From Butyrivibrio fibrisolvens 16/4 (GTDB lineage Bacteria; Bacillota; Clostridia; Lachnospirales; Lachnospiraceae), in contig FP929036.1 in assembly GCA_000209815.1 (NCBI GenBank), forward strand, positions 1,075,110 to 1,139,109: a DNA stretch of 64,000 bases, read 5' to 3'. The notes beneath the pieces were generated by a model. That model was given only the letters and a program-made list of their open reading frames with translations. It did not search any database and had not been told where the DNA came from. The stretch's first letter is position 1. Every line of letters starts with the position of its first letter. Positions 1-64,000 of the stretch are shown here, in pieces. Position numbers and translations under genes: made by a program.

Positions 1-1
1 T

Positions 2-256
2 GACCACCAGTGTGTTTCACCTAATGCAAGCATTGGATACAGATTTTCTGAGGCTATGAATAATCCAGGGTTCATAGGGCTTGATGATATTCAAAAGGTG
101 TATATTCCTGCTGGATTTTCAAATTTTAAAATAGAGGGACGAAGTTTGGGAAGTGCGATAATCTTAGAATTTCTACTGTATTACATGACAAAGCCAGAAT
201 ACCAGTTAAAAGTTCGCGAGGAAATTTATTTAGATAGTATGTTAGATTTGTTTTAA
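2..256 (+). CDS. C-terminal fragment, U32-peptidase-like protein (5' partial)
   Basis: An open frame enters from the window edge and stops at 254-256, giving 84 residues. It contains a [13 protein letters not shown] segment that resembles the 'KIEGR' signature near the end of U32-family (YegQ/RlhA/UbiU-like) proteins, and upstream an HQCVSPN stretch with one cysteine. The methionine at position 56 is internal; the frame is continuous from base 2, so that codon is not the start. The family assignment rests on one short motif and could be wrong. The stop overlaps the ATG of the next frame (TAATG). Confidence 0.45.
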
Positions 257-444
257 TGGCTAATACAAATGATGTGGTGGTAGAAGATGGTGAGACAGAG
301 GATACAACAATTGCAGATCTTGCTGTAGCTCTTAATACTTGCCAGATTAAGACAGGTGCACCTTCTAGAACTGAGTATGTTTTCGTAATAGAATATTCAC
401 AAAGGAAGGATATAATACCCCTATATGGTTGGGAGACAGTGTAG
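256..444 (+). pseudogene. chimeric small frame carrying an enolase C-terminal fragment
   Basis: Residues encoded at 289-375 read [20 protein letters not shown] and then KTGAPSRTE, which is the near-invariant C-terminal segment of bacterial enolase. The residues before it ([11 protein letters not shown]) and after it (YVFVIEYSQ...) do not match enolase, and no other part of enolase is present nearby. It is therefore a roughly 29-codon relic or recombination scar inside a 62-codon frame. The frame starts in a TAATG overlap with the preceding stop and could be translated, but no function is proposed. Confidence 0.6.
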
Positions 445-457
445 GGGGATTTTTGTT

Positions 458-1073
458 ATGAATTTTAAGAAAACTCTTTTGACTTCAATTCTTGCAGGTT
501 TTTCTATTGGATTAGGTGGATTCATTTTCCTCTCAGTTGATAATAAAATAATTGGCTCAGCCCTGTTTAGTATAGGGTTGTTCCTTGTGCTGACTATGGG
601 ATTTAGTCTATTTACAGGGAAAGTCTGTTATGTATTAGAAGGAAAGCTAAAAATAATCTTATTAATATAGCTCTTATCTGGTGTGGTAATTTTATAGGCT
701 CCTTTATTCTTTCATTTATTATCAGAAACACCAGGCAAGGAGCTGGGATTATCGAAAAGGCGAATTTGCTTTGCCAGACTAAAAATCAGGATTCGTTTAT
801 AAGCTTATTTTTGCTTGGAATTATATGTAATATTTTATTTTCATCGGCGTGGATGAGTACAAGAAAAATGAGCATATTTTAGGGAAATATCTGGCCATTA
901 TTTTATGTGTTATGGGCTTTATACTGGTGGGGTCGGAGCACTGTGTAGCAGATATGTTTTACTATAATATGGCAGGTGTTTATTCGCTGGATATTTTTGT
1001 GAGACTATTAGTAATTACAGCAGGAAATGCTGTGGGTGGTATATTATCTAATCATTTTGTTAGTAAGTGTTAA
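458..1073 (+). pseudogene. formate/nitrite transporter family channel, two frameshifts
   Basis: The frame starts at ATG 458, preceded by GGGGGA at 444-449. It begins with hydrophobic segments typical of the FNT (FocA/NirC) family, ILAGFSIGLGGFIF, then breaks at an A5 run (649-653). It resumes with IWCGNFIGSFIL and LGIICNILFSSAW, breaks again at an A5 run (864-868), and finishes with LGKYLAIIL, GSEHCVADM and ITAGNAVGG. GSEHCVADM corresponds to the conserved FNT central His region. Adding one A to each run gives a continuous protein of about 205 residues with six membrane segments. Both breaks match the homopolymer-loss pattern seen across the window, so the gene may be intact in the cell. It would carry small anions such as formate or hydrosulfide; the substrate cannot be told. 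Confidence 0.75.
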
Positions 1074-1095
1074 AACAATGGAGCGAGCTTGAGTT

Positions 1096-1875
1096 ATGGT
1101 AGCAAGTGTATTTCAGGGAATAATGATACCGTTTTTAGGAACCAGCCTGGGGGCGGCAATGGTATTTCTTCTAAACGGTCAAATATCAGAAAAACTTCAG
1201 AAGATACTTACAGGTTTTGCAGCAGGTGTTATGGTGGCAGCTTCATTTTGGAGTTTACTTCAACCAGCCCTGGATAGTTCATCTGATTTGGGAAAGCTTT
1301 CATTTATTCCTGCTGCTGTAGGATTTTTAATAGGTATAGGTTTTTTGCTCTGCCTGGATATGGTTACTCCACATATGCATATGGATAATCAGGAGGAGGG
1401 TCCTAGAACTGGATTCAAAAGGACTACTAAGTTGATACTTGCAGTTACCCTTCATAATATTCCAGAGGGAATGGCTGTTGGAGTAGTATATGCAGGATGG
1501 GCTTCAGGTCACGTTAGTGTCAGCAAAGCTACAGCTTTAGCGTTAGCTCTTGGTATTGCTATTCAGAACTTTCCTGAAGGAGCCATTGTTTCAATGCCAC
1601 TTCGGGCAGAAGGAATGTCTAAGCCTAAAACTTTCTTATATGGAGTACTTTCAGGGGCAGTAGAGCCAGTGGCATCGGTGCTTACAATTATAGCAACAAG
1701 CTTGGTTTTACCAGTTCTGCCTTATTTTTTGGCATTCGCAGCTGGAGCCATGATGTACGTAGTAGTGGAGGAATTGATTCCTGAAATGTCAGAGGGCAAG
1801 CACTCTAATATAGGTACTATTGCATTTTCACTTGGATTTGTAGTAATGATGATATTGGATGTGGCATTAGGATAA
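1096..1875 (+). CDS. ZIP family divalent metal transporter
   Basis: A 259-residue membrane protein with about eight hydrophobic segments. It carries the ZIP signature HNIPEG in the fourth transmembrane helix and QNFPEG in the fifth, which form the metal-binding site in the family. A His/Met-rich loop (MVTPHMHMDNQEEG) lies between helices 3 and 4, as in ZupT/GufA-type members. Length fits the GufA subfamily. It is predicted to import Zn2+, Fe2+ or Mn2+. An intrinsic terminator follows immediately, so it is transcribed separately from the copper operon downstream. Confidence 0.9.
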   Translation: MVASVFQGIMIPFLGTSLGAAMVFLLNGQISEKLQKILTGFAAGVMVAASFWSLLQPALDSSSDLGKLSFIPAAVGFLIGIGFLLCLDMVTPHMHMDNQEEGPRTGFKRTTKLILAVTLHNIPEGMAVGVVYAGWASGHVSVSKATALALALGIAIQNFPEGAIVSMPLRAEGMSKPKTFLYGVLSGAVEPVASVLTIIATSLVLPVLPYFLAFAAGAMMYVVVEELIPEMSEGKHSNIGTIAFSLGFVVMMILDVALG

Positions 1876-1882
1876 AATATAC

Positions 1883-1914
1883 ACCCCAAGGGTTAAGGCC
1901 CTTGGGGTATTTTT
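1883..1914 (+). terminator. intrinsic terminator after ZIP gene
   Basis: Perfect 10-bp stem ACCCCAAGGG / CCCTTGGGGT (1883-1892 with 1899-1908), 6-nt loop, followed by a T-rich tail. Confidence 0.85.
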
Positions 1915-1950
1915 ATGTCATTATATCAAAATGAATTGAGCACAATGTAG

Positions 1951-2008
1951 TTGACAAATACCCTAAGGGGGTATATATTTATATCAGTAAGATACCCCGA
2001 GGGGGTAT
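1951..2008 (+). promoter_or_regulatory. copper-responsive promoter with two CsoR operators
   Basis: A -35 TTGACA (1951-1956) and -10 TATATT (1974-1979) are separated by 17 bp. A 17-bp pseudo-palindrome ATACCCTAAGGGGGTAT (1958-1974) fills the spacer, and a second, ATACCCCGAGGGGGTAT (1992-2008), sits downstream of the -10. These match the known CsoR operator form (TACCC...GGGTA). Binding would block RNA polymerase until Cu(I) releases CsoR. The csoR start is 27 bp further on. Confidence 0.9.
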
Positions 2009-2034
2009 ATGAGGGCTCTTGAGGAGGAATATTA

Positions 2035-2373
2035 ATGGCAGATGAAAAACATAATAAAGATATAGATCAGGTGGCAGAATGCTGCCATTGTTCCGGAAAG
2101 ACAAAGGAACGAGAAGACAAGGAATATAAGGATTTAATGAATCGCCTAAAAAGAATCGAAGGCCAGGTTAGAGGTGTGGAAGGTATGCTTGAAAATGATG
2201 CCTATTGCACAGATATCCTGATTCAGGTTTCTGCAATAACCAGCGCACTTAATAGCTTTAACAAGGTGTTGCTTGCAAATCATATGCGTTCTTGTGTAGC
2301 AGAAAATATTCGTGAAGGAAATGATGAGATTATAGATGAGCTTGTAGTGACACTACAAAAGCTTATGAAATAG
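2035..2373 (+). CDS. csoR: copper-sensing transcriptional repressor CsoR
   Basis: A 112-residue CsoR/RcnR family repressor. The Cu(I) ligand set is visible as Cys58, His83 and Cys87, with the same 25- and 4-residue spacing as characterised CsoR proteins. The conserved DNA-contact stretch [16 protein letters not shown] is at about residues 37-52. The N-terminus has extra cysteines (ECCHC, 16-19) not needed for the core site. The start at 2035 is set by GAGGAGGAAT upstream. It precedes copA by 8 bp in the same operon and presumably represses its own promoter through the two operators at 1958-2008. Confidence 0.95.
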
Positions 2374-2381
2374 GAGATATT

Positions 2382-4952
2382 ATGGAACAGTACAATGTTA
2401 CAGGAATGAGCTGTGCAGCTTGCCAGGCCAGGGTAGAAAAAGCCGTTAGTGCTGTAGAGGGTGTTGAGAGCTGTGCGGTCAGCCTTCTTACAAACTCTAT
2501 GGGAGTAGAGGGCAGTGCTTCTTCGGAAGAAATAATAAAAGCGGTTGAGGCTGCAGGATATGGGGCAAGTATAAAGGCTTCCTCAGGTAGCAAAGCTGGT
2601 TCAAATACTGCTAGCGGCTATGAGGATTCTCTTAAGGATACAGAGACACCTAAGCTTAAAAAACGTCTTATAGCATCAGTGATTTTATTGATTCCACTTA
2701 TGTACGTGTCTATGGGACATATGCTGTGGGATTGGCCACTCCCTTCATTTATGGCAGGAAATCACGTGGCTATGGGATTATATCAGCTATTGTTTGCTGG
2801 ATTTATTATGGTAATCAATCAAAAGTTTTTCGTAAGTGGTTTCAAGGGACTTATTCATAAGGCTCCTAATATGGATACCCTTGTGGCTCTTGGAGCTACA
2901 GCAGCCTTTGGATACAGCGTATATGCTCTTTTTGAAATGAGCTGGGCAGTTCTTGGTACTGACGAAGAATATATAATGTATTTAATGAATCAGTTCTACT
3001 TTGAATCAGCTGCAACTATCCTTACACTTATCACAGTAGGAAAGACTTTAGAGGCCAAATCAAAGGGAAAGACCACAGATGCATTAAAATCCCTTATGAA
3101 GATGGCTCCAAAGACTGCAGTTATACTTGAGGGGGATGTAGAAAAGACTGTCTCTATCGAAGAGGTAAAGGTAGGAGATATTTTTGTTGTAAGACCAGGT
3201 GATTCCATCCCAGTGGATGGAAAAGTAATCAATGGTGAAAGCTCAGTTAACGAGTCTGCCCTTACAGGAGAAAGCGTCCCAGTAGAAAAGCAGGTGGGAG
3301 ATAAAGTATCTGCAGCTACTATTAATACATCAGGCTTTATGACCTGTGAGGCCACAAGGGTAGGAGAAGATACTACACTTGCAGGAATCATCAAAATGGT
3401 TAGCGATGCAGCAGCTACAAAGGCTCCTATTGCAAAGATTGCAGATCAGGTTTCCGGTGTGTTTGTACCAGCTGTAATTGGTATAGCTATCATTACATTT
3501 TTTGCGTGGCTTATAGCAGGACAGACAGTAGGCTATGCCATTGCCAGAGCTGTTTCGGTGCTTGTTATCAGCTGTCCTTGTGCTCTTGGACTTGCTACAC
3601 CAGTCGCCATTATGGTAGGAAATGGTGTAGGTGCAAAATCAGGCATCCTTTATAAGACTGCGGCTTCTCAGGAGATGGCAGGAAAGACTCAGATAGTTGC
3701 CATTGATAAGACTGGAACTGTTACTACAGGTGAAATGAAGGTTACAGATGTTGTTGTGGCAACAGGAGTCCAGGAAGAAGAGCTTCTAAAGGTGGCATAC
3801 GCGCTTGAAGCTAAAAGCGAGCATCCTATTTCAAAGGCCATAGTAGAGTATGCTAAGGCTGGTGATGTTTCTTTAGTTGAGACTGAACAGTTCGAGGCTC
3901 TTTCAGGAAACGGTCTTAAAGCTGTTATTGATGATACAAAGATTTTTGGAGGAAACGAAAAGTTTATTACTGGAATAACCGGTGTCATTAATGACAATTT
4001 AAAATCCCAGATGGCATCTCTTTCAGCTGAGGGCAAGACACCAATACTTTTTGTCAAAGATTCAGCTGTTATTGGAATTATTGCCGTGGCTGATACCATC
4101 AAGGAAGATTCGGCTGATGCCATCAATCAGCTTAAAAATATGGGCCTTCACGTAGTATTGCTCACAGGCGATAATGAAATCACTGCAAATGCCATTGCAA
4201 AGCAGGCTGGTGTTGATGAAGTGATTGCAGGTGTATTACCTGATGGAAAGGAAGCTATCATTAGAGAGCTGATGAATCACGGCAAGGTGGCTATGGTAGG
4301 TGATGGAATTAATGATGCACCGGCCCTCACTCGTGCGGATATTGGTATTGCCATTGGCGCAGGAACAGATATAGCTATTGATGCTGCTGATGTGGTACTT
4401 ATGAAGGGCAGCATTTTAGATGTTGCAGCAGCTATTAGAATTTCCAGAGCCACAATCAAGAATATTCACGAGAATCTATTCTGGGCATTCTTCTACAATA
4501 TAATTGGAATACCACTTGCAGCAGGTTGTTATGTGGCTGCATTTGGATGGACCTTAAATCCAATGTTTGGTGCAGCAGCTATGGGATTATCAAGCTTCTG
4601 TGTAGTATCCAATGCACTTAGACTAAATCTAATCAAGGTCTACGAAAGCAAAAAAGATAAAAGATTAAAAAATGCCATTTCAGGCAATTTAATAATAAAA
4701 GAATCAGTGGATTCATTAAAAAATGAATCAGGAAAGGAAGGTACAGATATGAAAATTACAGTTAAAGGAATGATGTGTGGTCATTGTGAGGCTCACGTTA
4801 AGAAGGCGCTTGAGGCCATTGATGGAATCGAAAGCGCAGTTGCTTCTCACGAAGAAAACCTTGTTACAATCCAGACATCAAAGGATGTAGATGAGGCCCT
4901 TATAAAGGCGGCTGTAGAAGAGGCAGGTTACGAGTACGTAGGAATTCTCTAA
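2382..4952 (+). CDS. copA: copper-exporting P1B-type ATPase with fused C-terminal CopZ-like domain
   Basis: An 856-residue Cu(I) efflux ATPase of the cytoplasmic membrane. An N-terminal heavy-metal-binding domain has GMSCAAC (residues 8-14). The transmembrane metal site is CPC (Cys398/Cys400), the phosphorylation motif DKTGT has Asp442, and the hinge GDGIND begins near residue 640. The usual ATPase ends around residue 775. A linker then leads to a second metal-binding domain with GMMCGHC (796-802), which looks like a fused CopZ chaperone. A ribosome-binding-site-like GGAAAGGAAG (4731-4740) precedes an in-frame ATG at 4749, so free CopZ could also be made. CsoR controls the operon. Confidence 0.95.
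4731..4952 (+). other. possible internal start producing free CopZ-like chaperone
   Basis: GGAAAGGAAG (4731-4740) lies 8 nt before an in-frame ATG at 4749 inside copA. Translation from it gives a 67-residue protein starting [13 protein letters not shown], the exact size and start of free-standing CopZ proteins. This is inferred from sequence only. The alternative is that a separate copZ gene became fused to copA and the old start signal is a relic. Confidence 0.45.
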
Positions 4953-4968
4953 TAAATATGTGTAGGCT

Positions 4969-5010
4969 AATAGTCAGCTATAAATTCAATTTATGGCTGG
5001 CTATTATTTT
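4969..5010 (+). terminator. intrinsic terminator after copA
   Basis: Long stem of about 18 bp, allowing G-T pairs: 4969-4986 with 4988-5005, followed by a T-rich tract. A closely related hairpin recurs at 27073-27115, also just upstream of a sulfur promoter. Confidence 0.75.
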
Positions 5011-5023
5011 TACTAATTATTAC

Positions 5024-5057
5024 ACCTATTGACTAGATAGGTAATTAAAGTTATAGT
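5024..5057 (+). promoter_or_regulatory. sulfur-operon promoter with overlapping inverted repeat
   Basis: A -35 TTGACT (5029-5034) and -10 TATAGT (5052-5057) are 17 bp apart. A perfect inverted repeat ACCTAT-N7-ATAGGT (5024-5042) covers the -35 element, where a bound protein would block transcription. The same repeat, with small changes, occurs at 16886, 19377 and 27127 before other sulfur genes. A CymR/IscR-type (Rrf2 family) repressor is the likely binder by analogy; no such gene is in the window. Confidence 0.65.
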
Positions 5058-5127
5058 ATCAACAAGTTAAATGAATCAGAAAACATATCTCAGTAGAAAC
5101 TGACTGCTGAGGGAAAGGAGCAAGACT

Positions 5128-5262
5128 ATGAGAGCAAATATGGATAGTAACTGTTGTTGCATGTGTATGTGTAAAATGCTATACGCTCAGGCAGATGATG
5201 CTACAGAGTGCATGGCTTCTAGTCTTGCACCTGAATCAGATTACTTCGTAAATGCGGATTAA
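5128..5262 (+). CDS. Cys-rich leader peptide (44 aa)
   Basis: A short frame with a strong GGGAAAGGAG ribosome site (5111-5120). It encodes a 44-residue peptide whose codons 9-15 read CCCMCMC, with a further Cys at codon 28; five of those seven codons are Cys. The stop (5260-5262) lies 6 bp before the terminator hairpin at 5269. Position, the Cys run and the promoter upstream suggest a leader peptide for cysteine-responsive attenuation: ribosome stalling at the Cys codons would leave the following RNA free to fold differently. The role is inferred; polycysteine leader ORFs with this job are known in mycobacteria. Confidence 0.7.
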   Translation: MRANMDSNCCCMCMCKMLYAQADDATECMASSLAPESDYFVNAD

Positions 5263-5268
5263 TCGAAG

Positions 5269-5302
5269 GCCACTGCTTGGGAAACCAGGTGGTGGCTTTT
5301 TT
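5269..5302 (+). terminator. attenuator-like intrinsic terminator after Cys-rich leader
   Basis: A 12-bp stem (5269-5280 with 5285-5296; all pairs Watson-Crick or G-T) closes a GAAA tetraloop and is followed by six T (5297-5302). It sits between the leader peptide stop and the tRNA-like element, so everything downstream depends on read-through. Confidence 0.75.
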
Positions 5303-5373
5303 GGTGCTATAGCCGCTGGAAGGGCATAGGTGCGGCAGCACTGAAGTTGTTGGTTCGAATCCAACTAGCACCA
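5303..5373 (+). tRNA. tRNA-Cys-like element, non-canonical
   Basis: A cloverleaf can be drawn over 70 nt plus A73. The acceptor stem is a perfect 7 bp (GGTGCTA/TAGCACC). The T arm is canonical, GTTGG-TTCGAAT-CCAAC. A 3-bp D stem GCC/GGC with an 8-nt loop resembles bacterial tRNA-Cys. The anticodon arm is weak (TAGGT/ACTGA, one mismatch and one G-T) with an 8-nt loop GCGGCAGC that contains GCA, the Cys anticodon. The discriminator is A rather than the U expected for tRNA-Cys, and the anticodon loop is one base too long. It starts on the base after the attenuator T-run and precedes yezD. It could be a degraded tRNA, a minor tRNA or a regulatory mimic. Confidence 0.5.
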
Positions 5374-5407
5374 GTTCTATCAATGAAAAATGTAAAAGGA
5401 GAGAAAA

Positions 5408-5551
5408 ATGGCTGAGGTAAAAGAGGTTACTGAAAAACAACTGGCACAAATTAAGGATTATATCGAGTCAATAAAATATGGCTCCGTTAACATTGTTATA
5501 CAAGATGGAAAAATTATCCAAATAGATAAGAGTGAAAAAATTAGATTATAA
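5408..5551 (+). CDS. yezD: YezD family (DUF2292) small protein
   Basis: A 47-residue protein with AAAAGGAG upstream (5394-5401). It carries the DUF2292 hallmark: an amphipathic N-terminal helix, then KYGSVNIVIQDGKIIQIDKSEKIR. Proteins of this family are short, of unknown biochemistry, and often sit at the head of sulfur or cysteine operons in Firmicutes. Here it follows the Cys leader and tRNA-like element, supporting a role in sulfur metabolism. Another hairpin terminator follows it before metK. Confidence 0.8.
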   Translation: MAEVKEVTEKQLAQIKDYIESIKYGSVNIVIQDGKIIQIDKSEKIRL

Positions 5552-5577
5552 ACAGGTGGAACTGACTAGACAAACTA

Positions 5578-5629
5578 GAGGTTCAAAATCACGGTCTCAT
5601 TTGCTGTGGTTTTGAGCCTCTTTATTTTT
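5578..5629 (+). terminator. intrinsic terminator between yezD and metK
   Basis: A 15-bp stem (5578-5592 with 5606-5620, including G-T pairs) is followed by a T-rich tail. It would cut transcription before metK unless there is read-through or a further promoter, which I cannot identify with confidence. No SAM-riboswitch core is visible here. Confidence 0.7.
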
Positions 5630-5669
5630 ATAAATAACCCCAATAAAAAAGAAAAGGAGAACAAAAAAT

Positions 5670-6869
5670 ATGGGAAAGTTATTCACATCAGAATCAGTAA
5701 CAGAAGGACATCCAGACAAAATTGCAGATCAAATTTCTGATGCAATCCTTGATGAGCTACTTGCTCAGGATCCATATTCGAGAGTTGCTGCTGAAACAAC
5801 AGTTGCAACAGGACTGGCACTTGTAGTTGGTGAAATTACAACAAAGGCGTATGTGGACATTGCAAAGATTGCAAAGGAGACAATCCGAGAGATTGGATAT
5901 GTAAACAATGTAGATGGCTACAACGCAGATTCAATAGCAGTGCTTACATCTATCGACGAGCAGTCAGCAGATATAGCACTTGGAGTTGATAAGGCGTATG
6001 AATCAAAGCAGGAAGGAGAGACAAAGGATTTTGGAACAGGTGCAGGAGACCAGGGAATCATATTTGGATATGCAACAGATGAAACACCAGAGTACCTTCC
6101 ACCAGCTATTTCATTTGCTCATCGTCTTACTAGACAACTTACAAAGGTTCGAAAGGATGGAACACTTCCATACCTTAGACCAGATGGAAAATCTCAGGTA
6201 ACAGTAGAGTTTGCAGAAGATGGACAGACTGTAAAGAGAGTACATACCATTGTTATTTCAACACAGCATTCTGAGGATGTAACTCTTGAGCAGATTCGTA
6301 AAGACGTAATTGAATACGTCATAAAGCCGGTAATTCCAGAAGAACTCCTAGACGAAAACACCATTTATTACGTAAATCCAACTGGAAGATTTGTTATCGG
6401 CGGTCCACAGGGTGATGCAGGACTGACAGGACGAAAGATAATCGTGGATACCTATGGTGGCACAGGTCGTCACGGCGGCGGTGCTTTCTCTGGAAAGGAT
6501 CCAACAAAAGTTGATCGTTCTGCAGCCTATGCAGCCAGATGGGTGGCTAAGAACTTGGTTGCAGCAGGTGTGGCAAAAAGACTTGAAGTAGAGCTTGCAT
6601 ACGCAATCGGCGTAGCAAAGCCTGTATCAATAGCAGTTGACTCATTTGGAACAGGAGTGATTGATGATGAAAAAATTGTTGAAATCATTGAAAAAGTATT
6701 TGATCTTAGACCAGCAGCAATCATCGATGCCCTTAATCTTCGTAGGCCAATCTACAAGCAGACTGCTGCTTATGGACATTTCGGCAGGACCGATGTGGAC
6801 TTACCTTGGGAGCATTTAGATAAGGTGGATGAGATAAAAAGCTTATTGAAGATATTAGAGTGGATTTAG
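5670..6869 (+). CDS. metK: S-adenosylmethionine synthetase
   Basis: Makes SAM from methionine and ATP in the cytoplasm. The N-terminus [24 protein letters not shown] holds the methionine and ATP site, and [13 protein letters not shown] and [16 protein letters not shown] are the signature P-loop-like regions. The 399-residue frame fits the family. The last codons follow an A5 run at 6836-6840. Adding one A would replace the final ten or so residues with a longer tail ([17 protein letters not shown]...) ending at 6913, only 22 bp from the next gene, so the C-terminus may be misread. It heads the nitrogenase-like gene set, with MTA/SAH nucleosidase downstream, which ties the locus to SAM and methylthio turnover. 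Confidence 0.95.
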
Positions 6870-6935
6870 CGGTACAGCATATCTCTGAGGCAAGAGATGC
6901 TGTGACAGTATAAAGATAGAAAGGTAAGAGGAGCA

Positions 6936-7811
6936 ATGGCAGAGAAAATTGGTAAGCATATAGCGATATATGGAAAAGGTGGAATTGGAAAATCAACAAC
7001 AACATCAAATATTAGTGCAGCCCTTGCAGAGGCAGGATACAGAGTTATTCAGATTGGTTGTGATCCAAAGAGTGATTCAACAAATACACTTAGAGGTAAC
7101 AATTATCTTCCAACAGTTCTTGATAGCTTAAGAGAAGGTAACAAGATTCATCTTGATGATATTTCCGTAAAAGGATTTGGAGGAGTGCTTTGTATTGAAT
7201 CTGGTGGACCGGTTCCAGGCGTAGGATGCGCAGGACGAGGAATTAATGCAGCAGTAAATCTTCTGCAGGAATTAAATCTTTTTGAAGAGTTTAAGCCAGA
7301 TTACGTTTTATATGACGTACTTGGTGATGTTGTTTGTGGTGGTTTTGCTGTTCCTATTCGTGATGGAATTACAGATAGAGCATACGTTGTATCATCATCA
7401 GATTTTATGGCTTTATATGCTGCTAATAATCTTTTCAAGGCTATCAACAAATATGCCCCAACAGGTGGTGCAAAGCTTGGTGGCGTAATAGCAAACAGTA
7501 TGAAGCCTGGCTATCACAGAGAAATCGTTGATGATTTCGTAGCAAAGACTGGAACAAGTATTGCAGGTTATGTAAATCGTTCCCTTGATGTTCAGCAGAG
7601 TGAGCTTTATGGAAAGACAGTTATTGAGGCAAAGCCTAATAGTGCTCAGGCTGATATTTATAGAAATCTTGCCAAGTACATTGCAGAAAATGAAAACCTG
7701 GTGGTACCAAATCCACTTGGTTCTGCAGAGTTACGTGACTGGGCAAGAAGCTGGGGAGACCGTATATACGATATTGAAAATGGTGTAGTAGGAGTAGCAG
7801 AAGCCATCTAA
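6936..7811 (+). CDS. nitrogenase iron protein-like reductase (NifH/NflH family)
   Basis: A 291-residue ATP-dependent electron donor. The P-loop GKGGIGKS is at 13-20. The two cysteines that hold the shared [4Fe-4S] cluster of the homodimer are Cys98 (GVGCAGRG) and Cys134 ([10 protein letters not shown]). Arg101 sits at the position modified by ADP-ribosylation in NifH. The protein would dock on the NflD-NflK partner encoded next and pass electrons with ATP hydrolysis. Context (metK, sulfonate-type transporter, MTA/SAH nucleosidase, no nifE/N/B/V) argues against nitrogen fixation and for a nitrogenase-like enzyme of sulfur metabolism. Confidence 0.9.
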
Positions 7812-7837
7812 TACTACAGGAAAGGAGAACCTAAAAG

Positions 7838-9232
7838 ATGAGTTTTTTAGATGAAAGAAAAGCCTTAACAAGAGAAAAACGTCTAAGTTCCCTTAGCCAT
7901 TTTCATGGAACCCTTGAAGGATTAATTGATGAAACATCAGGAGCAGAAATCAAGCAGCGAATCAGAACCTTTTCACAGGTTCATGTAGACGAGACAATAT
8001 ATGCTTTTGATGTGCTGTCAAAGATAGAGGATGCGGCAATTATCGTTAATGGTTCCATCGGATGCTCGGCGCTTGGAATTGGGCAGGATCAGGAAAAAGA
8101 CTTTTCATGGTTTTCTACAAATCTTGTGGAAAGAGACACCATACTTGGTGGAGATGATAAGCTTCGTGAGGCCATCCTCAGAGCCAATGAAGAAAAGCAT
8201 CCAAAGGCAATATTTATTATTGGCACTCCTGTTGTTGCCATCAACAATGATGATATTAATTCGGTAATTTTAGAACTGGAGGATGAGATAGGTATTCCTA
8301 TTATCAGTATCTATACAGATGGATTCAAATCAAAAACACCAGTAACCGGATTTGATATTGTGACACACAGTTTGCTGAAGTATTTGGTAGATAAGAATGT
8401 GGATTTAAAGGAAGACTTCATTAACGTTATTTCTTTTTCTGAAAACATAGAGGATGTGGCTTCCATAGCAAGCATATTGCACGAGCTTAATATTAAATTC
8501 CAGGTGCTTCCTAGATTTTCTAATGTGGATGAAATCAGGAAGGCATCAAAAGCCAGAGCTACTGTTGTGCTAAATCCTGATGAAGGAGATTACTTGGCCA
8601 GAGAGCTTCAGGAGGTATATGGGGTACCTTATATAGAAAGTGAAGCGCCAATAGGTTTTAGAGGAACCAAGAATTTCTTGCAGAGACTAGGCAGCTTTTT
8701 AAATATTGAAGAACAGGTTGTTAAATACATTGATGAGGCGGAAGCAAAAATATCAGAACAATTTGTCAGCAATATCTTAGAGGATAAAAGAGTCTTTGTA
8801 GATGCTTCCCTTAGCAAAGTGTATGGCTACGGTAGATTACTGACAAATCTTGGTGGACAAGTGGTTGGTTTTTCTTCTCCATTTGTGGATTTGGAAAACA
8901 GAAAGCAGCTAAAGAGATTTGATTTCCTAAATAAAAATGCCATTGCAATCATAGGGAATGGTCAACAGTTTGAGAAAGCAAATGAGTTAGAAAAAAATGG
9001 TATTGATATTTACTTCAGTGAGAATGTAGGTAATTCCTTTGTTACTGATGAAGGGGCTGTAGTTGTTTCCACAAGAAACAGAGTTACCTACGGATTTGAA
9101 GGAGTAGATGTTATTATCGCTTCCATTAGAAGGGCACTTAGGCTTCAGGGAAAAAGCACAAGTGGTAGTAGCTACAAAGATAGTTTTAAACGACGAAGTG
9201 GTAACTGGTATGTAAAGCAGGAGGTAAGTTAA
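7838..9232 (+). CDS. nitrogenase-like component 1 subunit, D-type, Cys-poor
   Basis: A 464-residue member of the NifD/NifK/BchN-BchB fold. GSIGCSALG (Cys76) matches the NifD Cys88 region. The NifD motif ECPVGLIGDDI is recognisable as GTPVVAINNDDI, with its cysteine replaced by Thr. It is the only Cys in the whole protein, and there is no Cys or His that could bind a FeMo-type cofactor at the NifD Cys275/His442 positions. It can therefore supply only one ligand to a cluster shared with the next subunit. The ORF ends in an ATGA-type overlap with nflK. I infer a simple [4Fe-4S] enzyme, closer in principle to protochlorophyllide reductase or CfbD than to nitrogenase. Confidence 0.85.
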   Translation: MSFLDERKALTREKRLSSLSHFHGTLEGLIDETSGAEIKQRIRTFSQVHVDETIYAFDVLSKIEDAAIIVNGSIGCSALGIGQDQEKDFSWFSTNLVERDTILGGDDKLREAILRANEEKHPKAIFIIGTPVVAINNDDINSVILELEDEIGIPIISIYTDGFKSKTPVTGFDIVTHSLLKYLVDKNVDLKEDFINVISFSENIEDVASIASILHELNIKFQVLPRFSNVDEIRKASKARATVVLNPDEGDYLARELQEVYGVPYIESEAPIGFRGTKNFLQRLGSFLNIEEQVVKYIDEAEAKISEQFVSNILEDKRVFVDASLSKVYGYGRLLTNLGGQVVGFSSPFVDLENRKQLKRFDFLNKNAIAIIGNGQQFEKANELEKNGIDIYFSENVGNSFVTDEGAVVVSTRNRVTYGFEGVDVIIASIRRALRLQGKSTSGSSYKDSFKRRSGNWYVKQEVS

Positions 9233-10664
9233 TGTCAAACGTTATTAAAAATCCAAGAAATGGATGTGCACTTCACGGTGCTTTACAGACAGTACAGGAA
9301 ATAGAGGGAGCTGTTCCAGTAGTTCACGCTAATGCAGGCTGTGGAGTTATAAATTATCTTGCTAATAAGACTGTAGGAAATGGAGCAAGCAGATATAGCG
9401 GATTTGCTACTCCAGGAACAGCAGTGCAGGAAAGACACGTTATTTTCGGTGGAGCTTCAAGACTTCGTGAACAAATAAAAATACTATTAAGGTTGTAAAT
9501 GGAGATTTATATGTCATTTTAAACAGCTGTGAATCTGCAATGGTAGGTGATGACGTGGATGCCATGACCCGAGAAATTGTAGAGCAAGGGGAGCCAGTTG
9601 TTGACACTCTTATAGCAGGCTTTAATGGTGGCAGTCATTATGGATATGAGCATGTTATTTACGACATTCTAAAGTCCATTGACGGAGTGAAAAAGAATGA
9701 GAAAAGTACTGACGAAAAGCTTATTAATATCTTTGGAATTGTTCCTGAGAAGGATCCATATTGGCAGGGAAATCTGGAGGAAATCAGAAGGATTTTTGCA
9801 GGGGTTGGTTTAAAGGCAAATCTATTCTTTGGAGTATACGGAGGCGTGAATGATTTGGTAAATGCTAAAAATGCTGTAGCATCGGTTGTTTTTAGCAGGT
9901 GGGGAGAGCTTCCAGCAAAGCTTTTAAAGGAAAGATTTGACGTACCATATATCTCGGTTAGTTCATTGCCCAATTCGGCAAGTGATGAGAGAGAACTTAT
10001 TGAAAAGGTTTCCGAGTACGCCAAAATTGATTCGGAAGTTAAGGAGAGCTTCTTAGAGAGTGAGGGGAGATATGAGAGGAATTACCTATCCAGAATCAGG
10101 GATGATATTTTCGAATATGACCTTGGAAAGAGAACACTTATTGTAGGTGATGAGGAGCAGGTAATTCGTTACGGAAAATTATTTAAGGAAGTATTTGGTG
10201 CAAGAGTAGTGGGAGCAGTTCTTACAGATGCCTTAAAGAAGGATGAGGAGCACGAGACAGATAACACTGAAATCCTTGAAGCTGTAGCAGAAAATATTTA
10301 CATCACATCAGATGAAAAGGATATTGAGGACATAATCAAGCGAAGCCGTGCACAGGTTGTAATTGGAAGCTCATTGGAGAAAAGAATTGCAGAGAAAAAT
10401 AATGTTTCACTCCTTGAGTTTAGCTATCCAATTTATCACAGAGCAATTCTCAATCAGACTACAGTGGGAGTGAGAGGCGCAGTGGAATTTGTAAGTGATT
10501 ACATTACAACAGTTAAGCAGGCTGAAAAGGAAAAATCTCAGGTGCTTCACGACTACTTAAAGCAGCTGAAGAATCAGAACAGCTGGCAGGGACATACTTC
10601 TAAAAAGGGTCAGGTGAAACAGATAAATCTTGTTTCTGAATTGGCATCGAGAGAATCTATATAA
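9232..10664 (+). CDS. nitrogenase-like component 1 subunit, K-type, frameshifted
   Basis: Read through one missing A in the A5 run 9477-9481, this is a protein of about 477 residues. Three cysteines sit where NifK/BchN bind a P-cluster-like centre: Cys12 (RNGCALHGA), Cys37 (ANAGCGVINY) and Cys100 (LNSCESAMVGDD). The C-terminal FSYPIYHRAILNQTTVGVRGA corresponds to the conserved NifK/NifE end. With Cys76 of the D-type subunit it would give a 3+1 Cys site for a [4Fe-4S] cluster. As given, the frame stops at 9498 and reopens at 9540; the missing residues (KVVNGDLYVILNSCESA) are family-like, so the break is probably an assembly error. Confidence 0.85.
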
Positions 10665-10683
10665 GCATACAGGAGGTAGACTA

Positions 10684-11748
10684 ATGAAGAAATTGAAAAA
10701 GACATTGTTTGCGGCTATAGTTGGTACTTTTGTTTTATCAACTGTAACAGCTTGTGGAAGTTCGGCAGACAATATAGTGGACAATAAAGAGGAAGAAATC
10801 ACAGCTTCCAGTGACGGTGCGAGAGAAGTAAATATTGGATTTGTTGATACTTCTGGTGCAAATATCTTACTAGGCAGCGAAGGAATTGCCAGAGACAATG
10901 GATATTTTGAGGAAGAATTTGAAAAGATTGGGGTAAAGGTAAATCTTGTCCCTATGTCAGGTGCTGGTCCAGCGATAAATGAGGCATTGGCTTCTGGAAG
11001 TCTTGATATCGGAATTCTTGGAGATGTTCCAGCTGTAAATGGAAAGTCAAACGGAATTGATACAACAGTAATTGCTTTTAATGGTTTGAACAACTTTATA
11101 GTTATCTCTGCAAATCCTGATTCAGGAATCGATTCAGTAAAGGATTTGAAGGGCAAAAAGGTAGCAACTCAAAAGGGTGCATTTATGCATAGATTACTTT
11201 TATATGCCCTTGAAGAGCAAGGACTTACTATTGATGATATCGAATTTGTTCCAATGACGGGTCAGGATGCTCTGGCAGCTCTTGAGACAAAGAGCATAGA
11301 TGCAGCTGTTGTCCAGCCTAATGATGTGACATACAGACTTTCTAGGGAGAATGGATTTAGAGAAATCTTATTTAGCAATAACCACGAAGGTTGGGCAGCA
11401 GGTTCTATTACTGAAATTAGAACAGAGTACTTAAATTCGAATCCAGATGTTGCTGTAGCATTTCTAAAGGCACTTCTCAGAGCTAATGAGTACATTGAAG
11501 CTAAAGAGAATGCTCTAAAGGACCAGTGGATTGCAGCAGGATATTCAGCAGATAGCTATGAGTATGCTTATCCAAATCATGACAATTATTCAAGAATTGA
11601 AGCAACAGATGATGTTATTGAAAATGCTAAAAAGACACTGGCATTCCTTCAGGAGAATGATTTATCCGATGGGGATTTTGACGTAGATGCCTGGTATGAC
11701 CTTTCATATTACGAAAAGGCTAAGGCAGAGTTTGAAGGCAGCAAATAA
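10684..11748 (+). CDS. ABC importer binding lipoprotein, sulfonate/taurine (SsuA/TauA) type
   Basis: A 354-residue lipoprotein, with signal peptide and lipobox STVTAC ending at about residue 20. The mature part has the NMT1/SsuA fold features: LLGSEGIARDNGYFEEEF near the start, then LASGSLDIGILGDVPAV and DLKGKKVATQKGA. Start 10684 is chosen for CAGGAGG just upstream; earlier in-frame codons overlap nflK. It belongs to a complete importer with the permease at 13008 and the ATPase at 14515, interrupted by the radical SAM gene and the nucleosidase. The substrate is probably a small organosulfur compound handled by the nitrogenase-like enzyme; this is inference. Confidence 0.85.
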   Translation: MKKLKKTLFAAIVGTFVLSTVTACGSSADNIVDNKEEEITASSDGAREVNIGFVDTSGANILLGSEGIARDNGYFEEEFEKIGVKVNLVPMSGAGPAINEALASGSLDIGILGDVPAVNGKSNGIDTTVIAFNGLNNFIVISANPDSGIDSVKDLKGKKVATQKGAFMHRLLLYALEEQGLTIDDIEFVPMTGQDALAALETKSIDAAVVQPNDVTYRLSRENGFREILFSNNHEGWAAGSITEIRTEYLNSNPDVAVAFLKALLRANEYIEAKENALKDQWIAAGYSADSYEYAYPNHDNYSRIEATDDVIENAKKTLAFLQENDLSDGDFDVDAWYDLSYYEKAKAEFEGSK

Positions 11749-11767
11749 TACAAGATAGGAGAAAAAA

Positions 11768-12997
11768 ATGAGCACTATAAAAGACAGATTATATAATGAG
11801 CTAAAATTCAAAGCTAAAGTAAATGTAGATGGAATAAAGGTAGATCCAAAGATTTTTAAGAATCTTGATTTAGGTGGTAAATATCAAGAGCAGATTCACG
11901 CATTATTTGAAATGGATCATGTAGCTCATCCAGAGGTTCTGTTCCCTTGCAATTTCACATCACCAAGCGGACTTCGCTATTCATTTTCTTGGGATCCTAG
12001 ATCAAGCGTTGAGATTAAATATATTAATGATCAGTTTGTACTGTTCGATAACGGGGTAGAGAAATTCCCAATCGAGTTTGATCACAGACCACAATACTAT
12101 AGCAAGAAAACTTCCGATGGAACAGAAATGTCTCACGTAGCTACATATTCAAATGGTGTTGTAAGCATTGCATATAGTAATGAGTGCTCACTTAAGGAAA
12201 AAGGCTTGGACTGCTTATTCTGCAATGCCAATGCTACAAAGGATACATACGCTGAAAAGGAGAACATTCAGTGGAAGAATCCAAGACAGATTGGTGAGAC
12301 AGTTGCCGAGGCATTTAGACTCGGTGAAGGAAGACACGTAAATCTTACAGGTGGCTTTGTACCAGAACGTCGAGAGGTAGATTACTACATTGATGTAGCA
12401 GAGGCAATTCAGGATGAGACAGGTCTTGAGGACTTTAATGGAACTGCTGTTATTGGCGCTCCTGCTGATTTATCTGTAATCGAAAAATATAAAGAAGCTG
12501 GATTTAGAACACTTGCTATTCAGCTTGAAGTATGGGATGAAAACTATTTCAAGGTTATTTGCCCAGGAAAAGAAAAAGAGTGTGGCGGAAGAGAAAACTG
12601 GATAGCAGCACTTGATAAGGCGGTATCAGTCTTTGGAAGAGGCCGAGTAAGAACTGGTTTCGTTGCTGGAATTGAGCCAAAGGAAAGAACTCTTGAGGGT
12701 GTAGAAATTCTTACTAAGAAGGGGATTATCTGCCTTACAAATGCTTGGTGCCCAAACCCAGGTTCAAAGCTTGAAGGTCACAGAACACCTACACATGAGT
12801 GGCACTATGATTTAGCACAGAAAACATATCTGTTACATAAGCAGGCAGGAATCAGTTATGAGCAGTACTTGGATGTTTCTCCATCTCCAGATTTCTTAGT
12901 ACTTGATTTCTATAGAATTGAAGAGGAAAGATTACCTATTTTCAATGAAGAAGGTATTGAAAGCGAGAAGGAGAATAAGACTGCTTTAGCTGTATAG
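11768..12997 (+). CDS. radical SAM protein with unusual CX8CX2C cluster motif
   Basis: A 409-residue protein. Cys140, Cys149 and Cys152 form CX8CX2C (NECSLKEKGLDCLFC) in place of the standard CX3CX2C, followed by LTGGFVPERREVDYY, which resembles the GGE region of radical SAM barrels. A further Cys-rich segment (ICPGKEKECGG, about 260-270) and an NAWCPNPGS segment near 330 could hold an auxiliary cluster or substrate. It lies inside the transporter genes of the nitrogenase-like locus, so a role in activating its substrate or metal centre is plausible. It is not close to NifB, which has a different motif arrangement. Function unknown. Confidence 0.75.
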   Translation: MSTIKDRLYNELKFKAKVNVDGIKVDPKIFKNLDLGGKYQEQIHALFEMDHVAHPEVLFPCNFTSPSGLRYSFSWDPRSSVEIKYINDQFVLFDNGVEKFPIEFDHRPQYYSKKTSDGTEMSHVATYSNGVVSIAYSNECSLKEKGLDCLFCNANATKDTYAEKENIQWKNPRQIGETVAEAFRLGEGRHVNLTGGFVPERREVDYYIDVAEAIQDETGLEDFNGTAVIGAPADLSVIEKYKEAGFRTLAIQLEVWDENYFKVICPGKEKECGGRENWIAALDKAVSVFGRGRVRTGFVAGIEPKERTLEGVEILTKKGIICLTNAWCPNPGSKLEGHRTPTHEWHYDLAQKTYLLHKQAGISYEQYLDVSPSPDFLVLDFYRIEEERLPIFNEEGIESEKENKTALAV

Positions 12998-13007
12998 GAG
13001 GACAAAT

Positions 13008-13769
13008 ATGAGTAACAAGCTAAAGGATGCTAATGTTAGTTTTATAATTCCATTTTTGATTGTAGTGGCATGGTTTTATGCCACAACAATCAATAACATG
13101 TCAGGCGCCATTTTGCCAAAGATTAGTGATGTTTTCACCGCATTTAGAAATCTTACTCAAAAGGGACAGCTACAGCAGGATATTATTGCAAGCTTAATAA
13201 GAGTTGTTCAAGGATATGCAATTGCATCAGTGCTTGGGATTTCACTGGGAGCTTTGGCAGGAATGATTCCATTTATTAGAAAGCTTATATTACCAGCAGC
13301 AACGGCCATTAGACAGGTACCTATCATTGCCTGGATTCCACTTATTATACTATGGTGTGGGATTGGCGAATTATCAAAGGTTGTCGTTATAGTTATCGCA
13401 GCTACGTTTCCTATTATGATTAATACTATGAGTGGTGTTTCATCCACATCTGATTTGTTACTTGAGGTAGCAAGCCTATACAAATTAGGAAAATGGGAAA
13501 CCTTCCTAAAGGTATATTTACCAAATGCCCTTCCATCGATTTTAGTAGGATTAAAGCTAGGTATGGGAGCTTCCTGGATGGCAGTGGTGGCTGCAGAGAT
13601 GCTTGGTGCATCATCAGGAATTGGCTATCGATTAAATGATGCAAGAAGTATGCTTAAATCAGATCAGGTAATTCTTTGCATTATTTTAATTGGTTTCATT
13701 GGCATAGGAACAGACTGGCTTTTATCCAAGTTTTTCAAGAAGATTACACCATGGGAGAATAGTAAATGA
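13008..13769 (+). CDS. ABC importer permease, SsuC/TauC type
   Basis: A 253-residue inner-membrane permease with about six transmembrane helices. It has the BPD_transp_1 coupling loop (EVASLYKLGKWETFLKVYLPNALPSI...) typical of nitrate/sulfonate/taurine importers. The stop overlaps the ATG of the nucleosidase gene (ATGA), so both are translationally coupled. It works with the binding protein at 10684 and the ATPase at 14515. Confidence 0.9.
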   Translation: MSNKLKDANVSFIIPFLIVVAWFYATTINNMSGAILPKISDVFTAFRNLTQKGQLQQDIIASLIRVVQGYAIASVLGISLGALAGMIPFIRKLILPAATAIRQVPIIAWIPLIILWCGIGELSKVVVIVIAATFPIMINTMSGVSSTSDLLLEVASLYKLGKWETFLKVYLPNALPSILVGLKLGMGASWMAVVAAEMLGASSGIGYRLNDARSMLKSDQVILCIILIGFIGIGTDWLLSKFFKKITPWENSK

Positions 13770-14473
13770 AACGAGTAGCAATAGTAAGTGCGATGGATGA
13801 GGAAACTGAGTACATTCATGAATATCTAACCAATAGAGAAGGTTGGTCAAGAACAAAGGAAAATCTATATAGGAATGAAAAGAAGGACATAGATCTTTTT
13901 GTAAAGGTTCTTGGTGTGGGAAAGGTAAATGCAGCATACAATACGGCAGATGTTATCAGTGAGTTTAACCCAGATTTTATTGTAAATATCGGTGTTTCGG
14001 GTGGACTTGCTCCAAATGCAAAAAGAGGTACAGTTGCCATAGGAAAGAGCTATGTTCAGACTGATTTTCATCCATATATTGAGGACAACTATCCGGAAAT
14101 CAAAGACACAGAGGACTGGATTATAGACGGACTAGAAAAATCTGCCAAGGATAATAATTTTGATTACATCACAGGAAGGCTTGCTACAGGCGATTTCTTC
14201 TTAAGTGATGAAACAGAAAGACAAAATATTATCGATACCTTTGACCCAGTTTCTTTCGATATGGAAACAGCAGCCATTGCTCAGGTGGCTACCGCAAAAA
14301 ATGTTGAGTTTGCAGCACTTCGTATTTTTTCAGATTTGGCTAATGATGAGTCCATTTCAATTATTGAAAATAAGAAGGCAAATAATATTGACGACAAAGA
14401 AAAAGAAGTAGACAAGAAATTAAAAATTAGACCTACAGAACTTCTTGTTCCATTTTTAGAGGAAATTGGCTGA
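13766..14473 (+). CDS. 5'-methylthioadenosine/S-adenosylhomocysteine nucleosidase
   Basis: A 235-residue PNP-superfamily nucleosidase. It opens with VAIVSAMDEETEYI. VNIGVSGGLAP and SFDMETAAIAQVA (purine and ribose site; the Glu-Thr-Ala of METAA) and a late RIFSDLANDES, with the catalytic Asp, are all visible. It cleaves MTA or SAH to adenine plus methylthioribose or S-ribosylhomocysteine. Its presence inside the nitrogenase-like transporter operon with metK implies that the system consumes or recycles methylthio by-products of SAM. Starts in an ATGA overlap with the permease gene. Confidence 0.9.
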   Translation: MKRVAIVSAMDEETEYIHEYLTNREGWSRTKENLYRNEKKDIDLFVKVLGVGKVNAAYNTADVISEFNPDFIVNIGVSGGLAPNAKRGTVAIGKSYVQTDFHPYIEDNYPEIKDTEDWIIDGLEKSAKDNNFDYITGRLATGDFFLSDETERQNIIDTFDPVSFDMETAAIAQVATAKNVEFAALRIFSDLANDESISIIENKKANNIDDKEKEVDKKLKIRPTELLVPFLEEIG

Positions 14474-14514
14474 TATAAATTTAGAACCGTCTACTAGAAA
14501 AGAGGAGAACAGCC

Positions 14515-15302
14515 ATGGGCAATCAGGATAAAAACATTATAAAAATTCATAATCTTAACAAGGAATTTGTGGTTGATAAGAATCCTATAAGAGTATTGAG
14601 TGACATTAATCTGGAAATCAAAGAGGGAGAATTTATTACGATAGTAGGTCATTCTGGGTGTGGAAAAAGTACTTTGCTGAAAATTATGTGTGGACTAGTA
14701 GATTACGAAGATGGAACTGTTGAAAGAAATGGTCATCCTGTAGAAGGTCCAGGTCCCAATTGCGGTATGGTTTTTCAAGATCATAGACTACTTCCATGGC
14801 TAAAAATCAAAGATAACGTAGGATTTGGATTAAAAAATCTTTCAAAGGAAGAGAAAGAAAAACAGTTCTAAGTCATCTTAAAATGGTTGGTCTGGAAGGT
14901 TTCGAGAATAGTTATCCTGCTCAGCTTTCAGGTGGAATGAGCCAACGAGCAGCCATAGCAAGAGGCCTTGCAAATAATCCAACTATTCTACTTCTGGATG
15001 AGCCTTTCGGTGCATTAGATGCACTGACAAGGATTCAGATGCAAAAGGAGATTTTAGAAATACAGGAGAAAGAAAAGACCACTATGGTAATGGTTACACA
15101 CGATATTGATGAGGCAATTTATCTAGGAGATAGAATTGTAGTAATGTCTGCTAGACCAGGAGAAATAAAGGAAATCATAGAGACAGATCCTGTAGAATCA
15201 AAAAAGCGTGGTAGCGCTAAATTTGCAGAGTACAAGAAAAAGATATATGACTATTTCTTCGAAGATTCAGATGTAGATTATGAAATTGAATATGTAATAT
15301 AG
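14515..15302 (+). CDS. ABC importer ATPase, SsuB/TauB type, frameshifted
   Basis: The Walker A GHSGCGKST, Q-loop VFQDHRLLPW, signature LSGGMSQRAAIARGLA, Walker B ILLLDEPFGALD and switch His (THDIDEA) are all present, but in two frames. The break is at the A5 run 14858-14862. Adding one A restores KEKTVLSHLKMVGLEG and a single protein of about 262 residues, normal for this family. It energises the importer with the binding protein at 10684 and permease at 13008. Last gene of the nitrogenase-like transcription unit. The break is very likely an assembly error. Confidence 0.9.
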
Positions 15303-15386
15303 TTTTTATTAATAACTAGCTATAATTATTTTTATGAATCAGAGCTATTGACTAAGGGATGTTAAAAAAAGAATTTGGTTAATCAC

Positions 15387-15445
15387 TTGCGGCTATACTT
15401 CTACAGAGTTATAATAAAGCTATACTTCTACAGAAGTATAGCTTT
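15387..15445 (+). promoter_or_regulatory. toxin-antitoxin promoter with operator repeats
   Basis: A -35 TTGCGG (15387-15392) and -10 TATAAT (15410-15415) are 17 bp apart. The half-site TATACTTCTACAGA occurs at 15394-15407 inside the spacer and again at 15421-15434. The second copy is part of a perfect 14-bp inverted repeat, AAAGCTATACTTCT/AGAAGTATAGCTTT (15416-15445). This is a typical autoregulated operator, and the XRE-type antitoxin is the likely binder. The inverted repeat could also fold as an mRNA hairpin. Confidence 0.65.
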
Positions 15446-15472
15446 ATTTATTTTGAAAGCAAGGTGAATTAA

Positions 15473-16111
15473 TTGAGCAAATTAGTTTTATATCATGGTT
15501 CGGACAAGATAATAAGTTCCCCTAAGTTTGGGTATGGAAAGCCCTTCAATGATTATGGGCAGGGCTTTTATTGCACTAAGCATATAAACCTGGCCAAGGA
15601 ATGGGCAGTAGAAGCTGAGAGAGACGGTTTTGTTAATGTATATGAAATAGATGATAAGGGACTTAAGATTCTAAATCTTAATGATGAAAAGTATTCAATT
15701 TTGCATTGGATTACACTGCTGATTGAACATAGAACCTTTAGTATCAACAGCCCACTGACAAGGGATGGTATTGGGTTTTTGCAGCGAAACTATCATATAG
15801 ATATAGATGAATATGATGCAATAATAGGTTATAGGGCAGATGATTCATATTTTTCATTTGCCAGAGCCTTTTTGGCAAATACTATTAGCATTGAACAGTT
15901 GGAAGAAGCTATGTACCTTGGTGAATTGGGACAACAGTTCTTTATAAAGAGTGAAAAGGCTTTTTCAAAGCTTAAGTTTATAGAGGCAAAACAAGTGGAT
16001 TGCACAGAGTATTATCCTAAGAAGTCTGCTAGGGACAGCAAAGCCAGGGAAAGCTATAATACTATTGCTGATGCAATGGATAAAAAGGAACATATCTTAT
16101 TGATCTTGTAA
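15473..16111 (+). CDS. DUF3990 family protein, likely ADP-ribosyltransferase-like toxin
   Basis: A 212-residue protein starting at TTG 15473, with AAGGTG 7 nt upstream. The N-terminal LYHGSDKII, the DYGQGFYCTKHINLAKEWA block and IIGYRADDSYFSFARAF match DUF3990 proteins, whose fold is related to ADP-ribosyltransferases. These genes pair with small or HTH antitoxins; here the partner lies 15 bp downstream. Catalytic residues cannot be assigned with certainty. The target is unknown. Confidence 0.7.
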   Translation: MSKLVLYHGSDKIISSPKFGYGKPFNDYGQGFYCTKHINLAKEWAVEAERDGFVNVYEIDDKGLKILNLNDEKYSILHWITLLIEHRTFSINSPLTRDGIGFLQRNYHIDIDEYDAIIGYRADDSYFSFARAFLANTISIEQLEEAMYLGELGQQFFIKSEKAFSKLKFIEAKQVDCTEYYPKKSARDSKARESYNTIADAMDKKEHILLIL

Positions 16112-16126
16112 GAAAGGAGCAGTAGA

Positions 16127-16759
16127 ATGGTTCATCCTTATAAAGAAATATATCTTAGTGATGCTATGGCAAATTTAGCAGAAGCATTTCAGACTGCAGC
16201 TCATGATTACAAGTTAAGTCTAGATTTTTTTATGAGCCTGTTCATCGTTTCAGGAATAGCAGCACAGTTTGAAGTGGGAAATCCCAAATACATAGTTGGA
16301 AAATCTGGGGCGGAGCTTACTCAGGAGATAGTCCTTAGAACAAATGCTACAGAACTAAGGGAGATTGATACATCCTTTAAAGCACCTAAAGAGGATTATT
16401 GGACAGGTTGGGTGTTAGCATATTATCAGTGGTACTCGGCCAAGAGCTTCAAGGAAATACAAAGCATTATCACCCCAGAAGAATTAATGGAGAAATACAA
16501 TCCATATCATGAAATGGATGAAATGCAGATAGTAGAATATATTAATTCCAAAGTCGACAAAGCAAGAGCAGTAAGCAGGCTTCAGATGTATCGTAAATAC
16601 TTTGAAATGTCCCAAAGTGAGCTGGCGAAGGAAGCAGATGTTAATTTGCGCACATTGCAGCAGTATGAAATTGGGGCAAAGGATATAGGTAAAGCCTCGG
16701 TGGCTACACTTGAATCTTTATGTAAGGTTTTGAAATGTGACGTAAAGGATTTATTATAG
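16127..16759 (+). CDS. XRE-type HTH antitoxin partner of DUF3990
   Basis: A 210-residue protein. The N-terminal ~130 residues (LAEAFQTAAHDYKLSLDFFMSLF...) resemble DUF3791-like partners of DUF3990 genes. The C-terminal ~60 residues are a helix-turn-helix: RLQMYRKYFEMSQSELAKEADVNLRTLQQYEIGAKDIGKAS. The DNA-binding domain would bind the repeats at 15394-15445 and repress the operon. Domain order (toxin-binding first, HTH last) is the reverse of many antitoxins. Starts after AAAGGAG. Confidence 0.75.
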   Translation: MVHPYKEIYLSDAMANLAEAFQTAAHDYKLSLDFFMSLFIVSGIAAQFEVGNPKYIVGKSGAELTQEIVLRTNATELREIDTSFKAPKEDYWTGWVLAYYQWYSAKSFKEIQSIITPEELMEKYNPYHEMDEMQIVEYINSKVDKARAVSRLQMYRKYFEMSQSELAKEADVNLRTLQQYEIGAKDIGKASVATLESLCKVLKCDVKDLL

Positions 16760-16803
16760 TTAGTATGATAATCAAATAAGTATATTTGATCTGATTTGAG
16801 GGT

Positions 16804-16840
16804 CGGTTATAGATTGAATCTATAACCGGCTCTCATTTTC
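16804..16840 (+). terminator. intrinsic terminator after toxin-antitoxin operon
   Basis: Perfect 12-bp stem CGGTTATAGATT/AATCTATAACCG (16804-16815 with 16817-16828) with a minimal loop, followed by a T-rich stretch. Confidence 0.7.
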
Positions 16841-16857
16841 TTTAGGAGCTAGATATA

Positions 16858-16904
16858 TTGTATTTACGGGGTTTGTGACATATAATCCTATCAACCTAGT
16901 AGAT
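16858..16904 (+). promoter_or_regulatory. YeiH promoter with sulfur-type inverted repeat
   Basis: A -35 TTGTAT (16858-16863) and -10 TATAAT (16881-16886) are 17 bp apart. The repeat TCCTAT-N7-GTAGAT (16886-16904) begins at the end of the -10. It is a diverged copy of the 5024 and 27127 elements with the same 7-bp centre, placed over the likely transcription start. Confidence 0.5.
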
Positions 16905-16928
16905 AAATAGTTGAAAGGAGAGAATGAT

Positions 16929-18305
16929 ATGGCGGATATAACAGTAGGAAGAAATCAAGTGAAAAATGATGACATAGTTACTACATCAAAATCACAGATT
17001 TCAGATTTATGGAAGAAGGAAGATTGGCTGACAATTTGGATTGGAGCAATCCTTATAGTCGTAGCTGCGGTTTCAGTGTTAACGGGAACATTCGATTTCA
17101 GCGCAGCAAAGTTTTCTACATGGGGAAACGGAGTAAGTGTACTAGAGCAGCTAAGTACAGGTGCATTCTGGTTGGCACTTATTCGAACCTTTTTAGTTAC
17201 AGGTGCGTTGTTTACTGTAGGCATAAAGCTAAAAGGAGAGTCTGTAAAGGATTATATTCCAGCATACTCGGTACTATTTTTACTGGCAATTTTAGTAAGA
17301 TTTATCTCAGCGGAATATACTCTTAACAGGTATTTAGAGTGGGCCTTCTGGGCACTTATTGTTGGACTTGTAATTTCCAACACCGTTGGAGTTCCAAAGT
17401 GGTTAAAGCCAGCTGTTCAGACTGAGTATTACATTAAGGCAGGACTTGTGGTAATGGGATTCTCAGTACTGTTTTCAAATATCATCAATTTCGGATTATA
17501 TGGTCTTGGAATTGCATGGATTGTTACTCCAGTAGTAATCATTTTTATGTGGTTTTTTGGAACAAAGGTGTTGAAGATTGACAACAAACCACTTGTTATT
17601 ACACTTGCAACTGCAACTTCTGTTTGCGGTACATCAGCAGCAATTGCAGCAGGTGCTTCATCAAAGGCAAAGAAGACAGATCTTTCACTTGCAGTTTCAA
17701 TTTCCATCATTTTTACAGTAATCATGATGGTATTCGAACCAATTATTATTAAGGCTACAGGCCTTGGAGAGCTTATGGGAGGAGCTCTTATCGGCGGAAC
17801 AGTAGATTCAACTGGCGCTGTTACAGTAGCAGGTACAGCTCTTGGTGAGACAGCACAGACAGCAGCCGTACTTGTAAAATCCATTCAGAATATCCTTATA
17901 GGATTTATCGCATTTGCGGTAGCAATTTTCTTCACAGCACATGTTGAAGGCGGTGAGGGAAAAAGTAATGTCACAGCAGCAGAAATTTGGTACAGACTTC
18001 CAAAGTTTATATTAGGTTTCTTTGCAGCTTCACTTATTGCATCATTTATTTTCCTTCCAGCAGTTGGTAAGGATTCTGTGGCAGGAATCAACAGTGTACT
18101 TGATCAGTACAAGAACTGGGCATTTGTTCTTGCATTTACAAGCATTGGACTTGATACAAACTTTAGAGAAATCAAGGAACAGTTTAAGGGAGGTAAGCCA
18201 CTTACACTTTATGTTGTAGGGCAGCTTTTCAATATCGTACTTACATTCTTGGCTGTATATGTGTTACTTTCAGGAAAGTTTTTCCCTATTCCAACACTTC
18301 AGTAG
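16929..18305 (+). CDS. YeiH family (UPF0324) putative sulfate/sulfur-compound transporter
   Basis: About 458 residues with about 11 hydrophobic segments. It has the family core: IKAGLVVMGFSVLFSNI, TSVCGTSAAIAAG and LIGGTVDSTGAVTVAG. Members are annotated as putative sulfate exporters, but direct evidence is thin. ATG 16929 is chosen because AAAGGAG (16914-16920) lies 8 nt upstream; the frame itself opens earlier at a TTG that overlaps that site. The inverted-repeat operator upstream places it in the sulfur regulon. Confidence 0.85.
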   Translation: MADITVGRNQVKNDDIVTTSKSQISDLWKKEDWLTIWIGAILIVVAAVSVLTGTFDFSAAKFSTWGNGVSVLEQLSTGAFWLALIRTFLVTGALFTVGIKLKGESVKDYIPAYSVLFLLAILVRFISAEYTLNRYLEWAFWALIVGLVISNTVGVPKWLKPAVQTEYYIKAGLVVMGFSVLFSNIINFGLYGLGIAWIVTPVVIIFMWFFGTKVLKIDNKPLVITLATATSVCGTSAAIAAGASSKAKKTDLSLAVSISIIFTVIMMVFEPIIIKATGLGELMGGALIGGTVDSTGAVTVAGTALGETAQTAAVLVKSIQNILIGFIAFAVAIFFTAHVEGGEGKSNVTAAEIWYRLPKFILGFFAASLIASFIFLPAVGKDSVAGINSVLDQYKNWAFVLAFTSIGLDTNFREIKEQFKGGKPLTLYVVGQLFNIVLTFLAVYVLLSGKFFPIPTLQ

Positions 18306-18337
18306 CAGAGAGGAGATTATAGATTGGGAGGCATTAT

Positions 18338-18640
18338 ATGAGTTATAAATCCACATTGAAAAGATTAGGTAAAATATTAGGGATTGTTTTCATTTTAATA
18401 ATACTTATACTTGTGATATACATTATGGCAAACGGTCTTGGTCTTATTAAGGAGCTGGATTTTGGAGCAGGAGCATATTATTATGCCGATATTCCAGAAT
18501 TTGCTAAATACGTAAATGCGAATCACTTTACTTCGGGCTTTCCAATGTGGATTCATATTATGCTATTTTTGATATGGGGCGCAATAATGTATAGATTGTG
18601 GACGTGGTTAGATAAGAAATTTACTACAAAAGGAGATTAG
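18338..18640 (+). CDS. small two-TM membrane protein, unknown
   Basis: A 100-residue protein with transmembrane segments at about residues 10-32 (ILGIVFILIILILVIYIMA) and 68-86 (IMLFLIWGAIMYRLWTWL), separated by a hydrophilic loop. I do not recognise a family. It sits between the YeiH transporter (32 bp upstream) and bioY (5 bp downstream) in one operon, so it may be an accessory subunit of either. Confidence 0.7.
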   Translation: MSYKSTLKRLGKILGIVFILIILILVIYIMANGLGLIKELDFGAGAYYYADIPEFAKYVNANHFTSGFPMWIHIMLFLIWGAIMYRLWTWLDKKFTTKGD

Positions 18641-18645
18641 ACATA

Positions 18646-19224
18646 ATGAAAATTACTACAAAGGAACTTACATTAACAGCATTATTTGCAGCACTTATTG
18701 TAGTTGGTGCATTCTTAAAGGTGGATATTCCACTTCCACTTTATACTATGCATTTTACACTTCAGTGGTTTTTCGTTCTTTTAGCAGGCTTTATACTTGG
18801 AAAGAAGCTTGGTACACTCAGTGTTGTTACTTATATTGCTATTGGACTTGCGGGGGTTCCAGTATTTGCAGCAGGCGGTGGAATTGGCTATGTACTTCGT
18901 CCAGGATTTGGATTCTTACTTGGATTTGTTTTGGCAGCATATTTGATTGGTCTTATTACTGACATCCTTAATCCTGTAAAGCTTTGGCAGTACATCATCC
19001 CTGCTACAATAGGATTAGTTGCTTATTATAGCGTTGGTGCAGTTTACTTTTACCTTATTAAGAATCTTTATGTTGGTGAGGCTGTTTCATTCGCAGTTGT
19101 AGTCGTACAGTATTGCTTGATTACAGTTCTTCCAGATTTTATTCTGTGTGTGATAGCAGCAGGATTTGCAAAGCAGCTCATACCAGTTCTTAAAAAGGCA
19201 GTAGGTTTTGGAGTTCAGGCATAG
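18646..19224 (+). CDS. bioY: BioY family biotin transporter substrate-binding subunit
   Basis: A 192-residue ECF-type S component with about six helices. The family pattern is clear: LTLTALFAALIVVGAFLKVDIPLPLYTMHFTLQ, then GVPVFAAGGGIGYVLRPGFGFLLGFVLAAY. It takes up biotin, a sulfur-containing cofactor, either alone or with the shared ECF ATPases encoded elsewhere. Co-transcription with YeiH suggests that sulfur limitation induces uptake of this S-containing vitamin. Closed by the terminator at 19238. Confidence 0.9.
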   Translation: MKITTKELTLTALFAALIVVGAFLKVDIPLPLYTMHFTLQWFFVLLAGFILGKKLGTLSVVTYIAIGLAGVPVFAAGGGIGYVLRPGFGFLLGFVLAAYLIGLITDILNPVKLWQYIIPATIGLVAYYSVGAVYFYLIKNLYVGEAVSFAVVVVQYCLITVLPDFILCVIAAGFAKQLIPVLKKAVGFGVQA

Positions 19225-19237
19225 TTTGTAGATTATA

Positions 19238-19270
19238 AAGTCAGTTATGGGAAACCATGACTGACTTTTT
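19238..19270 (+). terminator. intrinsic terminator after bioY
   Basis: Stem AAGTCAGT-ATGG / CCAT-ACTGACTT over 19238-19267 with a GAAA loop, then T5. Its AGTCAG core resembles the hairpins at 4969 and 27073. Confidence 0.8.
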
Positions 19271-19376
19271 ATTGTAAAAAGAATAGCAGTTTTGGGGATA
19301 TAAACCTAATTGATAACCAGCTATCACTTATTCTAGTAACTAGCCATATTGCGGAGGAAGTGTTGTTATAGTAATA

Positions 19377-19395
19377 TCCTACTAAACCGATAGGT
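19377..19395 (+). promoter_or_regulatory. inverted repeat operator upstream of homocysteine operon
   Basis: TCCTAC-N7-ATAGGT, the same architecture as the elements at 5024, 16886 and 27127. A likely -10, TATAGT, ends at 19372, directly before the repeat, so the operator would cover the start site. A convincing -35 at 17 bp is not visible. Confidence 0.5.
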
Positions 19396-19445
19396 AAATA
19401 GATGTTAGGCGAGAAAATACTTGATAAAGGGGGCAGGAATATAGA

Positions 19446-20666
19446 ATGAATTTTAACACCAGATTACTCCACGAAGGGGTAACAAGAGAGACAAATGGAG
19501 CGACACTTCCTCCCATATATCAAAGTAGTGCCTTTGATCAGGAAAACGCTGAGGATTTGGCAGGAATCTTCGAGAATAAAAAGATGGGCTACTGCTACAC
19601 AAGAGTAGCAAATCCAACCATTACAGCTTTTGAAACTAGAATCACAAAGCTGGAGGGAGGAATAGGTTCTGTGGCCTGTTCTTCGGGAATGGCAGCTTTA
19701 TCAAATGCTTTGCTAAACATTTTGCAGGCAGGAGATGAGATTATTTCAAGTGCCAGCCTTTATGGAGGAACAATTGATTTGTTTAGGGACATAGAGGCCT
19801 TTGGAATAAAAACAAATTATGTGCGCAATAATGATTGGGAGCAAATAGAAGCGGCTTTCAACGAGCGCACCAAGGTGGTATTTGCAGAGACCATCGGCAA
19901 TCCCTGTTTGGACGTAACAGATATAAAAAAGCTTTCTGATATTGCTCACTCTCATGGAGTTCCACTTATTGTAGACAACACGACAGCCACTCCATATTTA
20001 TTTAGAGCCATCGAGCATGGAGCCGATATAGTGGTGAATTCTTCATCAAAATATATTAATGGAAGCAGCAATTCAATCAGCGGTATTTTGACAGACAGTG
20101 GACATTTCAAATGGACTAAAGATAAATATCCGGTTTTAGGAAATTATGTAAAGTTTGGCCCAATGGCATACATTGCAAAAATGCGAAGCGGATTGTACAG
20201 AAATATGGGAACCTGCTTATCGCCATTTAATGCATATCTAAATGTTATTGGACTGGAAACACTGGGACTACGAATGGAGAAGCAGTGCAGTAATGCACTG
20301 GCCCTTGCAAAATGGCTGGAGGAGAATTATCCAGATATCACAGTAAATTATCCAGGATTGGAATCAAGTAAGTGGCACAGTATTGCAGAAGGGCAGCTCA
20401 AAAACGGGTATGGAGCAATTCTTACTATTCGTGTTGGCTCGAAGGAACGGGCCTTTGAGATTATGAATAAGCTAACTATTCCATACATACTGTCCAACAT
20501 AGGAGATACAAAAACACTGGTAGTTCATCCAGCTTCCACGATTTCTCTCCACAGTACTGAAAAGGAACTGGAGGATGCAGGAGTATACGACGACTTGATT
20601 CGTATATCCGTAGGAATAGAAGATGTCGTAGATCTGATTAACGATTTTAAGTTAGCAATTGGTTAA
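19446..20666 (+). CDS. PLP-dependent O-acetylhomoserine sulfhydrylase / homocysteine synthase type enzyme
   Basis: A 406-residue Cys/Met-metabolism PLP enzyme. Features are TLPPIYQSSAFDQ, GYCYTRVANPT, SSGMAALSNALL, the PLP aspartate in IVDNTTATPYLF and the Schiff-base lysine in VVNSSSKYINGSS. Partnership with sulfite reductase, a ThiS-like carrier, its E1 and a JAMM protease suggests it adds the carrier thiocarboxylate sulfur to O-acetylhomoserine, as described for Wolinella homocysteine synthesis. A second paralog at 27316 probably uses free sulfide. Closely related enzymes include cystathionine gamma-synthase; the exact substrate is inferred from context. Confidence 0.85.
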   Translation: MNFNTRLLHEGVTRETNGATLPPIYQSSAFDQENAEDLAGIFENKKMGYCYTRVANPTITAFETRITKLEGGIGSVACSSGMAALSNALLNILQAGDEIISSASLYGGTIDLFRDIEAFGIKTNYVRNNDWEQIEAAFNERTKVVFAETIGNPCLDVTDIKKLSDIAHSHGVPLIVDNTTATPYLFRAIEHGADIVVNSSSKYINGSSNSISGILTDSGHFKWTKDKYPVLGNYVKFGPMAYIAKMRSGLYRNMGTCLSPFNAYLNVIGLETLGLRMEKQCSNALALAKWLEENYPDITVNYPGLESSKWHSIAEGQLKNGYGAILTIRVGSKERAFEIMNKLTIPYILSNIGDTKTLVVHPASTISLHSTEKELEDAGVYDDLIRISVGIEDVVDLINDFKLAIG

Positions 20667-20689
20667 TAGATGAGAAAAGGAGAATAATA

Positions 20690-21559
20690 ATGGCAGAAGC
20701 AATTGATTACAAAGCTCTGAAGGCTGGCGGCTTCATGAAGCAGGTACAGAAGGGATACGGTTCCCTAAGATTACAGGTTATCGGAGGCAACCTTGATGCT
20801 AAGGCAATCAAGACTGTTGCTGAAGTAGCAGAAAAGTATGGTCATGGATATGTTCATATGACATCCAGACAGGGAATTGAAATTCCATTCATCCATGTAA
20901 ATGATATACAGAAGGTAAAGGATGAGCTGGCAGCAGGTGGAGTTGGCACCGGTGTCTGCGGACCAAGAGTTCGTACAATTACTGCCTGCCAGGGTTCAGA
21001 GATTTGCCCAAGTGGATGTATTGATACATATACTCTTGCAAAAGAGCTTGATGCAAGATATTTCGGAAGAGAGCTTCCACACAAGTTTAAATTTGGTGTA
21101 ACAGGCTGTCAGAACAACTGCCTTAAGGCTGAGGAAAACGACGTGGGAATCAAGGGCGGTATGACAGTTGAGTATAAAGAGGATGCCTGCATTTCCTGCG
21201 GTGTATGCGTAAAGGCTTGTAGAGAGTCTGCCCTTCAAATGGAGGATGGCAAGGTTACAATCGACAGAAGTAAATGCAATAACTGCGCACGTTGCGTAAA
21301 GAGCTGTCCAACAGATGCCTGGGAAGGAACACCGGGATACATCGTATCCTTTGGCGGAACATTTGGAAATAAGATTTACAAGGCAGAGGAGCTTGTGCCA
21401 ATCATTCGTGATAAGGAAACACTATTTAGAGTTACTGATGCAGCTATTGAATATTTTGAGGCTAACGCAAAACCAAGCGAAAGATTTAGAGCAACTCTTC
21501 AACGCTTAGGTGATGAAGGCTTAAAAGAGGCGGTAAATAAGGCATATCAAAACAATTAA
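20690..21559 (+). CDS. small sulfite reductase with siroheme and two [4Fe-4S] ferredoxin motifs
   Basis: A 289-residue nitrite/sulfite reductase-type protein. The N-terminal ferredoxin-like half has the HMTSRQGIEIP block. The siroheme-[4Fe-4S] ligands are visible as TACQGSEIC (CX5C) and TGCQNNC (CX3C). A bacterial ferredoxin domain follows: CISCGVCVKAC and CNNCARCVKSC. This resembles AsrC/Fsr-type small sulfite reductases that take electrons from ferredoxin. It reduces sulfite to sulfide for the carrier-dependent pathway; the siroheme enzymes are encoded in the same operon. Confidence 0.9.
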   Translation: MAEAIDYKALKAGGFMKQVQKGYGSLRLQVIGGNLDAKAIKTVAEVAEKYGHGYVHMTSRQGIEIPFIHVNDIQKVKDELAAGGVGTGVCGPRVRTITACQGSEICPSGCIDTYTLAKELDARYFGRELPHKFKFGVTGCQNNCLKAEENDVGIKGGMTVEYKEDACISCGVCVKACRESALQMEDGKVTIDRSKCNNCARCVKSCPTDAWEGTPGYIVSFGGTFGNKIYKAEELVPIIRDKETLFRVTDAAIEYFEANAKPSERFRATLQRLGDEGLKEAVNKAYQNN

Positions 21560-21572
21560 AGGGAGGTTAACT

Positions 21573-21821
21573 ATGAGCGCAGTTTTTGAATATGATGATT
21601 TAGTTGATATTACGGATAAGGTTTGTCCACTTACTTTTGTAACGGCTAAGGTGGCAATAGAGGAATTAGATGATGGCCAGATTTTGGCAATCCGCATGAA
21701 CGACGGCGAACCAGTTCAGAACGTGCCACGTTCATTTAAGGAGGATGGTCATCAGATACTAAAGCTTAATGATAATGAGGATGGAACATACACATTGTTT
21801 GTGAAAAAAGTGGAGGAATAG
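21573..21821 (+). CDS. TusA-family sulfurtransferase
   Basis: An 82-residue protein with the TusA signature VCPLTFVTAKVAIEEL, in which Cys18-Pro19 is the persulfide-carrying site. Length is normal for the family. It probably relays sulfur between sulfite reductase and the carrier protein, or holds reduced sulfur as persulfide. Follows sulfite reductase by 13 bp and overlaps the ribosome site of the thioredoxin gene. Confidence 0.9.
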   Translation: MSAVFEYDDLVDITDKVCPLTFVTAKVAIEELDDGQILAIRMNDGEPVQNVPRSFKEDGHQILKLNDNEDGTYTLFVKKVEE

Positions 21822-21822
21822 T

Positions 21823-22139
21823 ATGGCAACAAGAATTTATGTTGATAACTTTAAGGAAAAGGTTTTAGAAAGCCAGATTCCTGTTTTGGTAGACTTCTAT
21901 TCAGATTCATGTGTAGCCTGCAAAAAGTTGGCTCCACTTTTATGTGAACTTGAAGATGATTATGAAGGTAAGATTAACGTGTTCAAGGTAAACACTAATT
22001 ATGATGTAAGTCTAGCAAAAGAGTACAATGTGCTTTCAAACCCAACTTTGATTTTTTCAAGGATGGTAAGGATGTTGATAAGCAAATTGGTGCAAAGGAT
22101 TATGACAATTTAACAGATTGGATAGATGCACTTATTTAA
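21823..22139 (+). CDS. thioredoxin-like protein, frameshifted
   Basis: A protein of about 105 residues after correcting one missing T in the run 22052-22057. It then reads LSNPTLIFFKDGKDVDKQIGAKDYDNL to the stop at 22137. The active site is CVAC (Cys30/Cys33) rather than CGPC, within FYSDSCVACKKLAP. The cis-proline is in SNPTLI. It is a candidate reductant for sulfite reductase, TusA persulfide or the thiocarboxylate carrier. As given, the frame runs out of phase and stops at 22113. Confidence 0.85.
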
Positions 22140-22155
22140 TAGGGAGGATTTAAAA

Positions 22156-22362
22156 ATGACAATCACAGTTGCAGGAGAGAAGAAGGAATATAAGGAAGGT
22201 TTAGCACTTCCAGAGCTCATCGAACTTGAGGATGTGGAGACACCACAGTATGTTACAGTTTCAATCAACGACGAGTTTGTAGCTACAGAGGACAAGGAAA
22301 GCACAGTACTTAAGGAAGGGGACTCAGTAGAGTTCTTGTATTTCATGGGAGGCGGACAGTAA
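22156..22362 (+). CDS. ThiS/MoaD-like sulfur carrier (HcyS-like) with C-terminal Gln after GGG
   Basis: A 68-residue beta-grasp protein. ATG 22156 is set by GGGAGGA just upstream (22142-22148). It ends FLYFMGGGQ. Mature sulfur carriers end in Gly-Gly so that the E1 can adenylate the terminal carboxylate; the extra Gln must be removed first. The JAMM protease encoded two genes downstream is the obvious trimming enzyme, as with HcyS and HcyD of Wolinella succinogenes. The stop overlaps the next ATG (TAATG). Confidence 0.85.
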   Translation: MTITVAGEKKEYKEGLALPELIELEDVETPQYVTVSINDEFVATEDKESTVLKEGDSVEFLYFMGGGQ

Positions 22363-23198
22363 TGGCAATGACAGACGAGCAAATCGAGCGCTATAGCCGC
22401 CACATCATCCTTAAGGAAGTCGGTGCAAAGGGTCAGAAGAAGCTTCTTAATGCAAAGGTTCTTATCATCGGTGCTGGTGGACTAGGCGCACCTGCAGCTA
22501 TGTATTTGGCAGCTGCTGGTGTAGGTACAATTGGTATTGTTGATGCAGATGAGGTGGATTTATCAAACCTTCAGCGTCAGATTATTCATAGCACTGCTGA
22601 CATAGGAAAGCCAAAGGTAAAGTCAGCAAAGGAAACTATGAATGCAATGAATCCTGATGTGCAGGTAAAGACTTATCACATGTTTGTGGATTCAACTAAC
22701 ATCAGAGAGTTAATTCGTGAATACGATTTTGTGATTGATGGTACAGATAATTTTCCAGCAAAGTTTTTAATAAATGATGCTTGTGTAATGGAAAAGAAGC
22801 CATTTAGCCATGCTGGAATCATTCGCTTTAAGGGTCAGCTTATGACCTATGTTCCTGGAGAAGGCCCTTGCTATCGCTGCGTATTCAAGAATCCACCACC
22901 AAAGGATGCAGTTCCTACCTGCAAACAGGCTGGTGTAATCGGAGCAATGGGTGGTGTAATCGGTTCACTTCAGGCTATGGAGGCAGTCAAATACATTGTT
23001 GGAGTAGGAAAGCTTCTTACAGGTCATTTACTTACATATGATGCAGTAGATCAGGAGTTTAGAAAGATTAAGCTTCCTGGCGATACAAGCAAATGCCCAG
23101 TATGCGGCGAGCATCCTACTATCACAGAGCTTATTGACTATGAGCAGGAGGTCTGCGAGGAAACAGCGGGGCGTTTTGAGACAAAGGAAAATCAGTAA
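22362..23198 (+). CDS. MoeB/ThiF-type E1-like sulfur-carrier adenylyltransferase (HcyF-like)
   Basis: A 278-residue E1 superfamily enzyme. ATP binding is marked by IIGAGGLGAPAAMYLAAAG and DLSNLQRQI, with DGTDNFPAKFLIND further on. Zinc ligands are CYRC and CPVC. A candidate catalytic Cys is in AVPTCKQAGVIG. It activates the carrier's C-terminal glycine by adenylation for thiocarboxylate formation. Overlaps hcyS-like by TAATG, and is followed directly by the JAMM gene. Confidence 0.9.
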   Translation: MAMTDEQIERYSRHIILKEVGAKGQKKLLNAKVLIIGAGGLGAPAAMYLAAAGVGTIGIVDADEVDLSNLQRQIIHSTADIGKPKVKSAKETMNAMNPDVQVKTYHMFVDSTNIRELIREYDFVIDGTDNFPAKFLINDACVMEKKPFSHAGIIRFKGQLMTYVPGEGPCYRCVFKNPPPKDAVPTCKQAGVIGAMGGVIGSLQAMEAVKYIVGVGKLLTGHLLTYDAVDQEFRKIKLPGDTSKCPVCGEHPTITELIDYEQEVCEETAGRFETKENQ

Positions 23199-23633
23199 AT
23201 GAGAATTATTAGAGCAGATTATCGTATATACGATGACATAGTAAAATATGCTAAAGAACATCTTCCAGAGGAGGCCTGTGGACTTATTGCAGGCTCCGAG
23301 GATGAGGATGGAAATAGAGTCATTGAAAAGGTATATTTCTTAGAGAATATTGATCATGCAAATGACCATTTCACGTTAGATCCAAAGGATCAGATGGCAG
23401 CCATTAAGGATATGCGAGCTCTTGGATTAAAGCAGCTTGGAAATTGGCACTCACATCCGGAATCGCCATCACGTCCATCTGAGGAGGATATCAGGTTATC
23501 CTTTGATTCTAAGGCCAGCTATATGATTCTTTCTCTTATGGCAGAAAATCCGGTTCTTAATAGTTATCACGTTGAAAATGGTAACTATGAAAAAGAGGAT
23601 TTACGCATTATTTCCGAGGATTATTTCTACTAG
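23199..23633 (+). CDS. JAMM metalloprotease (HcyD-like)
   Basis: A 144-residue MPN/JAMM zinc peptidase. The motif is complete: Glu in EEACGLIAG, then NWHSHPESPSRPSEEDIRLS, supplying two zinc His and the Asp. In carrier-dependent pathways this enzyme either trims the carrier (HcyD) or releases the amino acid from the carrier adduct (Mec). The C-terminal Gln on the carrier supports trimming; release of homocysteine is also possible. A strong hairpin overlaps its stop. Confidence 0.9.
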   Translation: MRIIRADYRIYDDIVKYAKEHLPEEACGLIAGSEDEDGNRVIEKVYFLENIDHANDHFTLDPKDQMAAIKDMRALGLKQLGNWHSHPESPSRPSEEDIRLSFDSKASYMILSLMAENPVLNSYHVENGNYEKEDLRIISEDYFY

Positions 23634-23652
23634 GATAATCCTCGGATTTTCT
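23613..23652 (+). terminator. terminator or attenuating hairpin between JAMM gene and hemC
   Basis: Perfect 12-bp stem TCCGAGGATTAT/ATAATCCTCGGA (23613-23624 with 23635-23646) and a 10-nt loop holding the stop codon, then ATTTTCTTT. It probably lowers expression of the siroheme genes relative to the upstream part of the operon. Confidence 0.65.
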
Positions 23653-23716
23653 TTAAAAAGGTACTAGATATGTTAGTTTAGGATTAATAAAATCTTAGGC
23701 TAAGGAAGCGAATAAT

Positions 23717-24621
23717 ATGTTAATAAAAGTAGGTACACGTGGTTCGAAGCTAGCGCTTGTTCAGACCAATTATGTAATTGAACAATTAAAGAAAGCTTTT
23801 CCAGAAAATGAATATGAAGTAGTTGTTATAAAAACTACAGGAGATATAGATCAAAGTAGACCTTTGGATCAAATCGGTTCTAAAGGATTGTTTGTTGATG
23901 AGATTGAGCGTGCACTAGTGGCAGATGAGATTCAACTTGCTGTGCATTCTATGAAGGATATGCCATCAAAACCTGCTAAGGGATGCGTCTTTGCAAAATC
24001 CTGGACAAGGGAAGATGCCAGAGATGTGATTATCTTTAGAGAGGTTGATAGCATAGAGGAACTTCCTAAAAATGCAAAGATTGCCACAGGAAGTAAGCGC
24101 CGTTCATATCAGCTGTTAAGCTTAAGACCAGACTTGGAGCTTTGCCCGATTAGAGGAAATATTGATACACGTCTAAGAAAGCTTGTGGAAGGAAATAGTG
24201 ATGGAACTATTCTTGATGGAATTGTTCTTGCAGCAGCGGGGCTTAACAGGTTAAAGATTTCTTTAGACCATTATCAAATTCTTGAGGTTGATGAGATGAT
24301 ACCATCTCCTGCTCAGGGAACCCTTGCTATAGAGCTTAACGAGAAAATAAAGAGCTTCTTGATATGGTCAATTCATTATCAGATGAAGAGGCAAATAATA
24401 TCACATATTTGGAGAGAGGTTTTCTTGAAAGGATAGGTGGAGATTGTCATCTTCCAATTGGAGCTTATGCATATAAGGAAGATGATGACTATGTGCTAAA
24501 AGCACTTTTTGGAAGTGAAGATGGAAGTAAATTGGCTACTGCCGCAGTAAAGGCAAAGGAGCCAAGTGAGAAGATGATAGATGAGGCTGTGGAGGATATA
24601 AAAAAGCAGTTGGAGGATTAG
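23717..24621 (+). CDS. hemC: hydroxymethylbilane synthase (porphobilinogen deaminase), frameshifted
   Basis: Joins four porphobilinogens into hydroxymethylbilane, the precursor of siroheme. RGSKLALVQTNYV, HSMKDMPS and RRSYQLL are clear. The dipyrromethane cofactor cysteine lies in ERIGGDCHLPIGAYA, near residue 240 in the second frame. One A is missing in the run 24344-24347; repair gives NEKNKELLDMVNSLSDEEANN and about 300 residues, the usual size. It serves the siroheme need of the sulfite reductase in the same gene cluster; hemA, hemL and hemB are not in the window. Confidence 0.9.
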
Positions 24622-24622
24622 A

Positions 24623-26146
24623 ATGAATGGTTTTGGAAAGGTAGTTTTACTGGGAGCAGGTCCGGGAGAGATAGGGTTACTTACACTTAAGGGCTTGGAG
24701 CTTATCAAAAAAGCAGACTGCATTATATATGACAGATTACTAAATAAGGATTTACTTGCTTTTTCACCTGAGGGCTGCGAAAAGATTTTCGTAGGTAAGG
24801 AAAATCATTTTCACACCATGACTCAGGATAAGATTAATGAATTGCTTTTTGAGAAAGCAAAGGAACATCAGCTTGTGGTTCGCCTGAAGGGCGGTGATCC
24901 ATATGTATTTGGTCGTGGTGGAGAAGAGGCTTTATATCTGAAGGAGCGAGGAGTAAAGGTAGAGGTTGTACCTGGAATCAGCTCTTCCATTGCAGCCTTA
25001 TCTGCTGCGGGAATTCCAATTACACATCGTGGATTATCTAAAGGCTTTCAGGTTGTTACCGCCCATAGTAAAAAGGATCAGCTTGCAGATATTGACTATA
25101 GTCAGCTTACCGACGAGTCAGTGACTTATGTATTTTTAATGGGATTGTCCCATGTAGGTGAAATCGCGGAGGGGCTTATTGCAGCAGGAAGAAAGTCAGA
25201 TACAAAGGCTGCTGTGGTATCAAGTGGTACCACCAATCACCAGAAGAAAGTTATAGGTACACTTTCAGATATAGATGCCAAGGTAAAAGAAGCAAAGCTG
25301 CAGTCACCTGCAATTATTGTAGTGGGGGATGTGGTTAGTCTTTCAGAAGAGCTTAATTTCTTTGAAGAACGATCATTCTTTGGAAAGAAATTTTTCCTAC
25401 CGGTTATAAAGTCTTTTAATTATTCTTTGGTTGGATTAGAGGAAAATGTGGGCATCAACGAATTAGAAAAGAGCCTGACATCAAAGGGGGCAGAGGTGGT
25501 AACTGTCACAGCAGGAACCATCTCGCCTATTAAATGTGATTTAGCATTTTTAGATTCTATTTCAGATAATAATTGTGTTGTATTTACCAGTGCAAATGGA
25601 GTGAAGGCATTTTTCTGGAACCTTTATCAGATGGCTGGATTAGATGCCAGAGCTCTTGGAAAAGTAAAGTTTGCAGCTATTGGTCAAAAGACCAGTGATG
25701 TATTACGTAGCTTTGGATTTAAGGCAGATTTTGTTTCTGAAAAACAAAATGGTGAAGATTTGGCACAGCTTTTAAATGGCAAGCTTGCAGCAGGTGCAGA
25801 TATTTACTGGCTATGTCAAAAGGCTTCTTCGGAATATTTTGAAGGCAATATTTCTAAGGAGTTTAATCTCAATAAGATTTATTGCTATGAAAATGTAGAG
25901 TCAGAAGTGGAAGCCACTGAGGACTTTTTATCTGAGGTCGCTTCCTGTGACGGAGCAATCTTTACAAGTGGAAGCAATGCAGCTTTTGCAATAAATCTAC
26001 TTGGTTCACATTTGCCAAAGGCGATTTATTCAATAGGTCCCGCGTGCTCTAAGAGAATTGAGAACTCAGGATTTGCTGTTACTTCAGAGGCAATGGTTTC
26101 ATCTTATGATGGTGTGATTAAGTGCATTAATAGTTCGGTGGTGTAG
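24623..26146 (+). CDS. fused uroporphyrinogen-III C-methyltransferase / uroporphyrinogen-III synthase
   Basis: A 507-residue bifunctional enzyme (CobA-HemD). Residues 1-245 are the SAM-dependent methylase: VVLLGAGPGEIGLLTLKGLELIKKADCIIYDRLL, VRLKGGDPYVFGRGGEEA and PGISSSIAALSAAGIPITHRG. The rest is a HemD domain (VVFTSANGVKAFFWNL, FAAIGQKTSDVLRSFGF). It closes hydroxymethylbilane to uroporphyrinogen III and methylates it to precorrin-2. This fusion is common in Clostridia. It starts 1 bp after hemC and ends 1 bp before the next gene, so all three are coupled. Confidence 0.95.
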   Translation: MNGFGKVVLLGAGPGEIGLLTLKGLELIKKADCIIYDRLLNKDLLAFSPEGCEKIFVGKENHFHTMTQDKINELLFEKAKEHQLVVRLKGGDPYVFGRGGEEALYLKERGVKVEVVPGISSSIAALSAAGIPITHRGLSKGFQVVTAHSKKDQLADIDYSQLTDESVTYVFLMGLSHVGEIAEGLIAAGRKSDTKAAVVSSGTTNHQKKVIGTLSDIDAKVKEAKLQSPAIIVVGDVVSLSEELNFFEERSFFGKKFFLPVIKSFNYSLVGLEENVGINELEKSLTSKGAEVVTVTAGTISPIKCDLAFLDSISDNNCVVFTSANGVKAFFWNLYQMAGLDARALGKVKFAAIGQKTSDVLRSFGFKADFVSEKQNGEDLAQLLNGKLAAGADIYWLCQKASSEYFEGNISKEFNLNKIYCYENVESEVEATEDFLSEVASCDGAIFTSGSNAAFAINLLGSHLPKAIYSIGPACSKRIENSGFAVTSEAMVSSYDGVIKCINSSVV

Positions 26147-26147
26147 T

Positions 26148-26716
26148 ATGGCATATTTTCCAATGATGATAAATATTCAGGGCAAGCATGTGCTTGTGGT
26201 TGGCGGAAATACTGAAGGATTAAAGAAAATCCAGGTGCTAAAGGATTTTGGAGCAATAGTTACGCTGGTAGCTTTGGAGGCATTTGACGAAGCAGTAGAG
26301 CTTGCAGATGTTTTTTACCATCGGGGCTTTCAGGATTCAGATATAACAGAATCAGATTTATCATTGATAGTTTCTGCCGTAAATGACAGAGAACTTGATA
26401 AACGTATATACGAACTGGCTACAGAAAAATCTATTCCAATTAACGTAGTAGATGATATTGAGCTATGTACATTTATTTTTCCTGCCATTATAAAGGAAGA
26501 CGATGTAGTAGTGGCGGTCTCTTCCAGTGGAAAGAGCCCATTTGTTGTAAAGCATATTAAAAAGCTAATCCAGTCAGTTTTGCCATCAAACATCGGGGAT
26601 ATAAATAATCACATGGGCGAATACAGAAAAAAGTAAAGACTCAGTTCTCAGAGCAAAAACAAAGACGCGAAGCCCTAAGGCAGGAGTTTGAAAGATGTAT
26701 AAATGCCCAGGGATAA
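26148..26716 (+). CDS. precorrin-2 dehydrogenase / sirohydrochlorin ferrochelatase domain protein, frameshifted near end
   Basis: Converts precorrin-2 to sirohydrochlorin (NAD+), the late step of siroheme synthesis. The N-terminal Rossmann motif HVLVVGGNTEGLKKIQVLKDFGA, then NVVDDIELCTFIFPAIIKEDDVVVAVSSSGKSPFV, are typical of CysG-N/SirC/Met8. As given it stops at 26636. Adding one A to the run 26627-26632 extends it with KVKTQFSEQKQRREALRQEFERC to a stop at 26714, a tail like that of related proteins. Length is then about 189 residues. Last gene of the siroheme set. Confidence 0.85.
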
Positions 26717-26753
26717 CACAATACATCATTCAACTAGTTAAAGAGTAATTCTG

Positions 26754-27045
26754 TTTATCACAGGAATTTCTAGAAACCCACATTTTTCATTTCTCTATTG
26801 ATAAATTCATGTCAAAAATGCTGGATTTTATCACAGGAAAAACGTGTATCCCAGTAAACACATTTTGCCATTGATAAAACTTCCTAAAAATAATCATTAT
26901 TTATCAATACATCAACGCAATTACTGGCCTGCAGCGCTTTCCAGTGATAAATACAGCTGAATATCTCTAATATTTATCAATACATCAACGCAATTACTGG
27001 TCTACAGCATTTTCTTGTGATAAATACAGCTGAGGAGCAAGGACT
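26754..27045. repeat. four 73-bp tandem units, each bounded by TTTATCA...TGATAAA
   Basis: TTTATCA starts at 26754, 26827, 26900 and 26973, exactly 73 bp apart. Each is followed 45 bp later by its inverse TGATAAA (26799, 26872, 26945, 27018), giving 52-bp palindrome-bounded units with 21-bp spacers. Units 3 and 4 are nearly identical over about 60 bp; units 1 and 2 share the ends and TTTATCACAGGAA. No ORF covers the array. It fills most of the gene-free stretch 26717-27202; the rest holds the terminator and promoter listed separately. Confidence 0.8.
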
Positions 27046-27072
27046 TCTTCCTAGAGAATTGAAGCGTGGGGT

Positions 27073-27115
27073 ATAGTCAGTTATTAATTCAATTGATAGC
27101 TGGCTATTATTTTTA
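27073..27115 (+). terminator. intrinsic terminator upstream of metY leader
   Basis: Hairpin of about 17 bp with G-T pairs (27073-27089 with 27091-27108), then T5. It is nearly the same sequence as the hairpin at 4969-5010, and both are followed about 15-20 bp later by the ACCTAT repeat promoter. Confidence 0.65.
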
Positions 27116-27126
27116 CCGAATATAAA

Positions 27127-27163
27127 ACCTATTGACCTAGTAGGTAATGTGAATTATTATAAT
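27127..27163 (+). promoter_or_regulatory. metY-cysK promoter with overlapping inverted repeat
   Basis: A -35 TTGACC (27132-27137) and -10 TATTAT (27155-27160, 17 bp spacing). The inverted repeat ACCTAT-N7-GTAGGT (27127-27145) overlaps the -35, as in the 5024 promoter. A common sulfur-responsive repressor is inferred. Confidence 0.65.
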
Positions 27164-27202
27164 CCCATCAAATAAATCATATCGAAAGGGTAGGTAATTC
27201 AA

Positions 27203-27286
27203 ATGAAACAACTTTTAATTTCTTTTGTAAGACACAACTGTAAAAACGGCCGAATGCAAAGCTCAAATTGTTATTACTGTTGTTAA
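27203..27286 (+). CDS. Cys-rich leader peptide (27 aa) upstream of metY
   Basis: ATG 27203 encodes a 27-residue peptide ending NCYYCC-stop, with another Cys at codon 13. Cys codons therefore lie directly before the stop, 29 bp from the metY start. Unlike the 5128 leader there is no terminator between it and the structural gene, so control may act on translation or mRNA stability. A GAAAGGG site lies about 14 nt upstream. Two Cys-rich leaders before two sulfur operons in one window make chance unlikely. Confidence 0.6.
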   Translation: MKQLLISFVRHNCKNGRMQSSNCYYCC

Positions 27287-27315
27287 AAAAAATGATAAGC
27301 AAAGGAGATTAAATT

Positions 27316-28647
27316 ATGGCAAACTATAGATTCGAAACATTAGCACTTCACGTAGGTCAGGAAAATCCAGATCCAGCATCTGATGCAAGAGCAGTACCTA
27401 TTTATCAGACTACATCTTATGTATTTAGAGATTCACAGCACGCAGCAGACAGATTTGGTCTTGCAGATGCAGGAAATATCTACGGTAGACTTACAAACTC
27501 TACACAGGGTGTTTTAGAAGAAAGAGTAGCAGCACTTGAAGGTGGTACAGCAGCACTTGCAGTTGCATCTGGCGCAGCAGCAATCACATACACAATCGAG
27601 GCTCTTGCAGCTGGCGGCGGACACATCGTAGCACAAAAGACTATCTACGGCGGCAGCTACAACCTGCTTGCACATACACTTCCACAGTACGGCGTGACAG
27701 CTACATTTGTAGATGCACACAATCTTAAGGAAGTAGAGGATGCTATTAAAGAAGACACAAGGGCACTTTACATTGAGACACTGGGCAATCCAAATTCAGA
27801 TATTCCAGATATTGATGCACTTGCAGAGATTGCTCATCGTCACGACCTTCCACTTGTTGTTGATAACACATTTGGAGCATCTTATTGGGTACGTCCAATT
27901 GAGCACGGCGCAGATATCGTAGTTCACTCAGCTACAAAGTTCTTCGGAGGTCATGGAACAACACTTGGCGGTGTCATCGTAGAAGCTGGCACATATGATT
28001 GGAAGAAGAGCGGCAAGTTCCCTAACATCGCAGATCCAAATCCTAGTTATCACGGTATTTCATTTGCTGATGCTACAGCACCTGCAGCATTCGTTACATA
28101 TATTAGAGCAATTCTTCTTCGCGATACAGGAGCTACAATTTCACCATTTAATGCATTCCTTCTTCTTCAAGGAATAGAGACATTACCACTTCGTCTCGAT
28201 AGACATGCGGAGAATACTACAAAGGTAGTTGAGTTCCTTAAGAATCATCCAAAGGTTGCAAAGGTAAATCATCCATCACTTGAAGATCATCCAGATCACG
28301 AGTTATATAAGAAGTACTTCCCTAAGGATGGTGGCAGCATCTTTACATTCGAAATCAAAGGAGGCAAGGAAGCAGCTTATAAGTTTATTGATAATCTTCA
28401 GATTTTCTCAATCCTTGCAAACGTAGCAGACGTAAAGAGCCTTGTAATCCACCCAGCAACAACAACTCACTCACAGCTTACAGAGGAAGAGTTGCTTGAT
28501 CAGGGAATTACACAGTCTACAATCAGACTTTCAATTGGTACAGAGCACATTGATGACATCATTGAGGATCTTGAAAAGGGCTTTGCAGCAATTGACGGAA
28601 TTAGTAACGTAAATACGGAATCAAAAAATAATAGCCAGGCAGTATAA
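27316..28647 (+). CDS. metY: O-acetylhomoserine aminocarboxypropyltransferase (sulfhydrylase)
   Basis: Makes homocysteine from O-acetylhomoserine and sulfide (or methionine with methanethiol). A 443-residue PLP enzyme: VPIYQTTSYVFRDSQHAADRF, YGRLTNSTQGVLEERVAALEGG and VVHSATKFFGGHGTTLGG (Schiff-base lysine in SATKF) are hallmarks of the longer MetY group. The methanethiol reaction would allow use of methylthio products of the nitrogenase-like system. It is co-transcribed with cysK behind the Cys-rich leader and inverted-repeat promoter. Codon use is strongly biased, suggesting high expression. Confidence 0.95.
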   Translation: MANYRFETLALHVGQENPDPASDARAVPIYQTTSYVFRDSQHAADRFGLADAGNIYGRLTNSTQGVLEERVAALEGGTAALAVASGAAAITYTIEALAAGGGHIVAQKTIYGGSYNLLAHTLPQYGVTATFVDAHNLKEVEDAIKEDTRALYIETLGNPNSDIPDIDALAEIAHRHDLPLVVDNTFGASYWVRPIEHGADIVVHSATKFFGGHGTTLGGVIVEAGTYDWKKSGKFPNIADPNPSYHGISFADATAPAAFVTYIRAILLRDTGATISPFNAFLLLQGIETLPLRLDRHAENTTKVVEFLKNHPKVAKVNHPSLEDHPDHELYKKYFPKDGGSIFTFEIKGGKEAAYKFIDNLQIFSILANVADVKSLVIHPATTTHSQLTEEELLDQGITQSTIRLSIGTEHIDDIIEDLEKGFAAIDGISNVNTESKNNSQAV

Positions 28648-28691
28648 AAAAGACTAGAATACAATATAGAATAAATCGGAGGTTTAATGTT

Positions 28692-29624
28692 ATGGCAAAC
28701 ATTTACAAAAGCGCATCAGAGCTTATCGGAAACACACCACTTGTTGAGGTTACAAACATTGAGAAGGAGCTTGGTCTTGAGGCTAAGGTTTTGGTTAAGC
28801 TTGAGTACTTTAATCCAGCAGGCTCAGTAAAGGATAGAGTAGCACTTGCTATGATTGAGGATGCTGAAAAGAAGGGAATCTTAAAGGAAGGCTCAGTTAT
28901 TATCGAGCCAACAAGCGGCAACACTGGTATCGGTCTTGCGGCTATTGCAGCAGCAAAGGGATATAAAACTATTCTTACAATGCCAGAGACTATGTCAGTA
29001 GAGCGTAGAAATATCCTTAAGGCATACGGTGCTGAAATCGTACTTACTGAGGGCTCAAAGGGTATGAAGGGTGCTATTGCAAAGGCTGAGGAGCTTGCAG
29101 CTGAGACTGAGGGAAGCTTCATTCCAGGACAGTTCATCAACGAGGCAAACCCAACAGCTCACCGCACAACAACAGGTCCTGAAATCTGGAAGGATACAGA
29201 TGGACAGGTAGATATCTTTATCGCTGGTGTTGGTACAGGCGGAACAGTTACAGGTGTTGGCGAATACCTTAAGAGCCAGAAGGCAGATGTAAAGATTGTT
29301 GCATTAGAGCCAAAGGATTCTCCAGTTCTTTCAGAGGGCCGTGCAGGTGCTCACAAGATTCAGGGTATCGGTGCAGGTTTCGTACCTGATGTACTTAACA
29401 CAAAGGTTTATGATGAAATCTTTACAGCAGAGGCAGAGGATGCTTTCAAGGCAGCAAAGCTTCTTGCTAAGAAGGAAGGAATCTCTGTTGGTATTTCTTC
29501 AGGTGCTGCACTTCACGGTGCTATTGAGTACGCTAAGAAGCCAGAGAATAAGGGAAAGACTATCGTAGCTCTTCTTCCTGACTCAGGTGATAGATATTAC
29601 TCAACACCATTATTTACTGAATAA
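28692..29624 (+). CDS. cysK: cysteine synthase (O-acetylserine sulfhydrylase)
   Basis: A 310-residue PLP enzyme making cysteine from O-acetylserine and sulfide. The Schiff-base lysine is in NPAGSVKDRVA, the substrate loop is PTSGNTGIGLA, and the PLP-phosphate loop is VGTGGTVTGVGEYL. Full length. It follows metY by 44 bp and ends at a strong terminator, so sulfide is shared between homocysteine and cysteine formation under one control. Confidence 0.97.
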   Translation: MANIYKSASELIGNTPLVEVTNIEKELGLEAKVLVKLEYFNPAGSVKDRVALAMIEDAEKKGILKEGSVIIEPTSGNTGIGLAAIAAAKGYKTILTMPETMSVERRNILKAYGAEIVLTEGSKGMKGAIAKAEELAAETEGSFIPGQFINEANPTAHRTTTGPEIWKDTDGQVDIFIAGVGTGGTVTGVGEYLKSQKADVKIVALEPKDSPVLSEGRAGAHKIQGIGAGFVPDVLNTKVYDEIFTAEAEDAFKAAKLLAKKEGISVGISSGAALHGAIEYAKKPENKGKTIVALLPDSGDRYYSTPLFTE

Positions 29625-29638
29625 TATATAAATATTAC

Positions 29639-29683
29639 GAGCCACTAGGTACGGCCACAAGCCGACTAGTGGCTCTTACTTTG
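29639..29683 (+). terminator. intrinsic terminator after cysK
   Basis: Perfect 10-bp stem GAGCCACTAG/CTAGTGGCTC (29639-29648 with 29666-29675) with an internal GGC/GCC extension, followed by a T-rich tail. Confidence 0.8.
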
Positions 29684-29783
29684 TCTAAAATCTTAATAAT
29701 TGTATATTGTATACAACAAACCTCGGTTAGTATGATATAATAAATGGGTTAATAAACTAACTTAGATTAGAGGAGTCAATATA

Positions 29784-30101
29784 TTGAATTTAAGTAAACT
29801 TGAAATTGGCAAAACCGCTACAGTAACTACTGTTGGTGGTAGTGGTGCATTAAGGCAGCATTTTTTAGATATGGGTATCATCCCCGGCTCGGATGTATCC
29901 ATGATTAAATATGCTCCTATGGGGGACCCTATTGAGCTTCGTATTTCCGGATATGAGCTTACAATCCGTCTGGCTGATGCAAAACAAATAGAGATAGATA
30001 ATATCAGGGATACTTCTGAGGTGGAGAAAAATCAGAAGAAGCATTCTAAGGATATTCCTCATCCAGCTCTTGGTGAGGAGGCCTTTTACACACGATTATG
30101 A
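29784..30101 (+). CDS. feoA: ferrous iron transport protein A
   Basis: A 105-residue SH3-like FeoA protein. The core is IGKTATVTTVGGSGALRQHFLDMGIIPGSDVSMIKYAPMGDPIELRISGYELTIR. It has a longer charged tail than usual, about 30 residues. The start is TTG 29784 with AGAGGAG at 29768-29774; no ATG fits. It assists the GTPase-coupled permease FeoB, whose gene begins at its stop. Confidence 0.9.
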   Translation: MNLSKLEIGKTATVTTVGGSGALRQHFLDMGIIPGSDVSMIKYAPMGDPIELRISGYELTIRLADAKQIEIDNIRDTSEVEKNQKKHSKDIPHPALGEEAFYTRL

Positions 30102-30102
30102 G

Positions 30103-32145
30103 ATGGAACATAAGGCAAAAGCTGTGAACACTGGCAAGCTCACATTTGCCCTTGTGGGAAATCAGAACTGTGGAAAGACTACACTTTTTAATCAGCTGAC
30201 AGGGGCCAATCAGCATGTAGGTAATTTCCCTGGAGTAACAGTAGATAGAAAGAGTGGCTCAATTAAGGGACATCCAAATACAGAAGTTGTTGATCTTCCT
30301 GGAATTTATTCTATGAGTCCATACACCAGTGAGGAGATTGTTTCCCGTAGATTTGTCTTAGAGGAAAAGCCTACAGCTATTATTAACATTGTTGATGCTA
30401 CAAATATCGAGAGAAATCTTTATCTTACTATGCAGCTTTTAGAGCTGGAGATTCCTACGATACTTGCTCTTAATATGATGGATGAGATGGCTGGAAATGG
30501 AGGTTCTGTTCTTATTAATGAGCTGGAGGATTTACTTCAGATTCCAGTAGTACCTATTTCTGCATCGAAAAACGAGGGTATCGCCGAGCTGGTTTCACAT
30601 GCTATTCATATTGCAAAATATAATGAGAAGCCAGGGCGTAATGATTTCTGTGGCAAGGAAGATCACAGTGGTGCAGTTCACCGTGCCATACATGGTGTTA
30701 TGAGCCTGATTGAAGACCATGCTGAAAAAGCAGATATTCCGATTCGATTTGCAGCCACAAAGCTTCTTGAGGGCGATTCTCTTGTTGAAAAGGCCTTGAA
30801 TCTTGATGATAACGAGACAGAGACCTTAGACAAGATTGTTCTTCAGATGGAAAAGGAGAGAGGCCTTGATAGAGCAGCTGCAATGGCTGATATGCGTTTC
30901 ACTTTTATAAATCGTATATGCGAAGAGACTATCATCAAGCCTAGAGAGAGTAAGGAACATATCAGAAGTAGAAATCTGGACAGATTTTTCACAGGAAAGT
31001 GGACAGCAATCCCAGCCTTTATAGGAATTATGGCGCTGGTATTTTATCTTACCTTTAATGTGGTAGGCTCATTTTTACAGGGCGTATTAGAGATTATAAT
31101 AGGTGCAATCACAGATTCTGTAGACAATGTACTTACAGCAGGGAATGTGGCGGCTCCAATCCACTCTCTGATTATTGATGCAATATTTACAGGTGTTGGC
31201 TCAGTGCTTAGCTTTGTGCCAATCATTGTTGTTTTATATTTCTTCCTTTCTATGCTTGAAGACAGCGGATATATGGCACGTGTTGCATTTGTAATGGACA
31301 AGCTTCTCAGACGTATAGGTCTTTCAGGACGAAGTATTGTTCCTATGCTTATAGGTTTTGGCTGTTCTGTGCCTGCTATTATGTCTACCCGCACATTGCC
31401 TTCTGACAGAGATAGAAAGATGACACAGCTTCTTATTCCATTTATGAGCTGTAGTGCAAAGATGCCAATCTACGCTTTCTTTGCAGCTGCATTTTTCCCA
31501 GACAGGGCAGCGCTGGTTATGATTGTACTTTATTTTACAGGTATAGTTGTAGCTGTTCTTGTGGCTCTTTGCGGAAAGAATACCAAATTTAAGGGCGAGG
31601 CTGTTCCATTTGTAATGGAGCTTCCAAATTACAGACTTCCTGGTCTTAAGAACGTGCTAATGCTTATGTGGGACAAGGCAAAAGACTTTATCCAAAGAGC
31701 ATTTACTGTAATTTTCCTTGGTACAATTGCAGTGTGGTTCCTACAGAACTTTAATTTCTATTTCCATATGGTGGAATCATCAGAAGAAAGTATTTTAGCA
31801 GCGTTGGCTGGAATTCTTGCTCCTATATTTATTCCACTTGGATTTGGAAACTGGAAGATGGTCACATCACTTATTTCAGGTTTCCTTGCTAAGGAAAGCG
31901 TAGTTTCAATGCTTACTGTATTATATGGTGGTGTAGAGGGATTACGTGCAGAGCTTACTCCGCTTACAGCTTTTGTATTCCTTATTTTCTGTTTGCTTTA
32001 TACACCTTGTGTTGCAGCAATAGCAGCAGAAAAAAGAGAAGCAGGAAGACGAGCAGCACTGAAAATGGTTATATTCCAATGTGCAGTTGCCTGGGTAGTT
32101 GCATTTATAGTAAGAGCTATTGGATTGGCATTAGGGTTAAATTAG
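30103..32145 (+). CDS. feoB: ferrous iron transporter FeoB
   Basis: An Fe2+ importer of the cytoplasmic membrane with an N-terminal G-protein domain. G1 is GNQNCGKTTLFN, G3 VDLPGIYS and G4 NMMDE. About eight membrane segments follow, with the gate motifs MLIGFGCSVPAIMSTRTL and the second half ending in LLYTPCVAAIAA. ATG 30103 is chosen as the first methionine after feoA. The frame is open from TTG 30070 or GTG 30073, with GAGGAGG at 30075-30081, so translation may begin upstream. About 681 residues. Confidence 0.95.
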   Translation: MEHKAKAVNTGKLTFALVGNQNCGKTTLFNQLTGANQHVGNFPGVTVDRKSGSIKGHPNTEVVDLPGIYSMSPYTSEEIVSRRFVLEEKPTAIINIVDATNIERNLYLTMQLLELEIPTILALNMMDEMAGNGGSVLINELEDLLQIPVVPISASKNEGIAELVSHAIHIAKYNEKPGRNDFCGKEDHSGAVHRAIHGVMSLIEDHAEKADIPIRFAATKLLEGDSLVEKALNLDDNETETLDKIVLQMEKERGLDRAAAMADMRFTFINRICEETIIKPRESKEHIRSRNLDRFFTGKWTAIPAFIGIMALVFYLTFNVVGSFLQGVLEIIIGAITDSVDNVLTAGNVAAPIHSLIIDAIFTGVGSVLSFVPIIVVLYFFLSMLEDSGYMARVAFVMDKLLRRIGLSGRSIVPMLIGFGCSVPAIMSTRTLPSDRDRKMTQLLIPFMSCSAKMPIYAFFAAAFFPDRAALVMIVLYFTGIVVAVLVALCGKNTKFKGEAVPFVMELPNYRLPGLKNVLMLMWDKAKDFIQRAFTVIFLGTIAVWFLQNFNFYFHMVESSEESILAALAGILAPIFIPLGFGNWKMVTSLISGFLAKESVVSMLTVLYGGVEGLRAELTPLTAFVFLIFCLLYTPCVAAIAAEKREAGRRAALKMVIFQCAVAWVVAFIVRAIGLALGLN

Positions 32146-32182
32146 GTGTGTCAATCGGATAACATATATTTGATAATATTAC

Positions 32183-32230
32183 AATAAGGGATTTTGTCGT
32201 TATTTTAGACAAAATCCCTTATTTATTTTG
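32183..32230 (+). terminator. intrinsic terminator after feoB
   Basis: 16-bp perfect stem AATAAGGGATTTTGTC / GACAAAATCCCTTATT (32183-32198 with 32208-32223), then TATTTTG. Confidence 0.85.
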
Positions 32231-32238
32231 CATATAAT

Positions 32239-32290
32239 TTCACAAAATGTTCACTTTTAGCCATAATATATATGTCAACCGGTTGACATA
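32239..32290 (+). promoter_or_regulatory. sucrose operon promoter with perfect LacI-type operator
   Basis: A -35 TTCACA (32239-32244) and -10 CATAAT (32262-32267) are 17 bp apart. The 20-bp perfect palindrome TATGTCAACCGGTTGACATA (32271-32290) lies over the start site. The central CG and its form are those of LacI-family operators; the LacI regulator at 37135 in the same locus is the probable binder. Confidence 0.75.
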
Positions 32291-32357
32291 CCATAACACA
32301 CAGTGCTATCATCCAATCATCAAAACAAACAGACCTTTTGAAGGAGGGGTAATTGAA

Positions 32358-33650
32358 ATGAAGAAAAAGTTAGTTTCATTAGTTATGGTTGCAACTATGG
32401 GCTTATCAATGGTTGCATGTGGTTCAGCTTCAGGCTCAGGCGATGGGGCAGCAAAGGGTGATGGCGTTTCTATCACAATCTTAAACTCTAAGACAGAGAT
32501 TCAGACTCAGTTTGAAGAGATGGCAGAAGAGTATGAGGCAAACACAGGTGTACACGTTGAGGTTTACAATGCTGATACAGATACAACAGTTGCTTCACAG
32601 GTAGCAACAAGATATGCATCAAACGATCCATACACACTTACAATGGTTGATGCAAAGGATATCTACTCACTTGCAGATGATTATGCTTATGATCTTTCAA
32701 ATGAAGATTGGGCTAGCCACACAACACTCGGTATCACAGTAAACAATAAGCTTGCTGGTTTCCCAGTTTGTGTAGAGGCAAGAGGTATTCTTTACAACGC
32801 AGATGCAATTAAGAAGGTAACAGGTAAGGATTTTGATCCTTCATCAGTAGCAACACTTGATGACTTCCAGAAGCTTCTTGATGAGCTTGTAGCTGGTGGA
32901 ATGGAAGCTCCAGTTGGTATTCTTTCAGAGTACTGGTCACTTGGTGCTCACTGGTTCCCAATGGTATACGAAGAGCAGGCTGATCCAGATGCATTCGTAA
33001 ACGGACTTCTTGCTGGTTCTGAGGACCTTGCTGGAAATGAGAAGTTCAACTCAATCATGGATACATTCGAGACACTTGTTAAGTACAACTACGCTAAGGG
33101 TTCTGCTTCAAATGCTGATCGTGAGGAAACATCAATGAAGTTTGCTCAGGGAGACATCGCATTTATGTTTGGTGGTAACTGGGATTGGTCAGTAATCAAC
33201 CAGTACGACTACACAGAGAACCTTGGTATGATGCCAGTTCCACAGAACACAACAGATGGCACAAACACAAAGCTTGTTGGTGGTGGTTCTAAGTACATCT
33301 TCGTAGATAGCTCAGATGCTACAAGCGAGGAGCAGAGACAGGCAGCTCTTGATTTCCTTAACTGGTTAGTAAGCGATGCAGAAGGTAATGCTTTCCTTAC
33401 AGAGAAGTGTGCTTTAGTTCCTGCATTCGATAACATTGATGCTTCAGCACTTGATCCACTTTCACTTTCAGTTAAGTCATATGCTGACGCTGGAAACCTT
33501 GTACCAAACTACAACTACCTTCCAGATGATCATATGACAGTAGTTGGTCAGGAGATTATGCAGAAATACCTTGATGAGGCTATTGATAGAGCAGAAGTTG
33601 CTAAGGAAGTTACAGAATACTTCAAGACAGCTACTCCAATTGCCCACTAA
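32358..33650 (+). CDS. sugar ABC transporter binding lipoprotein (sucrose locus)
   Basis: A 430-residue family 1 extracellular solute-binding protein. Signal peptide and lipobox SMVAC are at the N-terminus (Cys near residue 21). The mature domain has ITILNSKTEIQTQFEEMAEEYEANTGVHVEV and a typical ALDFLNWLVSD C-terminal block. Start 32358 is chosen for AGGAGGGG; the frame is open further upstream across the operator. Context with sucrose phosphorylase and fructokinase suggests sucrose or related alpha-glucosyl fructosides as ligand. Confidence 0.85.
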   Translation: MKKKLVSLVMVATMGLSMVACGSASGSGDGAAKGDGVSITILNSKTEIQTQFEEMAEEYEANTGVHVEVYNADTDTTVASQVATRYASNDPYTLTMVDAKDIYSLADDYAYDLSNEDWASHTTLGITVNNKLAGFPVCVEARGILYNADAIKKVTGKDFDPSSVATLDDFQKLLDELVAGGMEAPVGILSEYWSLGAHWFPMVYEEQADPDAFVNGLLAGSEDLAGNEKFNSIMDTFETLVKYNYAKGSASNADREETSMKFAQGDIAFMFGGNWDWSVINQYDYTENLGMMPVPQNTTDGTNTKLVGGGSKYIFVDSSDATSEEQRQAALDFLNWLVSDAEGNAFLTEKCALVPAFDNIDASALDPLSLSVKSYADAGNLVPNYNYLPDDHMTVVGQEIMQKYLDEAIDRAEVAKEVTEYFKTATPIAH

Positions 33651-33654
33651 TTAT

Positions 33655-33748
33655 GCTGTGAGCGCCAGGCCATAGGCAATTAATAATGGCGCGAACTACC
33701 TTGTTCACAACGGGGCCTCAGATAAATAAATAACTGAGGCCCTATTAT
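33655..33748 (+). terminator. structured spacer and weak terminator between binding protein and permeases
   Basis: A 9-bp perfect stem GGGCCTCAG/CTGAGGCCC (33713-33742) is followed by TATTATTTT. Just before it, TGTGA-CGCCA pairs with TGGCGC and TTCACA across 33658-33710. Such elements between binding protein and permease genes usually let the binding protein be made in excess. Confidence 0.55.
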
Positions 33749-33765
33749 TTTGAAAGGTGATGTTT

Positions 33766-34644
33766 ATGAAAACGAATACACTGGGGTATAAATTTAGACA
33801 GTACTTACTTTTTGCAGGAGTATCTACAGTTATTTTTGCAAGCGTGGTAATCATTCCTTTTATTTATGGTCTTTATCTTACATTTACAAGTTGGGATGGA
33901 GTTTCACGCAATAAGCCATTCGTTGGCGTTGAAAATTATGTTAATGCGTTTGGAGATTCAGGGTATTGGGTATCTCTTGGACGTACATTTATCTACTCAG
34001 CAATCGCTGTTATTTTGGTAAATGCAGTGGCCTTCATTATCGCTTATATGGTAACAAGCGGAATCAAGGGTCAGAATTTCTTTAGAGCAGGTTTCTTTGT
34101 TCCAAACCTTATCGGTGGTATCGTACTTGGTTATGTTTGGAAATTTGTATTTAATAAGGCATTAGTTTCACTGTCAGCTTCTATAGCAAGTGGAGATGCC
34201 AAATCACTCCTTGCTACAGAAACAGGTGCAATTGCAGCACTTATTATTGTTTCAGTTTGGCAGTATGCAGGCTATATGATGCTTATATATGTGGCAGGCT
34301 TTATGAGTGTTTCAGAAGATGTTATTGAGGCGGCTAAAATTGATGGCTGTACGGGGACACAGTCAATCATTCATATATCAATTCCACTTATGACAGCATC
34401 ATTTGTACAGTGTTTATTCCTTACAATCACAAGATGCTTCATGGTATACGATGTAAACCTTTCACTGACCAACGGTGATCCATACGGAAGCTCAGCACTT
34501 GCTGCTATGCACGTATACAACCAGGCTTTCATCAACAAGAACTATGGTACAGGTCAGGCAGAGGCACTTATCCTCTTTGTAATCTGCGCTATTATCGGTG
34601 GAATTCAAGTATACGTTGGTAAGAAAGGGGAGGTGCAGGCATAA
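33766..34644 (+). CDS. sugar ABC transporter permease (MalF-type)
   Basis: A permease of about 292 residues with six membrane helices and the coupling motif EAAKIDGCTGTQSIIHISIPLM. ATG 33766 fits AAAGG at 33753-33757; the frame also has GTG 33757 and ATG 33760. The stop overlaps the next gene start (TAATG). It forms the importer core with the permease at 34644. No ATPase is encoded here, so a shared MsmK-type ATPase is presumably used. Confidence 0.9.
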   Translation: MKTNTLGYKFRQYLLFAGVSTVIFASVVIIPFIYGLYLTFTSWDGVSRNKPFVGVENYVNAFGDSGYWVSLGRTFIYSAIAVILVNAVAFIIAYMVTSGIKGQNFFRAGFFVPNLIGGIVLGYVWKFVFNKALVSLSASIASGDAKSLLATETGAIAALIIVSVWQYAGYMMLIYVAGFMSVSEDVIEAAKIDGCTGTQSIIHISIPLMTASFVQCLFLTITRCFMVYDVNLSLTNGDPYGSSALAAMHVYNQAFINKNYGTGQAEALILFVICAIIGGIQVYVGKKGEVQA

Positions 34645-35497
34645 TGGAAAACGAAAAAGCAGCTCGCAATAAAAAATAAGACACGCCATTATGATTATCG
34701 TACTTGCGATATTATTTGTAGCATTTATTTTCCCTTTCATAATGGTAATCATAAATGTATTTAAGGTTAAGGCAGATATTACTGCAAATCCACTTGCTCT
34801 TATAGGTAAGCACGGATTCACATTAGAAAACTTCCCTAATGCTATTAAGAAAATGAATTTCTGGAATTCATTTGGAAATTCACTCTTTATTACAATTTTC
34901 TCAACAATCGGTACAATCATTCTTTCATCAATGACTGCATATCTGATTGTTAGAAATAACTGGAAAGCAAACAAGATTTTATTCGTAACAATGATTGCAT
35001 CAATGGTAATTCCATTCCAGGTACTTATGGTTCCTCTGGTTTCTTTATACGGTGGAATATTTGGAATATTAAATCACAGAATTACACTTATCTTTATGCA
35101 TATTGGTTTTTCACTTTCAATGGCAACATTTATGTTCCACGGAAGTATTCACACAAACGTGCCTATCTCACTTGAGGAGGCAGCAACAATTGATGGATGT
35201 AATAAATGGCAGATTTTCTCAAAAATCGTATTTCCGATATTGAAACCAACAATTGCTACAGTAGCAATCATCGATGCAATGGCATTCTGGAATGATTACT
35301 TACTTCCATCACTTGTACTTGGTCGTAAGGAACTTTACACAATTCCTATCGCTACAAAGGTATTCTACGGTACTTATTCAACAGATACAGGATTAATTAT
35401 GGCTGCGCTTTTACTTGCAATGCTCCCAATTCTTCTTTTGTATTTGTTCCTTCAGAGATATATCGTTGAGGGTATTACTGCAGGTGCTGTTAAATAA
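34644..35497 (+). CDS. sugar ABC transporter permease (MalG-type), frameshifted at start
   Basis: ATG 34644 overlaps the previous stop and reads MENEKAARNKK, then stops at 34677 in the given sequence. Adding one A to the A6 run 34671-34676 joins it to IRHAIMIIVLAILFVAFIFPF and the rest of a permease of about 284 residues with EEAATIDGCNKWQIFSKIVFPIL. Without repair the earliest start would be near 34691, which would cut off the N-terminus before the first helix. The break fits the window-wide homopolymer pattern. Confidence 0.85.
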
Positions 35498-35530
35498 GCA
35501 ATACTTTATCGAAGATAAGGTATTGCAGGA

Positions 35531-35567
35531 TGTGCCATTTGCCGCAGGCAAATCTTTAAATGGCACA
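35531..35567 (+). other. nested hairpin between permease and sucrose phosphorylase
   Basis: Outer stem GTGCCATTT/AAATGGCAC (35532-35540 with 35558-35566) encloses TTTGCC-gca-GGCAAA. No clear T-run follows directly, so it is more likely an mRNA processing or stability element than a terminator. Confidence 0.5.
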
Positions 35568-35598
35568 CCTTCCTATAAAAAAATAAAGGAAAAAGAAA

Positions 35599-37014
35599 AT
35601 GAAAAAGCTAGAAAACAAATGTATGCTTATCACTTATGCAGATTCTATGGGTGATAACCTTTCAGATTTAACAACAGTAATGAACAAGCATTTTAAGGAT
35701 GCGGTTGGTGGAATTCACATTCTTCCATTTTTCCCTTCATCAGGAGACAGAGGTTTTGCTCCAATGGATTACCACGTAGTAGACCCAGCTTTTGGTGATT
35801 GGAATGATATTGAAAAGTTGGCAGAAGATTACTATCTTATGGCTGATTATATGATTAACCATATTTCAGCACAGAGTGAATACTATAAGGATTTCCTTGC
35901 AAAGAAGGATGATTCTAAGTACAAGGATCTTTTTATCCGTTACAAGGATTTCTGGGAGAATGGAGAACCAACAGAGGAAGAAGTAGATGCTATCTACAAG
36001 AGAAAGCCAAGAGCTCCATACGTAGATGCGAATTTCGCAGACGGCACTACTGAGAAGGTTTGGTGTACATTTGATGAGCAGCAGATTGATATCAACTGCA
36101 AGTCAGCTACTGCAAAGGAATTCATCAAGGATAATCTTGAAACACTTTGTAAGCATGGTCTTGCTATGATTAGACTTGATGCATTCGCATATGCTACAAA
36201 GAAGGCAGGCTCTTCATGCTTTTTCATTGAGCCAGAGGTTTGGGAGCTTATGGATGAATCAGCAAAGATTGTTGAGCCATATGGTGTAACACTTCTTCCA
36301 GAGATTCACGAGCACTATACAATGCAGCAGAAGATTGAAAGTCATGATTACTATGTATATGATTTTGCGCTTCCTATGCTTCTTATTAACGGCCTTTACT
36401 ATGGACAGTCACAGTACTTAAAGCACTGGCTTGAGATTTGCCCAAGAAAGCAGTTTACAACACTTGATACACACGATGGAATCGGAGTTGTAGACGTTAA
36501 GGATCTTCTTCCTGATGAGGAAATCGAACGTACAAAGGAAGACATCTTTAAATTCGGCGCTAATGTTAAAAAGATTTATAACACAGCAGCTTACAACAAC
36601 CTTGATATTTATCAGGTTAACTGCAGCTACTATTCAGCACTTGGAGATGATGACGATGCTTATCTTCTTGCGAGAGCAGTACAGTTCTTTGCACCAGGTA
36701 TTCCACAGGTATACTATGTAGGACTCCTTGCAGGAAAGAACGACCTTCAGCTTTTAGAGGAGACAAAGGTTGGTAGAAATATTAATCGTCATTACTATAA
36801 GCTTGATGAAATCGACCGCGAGGTTGAAAGACCAGTAGTTAAGAAATTACTTGAGCTTATGAAGTTTAGAAATGAGCATTCGGCATTTGATGGGGAGTTT
36901 ATTTTAGAGGATTGCAGCGATGAAGAGCTTGTAATTCTTAGAAAAAATGGTGACGCTTTTGCAAGACTTAAGGCTAACTTAAAAACTAAGAAGTTCACTA
37001 TTGAACATTCATAA
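35599..37014 (+). CDS. sucrose phosphorylase (GH13_18)
   Basis: Splits sucrose with phosphate into glucose 1-phosphate and fructose in the cytoplasm. A 471-residue retaining GH13 enzyme. The nucleophile is Asp in AMIRLDAFAYATKK, the acid/base Glu in LLPEIHEHY, and the transition-state Asp in TLDTHDGIGV. The opening ITYADSMGDNLSDLT and GGIHILPFFPSSGDRGF are typical of sucrose phosphorylases. The fructose would be taken by the fructokinase at 38115. Related 6'-phosphosucrose and glucosylglycerate phosphorylases exist; context favours sucrose. Confidence 0.93.
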   Translation: MKKLENKCMLITYADSMGDNLSDLTTVMNKHFKDAVGGIHILPFFPSSGDRGFAPMDYHVVDPAFGDWNDIEKLAEDYYLMADYMINHISAQSEYYKDFLAKKDDSKYKDLFIRYKDFWENGEPTEEEVDAIYKRKPRAPYVDANFADGTTEKVWCTFDEQQIDINCKSATAKEFIKDNLETLCKHGLAMIRLDAFAYATKKAGSSCFFIEPEVWELMDESAKIVEPYGVTLLPEIHEHYTMQQKIESHDYYVYDFALPMLLINGLYYGQSQYLKHWLEICPRKQFTTLDTHDGIGVVDVKDLLPDEEIERTKEDIFKFGANVKKIYNTAAYNNLDIYQVNCSYYSALGDDDDAYLLARAVQFFAPGIPQVYYVGLLAGKNDLQLLEETKVGRNINRHYYKLDEIDREVERPVVKKLLELMKFRNEHSAFDGEFILEDCSDEELVILRKNGDAFARLKANLKTKKFTIEHS

Positions 37015-37016
37015 AT

Positions 37017-37056
37017 AAAAACGGCAATGCACAGTAGGGTATTGCCGGTTTTTATG
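37017..37056 (+). terminator. intrinsic terminator after sucrose phosphorylase
   Basis: Stem AAAACGGCAAT/ATTGCCGGTTTT spanning 37017-37052, T-run at the end of the stem. Confidence 0.75.
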
Positions 37057-37134
37057 ATAAAATGTGGGCATGGAGTTAAGCATAGATTTTTGTTTTTCCT
37101 CAGAAAAACAAGAAGCTATAATTTGGAGGGAATA

Positions 37135-38115
37135 ATGGCAACATTAAAGGACGTGGCAGCTAAGTGCGGGTTGACTGTCACCACAGTATCGAGAGTACTA
37201 AATAACAGAGGATACATTTCCGAAGAGACCAGAGCAAAGGTTTATGCGGCCATGGAAGAGCTCAACTATCAACCAAATGAGGTGGCTAGGTCTTTATCAA
37301 AAAAGTCCACTAATACGATAGGGGTTATCGTACCACATATTAGACATCCTTATTTTTCGGAAATGATTAGTAATATTGAAAACGCAGCTAATAAACGAGG
37401 ATATAAAATAATCCTTGCCAACTCCAAGGGGGCAAAGCATAAGGAGAAGGAATACTTAGATATGTGTAGAAGCAATCGAGTGGCTGGTGTTATTTTATTT
37501 TCTTCTAGTGTACAGGTATCGGAATTTGCAAATAGTAAAATTCCACTTGTTACGGTAGAGCGTTTTATGGAAGATGGAACTGCAGCGGTGGAGTGTGATA
37601 ACGAACAGGGTGGAATGTTAGCAGCTCAGGCACTTATCGATGCAGGATGTAAGAATGTTCTTATGATTTCAGGTGTTGTTAACAACTCAATGCCTGCGGA
37701 TGATCGTGTAAAAGGTTTTGCAAAGGTCTGTGAGAAAAATGGTATCTCATACAAGGAAATAGTCACCAGTCAGGATCAGTACGAAAGCCTGGATTATCAT
37801 TCACTTTTAGATAGTGCTTTAAAGCTTGATTCTGATATTGATGGCGTATTTGCCAGTTCGGATTTAATTGCAGCGCAAGTGCTTCAGGTTTGTGGTAAAA
37901 TAGGAAAAAAGGTACCAGAAGATATAAAGTTGGTGGGATTTGATGATGTTATGATTTCACGAATTACCACACCACCTATTTCTACTATTCACCAGCCAAT
38001 TAAAGAGATGGCAGAGTCGGCAGTAGAACTTGTTATAGCAGCTTCAGAGGGAAAGGTTGTGCCTAAGCGCACTCTTTTACCGGTATCGTATATAGAAAGG
38101 GAAAGCACAATATAA
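37135..38115 (+). CDS. LacI family regulator of the sucrose locus
   Basis: A 326-residue repressor. The N-terminal HTH reads TLKDVAAKCGLTVTTVSRVLNNRGYISEETRAKV, the hinge helix is EVARSLSKKST, and a periplasmic-binding-like effector domain begins at NTIGVIVPHI. Start 37135 has TGGAGGG upstream; the frame opens earlier but without a ribosome site. It is adjacent to fructokinase (TAATG overlap) and likely binds the palindrome at 32271-32290. The inducer would be sucrose or fructose; not known. Confidence 0.9.
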   Translation: MATLKDVAAKCGLTVTTVSRVLNNRGYISEETRAKVYAAMEELNYQPNEVARSLSKKSTNTIGVIVPHIRHPYFSEMISNIENAANKRGYKIILANSKGAKHKEKEYLDMCRSNRVAGVILFSSSVQVSEFANSKIPLVTVERFMEDGTAAVECDNEQGGMLAAQALIDAGCKNVLMISGVVNNSMPADDRVKGFAKVCEKNGISYKEIVTSQDQYESLDYHSLLDSALKLDSDIDGVFASSDLIAAQVLQVCGKIGKKVPEDIKLVGFDDVMISRITTPPISTIHQPIKEMAESAVELVIAASEGKVVPKRTLLPVSYIERESTI

Positions 38116-39050
38116 TGAAAAGATTTGACGTAATAGCATTAGGAGAGATTTTAATTGACATGGCTCCAGGTGAGCAATCATCACAGGGCAATGATACCTT
38201 TGAGGCATGTCCTGGTGGAGCACCTTGCAATGTATTATCACTTCTTACAAAGGCTGGTCACAAGACAGCTTTCATCGGTAAAGTTGGCGAGGATATGTTT
38301 GGACATATGCTTACAGACACAATCAAGGAGCTTGGGATCGAGACTTCAGGTGTAGTATTTGATAAAGAGGTACGTACAACACTTGCCTTTGTTAAAAAGC
38401 TTCCTAACGGAGATAGAGACTTTAGCTTCTACAGAAATCCAGGAGCAGATATGATGCTTAATGCATCAGAGGTTAAATTTGATTTAATCGAGGATTCAAA
38501 GATTTTCCATTTCGGAACTCTTTCAATGACTTCAGAATGCGCTAAGGAAGCTACAAAAAAGGCAGTTGCTTTTGCCAAGGAAAAGGGACTTCTTATTTCC
38601 TTTGATCCTAATTTACGTGAGCCACTTTGGGAGAATCTTGATGATGCCAAGGCAGCTATTAAGTGGGGAATGGAAAACTGCGATATCCTCAAAATCTCTG
38701 ATAACGAAGTAGAGTTTATGACTGGTCTTTCTGATATGGAGGCTGGCTACAAGAAGATTAAGGAAATGTCATCAGCAAAGCAGGTTTTCGTTACACTTGG
38801 TCCTGACGGAAGTCTTGGCTCTGTAGGGGATGAGCTAGTAAAGGTCGCTGGTGTCAAAATGGAATCAGTAGTAGATACTACTGGAGCAGGCGACACATTT
38901 ATGGGTTGCGCCCTTCACTACATCTTAGGCCACGGCATTGAACTTACAGCAGAGCAGATTAAGGAACTACTTACTCTCGCAAATGCCACAGCCGCAAAGG
39001 TAACACAGGTCAAAGGCGCACTTAAAGTAATGCCTAAAATAGAAGTTTAA
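38115..39050 (+). CDS. fructokinase (PfkB family)
   Basis: A 311-residue ribokinase-fold sugar kinase. ALGEILIDMAPG and the glycine-rich CPGGAPCNVLSLL are at the N-terminus; the C-terminal signature DTTGAGDTFMGCALHYIL holds the catalytic Asp and anion hole. It would phosphorylate fructose released by sucrose phosphorylase. Translationally coupled to the LacI gene. Closed by the terminator at 39064. Confidence 0.92.
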   Translation: MKRFDVIALGEILIDMAPGEQSSQGNDTFEACPGGAPCNVLSLLTKAGHKTAFIGKVGEDMFGHMLTDTIKELGIETSGVVFDKEVRTTLAFVKKLPNGDRDFSFYRNPGADMMLNASEVKFDLIEDSKIFHFGTLSMTSECAKEATKKAVAFAKEKGLLISFDPNLREPLWENLDDAKAAIKWGMENCDILKISDNEVEFMTGLSDMEAGYKKIKEMSSAKQVFVTLGPDGSLGSVGDELVKVAGVKMESVVDTTGAGDTFMGCALHYILGHGIELTAEQIKELLTLANATAAKVTQVKGALKVMPKIEV

Positions 39051-39063
39051 CATTAAAGTATAT

Positions 39064-39101
39064 GAAGGCTTAAGCATACGCTTAGGCCTTCTTTTTGTTT
39101 T
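39064..39101 (+). terminator. intrinsic terminator after fructokinase
   Basis: Stem GAAGGC-TTAAGC / CGCTTA-GGCCTTC (39064-39092), then T5. It lies between convergent genes and may work on both strands in part. Confidence 0.75.
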
Positions 39102-39149
39102 GTGTATTAAGCCAAATTACTTTTTCTTCTGCAACATCTTCAGAAGCAT

Positions 39150-40097
39150 TTATTTTTCCTGTTGGCTTTTGTCCTCTGTCATTCTGCGGTAGATGTTTGC
39201 AAGTAATGCACCAGAGATATTGTGCCATACAGAGAAGATTGCACCTGGAACTGTTGCCATAGCAAGATCAGGAAATGCTGTAGCAGCAAGAGAAGTTGCA
39301 AGGCCAGAGTTTTGCATACCAATCTCTACAGAGAGAGCCTTTTTCTTTGAAAGTGGAAGCTTTAATGCTTGGCCAAGTAATAATCCGCAACCATAACCTA
39401 AAAGATTGTGGAGAATTACAACTAAGAAGATGATAGCACCTGTTGTAAGAATCTGCTCGGAGTTGTGAGAAACTACTGCTGCTACAATCATAGTGATTGC
39501 AAGAACAGATACAAGAGGAAGTGCCTCTTTAACCTTAGCTGTGTACTTTCCAAAGAAATGATTGATGACAAAGCCAAGGGCGATAGGTACAATAACAACC
39601 TTAATGATTGAAATGAACATAGCCAGTACATCAACTGAGACAGTTGTGCGAAGGAATAAATATGTGATAACAGGGGTAAGAAGTGGAGCAAGAAGAGTAT
39701 TAACACTTGTCATTCCTACTGATAAAGCTACATCCCCTTCGCTAAGGTATGTGATTACATTGCTTGATGTACCGCCAGGACAAGTACCAACAAGAATTAC
39801 ACCTGCAAGAAGTCCAGCCTCAAGACCAAATGCCTTTCCAAGAAGGAATGCAAGAAGAGGCATGATGGTGAACTGAGCTAGGCAGCCAATGAGAATATCC
39901 TTTGGATGAGTGAATACTAATACAAAATCTTCAGGCTTAATTGTAAGTCCCATTCCGAACATTACTATCATAAGAAGATAGTTAATCCAGCTGGTCTGAA
40001 TCCAAAGACAGCTGGCTGGGGCAAACAATGCTAGTGCTGCAACTACAAGTACAATAATAGCCATGTACTTTCCGATAAAGTTACTGATTTTTTTCAT
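39150..40097 (-). CDS. bile acid:sodium symporter (BASS) family transporter
   Basis: A membrane protein of about 315 residues with about nine to ten helices. Family features are MFGMGLTIKPEDFVLVFTHPKDILIG, VGTCPGGTSSNVITYLSEGDVALSV and SVEIGMQNSGLATSLAATAFPDLAMA, which form the Na+ and substrate sites. Known substrates range from bile acids to pantoate and other organic acids; none can be assigned. Start at 40097 (MKKISN) follows AAGGATGG on the minus strand; an in-frame ATG at 40109 overlaps that site. It stands alone between convergent and divergent neighbours. Confidence 0.85.
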   Translation of the reverse strand: MKKISNFIGKYMAIIVLVVAALALFAPASCLWIQTSWINYLLMIVMFGMGLTIKPEDFVLVFTHPKDILIGCLAQFTIMPLLAFLLGKAFGLEAGLLAGVILVGTCPGGTSSNVITYLSEGDVALSVGMTSVNTLLAPLLTPVITYLFLRTTVSVDVLAMFISIIKVVIVPIALGFVINHFFGKYTAKVKEALPLVSVLAITMIVAAVVSHNSEQILTTGAIIFLVVILHNLLGYGCGLLLGQALKLPLSKKKALSVEIGMQNSGLATSLAATAFPDLAMATVPGAIFSVWHNISGALLANIYRRMTEDKSQQEK

Positions 40098-40317
40098 AAC
40101 ATAAACCATCCTTTCTTTATGAATAATTTAGTACTTTAAAGTGATAATGTTAAAAACACAATAGCACTTACTTGTTCATTATTCAAGAGGGAATAGGCGG
40201 TTTATGATATATGTAAAAAATTCACACTTTTAATTTTCAGTGTATGATATAATAACTTTGCTAGAAAGAATTTTGTACGATGTGTTATTAAGTCTACGTT
40301 AATAAAAGGGGGTTATT

Positions 40318-40962
40318 ATGCTAAAAGAGTATACTAAAATTCCTGCACCACTTAATTCAGAAGTAGCACTGAAAATTATTCCTGGTCACTTCGCTACCAA
40401 TCATTCCCACATTACTAATTACATGGAGATTGGTACAATGAAAACCAGATGCAACGAGGCACAGGGGGTAGCTCAGCTTCTTGCAATGCATTATTCAGTA
40501 CAAACCCCCGTTGATACAATAGTATGTGCCGATGATATGGAGGTTGTTGGAACATTTTTAGCAATGGAGCTTACAAAGGCTGGTGTTGCAAACTACAATC
40601 AGCACAAAACAATTTACGTTACGTCTCCAGAGCTTACTTCTACAGGACAAAACATTTTTAGAGATAATATGCAGCTTACTGTTCGTGATAAAAATGTACT
40701 TCTTTTGTTTGGTTCATTAAGTACAGGACGTACAGTTGAAAGTCTTGCAGAGTGTGTAAAATATTATGGAGCAAAGATTAGCGGAGCTTGCGCTATCTTT
40801 TCGGCTGTTCGCCAAGTTGCTGGCATCGATATCACAGCAGTTTTCCATGATGAGGATATTCCAAACTACGCATCTTATCCACTTCACGACTGCCCACTAT
40901 GCAAGCAGGGAGTACCAATTGACGCTATAGTAAATTCATTTGGATATTCGGAATTACGATAA
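40318..40962 (+). CDS. phosphoribosyltransferase-like protein (orotate PRTase-type fold)
   Basis: A 214-residue protein. VDTIVCADDMEVVGTFLAMELTKAGV and VLLLFGSLSTGRTVESLAECVKYYGAKISG resemble the flexible loop and PRPP-binding strands of type I phosphoribosyltransferases, but the usual acidic DD/ED-TG PRPP motif reads GSLSTGRT, so catalysis is uncertain. A C-terminal CPLCKQG may bind metal. It could be a salvage enzyme or a PRPP-sensing protein. Alone between terminators. Confidence 0.6.
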   Translation: MLKEYTKIPAPLNSEVALKIIPGHFATNHSHITNYMEIGTMKTRCNEAQGVAQLLAMHYSVQTPVDTIVCADDMEVVGTFLAMELTKAGVANYNQHKTIYVTSPELTSTGQNIFRDNMQLTVRDKNVLLLFGSLSTGRTVESLAECVKYYGAKISGACAIFSAVRQVAGIDITAVFHDEDIPNYASYPLHDCPLCKQGVPIDAIVNSFGYSELR

Positions 40963-40975
40963 TCAAAAAGATATT

Positions 40976-41004
40976 TGCCACCTCATATGGGGTGGCATTT
41001 TTAT
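40976..41004 (+). terminator. intrinsic terminator
   Basis: Stem GCCACCTCAT/ATGGGGTGGC (40978-40997; minimal loop), then ATTTTTATG. Confidence 0.7.
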
Positions 41005-41104
41005 GTTCACAAATCTGATATTAATTAACAGATTTGATAACTTTTTTTGAGGGCACAGAGTATAATTCAATCATCCTATAAAACTATTATGTGAGGGGAA
41101 TACG

Positions 41105-43819
41105 ATGCTTAAAACAATTAATACAGGTAAGTATGAGTTTTTAGATGATATGGGAAGCTTTAGAATCGGAAGAGCCGAGGATACCAGCTACCTTTATTTT
41201 CCAATTGCTGGTGAGAAGGGCCTGAAGTGTTCTGTCACACCAAATCTTGGTGGTGATGCTATGGTAAATCAGGAGACCTTTGTGTTAGAGCCAGTCAGCG
41301 TGGAAAATCTTCATAATAATAAAAATGGCCGTAACTTCTGGTTGTACATGGATAATGGTTCTGTGTGGTCAGCAGTTGGTTCTTCTGCAGAGCAGGAGAG
41401 TAAGAAATTCACAATGGAGCAGGATGAAAGTCTTGTTTCAGCTGGCTTTATGTGGCATACAGCTACTAGAGCCAACAGTAGTTTTGGTGTAATGGCAGAG
41501 ATCACTTCATTTGTTCCTGTGGATCTAAATGTTGAGGTTATGTCAGTTACCATTAAAAATATCTCCAACGAGGCAAAGGTTATAACCCCTATAGCAGCTA
41601 TTCCTATTTTTGGAAGATCTGCAGATAACCTTCGCGATCATAGAAATGTTACATCTATGCTCCATAGAATTTCTACTATAGATGAAGGCGTTCTTGTGAA
41701 GCCTACTATGTCCTTTGATGAGAAGGGACACAGACTTAATAATAAAACATATTTTGTTTTAGGTATGGATGAAAATGGAGCTAAGCCAGAATCATTTTTC
41801 CCAACAGTGGAATCATTTATTGGTGAAGGCGGAAGCTTCTTAAAGCCTAGAAGTGTTTATCGTCAGGAGCCAGGCTGCAAATCAGGTGAAAGCTTTGCAG
41901 GACTTGAAGCAGTAGGCGGATTAAAGTTCGAAAAGGTAACATTGCAGCCAAAGGATGAAATCGTATATACGGTATTAATTGGCGTAGCAGAAAATGAATC
42001 AGAGCTTGATGAGGTTAAAAAGAGAATAGTTACTAAGGAAGATGTTGCAAAAGAGCTTGCTGCTACTAAGAAGTACTGGGCAAACAAGGTCAATGTAAAC
42101 TTCCACACAGGTAACAAGGACTTTGATGAGTTTATGGCTTGGGTTGCATTCCAACCATTCCTTAGAAGAGTTTATGGCTGTTCATTCCTCCCATATCACG
42201 ATTATGGAAGAGGTGGAAGAGGATGGAGAGATTTATGGCAGGATTGTCTTGCACTTCTCTTTATGGAGCCAGATGATGTTAGAAAGATGCTAGTTGCAAA
42301 CTTTGGTGGCGTTCGTATGGACGGAAGCAATGCTACTATCATTGGAGATGGCTTGGGCAATTTCATTGCTGACAGAAATGGAATCGCAAGAGTGTGGATG
42401 GACCATGCATATTGGCCACTAAAGACTCTGCTTCTTTACATACATCAGTCAGGAGATTACGAAATCCTCAAAGAAAAGGTTCCTTACTTTAAGGATTCTA
42501 TTGTTCACAGAGGAAATCTTATTAATAAGAAATTCGAGACTGAAGGAAACAAGCAGTACACAGAGGATGGCAAGGTTTATGAAGGTTCTATTATAGAACA
42601 TCTTCTTGTTCAGAATCTTTGTGCATTCTACGAGGTTGGAGAGCATAATGTATTAAAGCTTCGTGGAGCTGACTGGAATGATGCTCTTGATATGGCATCA
42701 AAGAATGGTGAAAGTGTTGCATTCTCATATGCTTATGCCGGAAACCTAAAAGATTTATCAATGCTTATTTCAGAGTATGCACTTAATGTTGGAATTGACA
42801 CAATCTCCATTGCATCAGAGCTCAATACATTACTTGATTCCTATGTTCAGATTTACGAATCTGTTGGGGATAAGACAGCTTTATTAAATAAGTATTGTGA
42901 ATTAGTTGAGGGAAATATTTCTGGAAAGCAGATTATGATTCCCGTATCGACACTTGTTTCAAAGCTTATGGAAATGTCTCAATGGTTTACAAATCATCTT
43001 AATTCTCAGGAATGGATTGAAGGTGAGCAGGGCCAGGGCTGGTTTAACAGCTATTATGATGACAGCTGCCGCAGAGTAGAGTGCTATGACAGTGATTCTG
43101 AGAAGACCAGAATGATGCTTACTGGTCAGGTGTTTGCAATTATGGGAAATGTTGCAACAGAAAAGCAGATTGATGCAATCACTAAGGCTGCGGATAGATA
43201 TTTATATAGAGAAGAAATAGGTGGATACAGACTTAACACAGATTTCAAAGAGCTTAAGGGCGATTTAGGAAGAATGTTTGGTTTCGCATACGGCGAAAAA
43301 GAAAATGGTGCAGTATTCTCCCATATGGCTGTTATGTACGCAAATGCCTTATATCAAAGAGGCTTTGCAAAGGCTGGACATAAGGCTCTTTCAGCACTTT
43401 CGAATGCATCAATGAATTTCAATGTTAGTCATATGTACCCAGGAATCCCAGAGTACTTTGATGCTAAGGGCCGTGGCAAGTATCCTTATCTTACAGGTGC
43501 AGCCAGCTGGTATCTGCTTACAATGATTACAGAAGTATTTGGTGTAAAGGGAGAGGCAGGAAATCTTATGATTGCACCAGCACTGACAAAAGACCAGTTC
43601 GATGAATCCGGCAAGGCTTCAATCAGCCTTAACTTTGCAGATAAGCGCTTCGATATCGCATTTACGAACCCATCAAACCTCAACTGCGGCGACTATAATA
43701 TCGTATCTGCGAAATTGAATGGTGAGGATATTCCTGTGGATTCCACAAAAATCGTAGTTCCTCGTGTGACAATCGATGAACTACCAAATAATAATTCAAT
43801 TAATATATTGTTGGGATAA
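41105..43819 (+). CDS. GH94 family glycoside phosphorylase
   Basis: A 904-residue inverting phosphorylase. The N-terminal beta-sandwich covers about residues 1-300, followed by the (alpha/alpha)6 barrel. GRGGRGWRDLWQDCLAL and LRGADWNDALDM (catalytic general-acid Asp, as in the GDWND motif of cellobiose phosphorylase) identify GH94, as do MYPGIPEYF and LTGAASWYL near the end. GH94 includes cellobiose, chitobiose, cellobionate and beta-1,2-glucan phosphorylases; the specificity is not clear. It would produce a sugar 1-phosphate in the cytoplasm. The AraC regulator and ABC system next door may serve it. Confidence 0.85.
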   Translation: MLKTINTGKYEFLDDMGSFRIGRAEDTSYLYFPIAGEKGLKCSVTPNLGGDAMVNQETFVLEPVSVENLHNNKNGRNFWLYMDNGSVWSAVGSSAEQESKKFTMEQDESLVSAGFMWHTATRANSSFGVMAEITSFVPVDLNVEVMSVTIKNISNEAKVITPIAAIPIFGRSADNLRDHRNVTSMLHRISTIDEGVLVKPTMSFDEKGHRLNNKTYFVLGMDENGAKPESFFPTVESFIGEGGSFLKPRSVYRQEPGCKSGESFAGLEAVGGLKFEKVTLQPKDEIVYTVLIGVAENESELDEVKKRIVTKEDVAKELAATKKYWANKVNVNFHTGNKDFDEFMAWVAFQPFLRRVYGCSFLPYHDYGRGGRGWRDLWQDCLALLFMEPDDVRKMLVANFGGVRMDGSNATIIGDGLGNFIADRNGIARVWMDHAYWPLKTLLLYIHQSGDYEILKEKVPYFKDSIVHRGNLINKKFETEGNKQYTEDGKVYEGSIIEHLLVQNLCAFYEVGEHNVLKLRGADWNDALDMASKNGESVAFSYAYAGNLKDLSMLISEYALNVGIDTISIASELNTLLDSYVQIYESVGDKTALLNKYCELVEGNISGKQIMIPVSTLVSKLMEMSQWFTNHLNSQEWIEGEQGQGWFNSYYDDSCRRVECYDSDSEKTRMMLTGQVFAIMGNVATEKQIDAITKAADRYLYREEIGGYRLNTDFKELKGDLGRMFGFAYGEKENGAVFSHMAVMYANALYQRGFAKAGHKALSALSNASMNFNVSHMYPGIPEYFDAKGRGKYPYLTGAASWYLLTMITEVFGVKGEAGNLMIAPALTKDQFDESGKASISLNFADKRFDIAFTNPSNLNCGDYNIVSAKLNGEDIPVDSTKIVVPRVTIDELPNNNSINILLG

Positions 43820-43847
43820 GAATTTGATAATAAGAATTTAGATGAGC

Positions 43848-43925
43848 TGGTAGGTAACAAGCTCTGATGTTTCTCAAGCGAATCGTGTTAGATGAGCGGA
43901 GAAATATCAGGCTTGTGGCCGTAAC
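43848..43925. other. structured intergenic element after GH94 gene
   Basis: CTGAT-TTTCTC pairs with GAGAAA-ATCAG, and outside it ACAAGC pairs with GCTTGT. Its 3' part GGCTTGTGGCCGTAAC resembles GGCTTGTAGCTGTAAC at 59102-59198. There is no T-run. It lies between convergent genes and may end transcription from either side. Confidence 0.45.
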
Positions 43926-43932
43926 CAGCGGA

Positions 43933-44712
43933 CTATAAGTCCTGATAGTTCATGATGTCACCTTCTGTTCCTTTCCAATGAGTACCGTAATATTTTTCGC
44001 GGTACTTTTTTGGTGTCAATCCAGTTTCCTTCTGGAACAACTGACAAAAGTGACTCTGTGATGTAAATGAGAAATAATTTGCAATATCAACCAGCGAGTA
44101 GTCGCTATATCTAAGAAGATTCTTTGATGCCTCTAATTTTGCATTTCTAATATAATCACTGGTGGAAACTCCCAATTCTTCTTTAAAAAGACGTGAGATA
44201 TAGCTTGCAGAGTTGTTGGTATATTCTGCAAGATCCTTTACTGTAATTCGGTCCTTTAGATGAGAGTAAATGTAATTCATACACTCGGTCATAGGGCGAG
44301 AGAGTCCTGCATTCTGACGGATAATCTTCATTTTATAAGTGTAGTCGGTAACCATCTTATCGTGAAGCTGTTCCATCATTTCTATAGTATTAATATCATC
44401 CAAACGCTGGATGTAAAAATCGCTTAGTCTGTAAGATTTTTCCATTTCCATTCCATTATCAACACAAAGGCGTGAGATGATGGCAACAGAAACTACAAAA
44501 TGATATTTAAGATTCTGAAGAGGATCTTTTGAAAGCATTCCTACTCCAGCCTGATTTAAAAATTCGTGATTAAGACAGTTTTCACGAATGGCATCAACAT
44601 CTCCCTTTGCTACCTGTTGATAGAAAAGTAATTCTGCATTCTGATGACGATGAACTATAGCATCCTCGTCATCGTGAATATCAAATACAAAAACATCTTT
44701 ATCTTGTTTCAT
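43933..44712 (-). CDS. AraC family transcriptional regulator
   Basis: A protein of about 259 residues. The C-terminal ~100 residues are a double HTH domain: NYIYSHLKDRITVKDLAEYTNNSASYISRLFKEELGVSTSDYIRNAKLEASKNLL and FTSQSHFCQLFQKETGLTPKKYREKYY. The N-terminal part (QDKDVFVFDIHDDEDAIVHRHQNAELLFYQQV) is not a typical cupin and is unrecognised. Start 44712 follows GAGGT on the minus strand. It is divergent from the binding protein at 44908, with 195 bp between, and likely controls that ABC operon. Confidence 0.9.
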   Translation of the reverse strand: MKQDKDVFVFDIHDDEDAIVHRHQNAELLFYQQVAKGDVDAIRENCLNHEFLNQAGVGMLSKDPLQNLKYHFVVSVAIISRLCVDNGMEMEKSYRLSDFYIQRLDDINTIEMMEQLHDKMVTDYTYKMKIIRQNAGLSRPMTECMNYIYSHLKDRITVKDLAEYTNNSASYISRLFKEELGVSTSDYIRNAKLEASKNLLRYSDYSLVDIANYFSFTSQSHFCQLFQKETGLTPKKYREKYYGTHWKGTEGDIMNYQDL

Positions 44713-44907
44713 AAATACCTCGAGATTACTTGTAGGCCACAATCTCTAAGGATTGGGACCCTGACAAGCTATAAAAAATTTTTTAAAGCATAGCATGATT
44801 TTATCATTTTTACAACGGATTTGATATTAAAAAAAGCCCGAAAAATTAATATAGTAATCGTTTAAGGGACAATCCCATTTCTAGTTATTTACAAGGAGGA
44901 ATACGTA

Positions 44908-46320
44908 ATGAAAAAGAAAGTAGTTAGTCTTATGCTTGCCCTTTCTATGGTAGCAGGACTTACAGCTTGCGGGGGAGACGCAGCTGGAAACAATGGCAGT
45001 GCAGCTACAGAGGCTGGTGCGGACAGCAGCTATGTTGCAGCAGGAGAGGAAGGAAAAGTAATTAACATTTACTGCTGGAACGACGAGTTCAGAACAAGAG
45101 TAGAAGCTGTATATGATAAGGTTGATCACACATCAGAGGATGGTACAATCACATATCTTACTGATGGTACAGAGATTCACTGGACAGTAAATCCTAACCA
45201 GGATGGTGTATATCAGTCAAAGCTTGACGAGGGACTTTTAAATCAGGCTACAGCAGCTGATGATGACAAGATTGATATGTTCCTTTCAGAGACAGATTAT
45301 GTTGTAAAGTACACAGATGCTGAAGCAGATGTAGCAATTCCACTTACAGATCTTGGTATTGATCCAGAGAAGGATCTTGCAGATCAGTATGATTTCACAA
45401 AGACAGTAGCTTCTGATGCTAATGGCGTTCAGAGAGGTTCTACATGGCAGGCTTGCCCTTGTCTTTTCGTTTATCGTAGAGACATTGCACAGGATGCTTT
45501 CGGAACAGATGATCCAGATGAAATCCACGCAAAGGTAGCTGATTGGGCTACAATGAAGGCTTCTGGTGAAGAGCTTAAGGCTAAGGGTTACTATACACTT
45601 GCAGGTTATGCAGATACATTCCGTGCTTATGGAAACAGCATTTCTGCTCCATGGGTAGAGGAAGGCTCAACAGAGATTAACGTAGATCCACAGATTATCA
45701 ATTGGATTAACGATTCAAAGGAATGGCTTGATGCAGGTCTTCTTGATAAGAATGTTAAGGGACAGTGGACAGATGACTGGAACAAGTCAATGGGTTCAGC
45801 ATCTAAGGTATTTGGTTTCTTACTTCCAGCTTGGGGTATCGACTTCGTTCTTAATCCAAACTGGGATGGTGATGCAGGTGCTTGGGCTGTAACAGATGGT
45901 CCACAGGCATTCAACTGGGGTGGTTCATTCGTTCACGGATGTGCTGGTACAGATAACCCAGAGCACGTTAAGGAAATCATGCTTGCAGTAACAGCTAACA
46001 AGGATAACCTTATGAAGATTACAAAGGATTACCTTGATTTCACAAATACACAGTCTGGTATGAAGGAAATCGCTGAGGACGAAAGCTTTGGCGCAGAGTT
46101 CCTTGGTGGAGAGAATCCATTCAAGTACTTCCAGCCAGCAGCTTCATCTATCCAGATGACAACACTTTCACCATACGATCAGGGTTGCGTAGAGCTTATC
46201 CAGAGCGCATTCGGTGATTACTTCCAGGGTCAGGTTGACTACGATACAGCTAAGGCTAACTTCGAGAAGGCTATCATGGAAAGATATCCAGATATCACAG
46301 CTGTAAACTGGCCAGAATAA
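44908..46320 (+). CDS. sugar ABC transporter binding lipoprotein
   Basis: A 470-residue family 1 solute-binding protein. Signal peptide with lipobox GLTAC (Cys near residue 21), then a Gly/Ser/Ala-rich linker and KVINIYCWNDEFRTRVEAVYDKV. Strong ribosome site CAAGGAGG. Codon use suggests high expression. Pairs with the permeases at 46398 and 47359; the intrinsic hairpin at 46353 separates it from them and will keep it in excess. The ligand is probably an oligosaccharide; GH94 and AraC neighbours hint at a beta-glucan oligomer. Confidence 0.85.
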   Translation: MKKKVVSLMLALSMVAGLTACGGDAAGNNGSAATEAGADSSYVAAGEEGKVINIYCWNDEFRTRVEAVYDKVDHTSEDGTITYLTDGTEIHWTVNPNQDGVYQSKLDEGLLNQATAADDDKIDMFLSETDYVVKYTDAEADVAIPLTDLGIDPEKDLADQYDFTKTVASDANGVQRGSTWQACPCLFVYRRDIAQDAFGTDDPDEIHAKVADWATMKASGEELKAKGYYTLAGYADTFRAYGNSISAPWVEEGSTEINVDPQIINWINDSKEWLDAGLLDKNVKGQWTDDWNKSMGSASKVFGFLLPAWGIDFVLNPNWDGDAGAWAVTDGPQAFNWGGSFVHGCAGTDNPEHVKEIMLAVTANKDNLMKITKDYLDFTNTQSGMKEIAEDESFGAEFLGGENPFKYFQPAASSIQMTTLSPYDQGCVELIQSAFGDYFQGQVDYDTAKANFEKAIMERYPDITAVNWPE

Positions 46321-46352
46321 AGATAATATTCTCTATTCATCCCAATATATAT

Positions 46353-46380
46353 GGGGCAGGCAATGTCTGCCCCGCTTTTC
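46353..46380 (+). terminator. partial terminator between binding protein and permeases
   Basis: Perfect 7-bp stem GGGGCAG/CTGCCCC (46353-46359 with 46367-46373), then GCTTTTC. Confidence 0.7.
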
Positions 46381-46397
46381 TAAGGAGATTTAATATT

Positions 46398-47359
46398 ATG
46401 AAAAAGGAAAGAGTATAAGCCGTGCAAAGTATGGCTATCTGTTTATTTTACCTTTCTTTGCGACTTATTTAATTTTTTCATTGATACCACTTTTAGACAC
46501 GATTAGGTATAGTTTTTATGAATATTACCGCTCTGGTCTTCGTATTGTAGGACCAAGCTTCGTGGGATTTGATAACTATATCAATGTCATGGGCAAGGAT
46601 TTCTTCACATATATGGGAAATACCTTTACCCTTTGGATGATTGGATTTGTTCCTCAGATTGTTATTGCGCTTTTACTTGCTTCTTGGTTTGTAGATGCTC
46701 GACTTAAAATCCATGGTGAACAGTTCTTCAAAGTGGTGATATATTTACCAAATCTTATTATGGCATCAGCTTTTGCAATGTTGTTCTTTACATTATTTTC
46801 GACTTCAGGTCCTGTTAACAGCATTTTGACGTCACTTGGTATTGTAAATGGACCAATTGATTTTATGGGCACTCCTGTTGGTACAAGACTTCTTATTGCA
46901 TTAATGAATTTCCTTATGTGGTTTGGTAATACTACAATTATGCTTATGGCTGCTATTATGGGTATCAGCCCTGATATTTTCGAGGCTGCATCAATTGATG
47001 GTTGCACACCTAGACAGTCATTCTTCCATATTACTTTGCCACTTATCAGACCTATTTTGACATACACATTAATCACATCACTTATTGGTGGTCTTCAGAT
47101 GTTTGACGTTCCTCAGATCCTTACAAACGGACAGGGAAATCCAAACAGAACAAGCTACACACTTATTATGTGGTTGAACAACCTTCTTCGCGCTCCAGAT
47201 TATGGTCGTGCAGGTGCACTTTCAGTTTACCTGTTCATAGTCAGCGGTATTCTTTGTCTTGTTGTTTATAAGATGGTAAATGGTCAGGATAATGATGCAA
47301 AGGCAGAGCAGAAGGCTGCTAAGAAAAGAATGAAGGCTATGAAGGGAGGAAAGCAGTAA
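46398..47359 (+). CDS. sugar ABC transporter permease (MalF-type), frameshifted at start
   Basis: ATG 46398 has AAGGAG 11 nt upstream but stops after seven codons in the given sequence. Adding one A to the run 46401-46405 gives MKKGKSISRAKYGYLFILPF, then FATYLIFSLIPLLDTIRYSFYEYY and a full permease of about 320 residues with EAASIDGCTPRQSFFHITLPLI. Without repair the first usable ATG is 46481, inside helix 1. The break fits the window-wide homopolymer pattern. The stop overlaps the next ATG. Confidence 0.87.
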
Positions 47360-48207
47360 TGGCAAGCAAAAATTTTTCCAGCGTAGCAAGAAGCTTCATA
47401 GCACATTTAGTTTTAATCATTCTTGCCTTTATGTGTTTATTCTTCTTCTACATTTTGATTATTAACTCTACATGCTCTCATGCAGATTTACAGAAGGGCT
47501 TCTCAGCACTTCCAAAGAATTACTTCGGTAAGAATTTTAGTGCAGTTGCAAATGACGGTACCTTCCCAATGATGAAGGGTATCGGAAACAGTATTATCGT
47601 ATCCAGCCTTTGCGCTGCAATCTGTACATACTTCTCAGCTTTGACAGCATACGGTCTTTACGTATACGACTTCAAGCTTAAGAAGGTGGCATTTACATTC
47701 ATTATGATTATCCTTGTAATGCCTACACAGGTTACAGCACTTGGTTTTCTTCGACTTATTACTAATATGGGGCTGTATGATACTTTAATTCCACTTATTT
47801 TACCTTCCATTGCAAGCCCTGCGGTATTTTACTTTATGTACAGCTACCTTCAGTCAAACCTTCAGCTTTCTCTTGTTGAGGCTGCAAGAATTGATGGTTG
47901 TTCAGAAATGAAGATTTTCAACAGAATCATCTTCCCTATTATGAAGCCAGCTGTTGCAGTACAGGCTATTTTCACATTCGTAGGCTCTTGGAACAACTAC
48001 TTCGTTCCAGCCCTTATCCTTCAGTCTAAGGAAAAGGCTACAGTGCCTATTTTGATTGCTACTCTTCGTGGCGCTGATTATATGAATTTTGACATGGGCA
48101 AGGTTTATATGATGATTACGGTTGCAATTGTACCAATCATAATTGCATATTTATTCCTTTCAAAATTCATCATTGCAGGTGTTGCACTTGGTGGTGTAAA
48201 GGAATAG
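47359..48207 (+). CDS. sugar ABC transporter permease (MalG-type)
   Basis: A 282-residue permease with six helices and coupling motif EAARIDGCSEMKIFNRIIFPIMKPAVA. TAATG overlap with the partner permease. Completes the importer with the binding protein at 44908; no dedicated ATPase is present. Terminator follows. Confidence 0.92.
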   Translation: MASKNFSSVARSFIAHLVLIILAFMCLFFFYILIINSTCSHADLQKGFSALPKNYFGKNFSAVANDGTFPMMKGIGNSIIVSSLCAAICTYFSALTAYGLYVYDFKLKKVAFTFIMIILVMPTQVTALGFLRLITNMGLYDTLIPLILPSIASPAVFYFMYSYLQSNLQLSLVEAARIDGCSEMKIFNRIIFPIMKPAVAVQAIFTFVGSWNNYFVPALILQSKEKATVPILIATLRGADYMNFDMGKVYMMITVAIVPIIIAYLFLSKFIIAGVALGGVKE

Positions 48208-48223
48208 TGCTCCTTTAATTATT

Positions 48224-48250
48224 GAGTCTCCTTAGGGAGGCTCTTTTTTT
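48224..48250 (+). terminator. intrinsic terminator after ABC permeases
   Basis: Stem GAGTCTCC/GGGAGGCTC (48224-48243) followed by T7. Confidence 0.85.
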
Positions 48251-48381
48251 GTCTAGGATAATTATCAGATATTATTCTCTAAGCTGTGAATTTTAATAGA
48301 TAATTCACAGTTTTTTAATCTATGTTCCGTATACTAATTGGGTGGACATATGCTTACTAATAGGGCAGGAGGGGAAAACTT

Positions 48382-49689
48382 ATGAGAAAGCAGATTAGTG
48401 TGTGGATGTGCTTGTTCCTAGTTATGGCCACTGTTTTGGGTGGTTGTGGAAAGCAGGAAGAGGCAGCAAGTGGTGATACTGGTGATACATCTGCTGGTGG
48501 CTCAATTACGATGGTAAACATCAAAAGTGAGATTAATTCTCAGGTTGAAGAGCTTGCTAAGGCTTATCAGGCAGCCACTGGCGTGGAGGTAAAGGTGATT
48601 AATGTCCCAGCTGGTGTTGATGCACAGGCAACATTAAAGGGATATTATCTGTCTGATCAGATGCCAGATATTATTGCCTGCGAGTCATCGGGCTTTGGCA
48701 ATTGGGAAGGTCTGCTTGTAGATATGAGCGATCAGGATTGGGCAAAGAAGACAGAGGCAGCTTATGTGGACAGTACATATGGAACGTTGGGATTTCCATA
48801 TACTACTGAGGCCATCGGCTTGGCATACAATGCTGATATTTTAGAGAAGTGCGGTGTTGACCCAGCGTCTATCACAGGACCAGATGCTCTTCGTGCTGCT
48901 TTCGAAGCAGTAGCTGCTAATAAGGATGCATTAGGACTTAAAGCAGTAATTGGTTATTGTGCAGAGCCAGTTAATTTAGGCTGGTCAGCCGGAAACCATA
49001 TTACTGGCGCATATATAGATTCTGGATTGGCACGAGATGATACAACCTACATCGATATGATTGCAAATGATAAGAAGGTGGATGACTCCAGATTCCTTAA
49101 TTTTGCAAATATGATAGGTTTGTTTAATCAGTACTCTGACCCAGAACTTTTGACAACTGGTACTTATGATGATCAGGTTGCCAATTTCGCAGCTGGAAAG
49201 TACGCATTTATAACCCAGGGTTCGTGGATTGGTGCATCTCTTACCTCTTCTGATGCTTATGCAGCTGCAGGAAGTTTCAAGGTAGGAATGGTTCCATATG
49301 CATTTGAGGATGGAATGGAGACAATACTTACAGCGGCACCTTCATGGTGGGCAGTATTCAAGGAAGGAAATGTAGCAGCATCTGAGGCGTTTCTTCAGTG
49401 GTGTTCAGAGGATGCAGGCCAGAAGATTTTGGTAGAATCAGCAGGTTGTGTAAGCCCATTTACAGATTGCAAGTATGTGGCCTCAGATCCTTTCGCTCAG
49501 ACAATCTCAGACTATATTGCCGCTGGAAAGACCTCTAACTGGCATTGGATGAATCTTCCTGAAGGTCTGGGTAACTCAGAAGGTGGCTTATGCTACAGCT
49601 ATTATAGATATGCAAATGGAGAGCTTACTGCGGAAGGCTTTAGGGATGAGTTCAATCGTACCATTGAAGAATGGTACGCTAAATTGTAG
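48382..49689 (+). CDS. solute-binding lipoprotein coupled to a chemoreceptor
   Basis: A 435-residue family 1 sugar-binding protein. Signal peptide and lipobox VLGGC (Cys near residue 22); mature part [32 protein letters not shown]. It resembles the sucrose-locus binding protein (same ITxxNxKxEIxxQxEEhA opening). No permease genes are next to it. The following gene, 16 bp away, is a methyl-accepting chemotaxis protein. It may therefore present ligand to the chemoreceptor, or serve permeases encoded elsewhere. Confidence 0.85.
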
Positions 49690-49705
49690 GAAAGGGGGGA
49701 TTATA

Positions 49706-51469
49706 GTGAACGAGAATAAAAAAGTAAAAGTAAGCGGAATTCATTCTATTATTGTTCAGATATCAACCCTAAATGTAGCAATGCTTATTTCGTTCCTGGT
49801 TGTTATGAGTCTGAGTATGAGGGCTATGAATACCTCTACAAGCAGCAGTGTGGAGATGTTTGACTCAATGATGGCGCAGACTACTCATGAATCAAATCTT
49901 AAAACTGATGTTATGACCCTATACGATCAGGTTATTGGATACGTTGCATCAGGATCGGTAGAAACCCAGGAAGCCCTCCTTCCTCAGATTGAAGTTGCAA
50001 AATCAAATATTGAACAGGATATTGCTGATTTAAAGAATGATTTTACTACCTATCACAATGAGGCAGCAGTAGCACAGCTTGAGGAAATATCCGGTCAGTA
50101 TACAAGAATGTGCAAATTTATAGATAACGCAATTGCAAAGAGCGATGCAGGTGATCAGGAAAATGCTTATGCGTTGCTTTTTGATAAGGCTGAAATCCAA
50201 AAGGTAGCAATTATTCATTCCATGAAGGTGCTTGATGAAGCTATCAGCAATAATGCTGAAAGCACTAAGGCTGATATGAATTATTTGCTTAATAGAGGCA
50301 CGATAGTAGCAGCTATCGGTACAATAGTTATTATTCTCCTTCTCACAGTCAACTTCATCATCAGCTACAGAAGTATTGTTCTTAGAATTAAGCAGATTAG
50401 TGATGAGGTTAACAGAATTATTGATAACATCCAGAAGGGACAGGGTGACCTTACCGCAAGAGTTAATACTAAAACAAAGTCAGAGCTCCTTTACATCAAG
50501 AATGGTATCAATCACTTTATCGAGACACTGCAAGGAATCATGAAGGATGTAAAGGATGGTACTGTAGTACTTAGAGATAGTTCTGAGGAGGTTAACTCAC
50601 AGCTTCAGATTGCAGATGATAATGTAACAAGTTCTTCAGCAGCTCTTCAGCAGCTTTCAGCAAATATGGAGTCTGTAGTAGGAATTCTGGCATCTATCAA
50701 CGAGAGTGTAGAGGATGTAAAGGATGCTGCAGAGAAGATTACAAATCAGGCTGAGGAAGGCTCACATACTGCTAACGAAATTAAGACTGAGGCAGATGAG
50801 CTTCAGATTAAGGTAAATACTAAGAAATCTGATGTAGGAGAAAAGATGACAGCGCTTTCTGCTACACTTGAGAAATCTGTTAAGGATTCAGAGAAGGTTA
50901 GTCAGATTAGTGATCTTACAAACGATATCTTAGATATTGCCAGCCAGACAAATCTGCTTGCTCTTAATGCTTCTATTGAGGCAGCCAGAGCAGGTGAGGC
51001 AGGAAAGGGCTTCGCAGTTGTTGCTGACGAAATCAGTAAGCTTGCTGCAAATTCACGACAGACGGCTGCTACAATCCAGGAGATTGCAAGCGAGGTTACC
51101 GCTGCAGTAAATACACTGGCTTCTAATGCCGAAGAGGTTCTTGATTTCATCAATGGAACTGTAATCGGAGATTACGACGAGTTCGTAGATACTGGTGAGA
51201 AGTATGGACATACTGCAGAGGTAATGAACGAGATGCTTACAGATTTTACTGAGAAGGCGGAAAGCCTCAACGTGATAATGAAGGATATGGTAGATTCTGT
51301 AGATACCATTACAAATTCTATACAGGAAAGCTCTACAGCAATTACAATGAGTGCTGAAAATTCAGCTGAGATTGTTACTGGTATTAAGAACATTTTCAAG
51401 GCCATGGACAAGAACACTGAGGTTACTGAACAGCTGAACGACACAACACAGAAATTTACATCTCTTTAA
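49706..51469 (+). CDS. methyl-accepting chemotaxis protein
   Basis: About 587 residues. Two transmembrane helices (near residues 12-34 and 195-215) flank an extracellular helical-bundle sensor of about 160 residues. A HAMP domain follows ([34 protein letters not shown]), then a cytoplasmic signalling domain with the hairpin tip [34 protein letters not shown]. Start is GTG 49706 with AAAGGGGGG upstream; the frame is open earlier inside the binding-protein gene. Co-transcription with the binding protein suggests indirect sugar sensing. Confidence 0.92.
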
Positions 51470-51519
51470 AATAATGGTTGCAATTATATTTTGAGCAACG
51501 TATAATACGTGCATGGGTT

Positions 51520-51556
51520 AAAAGGTTTTCGCTTATTATGGCGAAAACCTTTTGTT
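51520..51556 (+). terminator. intrinsic terminator after chemoreceptor
   Basis: Perfect 13-bp stem AAAAGGTTTTCGC/GCGAAAACCTTTT (51520-51532 with 51541-51553), then TGTTGT. Confidence 0.8.
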
Positions 51557-51644
51557 GTCTAAAATTCTATTTATCTTTTTAATTTTCCCAACAAAAGGTT
51601 CGAGCTCTGTGATTATTGATTTAAGTAGTAGAGAGAGGTCGACA

Positions 51645-53897
51645 ATGACAATTGGAAATAAATATAGAATTACTGTGCTTACCAGCAGGCTTATAAGAAT
51701 GGAGTATCAGCAGGATTATGATTTTGTGGATGCCCCAACTCAAATGGTGGTAAATAGAGCATTTCCAAAGGTGGAGTACACAACCCTTCACAAGGATGGA
51801 TTCCTAATTTTAGAGACAGATGATTTGATTTTTAAATACGACGGGAAGGAATTTTCCCCTGATGGTCTTACTATAGAGTTAAAGGAAAGTGGGGAGGTTT
51901 GGCACTATAGCATTGTACATGGCAATTCTGACAGAAACCTTTATGGTGCTGCCCGTACACTTGATAACGCAGACGGTGGAATTGTTCTCGATTATGGTAT
52001 TTTCGGAGAAAAAGGCTTTGCTGTATTGGATGACAGTGAAAGTGCTCTGCTTGTTGACGGAGAATTTGTAGCAAGAGGAAGGAAATGCCAGGATTTGTAT
52101 TTCTTTGGATATGGAAAGGATTACAGAGGAGGATTAAAGGATTTCTTCACTCTTTGTGGAAAGACTCCTATGCTTCCAAGATACGCTCTTGGTAACTGGT
52201 GGAGCCGTTATTATGCCTATTCTGCAGAGGAGTATAATCAGCTTTTAGATAAAATGGAGCAGGAAAATATTCCTGTTTCTGTGGCTGTTTTGGATATGGA
52301 TTGGCATGTAACAGATGTTGATCCAAAGTATGGAACAGGCTGGACAGGTTATACCTGGAACAAGGATTTATTCCCGGATTATAAAGGCTTTTTGAGGGGG
52401 CTAAAAGAAAGGGGACTTGCAACTACACTAAATTTACATCCTGCAGATGGAATCAGAGCATTTGAGTCAATGTATGAAAAAATGGCTAAAAGACTGGGAG
52501 TGGATGCTGCCAGTGAAAGACCTATTGAATTTGATTTTTCAAATGCTGAATTTAGAAAAGCTTATTTTGATATTGTGATGGATCCTTACGAGGATGATGG
52601 AGTAGATTTCTGGTGGATTGACTGGCAACAGGGAACAGGTGAAGAAAATGCTGTGGATCCTTTATTCCTTTTAAATCACTATCACTACGAAGATTCCAAT
52701 AGGGATAATCGTCGTGGAATGATTTTCTCGCGTTATGGTGGTGTGGGAAGTCACAGATATCCTGTGGGATTTTCAGGAGATACTGTGGCTACCTGGAAGA
52801 GTTTGGATTTTCAGCCATACTTTACAGCTGTTTCATCAAACATCGGTTATGGCTGGTGGAGCCATGATATTGGTGGCCATATGATGGGAGATAAGAACGA
52901 GGAGCGCCTTATTAGATGGATTCAGTTTGGTGTGTTCTCTCCAATTATGAGACTTCATAGTAGTTGCAGTCCATTTTTTAACAAGGAGCCTTGGAGTGTT
53001 AATGAGCCTTATAGAAAGGTTATGGGAGAATTCATGCGCCTACGCCATCAGCTGATTCCATATATCTATTCAATGAATTACAAGATGTACACTGATGGGC
53101 AGATGCTTATAGAACCAGTGTATTATCGTATAAGCGATAAAAAGGATGCCTATGAAGTAGGTAACGAATACTTCTTTGGTGACAATCTGTTGGTAGGAAA
53201 TATTACTGAAAAGTCTGATGAGAAGCTTAGAATGGCAAAGGCTAATATGCTTATTCCAGATGGAGTATGGTACGATATTTTCACAGGCTACAGATATACC
53301 GGTGGCAGAAAAAATCTATATAGAACTATCGATTCCATTCCAGTTCTTATTAAGGCTGGTGGAATAGTTCCTTTGGCCTTAAATACAGGAAATGATGTAA
53401 GTAATCCTTCTAGCCTAAAGCTTCTTATTGGTGCTGGCGAAAATGGTGAATTTACCATGTTCGAGGATGATGGCTGTAGTAAGAATTTTGAGAAGGGAGA
53501 TTACGTTACTACGAAATTTACAACAGAGTACATTCCTGAGAAGGAGGTTACCAGAGTAGTTATTCACGCTGCCCAGGGTAATCTTGACCTTATTCCTGAA
53601 AAACGTAAATACGAAATACAGGTAATTGGATTAGATGGAAAGGTGGAGAATCATATTACTCCAGAAATTCCTGTTCAGCAGGATTATATCTGGGAGATTA
53701 AGGCCGGACTTAAGGTGGTCAATGATATAGAATCAGCTGCATTTTCTATCTTAGAGAATGCCTGGATGGATATTCTTGAAAAGGAGAGAACCTATGACGC
53801 AGTTAGAAACTGCAAGTCAGTGGAGGAGCTTAAAGGCTGGATCTCAGGGGCTAATATTAACCTAATGGTTAAGGAGGCTTTACTGGAGTTAATCTAG
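51645..53897 (+). CDS. GH31 family alpha-glucosidase
   Basis: About 750 residues, no signal peptide, so cytoplasmic. It cleaves terminal alpha-glucosidic bonds of oligosaccharides imported by the neighbouring ABC system. The nucleophile Asp326 is in FWWIDWQQG, the acid/base Asp379 in GFSGDTVATW, and YGWWSHDIGGHM is a family block. ATG 51645 (MTIGNKYRITVLTSRLIRMEY) is chosen for AGAGAGG upstream and homolog-like opening; GTG 51609 or ATG-less upstream codons are also in frame. A C-terminal extension of about 60 residues after the beta domain is unassigned. Confidence 0.9.
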   Translation: MTIGNKYRITVLTSRLIRMEYQQDYDFVDAPTQMVVNRAFPKVEYTTLHKDGFLILETDDLIFKYDGKEFSPDGLTIELKESGEVWHYSIVHGNSDRNLYGAARTLDNADGGIVLDYGIFGEKGFAVLDDSESALLVDGEFVARGRKCQDLYFFGYGKDYRGGLKDFFTLCGKTPMLPRYALGNWWSRYYAYSAEEYNQLLDKMEQENIPVSVAVLDMDWHVTDVDPKYGTGWTGYTWNKDLFPDYKGFLRGLKERGLATTLNLHPADGIRAFESMYEKMAKRLGVDAASERPIEFDFSNAEFRKAYFDIVMDPYEDDGVDFWWIDWQQGTGEENAVDPLFLLNHYHYEDSNRDNRRGMIFSRYGGVGSHRYPVGFSGDTVATWKSLDFQPYFTAVSSNIGYGWWSHDIGGHMMGDKNEERLIRWIQFGVFSPIMRLHSSCSPFFNKEPWSVNEPYRKVMGEFMRLRHQLIPYIYSMNYKMYTDGQMLIEPVYYRISDKKDAYEVGNEYFFGDNLLVGNITEKSDEKLRMAKANMLIPDGVWYDIFTGYRYTGGRKNLYRTIDSIPVLIKAGGIVPLALNTGNDVSNPSSLKLLIGAGENGEFTMFEDDGCSKNFEKGDYVTTKFTTEYIPEKEVTRVVIHAAQGNLDLIPEKRKYEIQVIGLDGKVENHITPEIPVQQDYIWEIKAGLKVVNDIESAAFSILENAWMDILEKERTYDAVRNCKSVEELKGWISGANINLMVKEALLELI

Positions 53898-53906
53898 GTA
53901 AATTAA

Positions 53907-53958
53907 TTGACATTCAATTGTAAAAAGGCTTATAGTTATTAAAGGTTAATCGCTTAAT
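53907..53958 (+). promoter_or_regulatory. lacI promoter and operator (autoregulation)
   Basis: A -35 TTGACA (53907-53912) and -10 TATAGT (53931-53936) are 18 bp apart. GTTAATCGCTTAAT (53945-53958) downstream of the -10 is the reverse complement, with one change, of the operator at 55132-55145. Confidence 0.7.
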
Positions 53959-53978
53959 CTAAGGATGGGGAATATAAA

Positions 53979-54991
53979 ATGAATCTTAAAGATATTGCGG
54001 CACTTGCGGGCGTTAGTACCGCCACAGTGTCAAATGTTTTGAATGGTAACAATAGCAAGGTTTCTCAGGAAACCAGAGAAAAAATCGAAAAAATAATCAA
54101 AGAAGTAGACTATAAGCCAAATGCCATGGCCAGATCTCTCGCCAAAAAAGAGAGTAAGATTCTTGGTCTGGTGGTTCCATATATAGGGGCTGAGGACGAT
54201 TTCCTTATGAATCCGTACTATGCCAGAATGGTGGCAGCTATCGAGCGTTTTGTCAGAAACAGGGATTATTATCTAATGCTTAGATGTGTTCCTGATTGCA
54301 GGGCAGTAATACCGCTTTTATCTTCCTGGAATGTGGATGGGGCTTTTTTCCTGGGCGTAATGGAAAAGGACGTGGCAGAGATTCAGGATGCACTTGGTGC
54401 ACCAGTTGTTTTTCTAGACACCTATTCAGGTACAAAAGAAACAGTAAATGTAGGATTAGATGACTACAGAGGTGGTTATCTTTCTGCCAGATATCTTGCT
54501 GGAAAAGGTCATAAGAATATTGCACTTGTATGTCCTGATTATCACGAGGCAGGTGTTGTTAGAGAACGTTACCTGGGCTTTACTGCAGCATTAAAGGAGC
54601 TTGATATAGATTTTACTGAGGATGATGTTTTCAAGGTAGATACTATATACAAAAACGCAGTAAGCACTGGACTTGATGTGATGCTGGCAAAGAAAAATAT
54701 ACTGCCGTAGCTACCATGTCCGATGTGGTAGCGGTTGGCGTGATAGAAGGAATAAAGCAATGTGGACTAAAGGTTCCGGATGATATTTCTGTAATAGGCT
54801 TTGATAATTTACCGGAGTGTGAATTTATGACACCTAAGCTTACTACAATTTCTCAGGATTTTTCAGCTAAGGCCAAGGCTGCTGTTGAAGGGATGTTTAG
54901 GATCATCGAGGGCGAAAAGAATGGTGGAGAAGATATTCATCTTCCAGTTCAGCTGATAGAACGCCAGACAGTAAAAGATATAATTGAATAA
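53979..54991 (+). CDS. LacI family regulator of the maltodextrin locus, frameshifted
   Basis: HTH NLKDIAALAGVSTATVSNVLNGNNSKVSQETREKI at the N-terminus, hinge AMARSLAKKES, effector domain from ILGLVVPYIG. The frame stops at 54710. One A added to the run 54693-54697 gives MLAKKKYTAVATMSDVVAVGVIEG and continues to 54991, for a normal protein of about 337 residues. It likely binds GTTAAKCGMTTAAC-like sites at 53945 (its own promoter) and 55132 (the transporter operon). Confidence 0.88.
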
Positions 54992-55007
54992 ATAGTCGGA
55001 TGACGTG

Positions 55008-55042
55008 AAAAGCTTTCCAGAGATGGGAAGCTTTTTTGTTCT
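55008..55042 (+). terminator. intrinsic terminator after lacI
   Basis: Stem AAAAGCTTTCC/GGGAAGCTTTT (55008-55018 with 55025-55035), T-run continuing. Confidence 0.8.
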
Positions 55043-55099
55043 TTTGTTCCAAAATGTTTTGGTGTCTTTTTGTTTCTTTTTACAAAATAAAAAATCCCC

Positions 55100-55145
55100 T
55101 TGACGATTTGGCCTTCGATGACTATATTTTAGTTAAGCGATTAAC
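55100..55145 (+). promoter_or_regulatory. maltodextrin transporter promoter with LacI operator
   Basis: A -35 TTGACG (55100-55105) and -10 TATATT (55123-55128), 17 bp spacing. The operator GTTAAGCGATTAAC (55132-55145) covers the likely start site. The same operator in reverse precedes lacI. Confidence 0.75.
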
Positions 55146-55241
55146 CTAATACAAACCCAATGAAAAAGAATGAAGAAGAAAGTTTAATTGTATTTTACAG
55201 TTAAACGCAAAACCAAAGAAAAGGTATGGAGGGAACAAAGA

Positions 55242-56510
55242 ATGAAAATGAAAAGATTAGTAGCTACTATGCTTTCAGCAGCAATGGTAGCAGGCACAAT
55301 GATAGGCTGTGGAGCCGGCAGTGACAGTGCAAGCGGTAATGCTTCTACTAAGGCAGCTGCAGAGGGAGAGACACAGGATGTCACACTTAAGATCTGGGTA
55401 CCTGAGGAAGAGGTAGAGATTACAGATGCAATGGTTAAGAAGTTTGATGAGATTCATGATGAATTCAACATCACTTATGAGATTGCAGTAGTCGGTATAG
55501 ACGAGGCGCCACAGGCACTTGATACAGATGCTGATACAGCAGCAGATATTTTCTATACACCATCAGGTGGTGTAGCTGATCTTGCAGGAAAGGGACTTCT
55601 TCTTCCAATCACTAAGGATTACGAAGAAATCAAAGATGAGCTTCCAGAGAGTGCTTTAAATGCAGTTACAGTTGATGACATCACTTATGCAGTTCCATTT
55701 TCACCAAATACATTTTTCATGTACTACAACAAAGATCTTCTTACAGAAGAAGAGGTTAAAGACCTTGATACAATCATGGCTAAGGATTTAGGAGATGGAA
55801 AGTACAACTTCAGTACACACATTACAGATTCTTGGTATGCAGAGATGTTCTTCCTTGGAAATGGATGTACATTGTTCGGAGCTGATGGGAAGGATGCAAC
55901 AGATTGTACATTTAATAACGAGGCTGGTCTTGCAGCTGGTCAGTACATTGTTGATCTTGTAAAGAATCCTAAGTACATCGAAGATTTAGATGGAGCAGGC
56001 GGTTCTGAATTCAAGGCAGGAAACCTTGGTGCTATCACATCAGGAGCTTGGTCAGCACCAGAGTTTAGAGAGGCACTTGGGGACAAGCTTGGAGCAGTTG
56101 CACTTCCTACAGCTACAATCGGAGGCAACAAGGTTCAGCTTTCAAACTTCGTAGATTTCAAGACAATCACTGTTAAGTCAAATACACAGTATCCACTTGC
56201 AGCACAGCAGCTTGCAGTATATATGGGAAATGCAGAAAACTGTCTTACAAGATATGAGAATCAGGGAGATATTCCAGTGCTTGAGTCATTGGCTTCTAGC
56301 GACGCAATCTCAGCTGATTTCGTAGCAAAGGCACTTAATGAGCAGGCATCTTACGCGACAAACCAGCCAAGTATTCCAAAGATGGGAGACTATTGGGATC
56401 CTATGAAGGCTCTTGGAGAAGGAATATACTATGGCGATATCACATCAGCTAATCTTCAGGCTCAGCTTGATTCATTAGTTGATAGCATTACAGGAACTCT
56501 TACAGAATAG
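55242..56510 (+). CDS. maltodextrin-type ABC binding lipoprotein
   Basis: About 422 residues. Signal peptide with lipobox TMIGC (Cys near 23). The mature protein opens VTLKIWVPEEEVEITDAMVKKFDEIHDEFNITYEI, as in MalE/cyclodextrin-binding proteins, and later NTFFMYYNKDLLTEEEV. Start 55242 follows GGAGGGAAC. Together with the two permeases next to it and the surface amylase, it should bind malto-oligosaccharides. Confidence 0.88.
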   Translation: MKMKRLVATMLSAAMVAGTMIGCGAGSDSASGNASTKAAAEGETQDVTLKIWVPEEEVEITDAMVKKFDEIHDEFNITYEIAVVGIDEAPQALDTDADTAADIFYTPSGGVADLAGKGLLLPITKDYEEIKDELPESALNAVTVDDITYAVPFSPNTFFMYYNKDLLTEEEVKDLDTIMAKDLGDGKYNFSTHITDSWYAEMFFLGNGCTLFGADGKDATDCTFNNEAGLAAGQYIVDLVKNPKYIEDLDGAGGSEFKAGNLGAITSGAWSAPEFREALGDKLGAVALPTATIGGNKVQLSNFVDFKTITVKSNTQYPLAAQQLAVYMGNAENCLTRYENQGDIPVLESLASSDAISADFVAKALNEQASYATNQPSIPKMGDYWDPMKALGEGIYYGDITSANLQAQLDSLVDSITGTLTE

Positions 56511-56521
56511 AAGAAGTGATT

Positions 56522-57841
56522 ATGATTAAAGAATTATATACAAAGCTATCTTATGTTGTCTGGGGACTTTTAAACATTATTCACGGACAGATAGTTAAAG
56601 GTTTGATTTTTCTTTCATTAGAAATTTCATACATACTCTTCATGATTATTAGCGGGGCGAGAAATCTCGCCCAGCTAATAACTCTCGGTGATAAACTGCA
56701 GGGTATGAATTTCAATGAGGAAATTGGAATATACGAAATGACAGCTGGAGATAACTCCATGCTTATTCTCCTGTACGGAGTAATAACAATAGTCATTTCA
56801 ATTGTAGCTTTATCAATTGGATTCTTTTCAGTTTCATCTGGAAAGGCTGCCAGAGATAGAGCAATGGCTGGCAAGCATAACAATAATTTTTTAGAGGATT
56901 TAAGAAGTCTTACAAACAATAACATTAGATTTCTATTACTCAGTGTTCCAGTGGTTGGTCTTATCGTATTTACGGTAATGCCACTTCTGTATATGATTTT
57001 GATGGCATTTACTAATTACGATCAGAATCATCAGCCACCAGGAAATCTTTTTGACTGGGTAGGAATAAAGAATTTTATAACATTGCTTTCAACAGGAGAC
57101 AGACTGGCATCTACATTCTGGCCTGTTCTTGGCTGGACCCTTATCTGGGGATTTGCAGCTACATTCACCTGCTATTTTGGTGGGATGATTTTGGCAATGA
57201 TTATTAATTCAAAGGGTATTAGATTTAAAAAGTTTTGGAGAACGATATTCGTTTTCACAATGGCAATACCAGGTTTTATTTCACTTAGAGTAGTAGCTAC
57301 TATGCTAGGTGAAAAGGGAATATTCAATGTGCTTCTTCAGCAGTGGGGATTTACAAGTGCATCACTTCCATTTTTATCAAATGCTACCTGGGCTAGATTC
57401 TCGGTAATCATTGTTAATTTCTGGATTGGTGTTCCAGTAACAATGCTGATGGTAAGCGGCATTTTAATGAATATTCCAGGGGAATTATATGAGGCAGCTA
57501 GAATCGATGGAGCAGGACCTGTGACCATGTTTAGGAAGATTACCTTCCCATATATGTGGTTCGTAACTACTCCATATCTGATTTCAAACCTGATTAGCAA
57601 CTTTAATAATTTCAACACTATTTACTTCCTGACAGCAGGTGAACCACACACTCTTGATTACTATAAGGGCGCAGGAAAGACAGACCTTTTAGTTACCTGG
57701 TTGTACAAGCTGACTAAGGATAGCAACGACTTTAATTTGGCGGCAACAATAGGAATTATTATCTTTGTTATTTCAGCGATTTTCACCCTGATTTCATTTT
57801 CAAGGTCGAATTCACTTAAGAATGAGGAGGGATTCAGCTGA
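56522..57841 (+). CDS. maltodextrin ABC permease MalF-type with extra N-terminal membrane region
   Basis: About 439 residues. The permease core begins near residue 135 (FLLLSVPVVGLIVFTVMPLLYMILMAFTNYDQ) and contains EAARIDGAGPVTMFRKITFPYM. The first ~130 residues form two or three additional hydrophobic segments with a loop, longer than a standard MalF N-terminus in Firmicutes. ATG 56522 is preferred to GTG 56516. Stop overlaps malG-type start (TGATG). Confidence 0.88.
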   Translation: MIKELYTKLSYVVWGLLNIIHGQIVKGLIFLSLEISYILFMIISGARNLAQLITLGDKLQGMNFNEEIGIYEMTAGDNSMLILLYGVITIVISIVALSIGFFSVSSGKAARDRAMAGKHNNNFLEDLRSLTNNNIRFLLLSVPVVGLIVFTVMPLLYMILMAFTNYDQNHQPPGNLFDWVGIKNFITLLSTGDRLASTFWPVLGWTLIWGFAATFTCYFGGMILAMIINSKGIRFKKFWRTIFVFTMAIPGFISLRVVATMLGEKGIFNVLLQQWGFTSASLPFLSNATWARFSVIIVNFWIGVPVTMLMVSGILMNIPGELYEAARIDGAGPVTMFRKITFPYMWFVTTPYLISNLISNFNNFNTIYFLTAGEPHTLDYYKGAGKTDLLVTWLYKLTKDSNDFNLAATIGIIIFVISAIFTLISFSRSNSLKNEEGFS

Positions 57842-59103
57842 TGAAAAAAGCGGTTATAGGTTTAAATATAAAGTATTTCACAAGGGCAGTGGTATTTGGA
57901 ATTTTACAGTTTATTTGTTTGTTCCTACCTTATGTGAATATAAATGATGGAAAGCATAATTTTTTCAGTACCACTGGGATGTTAATGCGTTCAGAAGGCG
58001 GCAGTAAGCTAAATGTAGTTGTCTATTGCACTATCGTATTTACGATATTATCCTTTGCATTTTTGGTTGTGAATATAATCTCAAAATCGAAAGCTAAGGT
58101 GCAGATATGGCAGTGCCTTCAGGCAATTAATACAGCGGGTATTACAATCTTATTATTTGCCACAAAAACTATAGTAGAAAAGGCAGGACTGGCATCAGGA
58201 TTTTTAAATAAAAATCTTGGCTTAGGCTACTTTGGCGGACTTGTTTTTGCATATCTCACATTAGTATTTGTGATGAAAGTAAATGAGACAAACACAGGCT
58301 ATATAGTTCTTACAATAATGGGAATAATCTGGATGTTTCCAATCCTCTGGATTATACTGACTGCCCTCCGTGCAGAGCAGGGATATTATGTTGGTTATTT
58401 CTTCCCTAAGGGACTTACACTTTCTAATTTCACTAAACTGTTTGCAAAAGACAGTGTAATACCATTTGGAAAATGGTGGTTAAACACATTCATAGTAGCT
58501 ATCTGCGGATGCGTTTTAAATACACTTATTATTCTTGCTACATCATTCACACTTAGTCGTACTAGATTCGCAGGAAGAAAAGCATTTATGAATGTGCTTA
58601 TGATTATTGGTTTGTTCCCAGGATTTATGTCACTGATTGCGGTTTATAACATCCTTAAGGGAATCGGACTTAATCAGTCTCTTTTGGCACTTATTGTTGT
58701 AAGTGCAGCTGGAGCAGCGATGGGATATCACGTTAGCAAAGGCTTTTTCGATACTATCCCAAGAGCTGTTGATGAAGCGGCAATAATTGATGGGGCATCA
58801 CGCTTGCAGATATTTACGCACATTACTTTGCCTCTTTCAAAGTCGATTATCGTATATACGGCACTTGTTAATTTCCTTGCAGCCTGGTCAGATTATATCT
58901 TCCCAAGTATGCTGTTTGGAGATAAGCAAAGCTCATATACAGTTGCAGTAGGTTTATACTGGCTTACAGATTTTAGACGTATCGACAGATACTATACGCA
59001 GTTTGCTGCTGGAGCAGTAATAGTAGCTATACCTATTGTAATTTTATTTATATGGTTGCAGAAATTCTACGTAGAAGGATTATCTGGATCAGTTAAGGGA
59101 TAA
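57841..59103 (+). CDS. maltodextrin ABC permease MalG-type with N-terminal membrane extension
   Basis: 420 residues, about 140 more than normal MalG. The extension (residues 1-150) has four hydrophobic segments (ILQFICLFLPYVNI, VYCTIVFTILSFAFLVVNII, INTAGITILLFA, LGYFGGLVFAYLTLVFV). The usual permease then begins at VLTIMGIIWMFPILWIILTALR, with EAAIIDGASRLQIFTHITLPLSKSI. The partner permease also carries an N-terminal addition, so the two may pack together. No ATPase gene is present. Confidence 0.88.
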   Translation: MKKAVIGLNIKYFTRAVVFGILQFICLFLPYVNINDGKHNFFSTTGMLMRSEGGSKLNVVVYCTIVFTILSFAFLVVNIISKSKAKVQIWQCLQAINTAGITILLFATKTIVEKAGLASGFLNKNLGLGYFGGLVFAYLTLVFVMKVNETNTGYIVLTIMGIIWMFPILWIILTALRAEQGYYVGYFFPKGLTLSNFTKLFAKDSVIPFGKWWLNTFIVAICGCVLNTLIILATSFTLSRTRFAGRKAFMNVLMIIGLFPGFMSLIAVYNILKGIGLNQSLLALIVVSAAGAAMGYHVSKGFFDTIPRAVDEAAIIDGASRLQIFTHITLPLSKSIIVYTALVNFLAAWSDYIFPSMLFGDKQSSYTVAVGLYWLTDFRRIDRYYTQFAAGAVIVAIPIVILFIWLQKFYVEGLSGSVKG

Positions 59104-59198
59104 TTCCTTGTAAGCTGCATACTCCTAAATCTCTCCAGCAGGACATCTAGTCCAGCTGAGAGATTCTAGGGCTTGTAGCTGTAACAAGGAATTTTGTT
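59102..59198. other. long rod-like hairpin between malG-type gene and amylase
   Basis: Outer stem AATTCCTTGT/ACAAGGAATT (perfect 10 bp), then AGCTGCA/TGTAGCT, CCT/AGG, ATCTCTC/GAGAGAT and AGGAC/GTCC inside. The strand ends in TTTTG. It is probably a large terminator or 3'-end stabiliser; its 3' portion resembles the element at 43848. Confidence 0.55.
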
Positions 59199-59318
59199 GC
59201 GCTTGGTTGCGCACTACATGACAAAATAATCCTATTGACTCAGTAGGAGGAAAGTCTTATATTTTAAAGTATCGGGGGAAGAAAATCTCTAAATTACTAA
59301 TGCGCAAGTAGTTGCGCA
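59197..59318 (+). promoter_or_regulatory. amylase promoter region: TTGCGC repeats, CCTAT repeat promoter and palindrome
   Basis: TTGCGC occurs at 59197 and 59207, one helical turn apart. A promoter follows with -35 TTGACT (59235-59240) and -10 TATATT (59258-59263), 17 bp apart, overlapped by TCCTAT-N7-GTAGGA (59230-59248). Downstream is the perfect palindrome TGCGCAAGTAGTTGCGCA (59301-59318). The TTGCGCA half-sites before and after the promoter suggest a looping or road-block repressor. A small hairpin AGATGC/GCATCT lies at about 59318-59338. Confidence 0.6.
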
Positions 59319-59367
59319 GATGCCTTAGGCAAGCATCTCTTACAGTATTTTTAGGGAGGTTTATCTA

Positions 59368-62300
59368 ATGATAAAAATGGGAAAAATGGCGAAGAGATTC
59401 GTCGCAGTTGCCATGTCACTTGCTATGGTAGCTGGAATTCCTGGTGCAAATCTTAAAGCATTTGCTACACCGGGGATTGATTCAGTTCAGGCAGCATCAG
59501 CTGTTAGCAGATCATCAATTCATGATGGTTCAATCCTACATGCATTTTGTTGGAATTTTAATACTATAAAGGAGAAGATGCCAGAGATAGCAGCAGCTGG
59601 ATACACAGCAGTTCAGACATCTCCAATCAATGAATGTCTTTCTATTCATAATGGAATGGCTCTTTACGGAGACACAGAAGATGAAGGTCGCTGGTACTAT
59701 CATTATCAGCCTACTGATTGGAAGATTGGAAACTATCAGCTTGGTTCTCGTGATGAATTTAAGGCTATGTGTGATGAGGCAGATAAGTATGGCATCGGCG
59801 TAATCGTTGATATCGATCCAAATCATACTACGCCTGTATTTGACCAGGTATCAGATGATTTGAAGGCTGCAGCAGGTGGCGAAGACAGTCTTTATCACAT
59901 CGGCGCTAAGGACGGTGGTATGGCATATGATAATCGTATTTCCGTTACTTATGATGCCATGGGTGGTCTTCCAGATGTAGATACAGAAAATCCAGGATTC
60001 CAGAATTACTTCTACGAATTTCTTCAGGACTGTATTGCTTGTGGTGCAGATGGATTTAGAATCGATACTGCTAAGCACATCGCACTTCCAGATGATGGTG
60101 TTGCAGAGGAGTACGCTGGACAGGAAGGCAGAAATAATTTCTATCCAAATATGAAAGCCTCTATTAATGAGAAGGCTGCAAAGTCATATGATGATTTATT
60201 TGTCTATGGTGAGGTCCTTGATGGTGATGCAGCTAGACTTGCTGCATATCAGGATATGCTTGGTGGAACCTGTGCCAGCAACTACGGCGGAGCAATCAGA
60301 AACGCTGCAAGCTCCGGTAATGTTTCAGTAAAGAAGCTCTTAAACTACAAAATCAGTGACGATACATCAACAGGAACTACTTACACAGCTGATTCAAACA
60401 AACTTGTTACCTGGGTAGAGTCTCACGATAACTACATTAATGACAAGAGCTACAATGAGGTTGATGACAGAGAGGTAATCCTTGGCTGGGCAATCATTAC
60501 AGCAAGAGCAGATGGAACACCACTTTTCTTTAGCCGTCCAGAAGGAAGCAGTGCAGAAAATCCTTGGGGTGCAAACCGCATAGGCGACGCAGGGTCTGAT
60601 ATTTACAAAGCACCAGAGGTAGTTGCTGTTAACAAGTTTAGAACAGCAATGGAAGGACTTTCTGAGAATCTTAGAAACCCAGGAAATAATTCTTCAATCC
60701 TTATGATTGAAAGAGGAAACAAGGGTGTTGTAATTGTAAATGCCAGCGAAAATGATTTTGCTCTTGATTCTGAGACTAATCTTTCAGATGGTACATATGT
60801 AGATTCTGTTGAAGGAAGAACTGGACTTTACACAGTATCAGATGGAAATATCTATGGCACAGTACCTGCCAAGTCAGTTGTTGTACTTGATACATTAGCT
60901 GACGGAGACTATTCCACGATCTTCTTCCACAATACCGACGGTTGGAATAGCGTTAGCGCTATTGCTTGCGATAATACTTTTGCTTGTGATTATACACAGG
61001 ACAATTGGTGGAAGGTTACAATTCCAGCGAAGGAATTCAAAGTAACATTTACAGATGGTGAAAAACAGTCTGCTGAATTTAGCATTGGCGCAGATACCGG
61101 CAGATTTATGACAGCAAAATCAGATAAGATATATGGAAGCAAGGCTGAGGCCGAGGAGGCTCTTGGCATTGTTACAAAGACAGTGTATTTCCTTAACTCA
61201 GAGGAATGGAAATCCGTATATGCGTATGCTTGGACAGATGCTACACAGCATTTAGGTGGTTGGCCAGGTGCACCAATTGTTAATGAAGAAGGCTACTGGT
61301 GGAAGGCTGATGTTAAGATGATTGGCGACCAGAACTTCTCAATCATTTTCAACAACAATGAGGGCTCTCAGACCGTTGATATTCCAATGGATGATATGAG
61401 CAAAAACGTAATTACCATATCTGCTGAACAGCCTGGTGGAAATCTTGTAGTAGATAGATATTCATCAAAGGCTGAGGCAGAAGAAGCTACAGGTATTAAC
61501 GGAACTTCCACAACAGTTCACTTCTATGATGCAGCTGGTTGGGGAAAAGTTGGTGTTTATACCTGGGGAGATGTGGATTTAGGCGGCTGGCCAGGAGCAG
61601 AATGTGAATATGAAGGTGATGGCTGGTGGAAAAAGACAATTAATTGCGGACCAAGCTCAAATTTCAACATCATCTTCAATAATATGCCAACAGGAGATGA
61701 TGACAAGCGCCAGACAGATGATATGAAGTGTGACAGCCTAAAGAAGGTTTACTTCATCGGTGCTAATTATAAGTATGGTTCAAAGGCAGCTGCTCTTGAT
61801 GCACTTGCAAATGACAATCTTAAGTTAGAGAAGAATCTTCATCCAGAGCTGAATCCTGTGGAAGAGCCTACAGACAGACCTGTTGAGGAAGAGCCAGTAT
61901 TAGGTGAAGATGAAGTAAAAATCTACTACTACAATACTGCTAACTGGGATAATGTAAATATGTATGCCTGGACAGATGGTGCCAACACTGAATATTTTGG
62001 TGGCTGGCCAGGAAAAGCTATGCAGCATATCGGTGGTAACTGGTATTCAGTAAGTGTAAATAAAGCTGCATTAACACACGAAGGTTTACATCTCATTGCA
62101 AACAATGGAGATGGAGAGCAGATTAATGATGTGGCTCTTATTTCTGAGAGACCAAATATTGAAGAGAAGCCTTCTGAGCCAGATAAGCCAGCACCATCTG
62201 AGCCAGAGGAACCTACTGAGCCTGAGAAGAAGCTTAAGCCAATTCAGGAGGAAGAGGCTGATAAGGAAGGATATACAAAGATTTATATTCAGCTTGATGT

Positions 62301-63369
62301 AGATAAGTTCCCAGAGGCAGCAAATCTCTATGCTTGGGCAGAGGGAGTTGGTGATATCGATGGAATCGGTGGCTGGCCAGGACTTTCAATGACTCATATT
62401 GGAAATGGATGGCACAGCATCAACTTCCCAGATAAGTATTTAAATAAGGCTGAGGAAGTTTCAGAAGAAGCATCTGAGGAAAAAGTAGAGGATGAGAAAT
62501 CTGAAGTTGTAACAGATGATACTACAAAAGAAGTTGTTGAAAATAACGAGGTTGAAGAGACAGAAAAAGCTTCTGATGAAGTGATTTCTGAGGAAGAGTC
62601 ACAGGAGCCAGAAGAGGATTCGCTTGTTGAAGAGGTTAGGGAGATTTTAACATCACTTGTTAATCTCATCACTTCTGCATTCAATCCTTTAGAGGTAAAG
62701 GCTGCTGAGCATCAGACATTTGCTGATGGAATCCATCTCATCGTAAACAACGGCAATGGATATCAGGAAGATGATGTAAATGCAAGATTTACAACAGTTC
62801 GTCCAAGTGCAGAGGAATTAAAGCAGGAAGAGGAACTTGTTGTAGAGCCTACACCAGCCCCTGCACCAGCACCACAGCCTGGCGGAGCTTCTGGAAATGG
62901 CGGTTCATCTTCTGGAAGTAGCTCATCCTCAGGCAGTAGTGCTTCTTCTGGAAGTGCTTCGGCTACTCCAGCACAGCAGATTGCATCAATCGCTGAAAGC
63001 CAGGTCCCACTTGGCGTATCACCTGTTAAGGTTGTAGAGGACAGCAGTGTTGTAAAGAAGGTGGCATCTAAGGTTAGAAAGAGCACTTCTAAATCGAAAG
63101 AGGTGTCTGCTGAGGAAGAAGCAGTGGATACTACATCAGAGGTTGAGACTGAAGAATCTGTAGAGCTTCCAGATGCAGAAATCCCAGAGGTTGATGAAGC
63201 TGAGACTACAGAACCTGAAAAAGAAGAAGTAAGAATTGTTGACGAGGGTGTGCCTGAGGCAGCAGTAGATACAGGCAGCTCAAATCTTGCAGTAATTATC
63301 TTAATTATTGTAGCTGCAGTTGTTATTATTGGCGGCGCAGGATTTGTGGTTGTGCGCAAGAGAAAATAA
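59368..63369 (+). CDS. cell-surface alpha-amylase (GH13) with repeated starch-binding modules and C-terminal membrane anchor
   Basis: 1333 residues. Signal peptide covers about 1-36. The GH13 barrel runs to about 450: catalytic Asp233 (GFRIDTAKHIA), Glu282 (YGEVLDGD) and Asp354 (ESHDNYIND). Five CBM26-like modules follow, four marked by GGWPG (LGGWPGAPI, LGGWPGAEC, FGGWPGKAM, IGGWPGLSM). Pro/Glu-rich linkers join them. The last module is split by an acidic insert of about 90 residues (1028-1115). A Gly/Ser tract and a charged tail lead to a membrane helix (about 1308-1329) ending VVRKRK. No LPXTG motif, so the helix anchors it to the membrane. It breaks starch outside the cell for the importer upstream. 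Confidence 0.93.
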   Translation: MIKMGKMAKRFVAVAMSLAMVAGIPGANLKAFATPGIDSVQAASAVSRSSIHDGSILHAFCWNFNTIKEKMPEIAAAGYTAVQTSPINECLSIHNGMALYGDTEDEGRWYYHYQPTDWKIGNYQLGSRDEFKAMCDEADKYGIGVIVDIDPNHTTPVFDQVSDDLKAAAGGEDSLYHIGAKDGGMAYDNRISVTYDAMGGLPDVDTENPGFQNYFYEFLQDCIACGADGFRIDTAKHIALPDDGVAEEYAGQEGRNNFYPNMKASINEKAAKSYDDLFVYGEVLDGDAARLAAYQDMLGGTCASNYGGAIRNAASSGNVSVKKLLNYKISDDTSTGTTYTADSNKLVTWVESHDNYINDKSYNEVDDREVILGWAIITARADGTPLFFSRPEGSSAENPWGANRIGDAGSDIYKAPEVVAVNKFRTAMEGLSENLRNPGNNSSILMIERGNKGVVIVNASENDFALDSETNLSDGTYVDSVEGRTGLYTVSDGNIYGTVPAKSVVVLDTLADGDYSTIFFHNTDGWNSVSAIACDNTFACDYTQDNWWKVTIPAKEFKVTFTDGEKQSAEFSIGADTGRFMTAKSDKIYGSKAEAEEALGIVTKTVYFLNSEEWKSVYAYAWTDATQHLGGWPGAPIVNEEGYWWKADVKMIGDQNFSIIFNNNEGSQTVDIPMDDMSKNVITISAEQPGGNLVVDRYSSKAEAEEATGINGTSTTVHFYDAAGWGKVGVYTWGDVDLGGWPGAECEYEGDGWWKKTINCGPSSNFNIIFNNMPTGDDDKRQTDDMKCDSLKKVYFIGANYKYGSKAAALDALANDNLKLEKNLHPELNPVEEPTDRPVEEEPVLGEDEVKIYYYNTANWDNVNMYAWTDGANTEYFGGWPGKAMQHIGGNWYSVSVNKAALTHEGLHLIANNGDGEQINDVALISERPNIEEKPSEPDKPAPSEPEEPTEPEKKLKPIQEEEADKEGYTKIYIQLDVDKFPEAANLYAWAEGVGDIDGIGGWPGLSMTHIGNGWHSINFPDKYLNKAEEVSEEASEEKVEDEKSEVVTDDTTKEVVENNEVEETEKASDEVISEEESQEPEEDSLVEEVREILTSLVNLITSAFNPLEVKAAEHQTFADGIHLIVNNGNGYQEDDVNARFTTVRPSAEELKQEEELVVEPTPAPAPAPQPGGASGNGGSSSGSSSSSGSSASSGSASATPAQQIASIAESQVPLGVSPVKVVEDSSVVKKVASKVRKSTSKSKEVSAEEEAVDTTSEVETEESVELPDAEIPEVDEAETTEPEKEEVRIVDEGVPEAAVDTGSSNLAVIILIIVAAVVIIGGAGFVVVRKRK

Positions 63370-63388
63370 ATAGAGTTTATACAAGTAA

Positions 63389-63424
63389 GGATTCTAGCTA
63401 TAGGAGGCTAGAATCCTTTTTTTG
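63389..63424 (+). terminator. intrinsic terminator after amylase
   Basis: Stem GGATTCTAGC/GGCTAGAATCC (63389-63416) followed by T7. Confidence 0.88.
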
Positions 63425-63580
63425 TGTAAGATTATGGCCTGAAAGTATAAAAGAAAATAGTTAGTTAAAAAATGGTTTTTTTATGACAAAAGGGATTTAT
63501 AGAAATAGATGTGATATAGTTAGTAATGCAGTTTTTATAGTATACAAAGTATTAACTTAACATAAAGAGGGATTACTGGT

Positions 63581-64000
63581 ATGAAAAAGAAATCAAGGCG
63601 GTGTTGTTTGATTTGGATGGCACCCTTACAGATACAGAAAGATTATATCAGGTGGCCTGGCCAAAGACTTTGGAGCATTTTGGCTATGAGATGTCCAGTG
63701 ACAAACCACTTACACTTCGTTCCTTGGGACGACCATTTGCAGTGCAGCAGTTTAAGGAGTGGTATGGCCAGGATTTTGATTACTGGGCTGTGAGAAACTA
63801 TCGCAAGCAGATGGTGGAGGAGATGTTAGCCGAGACAGGCATTCCTCTTAAGCCAGGAGCCAAAGAGATTTTAAGCTGGCTCAGAGAGCATGATATTTTT
63901 GTGTCTCTTGTTACAGCAAACGATAAGGAAAGGGCTGAGCGCTATCTCAAGAAAATTGGCCTTTTTGAATATTTTAATGCTGTGGTATGCGCAGATATGG
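63581..64000 (+). CDS. HAD-superfamily phosphatase, beta-phosphoglucomutase-like (3' partial, frameshifted)
   Basis: One A added to the A5 run 63584-63588 gives MKKEIKAVLFDLDGTLTDTERLYQVAWP, the HAD motif I (DLDGTLTDTE), and a continuous frame to the window end. Motif II lies in VSLVTAND (Thr). The helical cap between them is typical of the PGMB/phosphatase group. Given the neighbouring maltose genes, a beta-phosphoglucomutase role is possible, but a general sugar-phosphate phosphatase is equally likely. Without repair the given frame encodes a false 70-residue peptide. Confidence 0.8.

Follow-up and report, generated by a model that had tools for sequence, protein, structure and literature searches.

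The closest described relative of the operon analysed here is the isethionate reductase IsrBHDK of Rhodobacter capsulatus, encoded together with the importer SsuCAB (Morimoto et al., 2024; PMC11423573). In the parts of that paper cited here, desulfonation of isethionate by Isr is backed by genetics, nflH and nflDK are essential, and the role of the radical SAM partner is left open; IsrD is described as having one conserved P-cluster-type Cys, as carrying Pro or Ser where NifD has Cys154 and Arg where NifD has Cys62, and as lacking FeMo-co ligands, and IsrK as having three conserved cysteines (12, 37 and 99). Isethionate lyase IslAB, compared here by its description in excerpts of the same paper (PMC11423573), also releases sulfite from isethionate anaerobically through radical chemistry but is a glycyl radical enzyme with an activase. 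MarBHDK shares with our operon a nitrogenase-like cleavage of C–S bonds in sulfur compounds but, as described in the portion of PMC12552129 cited here, differs in its P-cluster and [Fe8S9C] cluster, its NifB-like MarB, its clade and its substrate class. An earlier note on this DNA, made from the sequence alone, had known of no characterised system with this gene set, a statement overtaken by the 2024 description of IsrBHDK and SsuCAB.

The operon lies on the + strand of the window, by which we mean the whole stretch of 64,000 nucleotides that was analysed. Profile matches bear out every gene that the note had read from it:

5670..6869, + strand: metK (TIGR01034, 580 bits), one of two genome copies, present in 41/79 loci
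6936..7811, + strand: IsrH-type Fe protein (nflH), NifH-like (PF00142, 320 bits), with Cys98 and Cys134
7838..9232, + strand: IsrD-type catalytic subunit (nflD), NifD-like (PF00148, 203 bits)
9232..10664, + strand: IsrK-type catalytic subunit (nflK), NifK-like, frame broken near 9480-9495
10684..11748, + strand: SsuA-type sulfonate-binding lipoprotein (TIGR01728, 158 bits, just below the cut-off of 163.5)
11768..12997, + strand: variant radical SAM protein, CX8CX2C, IsrB-like (NF045502 variant_rSAM, 460 bits)
13008..13769, + strand: SsuC-type permease (profile match)
13766..14473, + strand: MTA/SAH nucleosidase (TIGR01704, 80 bits, cut-off 74), one of three PNP_UDP_1 genes in the genome
14515..15302, + strand: SsuB-type ATPase (profile match), frame broken near 14871-14883

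Like IsrBHDK of R. capsulatus, the operon combines H, D and K with a radical SAM gene and a sulfonate ABC importer, and the nearest solved structure to its binding protein is SsuA. It differs in holding metK and the nucleosidase within the operon (neither "metK" nor "nucleosidase" occurs in the main text of PMC11423573), in a radical SAM protein of another subclade (R. capsulatus being placed through the Rhodopseudomonas and Rhodovulum copies), in the sulfite reductase and siroheme genes that adjoin it, in a Cys/tRNA-Cys-like leader, and in the several radical SAM cassettes found in the window's relatives. A survey of conserved neighbourhoods, which the note had proposed, compared 79 loci; metK is absent from 38 of them and the nucleosidase from 54, some of these loci lying on short contigs.

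Sequence comparison places the operon with high confidence in the Isr family of nitrogenase-like systems, with a sulfonate role. Tree, residues, profiles and neighbours agree with the note's view of NflHDK as a group-IV nitrogenase-like enzyme, not Nif, that serves organosulfur scavenging with metY nearby to accept the product. In the tree that the note had suggested, run for NflD, the protein falls apart from true Nif and from Mar: the 32 IsrD rows form a clade (support 100/100; single in 200/200 bootstraps) separate from MarD, NifD, NifE, AnfD, BchN, BchB and BchZ, and the fork of 3 MarD rows has a support of 98/94, or 100/100 with one unlabelled relative. Of 34 Isr rows selected for this tree it took 32, as L095 and L104 had no row of fitting length. 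Residues in D were counted in rows of 380-560 aa, which kept 70 of the 79 loci. The single P-cluster-type Cys (C76 in the window) is conserved in 68/70 rows, the site of NifD Cys154 (P131 in the window) holds Pro in 67/70 and Ser in 3/70, and the alignment position of the MarD cluster Cys holds Asn or Asp in 60/70, with no FeMo-co Cys there in the 68 rows listed. Arg43 is conserved (99%) in D and, in our own alignment, is paired with no Cys of MarD or NifD; MarD Cys100 aligns with Asp51 (62/70 rows), eight residues after this Arg. The cysteines of IsrK are equally constant (Cys12 in 71/71 rows, Cys37 and Cys100 each in 70/71); the broken K of the window is outside these 71 rows, and its pieces carry the same Cys residues by eye. 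A D with a single Cys and Pro/Ser, a K with three Cys and a clade of its own beside Mar in group IV are all shared with IsrBHDK. The 78 loci of the genome-contig scan do not include R. capsulatus, and Isr membership is defined here by the published residue pattern, by gene order and by the Rhodopseudomonas and Rhodovulum relatives, in which, as in R. capsulatus, the radical SAM gene directly precedes H, and which have NF045502 variant_rSAM in common with the window.

Other memberships were considered and rejected. For Nif, the nifH and nifD models give 374 and 73 bits against cut-offs of 394 and 654, and the tree sets the protein apart; the note's "no nif cofactor genes" holds as to nifEN, which the genome lacks, since its three Oxidored_nitro matches are D and two pieces of K. 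A cofactor or tetrapyrrole reductase of the CfbCD or DPOR kind would have the same fold and explain the matches to those profiles, but all of these stay under their cut-offs (CfbC 333 against 402 bits, CfbD 34 against 268, BchB 69 against 490), the tree likewise separates Bch, and the context is one of sulfonates, which leaves this reading scarcely credible. The note had also linked the operon to Mar and methylthio compounds. An enzyme of the Mar type, or a close variant, would free methanethiol from methylthio compounds, with metK and the nucleosidase acting in methylthio salvage; Mar likewise cleaves C–S bonds, and among solved structures 9d9u and 9fmg come closest (E 2e-39), 9FMG being the R. 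rubrum Mar complex according to the part of its description cited here. However, the IsrD and MarD clades are separate, the three top-scoring Isr rows share 28-29% identity with MarD whereas the Rhodopseudomonas MarD reaches 79%, D lacks two of the three MarD P-cluster Cys as well as the cluster Cys, the importer is of the sulfonate type and a sulfite reductase lies nearby. In addition, the profile search lists no match to NifB models for the operon's radical SAM protein, whereas MarB is said, in the excerpt cited, to retain all NifB motifs. The methylthio link was thus not sustained, and we consider a Mar-type enzyme very improbable.

Two genes of the Isr-type operon are interrupted, nflK being split between two frames and the gene for the ATPase between two ORFs. 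Because K is a single frame of 476-478 aa in 6/6 loci examined from named relatives, the thioredoxin match in the window ends at profile position 80 of 103, and hemC appears, by eye, to stop early, these breaks are more likely homopolymer errors of the assembly than signs of pseudogenes.

Genes for sulfur assimilation follow downstream:

16911..18305, + strand: YeiH-type putative sulfate/sulfite exporter (TIGR00698, below cut-off)
19446..20666, + strand: metY, O-acetylhomoserine sulfhydrylase type (TIGR01326, 441 bits, below the cut-off of 495)
20690..21559, + strand: AsrC-like siroheme sulfite reductase (TIGR02912, 158 bits, below the cut-off of 324), no other NIR_SIR gene being found in the genome
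21823..23633, + strand: thioredoxin, ThiS, MoeB/ThiF and JAB-domain sulfur-carrier genes (profile matches)
23717..26636, + strand: hemC, TP-methylase/hemD fusion and Met8-like NAD-binding gene, siroheme route (profile matches)

The sole sulfite reductase found sits 5.4 kb beyond the operon, and a search for an ATP sulfurylase of the Sat type found none. The region appears to encode a full route, from sulfonate import and C–S cleavage through sulfite reductase and siroheme genes to metY. SsuABC would take up a low-molecular sulfonate and NflH would use ATP to drive electrons into NflDK; the latter, acting together with the variant radical SAM protein, would cut the C–S bond to yield sulfite, a step that we infer here alongside the isethionate genetics reported for R. 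capsulatus in the cited parts of PMC11423573. The AsrC-like siroheme enzyme would then reduce sulfite to sulfide, and MetY would carry sulfide into homocysteine. The radical SAM protein would be the substrate-linked, SAM-spending part, one per importer cassette, with MetK providing SAM and the nucleosidase, which presumably also acts on 5'-deoxyadenosine, removing that product; the additional metK and nucleosidase copies are consistent with such SAM turnover. As judged from the genes, the nitrogenase-like enzyme very probably removes sulfur from sulfonates brought in by the importer, and an Isr-type operon for sulfonate desulfonation is, as an explanation of the whole, well favoured. Whether isethionate itself is the substrate is an even call; the window's substrate may differ from that of purple bacteria, because its radical SAM protein is 46-48% identical to their copies.

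Our comparison newly reports that the radical SAM protein diverges together with the binding protein and that several radical SAM genes can accompany one HDK. Across the 79 loci surveyed, radical SAM distance tracks the binding protein when D is controlled for (partial rho 0.397, 0/500 permutations) and hardly tracks D (0.107); variants of the test gave 0.20-0.47 with the binding protein versus 0.06-0.12 with D. When two divergent radical SAM rows were removed, the partial rho with the binding protein was 0.469, or 0.329 outside the genus cluster and 0.300 after thinning (0/1000 permutations each); with both rows kept, it was 0.195 after thinning (2/500) and 0.197 outside the genus cluster (3/500). 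A swap test agreed in 23 cases and disagreed in 3, the permease giving a weak 5 to 3. At least two radical SAM genes stand beside one HDK in 26/79 loci (21 when copies of at least 900 bases are counted), and within the genus cluster D is at least 63% identical while radical SAM copies drop to 43%. Searched against PDB sequences, the radical SAM protein gave no informative match, just two chains with E of about 0.9.

These comparisons suggest that the radical SAM protein is less a cofactor maturase than an exchangeable partner linked to the substrate, the co-divergence disfavouring a NifB-type role; that it is truly specific to a substrate we hold to be about evenly balanced, and an importer and radical SAM gene moving as one piece of DNA can also produce co-divergence. 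A stricter view, in which isethionate is the only substrate of Isr and HDK has the radical SAM protein as its general activator or maturase, with the diversity of that protein due to mere horizontal transfer, is possible, if rather less probable than not: a maturase should follow D, yet the correlations, the multiple copies per HDK and the unequal divergence within the genus cluster run the other way. It is unlikely that the radical SAM protein performs the sulfonate chemistry alone, with HDK merely supplying it with low-potential electrons. The copy of a divergent subfamily, 28% identical to its best main-family counterpart, has its two nearest kin (46% and 37%) in HDK loci, so it may have another role, and this view must also face the reported essentiality of nflH and nflDK in R. 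capsulatus.

The other novelty of this Isr-type operon is its leader, which joins an operator, a Cys-rich peptide, a terminator and a tRNA-Cys-shaped RNA:

5024..5057, + strand: operator-like inverted repeat ACCTAT..ATAGGT over a promoter-like TTGACT-17-TATAGT (promoter-like score 10/12)
5128..5262, + strand: ORF for a Cys-rich leader peptide of 44 aa (CCCMCMC; ORF translation)
5265..5302, + strand: intrinsic-terminator-like hairpin with T-run (-25.3 kcal/mol, z -7.0), absent from the consensus scan's list
5303..5374, + strand: tRNA-Cys-like leader RNA, tRNA-Cys-shaped, with a GCA loop
5408..5551, + strand: YezD-type small protein (DUF2292; PF10055, 67 bits), in 27/79 loci
5577..5621, + strand: terminator-like hairpin ahead of metK (consensus scan)

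Promoter-like sites of this score are equally frequent in shuffles. The sequence CCTAN7GATAGGTAA occurs exactly only twice in the genome, here and ahead of metY. At up to 2 mismatches the window holds 7 matches to the operator pattern versus 1.6 expected (1/100 shuffles as high), and at up to 1 mismatch the genome holds 7 versus 6 for the reversed control; because these last counts are so close, only the two exact matches carry weight. Leader peptides with 6-9 Cys occur in 10/11 element-bearing loci, L056 being left out, and none of 500 mononucleotide shuffles of the window leader reached at least 6 Cys. Leader hairpins were folded for five loci, and the one from L043 is unstable (z -0.07). 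The tRNA-Cys-shaped RNA recurs ahead of other sulfur operons in the family; its alignment has 24 rows, and excluding L058, which has discriminator U and resembles ordinary tRNA-Cys, gives 23 elements. ARAGORN makes no tRNA call for the window element or for the genus loci L173, L177 and L182, and it calls tRNA-Cys in 14/14 element loci outside the genus, for which reason the element could there be a real minor tRNA-Cys. In openly licensed PMC papers we found no tRNA-Cys-like or Cys-rich leader on such operons, and a search on YezD, which returned mostly noise, likewise gave none. We think it probable from the leader's sequence that the operon is under cysteine control, in which the operator, the Cys codons of the peptide, the terminator and the tRNA-Cys-like RNA would act together.

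A unifying but tentative model, which we rate somewhat below an even chance, is that one nitrogenase-like reductase works with interchangeable importer/radical-SAM cassettes, one for each sulfonate. The radical SAM protein, with a SAM synthetase of its own to supply it and a nucleosidase of its own to take away 5'-deoxyadenosine, would carry out a substrate-specific, SAM-consuming part of the desulfonation itself, and control of the whole would lie with a cysteine leader peptide and a tRNA-Cys mimic common to other nitrogenase-like sulfur operons. The pairing of the same core enzyme with varied cassettes could account for the use of several sulfur sources by a single enzyme, and the cassette pattern makes the role of the radical SAM protein, left open in 2024, directly testable. 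Isr is among the few known anaerobic routes that free sulfur from sulfonates, and the operon places chemistry of the Isr type in Pseudobutyrivibrio of the rumen. Its tRNA-Cys-like leader may represent a novel cysteine-responsive control element and, if the model is true, a nitrogenase-type engine would have been re-aimed by changing a partner enzyme.

On sequence grounds, we file the nitrogenase-like system of the window as Isr-type, the type of the isethionate reductase IsrBHDK of R. capsulatus, with membership judged by residue signature, gene order and a tree of relatives rather than by direct comparison with the R. capsulatus sequences. In a 66-row tree of NflD, one of the two catalytic subunits, the window protein lies within a 32-row clade (support 100/100) whose members include Lachnospiraceae, Clostridium, Treponema, Azoarcus MAGs, Chlorobium, Rhodopseudomonas and Rhodovulum. 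MarD of methylthio-alkane reductase, including that of R. rubrum, forms a separate three-row fork (98/94) outside this clade, and NifD, NifE, AnfD, BchN, BchB and BchZ also fall outside it. The methylthio/Mar link drawn in the earlier note is not supported. Most of the residue signature defined for IsrD and IsrK by Morimoto et al. (PMC11423573) is present in the window's clade: a single Cys and a Pro/Ser at another P-cluster site in D, and three Cys in K; the published IsrD Arg at the third site has no assignable column in this alignment. The window's pair of Oxidored_nitro genes is the only one genome-wide. Isr has been known since 2024, and one study describes mouse gut genomes annotated with IsrBHDK models (PMC12330013). 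A literature search covering CC-licensed PMC papers found no report of multiple radical SAM cassettes per Isr core or of the tRNA-like leader element described below, and within that literature both are new here.

A single scan of named genomes yielded 78 loci, 79 counting the window, with gene counts limited to the available flanks, some contigs being short. The variant radical SAM gene is present in 68/79 loci and absent from 11/79; 26/79 carry two or more radical SAM genes, or 21 loci if only copies of at least 900 bases are counted. The importer is represented by a binding protein in 62 loci (in the window, closest among solved proteins to SsuA) and a permease in 59, and metK, YezD and the nucleosidase occur in 41, 27 and 25 of the 79. 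The window metK is one of two copies in the genome and its nucleosidase one of three superfamily members; a nucleosidase of this type clears 5'-deoxyadenosine produced by radical SAM enzymes. An AsrC-like sulfite reductase, the sole NIR_SIR match in the genome, lies 5.4 kb downstream, preceded by metY and followed by sulfur-carrier and siroheme genes. Because a PF01747 search found no Sat-type ATP sulfurylase in the genome (control positive in 5/14 genomes; the search addresses the Sat type only), this reductase may be supplied by sulfonates or external sulfite, not sulfate.

The window belongs to a 3.16-Mb, single-contig genome (positions 1,075,110-1,139,109). Among named records, its closest relatives belong to Pseudobutyrivibrio, with NflD 99% identical to that of Pseudobutyrivibrio sp. 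RGIG7529, so the source is most likely a rumen Pseudobutyrivibrio. Profile matches recovered every gene that the earlier note had named, all on the + strand. The nflK and ATPase genes have one frame break each, K being uninterrupted in a single frame in 6/6 close relatives examined, and these and two further early frame ends are most likely homopolymer errors of assembly:
9480-9495, early frame end in nflK
14871-14883, early frame end in the ATPase gene
about 22060, early frame end in the thioredoxin gene
about 24350, early frame end in hemC, located by eye
The interval separating the isr operon from the metY cluster encodes a DUF3990 protein and a helix-turn-helix protein (15473-16759), a pair that is toxin-antitoxin-like by layout.

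Five features stand 5' of metK. An inverted repeat that covers a promoter-like site comes first; it is followed by a leader ORF rich in Cys, then a strong hairpin terminator, then an element with the shape of a tRNA, and finally YezD. Two of these are placed as follows:
5128-5262, Cys-codon-rich leader peptide ORF, with homologous leaders in relatives
5303-5374, + strand, tRNA-Cys-like leader element
The repeat, CCTAN7GATAGGTAA, occurs exactly at only two genome sites, here and before metY-asrC; an ORF that by eye looks like a cysteine desulfurase has a copy with one mismatch in front of it, but such copies are about as common in the control. At 10/11 element-bearing loci examined, the leader ORF encodes 6-9 Cys. 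Hairpin strength varies between loci: z is about -7 (strong) for the window, L047 and L055 and -3.2 (weaker) for L052, and L043 shows no such hairpin. The combination of a leader peptide rich in Cys codons with a strong terminator behind it suggests transcription attenuation governed by cysteine supply.

Of the genome's 60 matches to the tRNA model, the element scores lowest, at 38 bits against 48.5 for the one above it. Across eight distinct sequences of the element, 159/159 cells are paired, with two-sided changes at five pairs, on a structure derived from the window's fold. When the genome is matched to the element instead, the next hit after the element itself, at 43 bits, resembles an ordinary tRNA-Cys with GCA, and same-model matches in 7/8 other loci checked are tRNA-Cys according to ARAGORN. 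The loop carries GCA in 21/23 elements, and 23/23 have a purine discriminator where the genome's ordinary-looking tRNA-Cys has U; U73 is a tRNA-Cys identity element according to PMC7609411. ARAGORN calls tRNA-Cys at 14/14 element loci outside the genus, so there the element may be a real minor tRNA-Cys. It may act as a decoy, as a processing site, as a sensor or as a true tRNA.

The element is strong in 12/29 genus genomes and, with a cut-off of E 1e-12, in 16/397 genomes of the family, counting its own and one other genus genome. It precedes the isr operon in Pseudobutyrivibrio and sulfur-related genes in 11/14 other family genomes that have it. Among the 14 loci outside the genus (L219-L232), a nitrogenase-like H gene lies about 1.3 kb downstream in nine, metK-ssuCBA-radical SAM follows in one and ssuC/A/B in one, three having no such sulfur genes within the stretch examined; a YezD-like ORF is immediately upstream in six. 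At L056:14928-14999 the element lies 31 bases upstream of metY. It is therefore a marker of sulfur operons, which belong to two or more nitrogenase-like kinds.

In genome G014, which has no Oxidored_nitro match, L225:100-5229 combines the element with metK, ssuCBA and a variant radical SAM gene that is divergent. A second nitrogenase-like operon, from the Mar-containing tree branch, occupies L231:373-8589, with similar ones at L219, L220, L222, L224 and L226; L231, the one among these whose gene content was determined by profiles, reads cysteine synthase, yezD-like ORF, tRNA-Cys-like element, nifB-like, NifX-like, nflH, cysteine synthase, nflD, nflK, NifX-like and Rrf2. Ruminiclostridium hungatei (G305, L100) has 28 Oxidored_nitro matches, some of them pieces. 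Genes of the Nif, Mar and Isr types are among them, as are several pairs of no assigned type, which makes this a useful genome for sorting nitrogenase-like functions.
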